A stretch of DNA of 27,613 nucleotides from a virus. The stretch covers positions 1 to 27,613 of the IMG/VR virus record IMGVR_UViG_3300042890_000061; one strand, 5' to 3'. Positions 1 through 27,613 of the stretch are shown piece after piece. How positions within the stretch are numbered: position 1 is the first letter of the stretch; the number at the start of each line of letters is the position of its first letter. The position numbers were made by a program, and so were the translations under genes. The notes below the pieces were generated by a model. The model had not been told where the DNA came from. It saw only the letters and a program-made list of their open reading frames with translations, and searched no databases.

Positions 1-19
1 CGCCATATTTGAGTCTCTC

Positions 20-51
20 TAAAAAGAAATGGGGGCGTAATAGCCCCCATT
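20..51 (-). terminator. Rho-independent terminator after the tail-tube genes
   Basis: A perfect 9-bp stem pairs positions 28-36 with 43-51 (AATGGGGGC on the minus strand against GCCCCCATT) around a 6-base loop. Read on the minus strand, the stem is followed by TCTTTTTA, a short U-tract. This is a classic intrinsic terminator for the unit that ends with the second tail-tube gene. It is the most GC-rich short segment in an AT-rich intergenic stretch. There is no T-run on the plus-strand side, so it should work in the minus direction only. Confidence 0.85.
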
Positions 52-62
52 ATTGACAACTA

Positions 63-87
63 TTACGCAATTATTTATGTTGCGTAA
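63..87. repeat. Perfect 8-bp inverted repeat enclosing a late-promoter-like box
   Basis: TTACGCAA at 63-70 and TTGCGTAA at 80-87 are exact reverse complements separated by 9 bases. The intervening bases carry CATAAATA on the minus strand. It lies between the stop codon of the second tail-tube gene and the terminator at 20-51. It could be an RNA hairpin, a protein-binding palindrome, or part of a compound terminator. It lacks a following U-tract, so it is not a typical intrinsic terminator by itself. The symmetry is visible directly; its function is not known. Confidence 0.6.
72..79 (-). promoter_or_regulatory. Possible T4-type late promoter box (CATAAATA)
   Basis: The minus strand reads CATAAATA, one base from the T4 late consensus TATAAATA and identical to the box before the first tail-tube gene. 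It would drive a gene beyond the left edge of the window. However, the terminator at 20-51 lies immediately downstream, so productive transcription would need readthrough. Its position in the loop of a perfect palindrome is also unusual. Confidence in promoter function is therefore modest. Confidence 0.4.
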
Positions 88-107
88 AATTCATTATTTA
101 AGTCTTT

Positions 108-689
108 TTATCCAGCTACGCCTGAAGTTGGAACACTAGCATCGCTACCAGACTCAGAAGTTCCGCCAACGTCCAAATAGTGATATTGGAATGTAACAGT
201 AAACTCTTGAACCGCATCTGTAGTGTCGTAAGACAAGTCAATAGCAGAAACGTCTGTTGGGAATGCATCGTACAACTCATACACTCTAGAAACTGTACCA
301 TCAGGTCTTAACTGATTAACAGTAATCTTGCAACGATATGAATCTGTACCATCTCTTAATGCATTTTCGCCATTAACATCAATGATGTTTTTCATCCAGT
401 TGTCGAAAGACTTACGGATGTTTTGTGAATCATCATTAACAAATGTTGCTGTCCAATCTGCGTATGTTCTATCGCCAGGAATCTTGATTCGTCTTCCTCT
501 GAATGGAACTTCAATGATACCTAACGTAAATGCTGGGATTGCACCAGACTTACATAGAATGGAAAGATTGCTTAAGTCTACACCATCGATAAGTGTTTCT
601 GGTTCAATCTGAATACGGAATAGATTTGCCTTTGAACCACCATTTAGCTTTTGTCTAAATGTATTAATATTGAAAAATTCGTTTGCCAT
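108..689 (-). CDS. 19: Tail tube protein, second gp19-like paralogue
   Basis: The 193-aa product is a gp19-family tail tube subunit; such subunits polymerise as hexameric rings inside the contractile sheath. It aligns along its whole length with the neighbouring 175-aa tube protein. Shared blocks include SKANLFRI/RSNLFRV, LGIIEVPF/VGIIEVPF, GDRT(Y/F)ADWT, and AIDLSYD(T/S)TD followed by (Q/E)EFTVT near the C-terminus. T4 gp19 is 163 aa. This copy is longer and ends in a Gly/Ser-rich tail of about 20 residues (from VGGTSESG to VAG) that the sister copy lacks. The ATG has an upstream AAGGA Shine-Dalgarno and lies 10 bases after the stop of the first copy, so the two are co-transcribed. It may form part of the main tube, or a special ring at the tube end or baseplate junction. 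Membership in the family is clear; its exact role is inferred. Confidence 0.9.
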   Translation of the reverse strand: MANEFFNINTFRQKLNGGSKANLFRIQIEPETLIDGVDLSNLSILCKSGAIPAFTLGIIEVPFRGRRIKIPGDRTYADWTATFVNDDSQNIRKSFDNWMKNIIDVNGENALRDGTDSYRCKITVNQLRPDGTVSRVYELYDAFPTDVSAIDLSYDTTDAVQEFTVTFQYHYLDVGGTSESGSDASVPTSGVAG

Positions 690-699
690 TTTTTATTCC

Positions 700-1227
700 T
701 TATTCGAATGTAAAGTAGTCATAAGACCAAGTTACAGTAAACTCTTCAAGCGTGTCTGTAGAGTCATACGATAAGTCAATGGTACTGATATCACTAGGCC
801 AGCAGTTAACTAGCGTGTATGAATAAACTACATTACCTGCTTGATTAAGCTGTTCAACTAAAACACTGGAGAATTCTGTTGCATCTCCTCCAGTACGTGT
901 TTTAGATGTTGTTGAGTTGTAGTCTGTAGTACCGTATTCTTTTTGTAAATTCTCTAACGCTTCTCTGATTGTGTGATTAGAATCATTGATGACTGTTGTT
1001 GTCCAATCAGCAAATGTTCTATCTCCAGCCGCTTTGAATCGTCTACCGGCTGCAAATGGAACTTCAATAATACCTACTGTGGAGCCTGGAAGTTGAGCGG
1101 CTTTGCACAAGTAGGTAAAATTTTCATTCAAATCTGTAGATAGTCCAGATAGAGTAACTCTAAACAAATTTGAACGGGCGCCCGTATTAAGGACGTCCTT
1201 CAAATTTTGAATTGTTGTAATTGCCAT
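700..1227 (-). CDS. 19: Tail tube protein gp19
   Basis: The 175-aa product is a gp19-like major tail tube subunit, close to the T4 length of 163 aa. Diagnostic features are the N-terminal RSNLFRVTL block, VGIIEVPFAAGRRFK, GDRTFADWTTTVIND, and the C-terminal IDLSYDSTD followed by EEFTVTWSYDY. The gene follows the sheath gene directly, as in T4 (18 then 19). It has a strong AAGGAG Shine-Dalgarno 7 bases before the ATG and its own late-type promoter box CATAAATA at 1253-1260, which overlaps the sheath stop codon. Tube protein is needed in high amounts, which fits a dedicated promoter. Of the two tandem copies this one is closer in length and position to canonical gp19, so it is the likelier major tube subunit. 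Confidence 0.95.
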   Translation of the reverse strand: MAITTIQNLKDVLNTGARSNLFRVTLSGLSTDLNENFTYLCKAAQLPGSTVGIIEVPFAAGRRFKAAGDRTFADWTTTVINDSNHTIREALENLQKEYGTTDYNSTTSKTRTGGDATEFSSVLVEQLNQAGNVVYSYTLVNCWPSDISTIDLSYDSTDTLEEFTVTWSYDYFTFE

Positions 1228-1252
1228 ATAATTCTCCTTATGTATTCTCTAT

Positions 1253-1260
1253 TATTTATG
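1253..1260 (-). promoter_or_regulatory. T4-type late promoter box before gp19 (CATAAATA)
   Basis: The minus strand reads GCATAAATAATAG. The box overlaps the stop codon of the sheath gene and lies 25 bases upstream of the tail-tube ATG. That spacing leaves a short leader containing AAGGAG. It matches the T4 late consensus TATAAATA at seven of eight positions. Confidence 0.65.
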
Positions 1261-3145
1261 CGGCAATTTCAGCAAATGTAGCGGTACCTCTTACAGAGAC
1301 AAAGTTAAGTTGAATGAAGTTAACAGAACGGATTGGTTGTACGAAAATATCGCAAACGAATTCGTTAGAATTTACTACATCTTCTGGATTGTTTGTTTCG
1401 TCACAAACAACTCTGAACGCTGTAATACCTCTTCTAGACTGAACGCTTCTCAAGTAAGGAATAACTAGACTTACGAAACCACTTCTTGTTGTTGCATCGT
1501 TTTGGTCAAACAATACATTGTCTGCGGCTTGCCCGATTGTCTTTTGTAATTCGATAAACAATCTACGAACGTTAACACGATTCATTGAAGTGTTCTTCAA
1601 CGTGAATGTCTTGTCACCAAACAAAACTGTACCACGACCAACTTGTGTGATAACTGGATTGATGGCTGCCTTGTACAATGTATCTCTGTCAGCTTGTGTT
1701 GGATTATATGCCAAACGAACTAAGTTTTGTACACGACCATTGCTGAAACCAGCTGGAGATAACCATGGCTCACGATTCAAATCGTTACGTGCCATGCAAC
1801 CTGCTGTGTCGGCATTCAATGGAACATAAACATATGTATCATTGTACTTGTCATATTGATATTTCCAACCGCTGTCTGCGACTGCATATGTTGAACGTGA
1901 AACTGTATCTGCCCATGCGCTGATAGCAGATGCTTCAGAACCAGCATTGTTAACAACGTTTGCTCTCAATGGAGAGATACAAACAACAACGTCTTTTCTA
2001 GTTTCAGCAACGTCAGCAATAATTCTGTTTGCTACTGTAGCGGATGCTTGACCAGCTACAATAATAGATGCTGGAACTTCTTGCTTGTTTGCAAGTAAGA
2101 CAAAAGATGTTGATCTATCGCCATCTGTCAATGCGTTACCATCAGAGCCACCAGCTAAAGAATATGTCTTAGGTGTGTTTACTGCTGTGTAAGTTGTGCT
2201 AGACAATGTGTTACCCCAATTAGAGCCAGCATTGTCGTGGGCAGTCCACCAAACATAATTTGAACGATCATTAATTACATCTTTGTAGTAATTGCTACCG
2301 CCAGTATCTGCTTTAGCATTAGAACCTTTAGAAAGGTAACCGAATTTCTCTATGACTGTATTTGCTGTACCAGTGATATCGCCAGTATTGTCTTGAATAA
2401 CAACGTGCATTTCATCACCAGATGCACCCAATGCGGCACCATTTGTAGATGTTCCTGGTGCAGAATCAAACTCACCAAAGAATTCCCAACGGCGTGTTGC
2501 TGTAGCACCAGATGCGCCAGTTAAGTGTGCAGATTCAATAGTCAATGATGTTGCATTAGCGATAGCAGTAACTTTAGTTGAGCGACCAGATAATACAATA
2601 AAGTCACCAACTTGCAATTGTGTATTTGCGGCAGTGCCAGAACCAGTAACTGTTGTAGAACCTGCTGATACAGTAAATGTTCCAGTTAATGCGCTAGTGT
2701 AAGCGGCCGAACTTGGGCAAACAGAAACTCTAAGTGAATTTCCTAATGCGCCAGAGTAACGAGCCGCCCAAGGACCAACGTTAAATGATGCTGTGTTAAT
2801 GTATGCGTCATCGTTCTTAATAGATGTACCAGTACCTGCTGTGCCTGAACCAGTTGTTGCTTCTGCTGTAGCATTCAATGCTGTGTTTGCGGAACGAACA
2901 ACAAACAATGAACCAGAGTAGCCCAAAAAGTTAGCGGCTGACAAGAAATCAACGGCGTTAGTTGCATTTGGCTTACCAAATCTTTGAACCAATTCTGTTT
3001 CGTTTGTAACTTGTACTGCTTTATCGATAGGACCCCAACGGAACTGACCAGCAAAACCGCCAGATGTTGAAGATACTGCCTGTGAGGAAGATACCAAATC
3101 TGTTTCGGTGATCTTGATTCCTGGTGAAATTAGACTTATAGCCAT
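1256..3145 (-). CDS. 18: Contractile tail sheath protein gp18
   Basis: The 629-aa product is the tail sheath subunit, which surrounds the tube and contracts during infection (T4 gp18 is 659 aa). The N-terminus has the sheath signature SPGIKITETDLVS, followed by GGFAGQFRWGPIDKAVQVT, typical of sheath proteins. The C-terminal core includes GRGTVLFGDKTF, VNVRRLFIELQKTI, and a final segment with FRVVCDETNN and VCDIFVQPIRSVNFIQL, the conserved sheath handshake region. Residues about 150-218 form an inserted Thr/Ser/Gly-rich beta module (GTFTVSAGSTTVTGSGT, then VGD, then NATSLTIESAH). This module closely resembles one in the 2046-aa protein of this window and probably sits on the sheath surface. 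The ATG has an AAGGAG Shine-Dalgarno, and an exact TATAAATA late box lies 48 bases upstream. Confidence 0.97.
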   Translation of the reverse strand: MAISLISPGIKITETDLVSSSQAVSSTSGGFAGQFRWGPIDKAVQVTNETELVQRFGKPNATNAVDFLSAANFLGYSGSLFVVRSANTALNATAEATTGSGTAGTGTSIKNDDAYINTASFNVGPWAARYSGALGNSLRVSVCPSSAAYTSALTGTFTVSAGSTTVTGSGTAANTQLQVGDFIVLSGRSTKVTAIANATSLTIESAHLTGASGATATRRWEFFGEFDSAPGTSTNGAALGASGDEMHVVIQDNTGDITGTANTVIEKFGYLSKGSNAKADTGGSNYYKDVINDRSNYVWWTAHDNAGSNWGNTLSSTTYTAVNTPKTYSLAGGSDGNALTDGDRSTSFVLLANKQEVPASIIVAGQASATVANRIIADVAETRKDVVVCISPLRANVVNNAGSEASAISAWADTVSRSTYAVADSGWKYQYDKYNDTYVYVPLNADTAGCMARNDLNREPWLSPAGFSNGRVQNLVRLAYNPTQADRDTLYKAAINPVITQVGRGTVLFGDKTFTLKNTSMNRVNVRRLFIELQKTIGQAADNVLFDQNDATTRSGFVSLVIPYLRSVQSRRGITAFRVVCDETNNPEDVVNSNEFVCDIFVQPIRSVNFIQLNFVSVRGTATFAEIAA

Positions 3146-3193
3146 TGAATTCTCCTTGTTATAATGATGTTTTGGTGTTAGGTTTGTTTAATT

Positions 3194-3201
3194 TATTTAT
3201 A
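3194..3201 (-). promoter_or_regulatory. T4-type late promoter box before the sheath gene (TATAAATA)
   Basis: This is an exact match to the T4 late promoter element on the minus strand. It overlaps the stop codon of the large terminase gene and lies 48 bases before the sheath ATG. It would raise expression of sheath and tube over the terminase, in line with copy-number needs. Confidence 0.8.
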
Positions 3202-4825
3202 AAAAATCAGATTTGTGATAATTCTCTACCTGCCAGACCTGGCCACTTACATCGACTAATTGATTTTCTTCTTCGCCATTATTTATGAAGCCAAAAGGTG
3301 TGATTTCTTCCTCAATCATTTTGATTCTGGCTTCGTACAATTCTTTTCGTATATTGATGTTTGTCAACTCCTTAAAATATGAGTTTGTTGTTAACCACGA
3401 AAATAACACTAAAGGCATAACCAAGTCATCGTGATATCCTTCGTCAGCAGAATAACTATTCTTTCTTTCAATAAATGTTGAAATTTCTGCTATAGTATCT
3501 GCATCTGTAATGATAAGTTTTTTCTCTTCAACCATTGACTTTAAATTAGAGCAACCAATGCGTTTGACTTTTTTGTCCGTAATAACACCTAGATGTGTCT
3601 TACCCCCACCAAAACCCCCATTGACAACCTGCCCTTGAGGTGTTCTACTAACAGATATAATATTTTCATATTCATACTCACCATAAAGAATCTCTGCAAC
3701 TTGTTCTGAAGAATTTATTTCAATTAGAACGTATGCTTCATTGTATTCTTTACCCACTCTGTAGAGTACTGATGGATACAAAAGTGGACTGATTTGATTG
3801 TTTCTGTATTTACCCACAATCTTGTATGGCATCTGAGTTATGTCGATAATCTGAAACGCAGAGTAATCACCACCAACACCTTTAGCGGTGTCTGCAATGA
3901 TGCAGTACGCATGGTCCTTTTCAACCTTTTCGTAAATGTCAAGTCCATCTTTCTGATACATGATAGGTTTAGCAGACATTTGTGCAATAGAATCAGATGC
4001 AATGAGTGTGAGACTAGAACCCAAGAAGTTACATAGCACCTCTTGATTGAACTTTAACTCACCCAATAGTTTGCGCTGTGTGTCTGCCCACTTCTCATCA
4101 CGTCCAGGAATCTCCCAGTATGGAATGAATAGATTGACGAACCCGTTTCTATCGTTCTCAGCGTCATTCCAGAACTTCCAGAAGTGGTTGTATCCTAGTG
4201 GGGTAGAACTTAGCAGAATCTTTGTCGTTTCACCAGCAGAAATCGTAGGATAAACTGAGGTGAAGAATTGTTCTGCTACATTGTTCGGTATGATAGCGGC
4301 TTCGTCAACGTACAATAAGTTAACTGACTTACCACGAATACCTGATGCGCTTGTTGCGGCTGTGAATACTACTGAGCCATTCTCTAAAGCAATGTCACCT
4401 TTGTTCCAAGTAGTGACTCCTTGCTGTAACCATGTAGGAAGATTCTCATACATGATTTGATATCTGTGTAAAACTTCTCTAGCCGCAGTAGCTTTGTTCG
4501 CTAGAATCGCTACAGTCTTGCTAGATTGAAATAGCGTGTACCATAGAATGTAAGCGGCTGAGGTTGTTGTCTTACCTTGCTGGCGACCTTCCATAAGAAT
4601 AACTTTACGATTCTCATGGATAACTTTTACTTTGTTCTTCTGGCAGTCATAAAGTTTGAATGCCTGAAGCCCGTGGTCTAGCGTGACAATCTTACAATAA
4701 TTCTCAATGAAATATATCGGATCGTCAGCACACTTAATGTACTCTTCAATTTCATCTTTTGTGAAGTTGAGTGGTACGTTAGATGCTTTTAGAAGAGAAT
4801 TTCCTAGATAGGATTTTGCTGTCAT
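3197..4825 (-). CDS. 17: Large terminase subunit gp17 (packaging ATPase and nuclease)
   Basis: The 542-aa product is the DNA-packaging motor and headful nuclease (T4 gp17 is 610 aa). The ATPase domain shows a deviant Walker A, GRQQGKTT at residues 80-87 (T4 has SRQLGKTT), and Walker B VNLLYVDE at 168-175 with catalytic E175. It also has a coupling motif LLSSTP at 204-209. The RNase H-like nuclease domain shows D312 (IIADTAKGVGGDYSA), E369 (VLIEINSS) and the YHDDLV block with D466/D467, equivalent to the T4 acidic triad. All catalytic positions are intact and no intein or intron interrupts the gene. The ATG overlaps the small terminase stop (ATGA), implying translational coupling. The C-terminal tail after about residue 500 is low in conserved motifs, as is usual for the gp17 tail. 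Confidence 0.97.
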   Translation of the reverse strand: MTAKSYLGNSLLKASNVPLNFTKDEIEEYIKCADDPIYFIENYCKIVTLDHGLQAFKLYDCQKNKVKVIHENRKVILMEGRQQGKTTTSAAYILWYTLFQSSKTVAILANKATAAREVLHRYQIMYENLPTWLQQGVTTWNKGDIALENGSVVFTAATSASGIRGKSVNLLYVDEAAIIPNNVAEQFFTSVYPTISAGETTKILLSSTPLGYNHFWKFWNDAENDRNGFVNLFIPYWEIPGRDEKWADTQRKLLGELKFNQEVLCNFLGSSLTLIASDSIAQMSAKPIMYQKDGLDIYEKVEKDHAYCIIADTAKGVGGDYSAFQIIDITQMPYKIVGKYRNNQISPLLYPSVLYRVGKEYNEAYVLIEINSSEQVAEILYGEYEYENIISVSRTPQGQVVNGGFGGGKTHLGVITDKKVKRIGCSNLKSMVEEKKLIITDADTIAEISTFIERKNSYSADEGYHDDLVMPLVLFSWLTTNSYFKELTNINIRKELYEARIKMIEEEITPFGFINNGEEENQLVDVSGQVWQVENYHKSDFL

Positions 4826-5253
4826 CTCTTACCTATTAACTTTTGTAACTCTGCTGTACTACCAACAAACAATGCATTCGTTACATGCTGTGGTTGTTGT
4901 GTGTCATCTTTTTTACTCTTCAAGTCTTTTACTTTTTTACCTAAGTCTAACAAATCTTTGTTAGTGTCTGACAATGTTTTAATCAACTGACCAACAACTT
5001 CATATGCTCTTGGAGACTCACCTTCTTTGGCTAAGAAGATAATGTTTTCCATAGCAACTTTACCTTGTTCAATGAATAGCTTTAGATTTTCTCTTGCATA
5101 TTCATAATCAGCATCTATAGAATCATCATTTGGTGCGCCAGTAGCAACAGTTTCTTTAACCTGTTCTGCTACTGCGGGCACAGATGCTTGTTCGACAATT
5201 TTACCTTGCACATCAAAAATGTCATTCAATTTATCATTAACTGTTTTTTTCAT
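4822..5253 (-). CDS. 16: Small terminase subunit gp16
   Basis: From the chosen ATG the product is 143 aa (T4 gp16 is 164 aa). TerS recognises DNA and regulates the gp17 ATPase. The central helical block is typical of T4-like marine phage TerS: it begins with DADYEYARENLKLFIEQGK, and SPRAYEVVGQLIKTLSDTN follows later, then NKDLLDL. It is predicted to form a helical hairpin that oligomerises. It sits between gp15 and gp17, the T4 position. The frame is open upstream to a GTG at 5292 and in-frame ATGs lie at 5277 and 5271, but those starts overlap the end of gp15 further. The ATG at 5253 follows the gp15 stop by one base (TAAAATG), suggesting reinitiation. No strong Shine-Dalgarno is present. 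Family is clear; the exact start is less sure. Confidence 0.88.
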   Translation of the reverse strand: MKKTVNDKLNDIFDVQGKIVEQASVPAVAEQVKETVATGAPNDDSIDADYEYARENLKLFIEQGKVAMENIIFLAKEGESPRAYEVVGQLIKTLSDTNKDLLDLGKKVKDLKSKKDDTQQPQHVTNALFVGSTAELQKLIGKR

Positions 5254-5254
5254 T

Positions 5255-6007
5255 TTAAGGTTTATATCCATTGTCATCAGTTTGTGTTTCACTTACATTA
5301 AACTCTGCATCACCAGTAAACGTTTGTGTAGAAATGATTGCTCTATCGATTGCCCCATCTAAAATAAGATTAACATCATCTTTAATAATGTACTTGAACT
5401 TATTGATTGGTCCGAATAAATATCCCTTAATGACAAAATCTAATTGCCAAGTCTGAATTCTACGTGATTCAAAATCACCTTCATAAGAATCGGCTGCTGT
5501 GATAGATTGCAACTCAATCGGAACGTCCATATTCAAACTTAACTCGGGCACCATCTTCATAGTAACAGTAAAGTCTGGCGTAAAGAATGGTACAATTTGT
5601 TCTACAATTTGTGTGCCGTCTTCAGTATTTCTGACAAGTACGTGTAGAGAAAAATTAAAGTCATATGGAACTGGTGAGTACATATAGTTAAAATCTATAC
5701 CACCAGTGTTAACGCCCTTAGTTATTTTATGTCCTGTGTTTAATTTACGGCTTGGTGCATATGACATACCAGTAAACTCAAAACCTAGTCGTGGCAGAGT
5801 AGCGGCAATCTCACGATTCAACGTAGGGTCGCTTACAACTCTCTGAATGAATTTCTGTTTTGGTCCATATTCAATAGGAACATTCAACGTTTGAATTTTA
5901 GTTCCTGTGTCATTATATCTGTCAACTTGAATTTCGTTAAACAGATTACCAAACATAATTACGTAACGTCTTAGCGTTCCGTGATAGAAGTCGTGTCCAA
6001 ACATCAT
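5255..6007 (-). CDS. 15: Tail terminator / sheath-stabilising protein gp15
   Basis: The 250-aa product corresponds to T4 gp15 (272 aa), the hexameric ring that caps the finished tail and joins it to the neck. The N-terminal FYHGTLRRYVIMFGNLFNEI region matches the T4 pattern (FYNSSFRRYATLMGDLF). Further matches are VPIEYGPKQKF, YSPVPYDFNFSLHVLVRNTED followed by QIVEQIVPFFTPDF, and a C-terminal RRIQTWQLDFVIKGYLFGP. The start has two consecutive ATGs at 6007 and 6004, and either may be used. The stop of gp14 lies just upstream (TAATATG arrangement), so the gene is part of the gp13-gp17 operon. The last 30 residues are acidic and Thr-rich, as in relatives. Confidence 0.95.
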   Translation of the reverse strand: MMFGHDFYHGTLRRYVIMFGNLFNEIQVDRYNDTGTKIQTLNVPIEYGPKQKFIQRVVSDPTLNREIAATLPRLGFEFTGMSYAPSRKLNTGHKITKGVNTGGIDFNYMYSPVPYDFNFSLHVLVRNTEDGTQIVEQIVPFFTPDFTVTMKMVPELSLNMDVPIELQSITAADSYEGDFESRRIQTWQLDFVIKGYLFGPINKFKYIIKDDVNLILDGAIDRAIISTQTFTGDAEFNVSETQTDDNGYKP

Positions 6008-6008
6008 A

Positions 6009-6821
6009 TTAGAAAGTCCTTGTCGATGCGAATGGGTTTTGTTCTGAGAAGTCTAGAATATCATCATCGATAATTTTCTGTCCAATTGCTTCATTGTCTG
6101 CGGCAACTTCGAACGCAACAACAACATCTGCTTCATTGATAATAAATGTGCCATCTTCGAGTAACAACAAGAAGTTTTCTTCGTCAAGCAGTTTTTCATC
6201 GTTTGCTGTTGTCATGCTGTACTGAGATTCGATGTTATCAATGTCAGTAACTTCGGTATCAAGACGTTCGCTAGAGTATTCGAATCTATCACAACGCATT
6301 TCGTATGTGTATAGTTTACCTAACTGAAAGAAGTTTTCAATGTTCTCTGTGAATTTAATTTCGTACATGTAACCAAGCATAGGAATCCAAATTAAGTCTC
6401 CTTCTCTTGGTCTTAGAATACTTGCATAGTCATACAATTGTTCGTCTAACAGATATTCACCATCTTCATTCTTGAAGTTGTATCCATACTCTGTTAAGAA
6501 TGATGGCTTTAATGATTGTGTGAATCTTTTTTGTGCAACAACAAATGTGATTGATTCGTCAATTTGTAAACCAAACTTAGAAAGAAAATCCTGTTGTCCT
6601 TGAAATCCATCAAAACTCTTGATATACAACTCTAACTCAAGTGCATCATCAAAAATCATAGACGCATCTTCACCGTAAATTGTATCTAAATTTACGTGCG
6701 TTCTTGGTAGGTAATAACCATCTACACCATAAATCTTAATAGATTCTATGACTAAATCTTCAACAAGATTTTGTTCCTGTTTAACAGGAGTGTATTGATT
6801 AAAATGACGATTACGTGCCAT
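6009..6821 (-). CDS. 14: Neck protein gp14
   Basis: The 270-aa product corresponds to T4 gp14 (256 aa), which with gp13 forms the head completion/neck complex that seals the packaged head and receives the tail. Recognisable blocks are LVIESIKIYGVDGYYLPR (T4: VAESIQMRGVECYYVPR), IYGEDASMIF, IKSFDGFQGQQDFLSKFGL and REGDLIWIPM, followed by FFQLGKLYTYEM. The C-terminal 60 residues are very acidic and end with FSEQNPFASTRTF, similar to the gp14 ending FESSPFDNDF. The gene starts 4 bases after the gp13 stop. It has no strong Shine-Dalgarno, which suggests coupling to gp13 translation. Confidence 0.95.
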   Translation of the reverse strand: MARNRHFNQYTPVKQEQNLVEDLVIESIKIYGVDGYYLPRTHVNLDTIYGEDASMIFDDALELELYIKSFDGFQGQQDFLSKFGLQIDESITFVVAQKRFTQSLKPSFLTEYGYNFKNEDGEYLLDEQLYDYASILRPREGDLIWIPMLGYMYEIKFTENIENFFQLGKLYTYEMRCDRFEYSSERLDTEVTDIDNIESQYSMTTANDEKLLDEENFLLLLEDGTFIINEADVVVAFEVAADNEAIGQKIIDDDILDFSEQNPFASTRTF

Positions 6822-6825
6822 GTGA

Positions 6826-7575
6826 TTAGCCTAACATATCAGAAACAGGTAAAGAATATGTGCTAATCATTTCAGCTTCCATAGCTTGAATTTCATCGGT
6901 AGCTTCGTCATATATCTTTTGCCCGTTAAATGTAACTCCTCCTGGCATAGAAAGCCCTTCAAACTTTTTCAAGTTTTCGCCCCATTGTTTTTTGATTTGT
7001 GATGTGCAATATCTCTGAAGCCATCTATCGTTATACATGTCGGTGTATGTGTCTGGATCAATTTTCTGATACGCTTCGATAAGCATATATTCTCCCAACA
7101 CAATCTTTTCACCCCAAGCAATGTCTACATATAACTTGTTTGAATGTCTTTGAAATCTGATACCTTGTTTGCCAACAAACAATTCTTCAGCTAAAGCAAC
7201 GTTTTGCAATGCCATGTAGTATGGTGCAAATGGTCCTGTATTGAAAGCAAACAAATCGTTAAGCGCAATTTGATATCTCAAATTGAATAGATTGTTTGTA
7301 GAATAGCTATTACCAATAGGAAGAATATTAGTGATTCCAATAACGGAGTCTTCGATAGACAGGTACTTGTTATCAATGTCGGTTTGTGTGACTTGTCGTG
7401 CTAGATAGACTTTCTCTGTTGCGTCATAGTGATAATCGTAGTAATATGAGAATGCCATTTCAATACAATCTTCAACTTGTTCGTCTGCTACGTTTATCTC
7501 TAAGAGAGGCGCACCTAGTCTTCTAAGGCAGAATTGTTTGAATTCTTCTCTTGATGCTGGTTTGCTTGTACTCAT
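6826..7575 (-). CDS. 13: Neck protein gp13
   Basis: The 249-aa product corresponds to T4 gp13 (309 aa), the partner of gp14 in the connector neck. The N-terminal SREEFKQFCLRRLGAPLLEI and DEQVEDCIEMAFSYYYDYH blocks are hallmark gp13 features: one helix-rich segment that predicts neck assembly, then an aromatic run. A later WGEKIVLGEYMLIEAYQ, then YNDRWLQRYCTSQIKKQWGENLKKFEG and LPGGVTFNG-like (MPGGVTFNG) complete the match. It is the first gene of the neck/terminase unit. It has an AAGGGG Shine-Dalgarno and an exact TATAAATA late box 30 bases upstream. It is shorter than T4 gp13, mostly at the C-terminus. Confidence 0.94.
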   Translation of the reverse strand: MSTSKPASREEFKQFCLRRLGAPLLEINVADEQVEDCIEMAFSYYYDYHYDATEKVYLARQVTQTDIDNKYLSIEDSVIGITNILPIGNSYSTNNLFNLRYQIALNDLFAFNTGPFAPYYMALQNVALAEELFVGKQGIRFQRHSNKLYVDIAWGEKIVLGEYMLIEAYQKIDPDTYTDMYNDRWLQRYCTSQIKKQWGENLKKFEGLSMPGGVTFNGQKIYDEATDEIQAMEAEMISTYSLPVSDMLG

Positions 7576-7605
7576 TTACTGTGCCCCTTAATGAATTTCA
7601 TCTTC

Positions 7606-7613
7606 TATTTATA
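7606..7613 (-). promoter_or_regulatory. T4-type late promoter box before gp13 (TATAAATA)
   Basis: This is an exact TATAAATA on the minus strand, 30 bases before the gp13 ATG and directly downstream of the hairpin terminator at 7621-7657. The terminator followed by a promoter separates the adhesin operon from the neck/terminase operon. Confidence 0.85.
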
Positions 7614-7620
7614 ATAAGGA

Positions 7621-7657
7621 GAAAATAAAAAAAAGGAACCATATAGGTTCCTTTTTT
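7621..7657 (-). terminator. Strong intrinsic terminator after the adhesin operon
   Basis: A perfect 12-bp stem pairs 7629-7640 with 7646-7657 (AAAAAAGGAACC against GGTTCCTTTTTT) around a 5-base loop. Because the stem itself begins with A6 and ends with T6, a U-tract follows in both directions. It can therefore act bidirectionally. Here it ends minus-strand transcripts of the 81-aa gene 15 bases after that gene's stop. Confidence 0.92.
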
Positions 7658-7672
7658 GTAGCAAGGTTAAAT

Positions 7673-7918
7673 TTAATCTACTATTGCATCATCAGGTAAA
7701 GGTCGTGGTCGATTTTCTTCTGGAGTTTCAACTACAGATATAATCTCGAATTCACTTGCAGTCCAAGGTGAGCTAAAAGAAATCAAATGTAGTGCTTGAT
7801 TTTTAACTTCATCTATAGACGCAGAATCTTCACACTCTACTGCCCTAAGTTTTCCTAATGCAGAATGACCAGAATCATGCTCTATTGGTTTTTTATATGT
7901 TACATCGTAATATTTCAT
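7673..7918 (-). CDS. Small protein of unknown function downstream of the adhesin
   Basis: I do not recognise the 81-aa product. It begins MKYYDVTYKKPIEHDSGH and is acidic, with an amphipathic stretch near the middle and a Pro-rich end (ENRPRPLPDD). There is no signal peptide, membrane segment or known catalytic motif. It has a good AAGGA Shine-Dalgarno, starts 14 bases after the adhesin stop and is followed at once by the strong terminator. It is therefore the last gene of the fibre/adhesin operon. Small genes in this position often encode fibre assembly factors or chaperones (as T4 gp38 or gp57A do), but nothing in the sequence proves this. The ribosome site and operon position support it as a real gene. 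Confidence 0.75.
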   Translation of the reverse strand: MKYYDVTYKKPIEHDSGHSALGKLRAVECEDSASIDEVKNQALHLISFSSPWTASEFEIISVVETPEENRPRPLPDDAIVD

Positions 7919-7932
7919 TTGATTTATTTTCC

Positions 7933-9177
7933 TTATGCCGCATTAGATGGGAAACTTCTTCCACTACCGTGAATAACTCGAACAGCACCTCGGCCACCAA
8001 AACCAGCCTGTCCTTGGTCATTTGATCCTGCTCCACCACCACCATAAAGTCCACCAAAAGACTGAGAAGCATTTTGATGCTGTGTACCGTGTGCTGGGCC
8101 GCCTGCGTAGCCACTACCACCAGTTCCACCACCACTACCGCCACCACCACCGCCACCGCCCTGTGGTCCATCCATATATTTGTCATTACCTCTAGGACCA
8201 TTAGGACCCTGCCCGAATAGTCCTACACCGCCACCGCCACCGGCTGATGATGTCCCGTCTACAATCGACCCACCTCCACCACCACCGCCACCAGAACCGG
8301 CCGATGCGCTTGAACCAGAACCGCTAGGATTTCCACCACCAGAACCTCCAGTGCCAGAATAACCACCAGCACCGCCGCCTCCTGGCGCACAGTTATTAAC
8401 TAAGTCTGTGCCGCCTTGACCGCCGTTACCACCGCCATCTCCAGCATGACTTCCGCCAGGACCACCATATCCGTGTGGGTTACCATATCCTGCGCTATCT
8501 CCTACTATTGGCCAATCACCCTTTTTACCACCAAAACCAGCAACAGTTCCAGTAGAGTTAAAATAACTTGTAGCACCTGACTGTCCAGTGACCTGACCTT
8601 CACTAGGCATACCTGCGCCCCACATTTGTGAAGGACCAGGTCCAAGCCCGCCGCCGTAACCCACAACTACTGTATATCCACTTCCTGGCGTAACTGGAAT
8701 TGAATTTTTCCAACCAAGTCCAGCACCACCACCAGCACCACCAGTATTATAAGATACTCCTCCTCCACCACCGCCGACTGCTACAACAGAAACAGATGTG
8801 ACACCTGCTGGCGCTGTAAACGTGTATGTGCCTGCTGTAGTGAACACTTCTTCACCAGACGGTGCATCTGTAGTAACAGAAGCACTAGCATCAGATGCAG
8901 AACCTGTTCCAACAGCATTCGTTGCAGTAACAGTAAACGTGTAAGATGTTGCGGCTGTTAAACCACTAACTGTAATGGGTGAACTGCTACCAGTTCCAGT
9001 CACGCCGCCTGGACTTGATGTGACTGTAAAGCCAGTAATTGCAGAACCACCATTGTTTGCTGGTGCGCTAAATGCTACTGAAACAGTAGTACCGCCAGTA
9101 ACTGTTGCGACTACGCTTGTTGGTGCGCCGGGTGGCGAAGCACCCGCTCCGCCAATCATCATTGCTCTAATAGACAT
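7933..9177 (-). CDS. Tail-tip adhesin: fibronectin type III domain plus polyglycine region
   Basis: The 414-aa product has a fibronectin type III domain at about residues 15-107 (APTSVVATVTGGTTVSVAFS, ITGFTVTSSPGG, SYTFTVTATNAVGTGSAS). A linking beta segment with TTAGTYTFTAPAGVTSVSVV follows, then about 270 residues of extremely glycine-rich sequence broken by short variable non-glycine segments. The end, GRGAVRVIHGSGRSFP, is a common terminus of glycine-rich phage fibre proteins. The layout resembles T-even gp38-type adhesins, in which polyglycine helices form a sandwich that displays receptor-binding loops; that comparison is by architecture and not by alignment. It shares one base with the fibre stop (TAATG), so the two are coupled. 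The GGN codons make this the most GC-rich gene in the window. Confidence 0.85.
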   Translation of the reverse strand: MSIRAMMIGGAGASPPGAPTSVVATVTGGTTVSVAFSAPANNGGSAITGFTVTSSPGGVTGTGSSSPITVSGLTAATSYTFTVTATNAVGTGSASDASASVTTDAPSGEEVFTTAGTYTFTAPAGVTSVSVVAVGGGGGGVSYNTGGAGGGAGLGWKNSIPVTPGSGYTVVVGYGGGLGPGPSQMWGAGMPSEGQVTGQSGATSYFNSTGTVAGFGGKKGDWPIVGDSAGYGNPHGYGGPGGSHAGDGGGNGGQGGTDLVNNCAPGGGGAGGYSGTGGSGGGNPSGSGSSASAGSGGGGGGGGSIVDGTSSAGGGGGVGLFGQGPNGPRGNDKYMDGPQGGGGGGGGSGGGTGGSGYAGGPAHGTQHQNASQSFGGLYGGGGAGSNDQGQAGFGGRGAVRVIHGSGRSFPSNAA

Positions 9178-10883
9178 TAGGTTAATCCTCCGCCATTGAT
9201 TACGAACTCATTAGAAGCAACGCATAGAACAGTACATACGCCTCTCAATGCAAGACTTCTATTACCTGTGTTTGATGTACCAGCTTGTCTCAATGTAACG
9301 CTACCGCCTTGAGTGATAGTGATTGTAGATGCTGAGTTATTGTAGATTGTAAAGTTATCGCCAACTGCGAATACGCCAGATGGAACTGTCACACCTGCTG
9401 TAGTGTTAATGAATCTACCAATGTCAGCAACTGTCGCTGTATATGAACCAGACTGTGCATTTGGAGCCAATGCTCTCAAATTACCGTATTGGTCATGCAC
9501 TATGTCTGCATGAACTCGACCAGCAACACCAACACCACCTGTTACAATAATAGTACCTGTCGTGTTACTTGTAGATGCTGTACCACCAACTGCTTCAACT
9601 GCACCTAGATACATTGTTGAATACGTTGCACCAGTAAAGTTAACTGTGTTTGATGGTCTGTTAGAGATACCAGAGAACAACTTGAATTTTCCAGAATCAC
9701 TTGCATCACGAACAAGACCAGAATACTTAGTGCCACTGGATGTAAATTCACCAATAACACCTAAGTCTAGTACGTCAGCGGCATTGTTTGCACCCAAGAA
9801 AATAAGTGGATTATCAACGCTCAATGATGATGTAGAAACTGTGTTACCGCCACCACCAAGTGTAATTGTACCTGTAATTGCTACGTTACCACCAATGTTC
9901 AAGTTACCAACAAGACCAATACCACCGTTAACTGTCAAAGCACCTGTTGTTGTGTTTGAAGATTGGGTATCAATTTCAATATGAATGTTTTGACCTGGAG
10001 TAATAACCATCTGTGTGTTATTTGCAGGGTCATCGAAACCGTCAGCAGAGAAAATAATCTTGTTGCCTGAACCATTACCTGAAGTACCGATAACTAAGTC
10101 ACCAGACTCTACTGTTCCGATAGGAGCAGAGTACAACAAGTAAGCATCGTCAGCTTTAGTAACACTGAAAGCACCTTGGTCATAGTTTGTTGAGTTAACA
10201 CCCATAGAAACCCAACCATCTGCCGTGTTACCCGTAGCGTGAATTGCAATGAACTCTGCGTATGCATTAGCGCCTTCACTCTGGTTGACAATCAACATGT
10301 CAACAGGTGCGTCTACTGTCGTGATACCGAATACTTTGTGTGTGTCAGAGTCATCGCCTTTTGCTGTTGCCCAAGCCTCTAAGTCACCACCAGCACCAAC
10401 GTGCCACTCGCCGTGAATGTGATTTGCGTCTACTCTACCAGTTCCAACTGCATCACCCACTGATGTTAGAATCAAACTGCCGTTTGCTGGATAGTAAACT
10501 GCATTGTTTGCGCCAGAACCGAATGTAGTAGTTCCAGTTAATGTAGATGTGCCGTTAGAAACTAAGTTTCCAGCAGTTACTGTTCCTGCAACTGACAATG
10601 CATTTGTGGTTGTGTTGAATGTCATTCCAGAATCATCGGTGATTAATCCAGATGTTCCAACAACAGCAACTCGACCAGAAGTCAATGATCCTGAAGTAAT
10701 ACTCGTAATGGACGCATTAACTACGCTGACTGTATTACCGGAAAACGTTGTAGCATAAACAATACGTCTACTTCCTTCCGGAGTTTCGGCTGTTATTTGG
10801 TCTATCGTATTAGCGGCGTCATTGTATGACTGTCTAAATTCGTTAAACGTATTTGCTAACGCTACTTGTGATGGAATTGTCAT
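9177..10883 (-). CDS. Tail fibre protein
   Basis: The 568-aa product is a beta-structured tail fibre. It starts with a short helical segment (VALANTFNEFRQSYNDAANT), probably the attachment end. Many short Thr/Ser/Gly-rich beta repeats follow (ALSVAGTVTAGNLVSNGTST, ALTVNGGIGLVGNLNIGGNV). Residues about 330-410 carry a module frequent in marine phage fibres: TVSTSSLSVDNPLIFLG, then LDLGVIGEF, then YSGLVRDASDSGKFKLF. The C-terminal part has a SGSYTATVADIGRFINT segment and ends in VINGGGLT. It is co-transcribed with the adhesin that follows, which may cap its tip. The ATG overlaps the stop of the 84-aa gene (ATGA), and a late promoter box lies within that upstream gene. No intramolecular chaperone or enzymatic domain was seen. 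Confidence 0.88.
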   Translation of the reverse strand: MTIPSQVALANTFNEFRQSYNDAANTIDQITAETPEGSRRIVYATTFSGNTVSVVNASITSITSGSLTSGRVAVVGTSGLITDDSGMTFNTTTNALSVAGTVTAGNLVSNGTSTLTGTTTFGSGANNAVYYPANGSLILTSVGDAVGTGRVDANHIHGEWHVGAGGDLEAWATAKGDDSDTHKVFGITTVDAPVDMLIVNQSEGANAYAEFIAIHATGNTADGWVSMGVNSTNYDQGAFSVTKADDAYLLYSAPIGTVESGDLVIGTSGNGSGNKIIFSADGFDDPANNTQMVITPGQNIHIEIDTQSSNTTTGALTVNGGIGLVGNLNIGGNVAITGTITLGGGGNTVSTSSLSVDNPLIFLGANNAADVLDLGVIGEFTSSGTKYSGLVRDASDSGKFKLFSGISNRPSNTVNFTGATYSTMYLGAVEAVGGTASTSNTTGTIIVTGGVGVAGRVHADIVHDQYGNLRALAPNAQSGSYTATVADIGRFINTTAGVTVPSGVFAVGDNFTIYNNSASTITITQGGSVTLRQAGTSNTGNRSLALRGVCTVLCVASNEFVINGGGLT

Positions 10884-11134
10884 AATTGTTCTCTCTCTTT
10901 AGTAATTTTTAATAATAGATGTTTGATTTCGCTGAGGTCTGACTTGATTATGTCTACTTCTCCACGAATCAATGCGATTTCGTTCGTACTCTTATTTATA
11001 TCAGAAATTTTTCTTTTCTGAATTTTATACTTTAAGAGAGAATCAATATCCGTATTTAGAATCGCTTTAGAATTCCTGTCTCTCTCTGTGAACCCACGGA
11101 CAGGTTCGGCAATTTTAATCTTTTCTACTATCAT
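10880..11134 (-). CDS. Small conserved-type phage protein with C-terminal coiled coil
   Basis: The 84-aa product is basic. Its N-terminus holds GFTERDRNSKAILNTDIDSL, and similar (R)D.(N/T)(S/N).AI.NTD segments occur in small proteins located before tail fibres in marine myophages. The C-terminal half has heptad-like spacing of Ile/Leu (IALIRGEVDIIKSDLSEIKH and onward), which predicts a coiled coil. It overlaps both neighbours by ATGA junctions: its start with the 2046-aa gene stop, its stop with the fibre start. A fibre-attachment or assembly role is possible but not shown. The tight coupling argues that it is real. Confidence 0.8.
   Translation of the reverse strand: MIVEKIKIAEPVRGFTERDRNSKAILNTDIDSLLKYKIQKRKISDINKSTNEIALIRGEVDIIKSDLSEIKHLLLKITKEREQL
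10993..11000 (-). promoter_or_regulatory. Internal late promoter box upstream of the tail fibre (TATAAATA)
   Basis: This is an exact TATAAATA on the minus strand, inside the coding region of the 84-aa gene and 109 bases before the fibre ATG. It would allow separate late transcription of the fibre, adhesin and 81-aa genes. Because it lies inside a gene, chance occurrence in AT-rich DNA is more likely than for the intergenic boxes. Confidence 0.55.
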
Positions 11135-14100
11135 GCTAGTGCAATTCCTCTTAAATCTTTAACTTTCGGAGCATAACTCGGATTGCTAGACAAGAAAACA
11201 ATCTTAATTGCGAAGTACTTGTACCCTTGGAATGTTCTTCCATCAGGTGTCGTATATGCAACTACATTATTTAGCACACGGAAAATGTCTTGTCCAGAAG
11301 CAACTGTAGAAAATGCAGATTCAACTGTCAATGATGTGTTATTTGCAATCGTAGAAACCACACGTTCTGTTCTAGCCGTACCAACTGCAATTATGTCACC
11401 AATCTTCAAGTCTTCAATGAAGCGAGTAGATGTGCCAATGACTGTTGTTGATACGTTAGAGATTGCAACTGTACCAGCAAGCAATTCAGAACCACCAGTT
11501 TTTGCTACAGACGGAACAACAAACTTTTCTTCTTTGTACTCATTCTGATTTAGTGTAAACGTTTCTGTTCCAACTAACTCCATAGGAGTATAGAATTTAT
11601 CGTCAAACGCATCTGTGTCGTTTTCGTTCAATAGCTTACAGTAAACTTTAACTGAAGTTCCTGGTGGACGATTAATTCTCAAGTAAGTGACCAAATCAGA
11701 CGCTTCAAATCCGTCATTCAACGTCACAACTTTAGTAATGTATCTAGATTGTGAAGAATACGGTCCTGTTGGATTCTCTTCATTACGAATAGTCATTGTT
11801 TGACTTTCCGCATTGGCTGTTGTAAAGTTAGTAGTAACTGTCAGATATGTATTATTTGCTACTGAAGCAACTCTACGATACTCATCTCCAAAGTAAGCAT
11901 ATTCACCAGGAAATACTTGTGAAGTAAAACTTGTACCAGAACCAATAACAATATTATTACTTGAGCCGTACGTAATTGTTCCACTCACACTTGTCTCAAA
12001 AGAATTATTGATAACGTTCTTATCGAAGTGGAAGATAATGTTCTCATCATCGATATATGGAGTAATATACTTATTCGATGTAGACAACGTTGCTCTTACT
12101 TGTAAAGACTTAAATCCATTTGTTGTCTCTGCTGAAGTCGTAGAGATTTGTTTTCTAGAACGAAGTATCAGTCTCTCATAATTCTTGATTGTTGTGTAAT
12201 CAGAATCAACTGCAAATGTACTGTCGGCAGTCTTAATGTCGTATGTGATATCTGTTCCAGGAAGAATTTGGTCACTAATAGCAGGAGTCAACGCATCATA
12301 TGTGAATGCAGTTGGTACTGAAATATTAGTCCAATACGCAAGTTTAGCAGAGGTATTAAACTCAGCAACTCTCATTGTAAACTTCATATCAGTATTTTGT
12401 TTTGCTGTCCATGTTCTGTCGGTAGAAGATGTGAATAGCAATCCACTATTGTATGCTTGTTCAATTCGTGTTTGTTTATCTGGTTCTGTTACATCAATTG
12501 CACCCAATTCAGCAACCCAAATTGCAAAGTCTGGATCATTGTTTTCAGGTTTAACTGCAAAGCAATATTCATTACCAGAATTTAAGTAAATAGGATTCTT
12601 GAATGTGAATTTTGTTGCCGCTGATGCATTATCGCTAACATTGATATTTCTATTATTAACAAGCGCAATGTCACCATCACTCACGAATTGTGGTGATGGA
12701 TATCCATTTTCAAGTTCACGAATTTCAATAGTAACGTTTCTGTTGTTATCTTGTGATTTTGTTTTGAAGAACAAATCAATAGAAGTCAAATAGAATCCTT
12801 TCGGATACGTATCTGGATCAACATAGAAACTCTGAGACAATGGGTCAGTACTTCTCACTGGTGGCGGAGGAATTGGCACACTTGCAGTTTCAACACGTTG
12901 AGAAGAAACAACTTTTCTACCCAAGTTTGTAATGTTGTCGGTATTGTTAAATGATACGTTGAACGGGCGAGAGTTAATTGTAACTGTACCAGTCTTCTGT
13001 ATAATACCTTGTGCAAATACGCTATTTCTTGCGCTAGTTAATGTTGTGCCTTCAGAATTCGTTGGGCTATCTGTGACTTTGAATTCACGCTGTCCTGTAT
13101 AGAATTTCTTAGAAGGAACTTCAAACAACAAATAAATTTGATTGTTCTTAACAATGAGTGGTTGTGATGTGTTTGCGCCATCAGCAATTACACGCCAAGT
13201 AACGTTTTCATCACCCAATGTTCCATCGCTATTAAATTTAGAATTTAACGTTTGTAATGTAGTAGAAGCGCCAATCAATTCAATTTGATAGCAATTTGCA
13301 GTAACATTAACGCCATCAAAGAATGCATAAACTCTAGAATTGTTTTTCAAACCTCTAGCTTGAATAGCGAATTCACGTTGACGCATCCAAAGTGCGGCTT
13401 CAACTTGAACAACTCTGTCAAATTTAACGTCTTGTGTAGAAGCAGTTGATTGATTACCAGATGCTAATTGATTGTATGCAACTTGAGTCGTTTGCTGTAA
13501 TGCAGTAGTGACGTTAAATTGTCCAACTTGAGTTGTCTGATCCGTTCCAGCAACAATTGCAGTTTGTTGAGTGCCACCAAGCCATTTTTGATTTAGTGGA
13601 GCAACTTCTGTATTCCATGCGTTAACTAGAGCCTTCCAGTTGTCTGCACCTTGGTCATCATTGTACACAACCGCTTGTGTCGGATCATTTACAACATCAA
13701 AGAAGTTATCAGTAAATGGCATGACAGACAATTCACCAGTCCAAACAAAGTTCAATTCTTCTGCGAGTCTTAATTGCTTAGAAGCATATTGTTGTTTTAG
13801 TCCAGGTGCTTCAACTTCAGTATACGGCAACATAATTTTGTTGCCAGAATTTATTGTTGTTGTTGATGCTGATGTAGAGTAACGAAGTCCAACCGTATTT
13901 GCATTATCTTGTAAGCAAGTTGCGAATTTATTTTTCTTGTCAATAGAACAATCTTTACCATCATTGGACGTAGATGCTACAGCCCAACCGGTAAATGGAT
14001 CAACAAGAATACCATTCTTGAATCTGTCTAAACCATCAGCATCCAATTCTGTTGTATCTGTTGCTTGTTTCTCTAAGAAACTCAATGCAGTAAAGTACTC

Positions 14101-17100
14101 AAGTCTTTCGAGTCTTTCATTCATCTTAGCAACATCACGCATTGTGAATCGTTTGTTTTTCAACAACTTGATTTTAACATCTGATGGTAATGATGGATAT
14201 GCTGGAATAGTTAATTCTGCAATCTCTAATGTATCAGGTTTAGTTGGTGGAGTCTCTGCTCTTTGATTACCTGCTTGTGCAGGAACACCATCGTTAATAC
14301 CGAACACACCACGATTGTTAATGTATACTTTAGCAATTCTGCCTTTGTAGTAAATCAAATCTGCGTCAAAGTCGGAACCAGATTCAGGAACACGAAGTCC
14401 AAATGTTGGAACTTGATATGTACCAACATCAATTGGATTTAAAGATGTGTTCGCAGTCTTAATTGGCCTAAAGTCAATACAATCACGCAACTTATAGAAT
14501 GCTTTGGTTGTCGGACTTGTAAAGTTAGGAATGTCACCAGTCGTAATTGTCGTGTTCGATGATACAGTATCATTAATTGGATATGAGTCAACTGACGCAT
14601 AACCAACACCTTGAGATGTATCGTGCGTAAAGTTATCGAAAACTGCTAACAATCTTCCAGTTGGAACGTAACCAGCAACTGGTGTAATTGTTCCATGCTC
14701 ATATGAATAATCACGCTGACCATTGTCTAATACGTAATTTGAAGTAACGTTTGTGTTTGCAGTAGAAGCAGCCACATCAAATGATGATGATTGATAAACA
14801 GCATGTAGCCGATAGATATCACCATAACCTAAACCAAACGGTCCAGAGATTCCATTGATGTGTGTGTTTGGATTGATGTTTGTTTGAGTATGGAAGTTTA
14901 ATGTCTTAACTTTCTCTCTAGCACTTGCTCTGTCCATAGATACAAGAATTTCAGCAGTAAATGTTGCATTCTCTTGAATGTCAATTTGTGCAGTACCTGG
15001 AGAAGTAACGTTAACACTTCTTGTGCTTCCTTTTCCACCATTAGCAGAAAGAGATAGAATTGTTCCTGATGGAATAATTTTAGTATGTGCAACGCCAGTA
15101 GCACCAGCACCATGCGCCGTTGCCAAAGTTAATGATGTAGCACTTGTAATAGATGCAATTCTATGTGTAGTAGTTGATCCGATTTTAATTAAATCGCCAA
15201 CATTGTATTGTGATGTAAATTGTGTGCCGCTACCAGTAACAGCAGTATTTGATACACCTACAGTAACAGTACCAGTCAACGCAGAAGTCTCTACGTTTGC
15301 ACCAGCATTGTTAACTACAACCATGTAGTAGTCATTTTTCTGAGTAGCATTTAATACATCCGTACCAACGAATGTTTCTGTAACAACGTCAGTCGCAACA
15401 GTCGCAACACCAGATGAGAATGAAACGCTAAATTTCTTTTTAAATCTAAATGCAGTTTCAACGTTTTCTGAAGAGTCACGTACAGTTCTAATTGCGTCAT
15501 ATGGCAATGGGAAAATCATCGTGTTGAACGATGTTTCTTGTAATACTGCACCGGCGGTAGTTGTTACAATATCAGCAAATCGTTTTGGTGTTGCAGAATC
15601 ATAAACGGCACGAACGTCAGCGAAGTTCTTACCTGAAAGCATTTCAATTTCGTACAAGTACAAATAGTATCTTGCATCGGCAGTACCTTTAGTACCACTC
15701 ACATATTCAATTGAACGCACTCTTGCAGTACCAATCGCATTACCAGCAACTGTTGCTGTTGAGTGCGCTAAGTTTGTAATAACTTGTTGTGGTGTGTCAT
15801 ACAAATCAACCAATGTCGATTCCATAATGTCCCAACCACCAACAACTTCTTTAACTTCAATGTATTGTCCATAATTGATTTGAGTCTTAGTCTGTTGCAC
15901 ATATGCTGTGCTAAGACCTTTTTGAAACTCAATTGGAGTTTTTGCAATAATTTGATTTCTATAACCAGACACATAAGATGTGAATGGATCAACTTCAACT
16001 AAAAGTAAATCTGAGTTACCGCCTTCAGTAGATACATATCTACCTCCGTTGGCGCCATTCAATAAATGCTCACGAACAGTAACGATTGGATCGGACAATG
16101 TATAATTACCAGATTCTTCATTTGTTCGTTTTGCTAAAACATCTTCCACTTTACTGTCAACAGTAATTGTTTTTCTTTTTCTAGCAACGCCAGTATCAAT
16201 TTCCGTAATCGTGATGAATTCATTTTCATCAGTAGTGGCATCTAATGCAACTTTAGTTAAAGTTGTATCAATTTTTAATCTATCAGCACCTGGTGCTTGT
16301 GCGTTAGGTGTTCCCTGTGCATTATCAACAAGTGATTGGTCTTCGATATAATCGACAAAAGACCTTGCTGGAACTAAACCAACCTTATAAGATGGTTGGT
16401 TTGAATATTTGTCGAGAATAATTGTTTGTGTGGAGTGCTTAACAAAATGGTCTGCAACATAAACAACGCCTTCAGAAACAGTAATCTTAGAACCGTAGTT
16501 ATAGATTTTCTCTGTTGCAAGTCCTTCGTCAACAACATTACGTACTGCGTTTGTTGTAGCCGCAGATGCATAGTTTCTGCCTGTTAGTGCTGAGGTAAAA
16601 AGTGTTTCTGAATTTGCGAACGTAGTATTGGCACGAAAATCAGCAACGGCAGTAACGTTAAGTACTTGGTCTGCACCAGTAGATAATATTGTATTTGCAG
16701 ATGTTGCAGTTAATGTTCCAGATGTGTTTGAAACAAAGATTTTAATTGCACCAGAAATTGGGTCTGTATAAAATGTTTCAATTGTAGCAGTATTACCCGT
16801 TGAAAAGGTAATTGTGTTTCCGGTTTGAAGCGTAGATGGTGCAACGTTTACTGTAAGAACTTGCGTTCCATTTGTCGCATAGCTAATAAACAATGTTTTA
16901 GGATCGTCTCCATCAATGTCTGTAACTAGTCCACAATATGCTTTGATGCCGCTGTTTGCGCCATATATTACAGTACCAACAAAATTCGCAACATCAACCG
17001 TGCTACCATTGTAGGTAGGTTGAAGTTTAACGAAACTTAAATTTAAGTCTAGATTTTGTTCGCAACCATCGACTAGTGCGCCTTGCTTGAAAAAATATTC

Positions 17101-17271
17101 AGCAAAGCGTCTAGTCTGCACTTGTTGAAGAGTTTGTGCTTGTGTGAGTTCTCTAGCCTGAACAGCACGTCCAGGACGATAGAGAACTCTTACAAACTTT
17201 TTATCTTCATCATAATCATCAAAGTATGGACTGGTGTTTAAGTCTATACCACCAGGGTTTGTATTTGCCAT
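11131..17271 (-). CDS. Giant DUF4815-type tail/baseplate structural protein (gp10-like position)
   Basis: The 2046-aa product begins with the DUF4815-type signature LNTSPYFDDYDEDKKFVRVL then YRPGRAVQARELTQAQTL, found in large baseplate-peripheral proteins of marine T4-like phages. Residues about 1285-1320 carry MRQREFAIQARGLKNNSRVY then AFFDGVNVT, and residues from about 1472 carry DPLSQSFYVDPDTYPKGFYL. Both are widespread in phage fibre-base proteins. At least three copies of a beta module (GT.T......T.V.GSGT, then GD, then TSLT) start near residues 665, 1760 and 1931. Residues 1230-1280 are Gln/Thr-rich and may be helical. It follows gp8 by 29 bases and precedes the fibre cluster. This fits a protein that links the wedge to the fibres, the job of gp10/gp11/gp12 or gp9 in T4, none of which is recognisable here. 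A structural role is very likely; the exact equivalence is inferred. Confidence 0.85.
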   Translation of the reverse strand: MANTNPGGIDLNTSPYFDDYDEDKKFVRVLYRPGRAVQARELTQAQTLQQVQTRRFAEYFFKQGALVDGCEQNLDLNLSFVKLQPTYNGSTVDVANFVGTVIYGANSGIKAYCGLVTDIDGDDPKTLFISYATNGTQVLTVNVAPSTLQTGNTITFSTGNTATIETFYTDPISGAIKIFVSNTSGTLTATSANTILSTGADQVLNVTAVADFRANTTFANSETLFTSALTGRNYASAATTNAVRNVVDEGLATEKIYNYGSKITVSEGVVYVADHFVKHSTQTIILDKYSNQPSYKVGLVPARSFVDYIEDQSLVDNAQGTPNAQAPGADRLKIDTTLTKVALDATTDENEFITITEIDTGVARKRKTITVDSKVEDVLAKRTNEESGNYTLSDPIVTVREHLLNGANGGRYVSTEGGNSDLLLVEVDPFTSYVSGYRNQIIAKTPIEFQKGLSTAYVQQTKTQINYGQYIEVKEVVGGWDIMESTLVDLYDTPQQVITNLAHSTATVAGNAIGTARVRSIEYVSGTKGTADARYYLYLYEIEMLSGKNFADVRAVYDSATPKRFADIVTTTAGAVLQETSFNTMIFPLPYDAIRTVRDSSENVETAFRFKKKFSVSFSSGVATVATDVVTETFVGTDVLNATQKNDYYMVVVNNAGANVETSALTGTVTVGVSNTAVTGSGTQFTSQYNVGDLIKIGSTTTHRIASITSATSLTLATAHGAGATGVAHTKIIPSGTILSLSANGGKGSTRSVNVTSPGTAQIDIQENATFTAEILVSMDRASAREKVKTLNFHTQTNINPNTHINGISGPFGLGYGDIYRLHAVYQSSSFDVAASTANTNVTSNYVLDNGQRDYSYEHGTITPVAGYVPTGRLLAVFDNFTHDTSQGVGYASVDSYPINDTVSSNTTITTGDIPNFTSPTTKAFYKLRDCIDFRPIKTANTSLNPIDVGTYQVPTFGLRVPESGSDFDADLIYYKGRIAKVYINNRGVFGINDGVPAQAGNQRAETPPTKPDTLEIAELTIPAYPSLPSDVKIKLLKNKRFTMRDVAKMNERLERLEYFTALSFLEKQATDTTELDADGLDRFKNGILVDPFTGWAVASTSNDGKDCSIDKKNKFATCLQDNANTVGLRYSTSASTTTINSGNKIMLPYTEVEAPGLKQQYASKQLRLAEELNFVWTGELSVMPFTDNFFDVVNDPTQAVVYNDDQGADNWKALVNAWNTEVAPLNQKWLGGTQQTAIVAGTDQTTQVGQFNVTTALQQTTQVAYNQLASGNQSTASTQDVKFDRVVQVEAALWMRQREFAIQARGLKNNSRVYAFFDGVNVTANCYQIELIGASTTLQTLNSKFNSDGTLGDENVTWRVIADGANTSQPLIVKNNQIYLLFEVPSKKFYTGQREFKVTDSPTNSEGTTLTSARNSVFAQGIIQKTGTVTINSRPFNVSFNNTDNITNLGRKVVSSQRVETASVPIPPPPVRSTDPLSQSFYVDPDTYPKGFYLTSIDLFFKTKSQDNNRNVTIEIRELENGYPSPQFVSDGDIALVNNRNINVSDNASAATKFTFKNPIYLNSGNEYCFAVKPENNDPDFAIWVAELGAIDVTEPDKQTRIEQAYNSGLLFTSSTDRTWTAKQNTDMKFTMRVAEFNTSAKLAYWTNISVPTAFTYDALTPAISDQILPGTDITYDIKTADSTFAVDSDYTTIKNYERLILRSRKQISTTSAETTNGFKSLQVRATLSTSNKYITPYIDDENIIFHFDKNVINNSFETSVSGTITYGSSNNIVIGSGTSFTSQVFPGEYAYFGDEYRRVASVANNTYLTVTTNFTTANAESQTMTIRNEENPTGPYSSQSRYITKVVTLNDGFEASDLVTYLRINRPPGTSVKVYCKLLNENDTDAFDDKFYTPMELVGTETFTLNQNEYKEEKFVVPSVAKTGGSELLAGTVAISNVSTTVIGTSTRFIEDLKIGDIIAVGTARTERVVSTIANNTSLTVESAFSTVASGQDIFRVLNNVVAYTTPDGRTFQGYKYFAIKIVFLSSNPSYAPKVKDLRGIALA

Positions 17272-17300
17272 TTATTTTTCAAGCCTACGTTTTTTTTAAA

Positions 17301-18581
17301 TTAGAATTGAATGATTAGTTTAACGTCTTCAATTTGGTCAGCCGCTCTAGAGATTGGCACACGATTTTCGACATAGATAATGTCGCCGCTGTATGGCTGT
17401 AAGCCTGGAGTTGTGATAGCCGCAATAGTACCAGAAGCCGCTGACGTTCCACCAGTTACGCTTGCTGTGTTAGCGAATGGTAAGTGTACTGGCAATGTAG
17501 TAAACAAGTTTGGAGTTGTCCACTCAACGACAGATGCTGTGTTAGAACCGCTAGTGATTGTCTCATCTAATGCGAATGTACCAGATGGTGCAGACAATTG
17601 ATATCTGAATGATTGTCTATAAGAAGAAGCAACCGCTCTAGTAGTTGTGCCATACAAATATGGGTCACGAACGATACCAACTTGACGGAATTCGTTAGCT
17701 GTAGAGAATGTATTAGATTCAGTACCATCTAAACGAACGTTAATCATAATGTACTTACCGCCGAGTTCTTCAACTGCATTAGCACCATGTCCACCTTTTG
17801 GTGAAATGATTGCTGTAGCGGCTGCGGCACCAGATGCGAATGTAACTGTTGCTCTTGTGTAACCTGTACCAGCATTAGTAATTGTAACTGCTGTAACTGC
17901 GCCAGCAGTAATTGTTGAGTTGGCTGTAGCGCCAGTTCCGTCACCAGTAATAGTAACTGCTGGAGCAGAACCATAAGCAGAACCACCTGATGTAACTCGA
18001 ACAACGTGAACACCACCATCAACAGCGGCCGCTTGAACGTCCCACTGGTCTGTGCCATCGTCAGAATCTAATTGCTGAACTGGAATATAATCATTAGTCA
18101 AGAATTTCAACGCTTTAGCAGTTGTGACTGTATACATGTATTTCCAAATGTATCCGTCTGCTGATGTAAATGGTGATGTGCTTACGCCTGTTGGCTTTGT
18201 AGTAGAAGCCGCACCACCTGCATTCCACAAGCACTTATAAACGTTATAGTCTTCTGTAATTACATAGAAAGAATCAGATTCAATTAAGTTTGTATCTGCA
18301 TCGTCATAGTATGTGTATACTTCACCAGAAGTCCAATCGTGTCTTGGGACTGCGTGTGTTACGTCTGCTGTAGTAATACGTTTTGCGGCATACATATCAC
18401 GCCATGGAGTATATTCAACGTTAGCTGTTGAATTTACTGGTGTTGGTGGTGCATTATCGTCTGGAAATGCTGTGTTTTTACCGATGAACAAATACATAAT
18501 CGTATTTGCTGTTTCAGAAAATGCTTCTGCGAATTGCTGTGCATTGTGTACTCTGAATTTTGTAGTTACAATTGATGCCAT
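17301..18581 (-). CDS. 8: Baseplate wedge protein gp8
   Basis: The 426-aa product corresponds to T4 gp8 (334 aa), a wedge subunit that forms a dimer bridging gp7 and gp10. Matching features are the N-terminal IVTTKFRVHN (T4: IVTSKFRTEK), AVPRHDWTSGEVYTYYDD, DGYIWKYMYTVTTAKALKF followed by TNDYIPV, EFRQVGIVRDP and the end GDIIYVENRVPISRAADQ, then a hydrophobic LIIQF. The extra length comes largely from Gly/Thr/Ala-rich insertions. One spans about residues 182-260 (with GSAYGSAPAVTITGDGTGAT and NAGTGY), and another near the C-terminus contains GTFALDETITSGSNTASVVE. These inserts resemble repeats in the 1422-aa neighbour. The ATG has a CAAGGAG Shine-Dalgarno and an exact late box 49 bases upstream. 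Confidence 0.93.
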   Translation of the reverse strand: MASIVTTKFRVHNAQQFAEAFSETANTIMYLFIGKNTAFPDDNAPPTPVNSTANVEYTPWRDMYAAKRITTADVTHAVPRHDWTSGEVYTYYDDADTNLIESDSFYVITEDYNVYKCLWNAGGAASTTKPTGVSTSPFTSADGYIWKYMYTVTTAKALKFLTNDYIPVQQLDSDDGTDQWDVQAAAVDGGVHVVRVTSGGSAYGSAPAVTITGDGTGATANSTITAGAVTAVTITNAGTGYTRATVTFASGAAAATAIISPKGGHGANAVEELGGKYIMINVRLDGTESNTFSTANEFRQVGIVRDPYLYGTTTRAVASSYRQSFRYQLSAPSGTFALDETITSGSNTASVVEWTTPNLFTTLPVHLPFANTASVTGGTSAASGTIAAITTPGLQPYSGDIIYVENRVPISRAADQIEDVKLIIQF

Positions 18582-18630
18582 GTGGTTTTCTCCTTGTGAA
18601 TATTGTACTTAAAGTCGTTTTTCATCTACT

Positions 18631-18638
18631 TATTTATA
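18631..18638 (-). promoter_or_regulatory. T4-type late promoter box before gp8 (TATAAATA)
   Basis: This is an exact TATAAATA on the minus strand in the 69-base gap between the 1422-aa gene and gp8, 49 bases before the gp8 ATG. No terminator is visible in this gap, so upstream transcripts probably read through and this box adds extra gp8 expression. Confidence 0.8.
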
Positions 18639-18650
18639 CAAAGTTTTTAT

Positions 18651-21600
18651 CTAAATTGACTGTTTATATGCAAAAACATTTGTAAATGTGCTTGCTGGTA
18701 ATCTATCAACAACCATAAACGTGGTGTTTGCTATACTCTCTACTGTGAAATACTCATTGTTTGCAACAAATACACTACCCAATTCAAAGCCCATCGGCAA
18801 AGATTCGTTAGCAAAGTCTGTTCCAGAACCAATTACAATTGGTGCCAATTCAGAAAGTAATGAGTCATCAACATAATCAATTGGCGTTGAACTAAACGCT
18901 GAAATCGTCAATGTAGAGAATTCTGCATTTGCTGACGAAACTGTTCCTGCAATCTTTGCATATTTTCTATAATCCGACTTAGTATATATTGTCGGGAAAA
19001 TTGTACCAAGTGTCTCTTCGCTCAATTGCCTGTCATAGAACGTTCCAGATATCGCTAAGTCTCCAATTGCTTCAATTGGAATTCCATCATATGGAAGAGA
19101 GTGTCCATCAGTAGGACTTGCTATATCAAGTACAAATTCTCCTCTGAATATGTCAGTTGAAGTTGGTTTTGCCGCTTGGCCATCTGCATATGGCGATGGA
19201 GACATTTTGACTGTCGCATCATATACTTCATCTAAAATTGCATCAAATCTAATATCAGATAATGTAGATATTGGTGTTGAAGAATAGTCCGAAACCAACG
19301 CATCATTATACAACTTATACTTGAATCCATGTCCTTCAGCACGTACAACGATTTCTCTATCTACAGATAGATTGTTCAATTGAACATTAGTTACTGGTAT
19401 CTGTTTAACGTATTCGTGATACGTTCTTGGGAATCTAAAGCCTAAAGTCTCAAGTGTCGATGTTTCAAATGTTGATGAGATTCCTTCGTATGCCGCTTGA
19501 GGTGTCACATCAGTAAATGTGCTACTTCCAACTTCAGCAATAGTAACATCGCCTAATCTAACATCATATAGTGATGCGATATCAGGTGTTGAACCTTTTG
19601 CTGGCAAGATAGAAGAATATGCAATGCTAACATCAACATGCATGTCAGCCAAATCTTCTGGTCTGATTGTGTAGTCACCAACTGCAACATCGGCTAATGC
19701 AGACACTGGAGTTAATTCAAACTCTGATAATAAAACTTCGTTCCATCGTTTTAATGCAATCGCATGTCTGCCAACTCTGTATTCTTTGACAACTTCTAAT
19801 GTTGAAGTTCCAGAAATAACTATCGGTACTTGTTTTACATATTCGTGATATGTTAATGGATATGTAGTGTATGAAGAACCAAATGTGGAAGTTTCATACG
19901 TAGTTGAATTTCCTTGATAAACACTTTCTGGCAAGATACTAGTGAATGTATCATTCTGAACTTGCGAAATAACAATATCATCTAAAATAATATTGTATAG
20001 TGCCGCAACGTTTTGTGCAGAAGCAAATTTCTGAGGAGCAACAGTAGAAGAAATTACATCCGCTTCAACGTGAATATCAGCAAACGATGAAGTAGGAATA
20101 ATGAAGTCATCAAACGTGATATCTTGTACGGCAGAAATCAACACCGACTGATAGTCTTCTAATAAAATTGATCCGTATTTTGTACGTTTGGTTCCATGAC
20201 CAGTTAGCTTATACTCTTTGCTAATATTTAATGTTGAAGTTTCAGCAATTAATACTGGCAATTCACGATGCATTTCAGTAGTAGACATTGATATACCAAT
20301 GTCATTGAGTGAAATTGCAATTTCAGGTCTAATTATTACTGGTTGTGGAATAGTAATAATCGATTGTACGAGTGGTACTATTCCACTAACAGCAAACGTT
20401 TCAAAATTGAGTCTAGTGATAGTATTGTAAACACCAACATCAATCGAATTATCAATGTATAAATTCAGGATCGATTGATATGCTGGATTTTCGTTATACA
20501 AGTCACTAAATCTAACGTCCTGCAATACTGAAATTGGAGTGCCTGCCCAGTAATCACCATAAACACCAAGAGGTGTCATTGGTAAATTACCATACGTATT
20601 GTTTCCGTATCCAGGAATAATGTCTAGTTTTGATACAACAAATTTTGTTGTTGGTAGTGTAGCAGATGTTGATGTAACATCAAGTTCGAAAGGTGTCTGA
20701 ATAATAAATGAGTGTCTTGCGCCACCTTCATTAATTACAGCGCCAACGTCAGTAATTCCAGTTTCGTCATCGCCTTCTGGCACCAAGTGAATAACGTATT
20801 CTTGAACATCCAACAAGTCTGTATCAAGTCTGAGAACAGGTGCTTCAACTTTAATTGTCCAATTAATACTAGAATATTCATACTCACCACCAACATAAAT
20901 CTGTGCAAATATCTGCACAAGCATTCTACTGATTTCTTCATTATTAATCAACTCAGCCGCAACATCAAGGTTGTTGAGAATGTTAATCTCACCAAAATAT
21001 GTAAGACCAGCAGGGTGAATAATTGACTTTAGTGTGTTAGAATATGTCTGAAACGTTAAACCACTCTTAATAACATAAGAGTAGTCTTGATAGTAGTATG
21101 AGTCTTGAATAATCTTGTAATCAATTTTACCGTCATCGTCTAACCAAACACCTTGTTTAATTCCAAGACCAGAAATAACTGGACTTAATATCGCATTGCC
21201 ATCACCAAGGGCAGATGCGGATGCGTTAGCCGCACTATAGTTGATACCGAAATTAACAATCTCAACAGCACGAATAGAACCGATACCTGTAATATTATTT
21301 GATGTATCTACAGTAACAGTTGCGCTCTTACCTTGAACGTTTGTTGCAATTAAATTTGCACTCGAACCGGTTGTTGTAGAAATTGAGATTGAAGGTAGAT
21401 TTGCAGAACTATAACCAGTACCAAAGTTAGTTAATTCAATACGTTTGATCGGTCCAACTACTGCCCAATCTTCATTCTTAATGATATCGTAATAACTACC
21501 ATCAGCTTTCATTTGAAAGCCGTCTTCAAATAAAAGGTCGAATGTTGTTGATTCTACGACAGATGCAATTTGTCCAGCCGCAGATGTTCCAGACCCACCA

Positions 21601-22919
21601 GTAAAGACTAATGTGTTTCCAACGCCATAATTAGAACCGGCATTACTAATTGTGATTAACTTATCCGACAACAATCCCAAAGATGCAATTGTTGTGTCTT
21701 GTAGTGTGATAGAAGGTTTCTTAAAATAACCCTCACCTCTGTTGATAACAGAAACTTGAGATACTTCACCAACAGTATATGTGTTCGCACCAGACGTTAC
21801 GCTGTATGTGTTTGCTAGTTCAGTAACTCTAACAATGAATCCCGAACCACCAGTACCAGTATTGTTAATTGTTGCGGCAGTATTTAATTGATAGCCATGA
21901 CCAATCGTATTTACAGTTAATGCACTAATTGGAGATTCTTTAATAGAAGAAACTCTAGCCTGCGCTTCAGAACCATCACCAGAAATAATGATGTTGTCGC
22001 CTTCTTCATATCCAGAACCGCCATCTACAATCGTTACACCTGATATGATACCATAAATTGTTGTGACAAGATTAGCATCATCAATATCAACAATACTTTC
22101 ACCAGCAGTAAAAGTACCGCTGACAAGTTTAAGTGTCATCTCAGCAACTTCTCTGGAACCAATAAAGAATTTTTTAATGTCAACTACGTTCGCAAGAAAT
22201 CCGGAAGACTGCCCACGAATAGTTTTATTTAAGAATAAGAAAATGTCTCTATCAAACGGTACGCCTAAAGAATTGGTGCCAGTCGCAACGGCAACTGTTC
22301 TGATAATTTGAGTCTTTTCAAAATTACCATCAGACACACGTAGAACGTCAGTTCCAGGATAGTAAAAATCAATATCTTCATCATATAGAAGTTTGAATAA
22401 GAATCTATATGACTGTTCATTACTCTTCGATTCATAAAAATCTTTGAAGTATTGTGCTACAAGTCTTTTATCGCCATAGTACGTTGCAGGTATGCTAGGA
22501 TACAATTCTTCTCTGAGATAATCAACGTATTTGTCAACAGAAGTTTCTAGCGTCTTATAGTTTAGAACATTTCCGGTAGCACGCCCTACGTTATCTTTAG
22601 TGATATTGACAGTTGCGGTTGCGTTTGATGTTTGCCCCTCAACAACTTCACTATAATCAAATACAGTTCTTGTTGTCAACTTAACAATGATAGAGTCTGT
22701 TTTGACTTCTTTGATAATCGCAGTTGCGCCTGAAGTGGCACCCACAACTGTTTCTCCAACTACAAACGTTCCAGTTTTACTGGTTAACGTTATAGTTGAT
22801 GATTGCATCCATTCATAATAGGCTTGCATGAACAGCAAGAATCTTTCCGTATCAACGGAAGAGTTCTCACCAACAAATGAGCCTACATTTAATGATGGCT
22901 TGAAAAATGCATCATTCAT
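18651..22919 (-). CDS. Large baseplate protein in the gp7 position, with tandem repeats
   Basis: The 1422-aa product lies between gp6 and gp8, the place of T4 gp7 (1032 aa), but I cannot align it to gp7. Residues about 1-40 and 120-200 form a helical domain (ERFLLFMQAYYEWMQ; DKYVDYLREELYPSIPA; then KSNEQSYRFLFKLLY and FYYPGTDVLRVSDG) that recurs in large tail proteins of marine myophages. Between them, residues 50-107 carry a GTFVVGETVVGATSGATAII module. Residues about 290-583 hold six GxGY-type beta repeats (GGSGY, IGHGY, RGEGY, AGSNY, FGTGY, FGINY). Residues about 741-1318 consist of four diverged repeats of about 145 residues. The last 100 residues resemble the beta module of the 2046-aa protein. 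It starts just after the gp6 stop. A wedge role is inferred from position. Confidence 0.85.
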   Translation of the reverse strand: MNDAFFKPSLNVGSFVGENSSVDTERFLLFMQAYYEWMQSSTITLTSKTGTFVVGETVVGATSGATAIIKEVKTDSIIVKLTTRTVFDYSEVVEGQTSNATATVNITKDNVGRATGNVLNYKTLETSVDKYVDYLREELYPSIPATYYGDKRLVAQYFKDFYESKSNEQSYRFLFKLLYDEDIDFYYPGTDVLRVSDGNFEKTQIIRTVAVATGTNSLGVPFDRDIFLFLNKTIRGQSSGFLANVVDIKKFFIGSREVAEMTLKLVSGTFTAGESIVDIDDANLVTTIYGIISGVTIVDGGSGYEEGDNIIISGDGSEAQARVSSIKESPISALTVNTIGHGYQLNTAATINNTGTGGSGFIVRVTELANTYSVTSGANTYTVGEVSQVSVINRGEGYFKKPSITLQDTTIASLGLLSDKLITISNAGSNYGVGNTLVFTGGSGTSAAGQIASVVESTTFDLLFEDGFQMKADGSYYDIIKNEDWAVVGPIKRIELTNFGTGYSSANLPSISISTTTGSSANLIATNVQGKSATVTVDTSNNITGIGSIRAVEIVNFGINYSAANASASALGDGNAILSPVISGLGIKQGVWLDDDGKIDYKIIQDSYYYQDYSYVIKSGLTFQTYSNTLKSIIHPAGLTYFGEINILNNLDVAAELINNEEISRMLVQIFAQIYVGGEYEYSSINWTIKVEAPVLRLDTDLLDVQEYVIHLVPEGDDETGITDVGAVINEGGARHSFIIQTPFELDVTSTSATLPTTKFVVSKLDIIPGYGNNTYGNLPMTPLGVYGDYWAGTPISVLQDVRFSDLYNENPAYQSILNLYIDNSIDVGVYNTITRLNFETFAVSGIVPLVQSIITIPQPVIIRPEIAISLNDIGISMSTTEMHRELPVLIAETSTLNISKEYKLTGHGTKRTKYGSILLEDYQSVLISAVQDITFDDFIIPTSSFADIHVEADVISSTVAPQKFASAQNVAALYNIILDDIVISQVQNDTFTSILPESVYQGNSTTYETSTFGSSYTTYPLTYHEYVKQVPIVISGTSTLEVVKEYRVGRHAIALKRWNEVLLSEFELTPVSALADVAVGDYTIRPEDLADMHVDVSIAYSSILPAKGSTPDIASLYDVRLGDVTIAEVGSSTFTDVTPQAAYEGISSTFETSTLETLGFRFPRTYHEYVKQIPVTNVQLNNLSVDREIVVRAEGHGFKYKLYNDALVSDYSSTPISTLSDIRFDAILDEVYDATVKMSPSPYADGQAAKPTSTDIFRGEFVLDIASPTDGHSLPYDGIPIEAIGDLAISGTFYDRQLSEETLGTIFPTIYTKSDYRKYAKIAGTVSSANAEFSTLTISAFSSTPIDYVDDSLLSELAPIVIGSGTDFANESLPMGFELGSVFVANNEYFTVESIANTTFMVVDRLPASTFTNVFAYKQSI
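18955..20698 (-). repeat. Four diverged approximately 145-residue tandem repeats within the 1422-aa protein
   Basis: The repeat units start near residues 741, 882, 1026 and 1169. Common landmarks are a strand such as STLNISKEYKLTGHG or STLEVVKEYRVGRH, then L(L/V)S(D/E)(Y/F), and a (T)P(I/V)S.L.D(I/V).F.D motif (TPISVLQDVRFSDL; VLISAVQDITFDDF; TPVSALADVAVGDY; TPISTLSDIRFDAI). Two units then have FADIHVEADV or LADMHVDVSI, and a closing TYHEYVKQ(V/I)P at the boundary to the next. The third boundary has YRKYAK. Spacing of the closing motif is about 143 and 148 codons. Identity is low to moderate, so the duplications are old. Confidence 0.75.
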
Positions 22920-22921
22920 TT

Positions 22922-24739
22922 TTATCTATTGACCAAGCTAATTGATTTATCGTCAAGCATTGTAACTGAAATATCGGCATCTCTAATAGAAATGATTTGA
23001 CTTCTTAATGGAAGAATGTCTTTATCTTGCGGTACTGCTGTAACTTTTAATGTTGTACTGCCATCATTAAACGCAGTAGGTGCAAAGTTCGTTAACACAA
23101 TCTTACCTGTCGTATAATTGATTGTTCCTGCATTGATAGAAACCGCAATGTTATCTAAGCCTAAAACTCTATAGATACGAATCAGTCCATTGTTATCTTC
23201 TAAGAAACAATTTGCATATCCACCATATGAAAATGCGTTTGATGTTAATTTATTTCCAACACCATACGCTGAAGTTGTTGGTCTGCCATTTGTTGCATTA
23301 TCAATAGCATTTGAGAAACTAATCTCATATCGTGTACTAACGCCCAATTGAACGTCAACTTCTTTTCTCATTCGTGCAGACATGACGTTACTCAAGATTG
23401 ACCTTTCAGTTGTATCAATCAGTCTTGATAATTTCGAGTATCTAAAATACTTTGAGAATTGATTAATTTCATCGGTGTTGTATGTCTTAATTGTATTAAT
23501 TACAAGCTGTTTAATTTCAGCCGGACTCATAATTGTAGAGTCGGATAGATATTTTACTGTTGCATCTATAATAATGTATGTGTACTCAGGGTCAACAATT
23601 TCTGATGTTACTGTTAAAATCTTTTTAGGATTGATTACAGAATTGATTAAGTTTAATTTTTCAGTTGCAGTTAATACATCACCAACTTTAGGCTTGACTG
23701 CAATGAATACTTTACCATACGTTGGCGGGTCATTGTCTTCACCACCCCACACAACGCAAGAGTCTACTGTTGCTTGTTGTAGCATCAATGTTTTATAGTC
23801 ATCGGCTGTCACAACACGATTTTGTGCTTCATATGCTTTTGGCGCATTGAATTTAATTTGATTGATAGATTCCCTATCTGCACCACCTGTGGCTGGATCA
23901 GTTGAAACAAAATTGATTGATGTTACACCAGCAATTGCGTCAGCATATGTCAACGTTTGAATGTCGTTTGCTAGACTTCCATTAGACACAAGATATTCAA
24001 GCACAACAATATTGCCAGCGTCTAATGCAACGCCGAATACGCCATCACCAAATTTGATTTCATATTGTTCATCTTCAACTTCTTCTATGTAATACACTCT
24101 AGTCGTAGAAGCAACTTCAACTAAGCTAGTTACTTTAGAGAATGTTCTTACTGTGCTGTCTACAAAAGAATTCAAAACGCTAACAGTCAAAGTTGCAGTA
24201 TCAACATTTTTATTTGGAATTAAAAATCTTTGGTCTGGATCATTTAAGTTTACAGTATATCTTCTATTGATATAACGTCCTTCTTTAAGTGACATAGCCG
24301 AACTATACACACCATTTACTGGCGTGATAATTACGGAAGTCGTATTTAAGAAGTTATATGATACTCCATCTACAGAACCTGTGAAAGAAGTGTATGCTGG
24401 AATAGTAACGTTAGTTGGAGAACCAGTAACTGTCACCGTTGCAGTTCCGCTAATAGATGCGGATGTAACTGAACGTGGCGTATAGTTTAATGACTTAGCC
24501 AAGTTGACGACTGAATTTCTTTTTTGTGCTGTCGGCAAGAATGCTTCAGCGGCTACCATGTTTAGGTAGAATGAATTGTAGTATGTGTTATATGCCAACA
24601 AGTCTAATAGAACGTTAAGTCCAGACCCCTCAAAGTTATAATCTCTGAATTGGTCTTGTGCTTGCAGATAAGATTTAAAGTTGGTTTTGATTCCCTGAAA
24701 ATCTAATGCATCTAGTTTTAAATTATTGTCCGATGCCAT
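22922..24739 (-). CDS. 6: Baseplate wedge protein gp6
   Basis: The 605-aa product corresponds to T4 gp6 (660 aa), the wedge subunit that forms the inner iris-like ring of the baseplate and belongs to the baseplate J superfamily. The N-terminal landmarks are ALDFQGIKTNFKSYLQAQ, FRDYNFEGSGLNVLLDLLAY (residues 32-51), NTYYNSFYLNMVAAEAFLPT and KRNSVVNLAKSLNYTPRS. The middle carries SINQIKFNAPKAYEAQNRVV then TADDYKTL, a conserved gp6 segment. The C-terminal region has the DIAVTML-like ending (ADISVTMLDDKSISL). The start shares a base with the gp25 stop (TAATG), so gp25 and gp6 are coupled. They also physically interact in T4. Confidence 0.96.
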   Translation of the reverse strand: MASDNNLKLDALDFQGIKTNFKSYLQAQDQFRDYNFEGSGLNVLLDLLAYNTYYNSFYLNMVAAEAFLPTAQKRNSVVNLAKSLNYTPRSVTSASISGTATVTVTGSPTNVTIPAYTSFTGSVDGVSYNFLNTTSVIITPVNGVYSSAMSLKEGRYINRRYTVNLNDPDQRFLIPNKNVDTATLTVSVLNSFVDSTVRTFSKVTSLVEVASTTRVYYIEEVEDEQYEIKFGDGVFGVALDAGNIVVLEYLVSNGSLANDIQTLTYADAIAGVTSINFVSTDPATGGADRESINQIKFNAPKAYEAQNRVVTADDYKTLMLQQATVDSCVVWGGEDNDPPTYGKVFIAVKPKVGDVLTATEKLNLINSVINPKKILTVTSEIVDPEYTYIIIDATVKYLSDSTIMSPAEIKQLVINTIKTYNTDEINQFSKYFRYSKLSRLIDTTERSILSNVMSARMRKEVDVQLGVSTRYEISFSNAIDNATNGRPTTSAYGVGNKLTSNAFSYGGYANCFLEDNNGLIRIYRVLGLDNIAVSINAGTINYTTGKIVLTNFAPTAFNDGSTTLKVTAVPQDKDILPLRSQIISIRDADISVTMLDDKSISLVNR

Positions 24740-25122
24740 TATGCTGTCCTTTTGACTGTTGTAGTTATACTTGAAATCACATTCGTATTTTTTATTCTAT
24801 ACTTAATTTGTAAATAAATTCCATCGTCACCAAACGTGGGTAAAATTTCAATAACGTCAATTCTAGATTCATAGCTTGTGAGTGCTTCATACACACTATC
24901 TTTTATATTATTTTTAGTAAAAACATCTGGATTAGCAAATAAAAAATTGTTAATTGTGCATCCGTATTCCGGATAGAATGGTTTTCTACCTCTAGGAGTT
25001 GTAATCAGATTTATTATTGAACGCTTAATGGCTAAATCGTCTACAATAGGACGTACATCACCACTCACAGGATGAGGGGTGAAATCTAATGAAAGGTCTT
25101 TGTAAAAATTTAAAGTAGCCAT
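24739..25122 (-). CDS. 25: Baseplate wedge protein gp25
   Basis: The 127-aa product matches gp25 (T4, 132 aa), a lysozyme-like-fold protein without known enzyme activity that nucleates sheath polymerisation at the baseplate. The key block is DDLAIKRSIINLITTPRGRK then PFYPEYGCTINNFLF (residues 28-62), which holds the family's conserved arginine and PEYG motif. The C-terminus (RIDVIEILPTFGDDGIYLQI) is also typical. A CATAAATA late-like box lies only 9 bases before the ATG, so any transcript from it would have almost no leader. There is no clear Shine-Dalgarno. The order gp25 then gp6 is the standard one for contractile tails. Confidence 0.96.
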   Translation of the reverse strand: MATLNFYKDLSLDFTPHPVSGDVRPIVDDLAIKRSIINLITTPRGRKPFYPEYGCTINNFLFANPDVFTKNNIKDSVYEALTSYESRIDVIEILPTFGDDGIYLQIKYRIKNTNVISSITTTVKRTA

Positions 25123-25131
25123 TTTTTCTTT

Positions 25132-25139
25132 TATTTATG
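25132..25139 (-). promoter_or_regulatory. Possible late promoter box before gp25 (CATAAATA)
   Basis: The minus strand reads CATAAATAAAAG between the H1-like gene and gp25. It has seven of eight matches to the late consensus, with the same first-base change as the box before gp19. It lies only 9 bases before the gp25 ATG, so transcripts starting a few bases downstream would be nearly leaderless. This weakens the case for it as a gp25 promoter, though it might serve gp6 and later genes. Confidence 0.45.
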
Positions 25140-25143
25140 TCTG

Positions 25144-25320
25144 TTATTCTGCCGTTTTAGCGTCTTGAATTTCTTTTCTTCGTTCTTTTGCGGCTTTTGT
25201 AAACTCTGCTAATGCTTTTCTTGCTCTAGTACCTGCGGCTTTATTTCCCTTTTCGTCAAACTTCGCACTCTCTGCAAGATATGATTCAAATAAATTTACT
25301 AAATTTTCATGGTTTGTCAT
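25144..25320 (-). CDS. Small histone H1/Hc1-like protein
   Basis: From the chosen ATG the product is 58 aa, lysine/arginine-rich and helical. The core FDEKGNKAAGTRARKALAEF matches the pattern seen in bacterial and phage histone H1-like (Hc1-type) small proteins, in which a K-G-N-K-A-A-G-T-R-x-R-K core is followed by a basic helix (here KAAKERRKEI). It probably binds DNA, possibly to condense phage or host DNA. A TTG start 13 codons upstream (25359) is also open, but the ATG at 25320 has AGGAA at suitable spacing and begins the conserved part. It is placed between the gp5-like spike gene and gp25, an odd place for a DNA-binding protein. No late box precedes it. Family assignment is by motif recognition only. 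Confidence 0.8.
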   Translation of the reverse strand: MTNHENLVNLFESYLAESAKFDEKGNKAAGTRARKALAEFTKAAKERRKEIQDAKTAE

Positions 25321-25340
25321 GGTAATGATTCCTATAAATG

Positions 25341-25370
25341 TTGACAAAAGGCTTGACAATGTGTTACACT
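25341..25370 (+). promoter_or_regulatory. Sigma70-like promoter sequence on the opposite strand
   Basis: The plus strand has TTGACA at 25341-25346, an 18-base spacer and TACACT at 25365-25370. The -35 is perfect and the -10 matches TATAAT at four of six positions. A second TTGACA lies at 25353-25358. It would transcribe antisense into the gp5-like, 77-aa and kinase-like genes, because no plus-strand gene follows. It is one of the few noncoding gaps in this region. Weak evidence only. Confidence 0.3.
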
Positions 25371-25380
25371 ACTGTGTAGC
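25363..25380. repeat. Small inverted repeat in the gap between the gp5-like and H1-like genes
   Basis: GTTACAC at 25363-25369 and GTGTAGC at 25374-25380 can pair (six Watson-Crick pairs and one G-T wobble) around a 4-base loop TACT. It overlaps the -10 of the opposing promoter-like sequence. No U-tract follows on either strand, so it is not a clear terminator. It may be an RNA hairpin between two genes or a binding site. Confidence 0.4.
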
Positions 25381-25388
25381 CTATGATA

Positions 25389-26057
25389 TTACGTATTAGC
25401 CACCGGTAAGGTAGCCGCTACTGCAATTGCAATATCTTGCAATACATCCTTATCTTCTAGGGCTTTTATCCTAGCAAGAATTTGTGCAAGAGTTGTTGTG
25501 TTCACGCTATCCGAAAAAATTAAATTATTACTTCCGTTCAGCGTTAAATTAGTATTTGAAGTAATGACACTATTATTAGAAGACTGAATCAAAAAATCAC
25601 TACCATCGATAGTAATGTTGTTTGACGAATCTATCGTCACATTGCTTGTATTTGCAATTCTAATTGTAGCATTGTTTACTCCCCAAAGAACATCGTTTTT
25701 ATCAACGACACTCGCAAAGTTTCTAGTTAGATTAGGTGCGGCACCGAAATACTCAGACGCCGCTTCTGGAATTGCAGGAAGATATCCTAAAATCGCAGGT
25801 TCTTGTGCAGACAACGAATCTAAAAAGAAACCAAAAACCCATTCACCTACTCTAGGTGTTCCATATAAGTTTGGAGTATTTAGGGGATGAATAGTTAACG
25901 CCCATGGCAAGTCTTCGGTCGGAACTAAATTCGTCTTCTTTGCTGGATGATAACCAAAGCATCTCACTTTGCATCTACCTAGTGTCATAGGATCGTTGAT
26001 ATCTTCAACAATTCCAATCCACCAAATAAAACCATCATGCCCTAAAAAATTTCTCAT
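25389..26057 (-). CDS. 5: gp5-like baseplate hub/spike protein with OB-fold, no lysozyme domain
   Basis: The 222-aa product matches the N-terminal OB-fold of T4 gp5, the central spike at the tail tip. Residues 10-80 hold FIWWIGIVEDINDPMTLGRC (T4: NWFVGVVEDRMDPLKLGRVR), then FGYHPAKKTNLVPTEDLPWA and GEWVFGFFLD. T4 gp5 has 575 aa with a lysozyme domain and a beta-helix. Here residues about 120-190 are a short Asn/Ser/Thr/Ile-rich repetitive stretch (IRIANTSNVTIDSSNNITID) that could form a small beta-helical spike. A short coiled coil (LAQILARIKALEDKD) ends it. No glycoside hydrolase residues are present. The frame is open to a TTG at 26060, next to the upstream stop, but the ATG at 26057 is the better start. 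Confidence 0.9.
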   Translation of the reverse strand: MRNFLGHDGFIWWIGIVEDINDPMTLGRCKVRCFGYHPAKKTNLVPTEDLPWALTIHPLNTPNLYGTPRVGEWVFGFFLDSLSAQEPAILGYLPAIPEAASEYFGAAPNLTRNFASVVDKNDVLWGVNNATIRIANTSNVTIDSSNNITIDGSDFLIQSSNNSVITSNTNLTLNGSNNLIFSDSVNTTTLAQILARIKALEDKDVLQDIAIAVAATLPVANT

Positions 26058-26060
26058 CAA

Positions 26061-26294
26061 TTATCCCACATGTTTAAAGTATTGAATCTGTCTCTCTTGG
26101 TCTGCAACCCATTCATCTGATGGCTTACCTTCACCTTTGTAGTATCGTAATGGCTTACCTGTCTTCTTAGAGACCAACGCCCACTTGCCGTCTACTTGTT
26201 TAAGTGTCTCAATTAATTCTGGACCAAAAACTTCTTCTTCCCACTCTTCTTGCGAAAGTGTGGTGCCTTGTATAAACTGTTTGAATTTTTTCAT
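26061..26294 (-). CDS. Small conserved-type phage protein (WALVSKKTGKP motif)
   Basis: The 77-aa product has a C-terminal block WALVSKKTGKPLRYYKGEGK then PSDEWVADQERQIQYFKH. Similar WALVS..(T)GK.L.(Y/F)(Y/F)....KPS......E(R)..(Q/H)(Y/F)FK segments recur as small proteins or domains in many T4-like marine phages; function is unknown to me. The N-terminus MKKFKQFI resembles the start of T4 capsid-targeting peptides (MKTYQEFI). It overlaps the kinase-like gene by ATGA and ends 3 bases before the gp5-like ATG. It is therefore co-translated with baseplate hub genes. It is acidic in the first half (EEWEEEVFGPE) and basic in the second. No membrane segment or signal peptide. Confidence 0.8.
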   Translation of the reverse strand: MKKFKQFIQGTTLSQEEWEEEVFGPELIETLKQVDGKWALVSKKTGKPLRYYKGEGKPSDEWVADQERQIQYFKHVG

Positions 26295-27241
26295 AGCTTG
26301 TCTAACTCTGATGTGTCTACTGCGCCTGGTGGTACGTTATCTCTAATCCAAGTGAGTAATTGTTTTTTCACATCAAGTTCTTTCTTAGCAGGTTTTCCTG
26401 GTTCTTTGAGTGTCAAATACTTAAAGTCTTTAATGACAGGATTACCTTTCTTGTCTTTGTATGCTTTATTTGTTTTTGGGTCGACAATGAAAATTGTATT
26501 CTCTGGATTATTTAGAATGACATAAACACCGCCTTGAACAGTTGGTGGCATAGCTGTTGTCACTAAGTTATATACAGTCTGTGCCGCACCAGCATGAGTA
26601 GCAAGTAGAATATCTTCTGGCACAACTCTTGCTCTTGATTTATTGTTTTTTATTGCAATCTGATAATTAGTCAGAACCCAAGATACGTGAATGTTCTTCG
26701 GTTCATATCCAGCTTCAAATAGTTTTGGTAGAACATCTGTCATGTCTTCAACTTCTTTGAATGTGCTATCAAAAATAAGATTCGGCAATTGCCCTTTTTC
26801 AGCGCCAGCAAGCATCAAATCTAACGTCTTGTTTTTTACGTCAGTCGCACGAATGAGAACGTGTAAAATGTAAACGTGAGTTGGAGTTTTCAAATCCAAT
26901 TGACCCATCTTTAAATTCTTGTCGGTCAATTCTCTTTGAATAAGTTCTTTATCTTTTTCAGAAATCTTGTCGCCATACTTATCAAGCAAGTCCTGTGTCG
27001 TAAATTTACCAAGTGCATCTAGCTTTTGAAATGCAATCTTTAATTCATCAACGTCACGTATTTTAAATTCTGCGCCCTGCATGAAATGTTGAACAGCAAA
27101 GCCTTTACCCGAACCTGCACCACCAGCAAGGAACACAATCTGCCCATACTTTGCACCATTGTTGTAGAGTATTTGTTTCTCTACAAGTTGAGTTGCTTTG
27201 TAGTCTTTTAAATCTACGTATTCTGAAAATTTAAGTTTCAT
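26291..27241 (-). CDS. P-loop NTPase, zeta-toxin/kinase-like
   Basis: The 316-aa product has a Walker A GGAGSGKG at residues 40-47 after a hydrophobic strand (QIVFLA). A Walker-B-like strand LIFDST has its Asp at 158, and an Arg-rich lid-like segment NNKSRARVVPED lies at 199-210. This arrangement (GxxGSGKG, then D near the end of strand, then RxR lid) is that of small-molecule or nucleotide kinases of the zeta-toxin/AAA_33 type. The substrate cannot be told. Residues after about 240 (VYVILNNPENTIFIVDPKTN, then a Lys-rich tail) form an extra C-terminal region. The N-terminus MKLKFSEYVDL loosely resembles T4 capsid-targeting peptides. Both ends overlap neighbours (ATGA with the hub gene and with the 77-aa gene), so it is translated with virion genes. 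It could instead be an assembly ATPase. Confidence 0.82.
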   Translation of the reverse strand: MKLKFSEYVDLKDYKATQLVEKQILYNNGAKYGQIVFLAGGAGSGKGFAVQHFMQGAEFKIRDVDELKIAFQKLDALGKFTTQDLLDKYGDKISEKDKELIQRELTDKNLKMGQLDLKTPTHVYILHVLIRATDVKNKTLDLMLAGAEKGQLPNLIFDSTFKEVEDMTDVLPKLFEAGYEPKNIHVSWVLTNYQIAIKNNKSRARVVPEDILLATHAGAAQTVYNLVTTAMPPTVQGGVYVILNNPENTIFIVDPKTNKAYKDKKGNPVIKDFKYLTLKEPGKPAKKELDVKKQLLTWIRDNVPPGAVDTSELDKL

Positions 27242-27613
27242 GTTGTCCTTTTATTTCCTAATGCAGTTTTAATGCTTGCTTTAATGTCTTCAAACGTGTC
27301 ATCATATTGTGTGTGCTTATCAAAATTTAATGGAGATGAGCCTCTACTCAAATGCATTGTTTTTACATATTGTGTCGATGACATTGAATGTATTACCGTA
27401 GTAACGAGATATTTGCCAGAGTAAACTGGATCAAGTTCTGGAAATGCTGACTGAGGATTCAACATAACAGAAATTTGACTCGGTGTTGCAAAGTTTACAA
27501 CGTTACCAACACCAATTGTATTTGTACCACCTTGAATGTCTACAGAAATTTTAAACATACTTTTTGAAAGTTGTCCGTAGATATGATTACCTAACCAAGA
27601 TTCTCTATTGACA
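27238..27613 (-). CDS. Baseplate hub protein, gp27-like, C-terminal end only (truncated by window edge)
   Basis: The reading frame stays open from the ATG at 27558 to the right edge (upstream residues include VNRESWLGNHIYGQ), so the start lies outside the window and 27558 is not the true start. About 124 C-terminal residues are visible. Motifs GVGNVVNFATPS and DPVYSGKYLVTTVIHSMSST resemble the C-terminal beta domain of tail hub proteins (gp27/gp44/VgrG-like), in which GD/GNVV and SGKYLV..(V/I)RH patterns are common. Its place directly upstream of the gp5-like gene, with two small genes between, supports a gp27 role: gp27 and gp5 form the hub-spike complex. The stop overlaps the kinase-like start (ATGA). 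Confidence 0.75.
   Translation of the reverse strand, partial: VNRESWLGNHIYGQLSKSMFKISVDIQGGTNTIGVGNVVNFATPSQISVMLNPQSAFPELDPVYSGKYLVTTVIHSMSSTQYVKTMHLSRGSSPLNFDKHTQYDDTFEDIKASIKTALGNKRTT

Follow-up and report, generated by a model that had tools for sequence, protein, structure and literature searches.

A small beta module shared by the tail sheath and other structural proteins of a T4-like myovirus

The DNA analyzed here (the window) is a stretch of 27,613 bases from an IMG/VR virus record, and its minus strand carries the structural gene cluster of a T4-like myovirus. The cluster includes tail tube genes, the sheath, the large terminase, a gp15-type sheath stabiliser, gp14-like and gp13-like neck proteins, a 2046-aa DUF4815 protein, a gp8-type wedge protein, a 1422-aa wedge protein, and gp6. 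The features considered below are as follows, with the evidence for each in brackets.

1256 to 3145, minus strand: T4-like tail sheath protein (gp18) of 629 aa (Pfam, PHROG, AlphaFold2 with Foldseek)
2492 to 2698, minus strand: beta module of the sheath, residues 150-218, in the domain II loop (similarity, predicted strands, empty sites elsewhere)
7039 to 7044, minus strand: empty module site in the gp13-like neck protein, ORF 6826-7575 (relatives L064 and L068 have 70 additional residues, the module, at this point)
11131 to 17271, minus strand: 2046-aa DUF4815/phrog_358 structural protein (PF16075, 2.7e-36; phrog_358, 2.3e-297)
11278 to 11490, minus strand: module copy 3 of the 2046-aa protein, residues 1928-1998 (similarity)
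11794 to 12000, minus strand: module copy 2 of the 2046-aa protein, residues 1758-1826 (similarity)
15079 to 15288, minus strand: module copy 1 of the 2046-aa protein, residues 662-731 (similarity; AlphaFold2 pLDDT 93)
18654 to 18887, minus strand, recognisable over 18705-18839: degenerate C-terminal module copy in the 1422-aa baseplate wedge protein (profile and pairwise comparison)

The sheath ORF exceeded the cut-offs of all three Pfam models (PF17482, PF04984, and PF22671), and the core domains expected of gp18 (PF04984, PF17482, and gp18 domain III) were all found. It belongs to the tail sheath family phrog_23 (3.9e-106), and its AlphaFold2 model resembles T4 gp18 (9mkb) and the sheath of Klebsiella KP1 (9f4a) with a Foldseek E of about 1e-39. 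Among cultured phages, Ochrobactrum phage vB_OspM_OC has the nearest sheath (44.6%). As in T4-like sheath loci, genes for the large terminase and the tail tube adjoin the sheath gene: TerL (3197-4825) lies upstream, its closest relatives being the terminases of Methylophilales phage Melnitz and cyanophages (about 50%), and tail-tube-type ORFs (700-1227 and 108-689) lie downstream, in a gene order identical to that of Mosig and HTVC008M. Judged by gene order, the 2046-aa DUF4815 protein is a probable baseplate component. The cluster also holds an ORF at 26291-27241 matching a Zeta_toxin-type kinase (PF06414, 2.7e-6). The ORF at 7933-9177 has a single fibronectin type III domain and, after it, a glycine-rich domain; it probably encodes a fibre-tip or adhesion protein.

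An earlier note on this DNA had claimed that sheath residues of about 150-218 share a module, at close to half identity, with the 2046-aa protein near residues 662-728, that further copies occur near residues 1760 and 1931, and that a weaker one ends the 1422-aa protein. Each of these copies was recovered. When the sheath segment was searched with phmmer against all 22 window proteins, the 2046-aa protein was matched at three places (scores of 35.5, 27.7, and 16.9 bits; lowest i-Evalue 1.2e-11), with no other significant match. In a shuffle control the segment scored 34.5 bits against the 2046-aa protein, whereas the best of 500 shuffles reached 6.3 bits. Identity to the sheath copy is 48% for copy 1 (32/67) and copy 3 (30/63), and 29% for copy 2 (19/66). 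The sheath segment alone failed to detect the C-terminal copy of the 1422-aa protein (-0.4 bits); the module profile placed it at residues 1361-1405 (16.3 bits, i-Evalue 9e-6 over 22 proteins), and pairwise comparison with copy 2 gave z = 9.7. Of 51 relatives compared with the 1422-aa protein, 35 carry the module, and fuller copies occur in L137, L144, and L154. The C-terminal copy in the window is real but degenerate.

Structure prediction pointed in the same direction. The full-length sheath model, built from 50 sequences, had a pLDDT of 87.7, with 91-95 in the blocks flanking the module. Within the module, strands were predicted at residues 156-159, 165-169, 182-185, 188-197, 200-203, 211-214, and 216-219, and a short helix occupies 173-176. 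A separate model of the 2046-aa protein's copy 1 showed the same element order, and the order common to the sheath and 2046-aa copies is E E H E E(10) E E E. The models thus support the view that the sheath and baseplate copies are one module with one predicted fold. Foldseek searches with the isolated module gave nothing below 0.001 in the PDB, and 14 matches below 0.001 among viral models (best 7e-6). Tail-fibre and baseplate proteins are among these 14, and models of the S-TIM5 sheath and of a DUF4815 protein lie just above that value. Pfam holds no family model for the module, and a weak match to Dna2_Rift (0.0016) was below the cut-off and was rejected as a homologue.

The sheath module sits between the motifs GxLGNSLxVxVCPS and RRWEFF..FD.APGTS. 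From the nearest viral contigs, 70 full-length sheaths were compared, and every one has an insert at this site, mostly a recognisable module and in some cases a diverged one. The site is empty in Stenotrophomonas phage Moby, Acidovorax phage ACP17, Xanthomonas phage X1, and Synechococcus phage ZZ01, where 54-65 residues separate the two anchors compared with 123 when the module is present, and the T4/RB27 sheath aligns across the site without interruption once the module is omitted from the alignment. The segment is therefore not ancestral to all T4-like sheaths, and the presence/absence variation in sheaths that the earlier note had named as support was found; gp13 and gp14 homologues vary in this way too. 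From these alignments, the sheath copy reads as a clean in-frame insertion in the domain II loop of a T4-type gp18. Several cyanophage sheaths carry different, longer inserts here; those of P-SSM7, S-8S53, and S-PRM1 (L098, L089, and L092) are unrelated inserts of ~150-280 residues at the identical site, which marks it as an insertion hot spot. Mean identity is 0.58 in the module and 0.61 in the remainder of domain II, and the small difference gives no strong sign of relaxed constraint.

In a tree of the sheath core, the rooting of which is insecure, sheaths with the module, with a diverged insert, and with an empty site are intermixed, the empty ones at two separate places. The copies themselves were compared in FastTree trees which, being based on 70 residues only, are weak. 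Of the sheath copies from many phages, 43/44 fall in one clade (support 0.989), all 14 representatives of copy 3 of the 2046-aa-type protein group together (0.96), and copy 2 forms a clade as well (0.93). For the five phages with both proteins known, the sheath copies resemble the baseplate copies of their own genome no more than those of other genomes. Since the copies group by site and not by genome, recruitment was old and followed by vertical inheritance, and intragenomic gene conversion was rejected on the same grounds. The suggestion that the module was shuffled within one genome thus holds in part: insertions with clean junctions in unrelated proteins support movement between proteins, but the movement is old, and recent exchange within a genome is not supported. 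ZZ01 has an empty sheath site and a module in its ~2000-aa protein, a pattern which suggests, short of proof, that the module resided in the baseplate protein first. In our reading the sheath acquired its module long ago, probably from a pool of baseplate and fibre domains, and passed it on by vertical descent, and some lineages later lost or replaced it.

With the module itself as a tblastn query, phage genomes yielded nothing beyond the sheath of Ochrobactrum phage OC, probably because of divergence and low-complexity filtering, and profiles were needed instead. Whole-record searches found 2-8 copies in each of four near-genome-sized relatives, a single copy, in the ~2000-aa protein, in ZZ01, Mosig, HTVC008M, and Melnitz, and no module in RB27 and Moby. 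The gp13-like neck proteins of L064 and L068 contain the module between clean junctions as an addition of exactly 70 residues; the spacing is 113 residues in these two (the L064:914 ORF encodes 322 aa) compared with 43 in the window and all other relatives compared. The gp14-like neck protein of L056 (203 ORF, 381 aa) likewise has a module with clean junctions, the spacing being 138 residues with it and 50-99 without. In other contigs the module stands first in small proteins, ahead of a phrog_613-type head protein. Such proteins in L177, L178, L179, and L180 start with MALWG and continue, after the module, as phrog_613 ("head protein") or phrog_3086 (unknown) types; they are possibly head decoration proteins. 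Among the PHROGs, the module forms the N-terminal, virion-proximal domain in at least eight families, most of them tail fibres (among them phrog_1980, 1591, 17834, 24607, 28473, and 38424), beginning at profile residue 3-13 with E down to 3e-9. Profile searches of the PDB identified it at the N-terminus of the F2-pyocin side fibre (25VE/25VJ; 2.1e-7), where the match covers the whole module (profile positions 6-66 of 71), and of the distal tail protein gp20 (23GD; 9e-6).

The F2-pyocin fibre, gp20, and the tail-fibre PHROGs thus share with the window sheath a module of ~65 residues by profile. They differ in that theirs is N-terminal in a fibre or tail-tip protein, whereas in the window it is inserted within the sheath and is repeated in the baseplate protein. 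Within the sheath family, domain I of T4 gp18 (residues 98-188) is a beta-barrel inserted in domain II between residues 97 and 189, and could serve a like purpose. The window module follows the LGNSLRV motif, which places its insertion site beyond that of domain I. A kinship of the module with domain I was rejected (hhalign probability 0.6%, with a single sequence on one side), though the two may be distantly related in fold. The 1137-aa sheath of cyanophage S-TIM5 has a related, more degenerate stretch at 598-740 but is longer and distant. Evseev et al. (2022; PMC9230969) described additional outer domains, Ig-like ones included, in the sheaths of large phages. Like these, the window module is an extra, probably outer beta domain gained by the sheath core; it differs from the Ig-like ones in that no Ig family was matched in Pfam up to E 10. 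Their description makes the kind of domain known, and the module and its spread are the new part: our literature searches on the module and on DUF4815 found nothing specific, and no description, for related phages, of such a module in fibres and baseplate as well as in sheath, neck, and head.

The window contains another exchangeable motif as well, GSGYxxxPxVTITGDGTGATA, at 17796-18038 (ORF 17301-18581) and 21750-22067 (the 1422-aa protein). Moby, ACP17, and X1 have it in their sheaths, at about residues 250-320 and away from the module site, and it is also present in phiM9. Domain I of the T4-like RB27 gp18 begins with a similar TPGSNYAVGDKITV, and the T4 fibre-retraction mutation G106S (PMC3004832) lies in or adjoins GSNY at the start of domain I.

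What the module does can be read in several ways. A chance or compositional likeness of T/S/G/A-rich beta segments, or independent convergence, might be suspected from the biased composition and the near absence of direct tblastn matches. This is highly improbable, as the shuffle control already contradicts it, the copies align over their full length with a shared predicted fold, and profile matches reach into PDB chains and unrelated families. The module could also bind glycans or the cell surface, as the earlier note suggested; weak multivalent adhesion along sheath and baseplate would fit the weak adhesion proposed by Evseev et al. for Ig-like sheath domains. Phage endosialidases, depolymerases, and a tailspike are among its best fold matches in the PDB, but these are sub-threshold (E >= 0.014, TM about 0.4). 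The conserved residues are structural G, D, V, and T; each copy has about 1.2 W+Y with no W or Y conserved inside the module, and Pfam gave no CBM match. The module is moreover virion-proximal in most tail-fibre families and is carried by neck proteins too. The lack of a conserved aromatic and the N-terminal position in fibres mildly disfavour glycan binding, which we consider rather unlikely.

The main rival to a docking or contact function is that the module is purely structural filler, which makes the sheath more stable or bulkier in its extended or contracted state and has no specific partner. Isolated phages with an empty site demonstrate that sheaths function without it, unrelated inserts occupy the site in other lineages, and stabilisation has also been proposed for additional sheath domains (PMC9230969). 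Against this, the module has been retained at one site across a deep clade, and the neck, fibre, and baseplate copies exceed what generic filler needs, so that filler is a possibility we hold only tentatively.

We favour, with a probability of roughly 0.6 and largely by analogy, an exposed, dispensable plug-in surface domain that provides contacts, for instance in the docking of fibres or of the baseplate. In T4, the differently placed domain I of gp18 is reported to protrude and to bind both the baseplate and long tail fibres in the retracted state, while taking no part in gp18-gp18 contacts (PMC3004832), and in A-1(L) the sheath is contacted by long tail fibres (PMC10966104); both examples favour a docking or contact surface. 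The sheath segment would accordingly be one copy of a self-contained small beta-barrel of ~70 residues used as a plug-in domain of phage particles. By sequence comparison, its sites are shown to be the sheath domain II loop, fixed positions in DUF4815 proteins, the wedge C-terminus, the neck proteins of a few relatives, the front of a head protein, and fibre N-termini. The two ends of the module probably lie near each other, which would allow gain or loss without disturbing the host protein. On the sheath, the module would protrude and act as a spacer or contact surface, docking folded-back fibres or touching the baseplate or a neighbouring subunit. Some points count against docking: fibre N-termini may attach through another part of the protein, T4 domain I occupies a different site and lacks profile similarity to the module, and the module gives no strong sign of relaxed constraint. 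A more general form of virion docking, in which sheath, neck, and baseplate copies bind each other or the N-terminal copies of fibres, like to like, seems improbable; if true, an added module copy on a structural protein would create a new attachment or parking place for fibres.

The clean empty and occupied sites show that one small exchangeable domain has been inserted into unrelated head, neck, sheath, baseplate, and fibre proteins of phages. This helps explain how large phages decorate their particles and points to a domain without a Pfam model, and phages with and without the module provide a natural experiment on the role of outer sheath domains.
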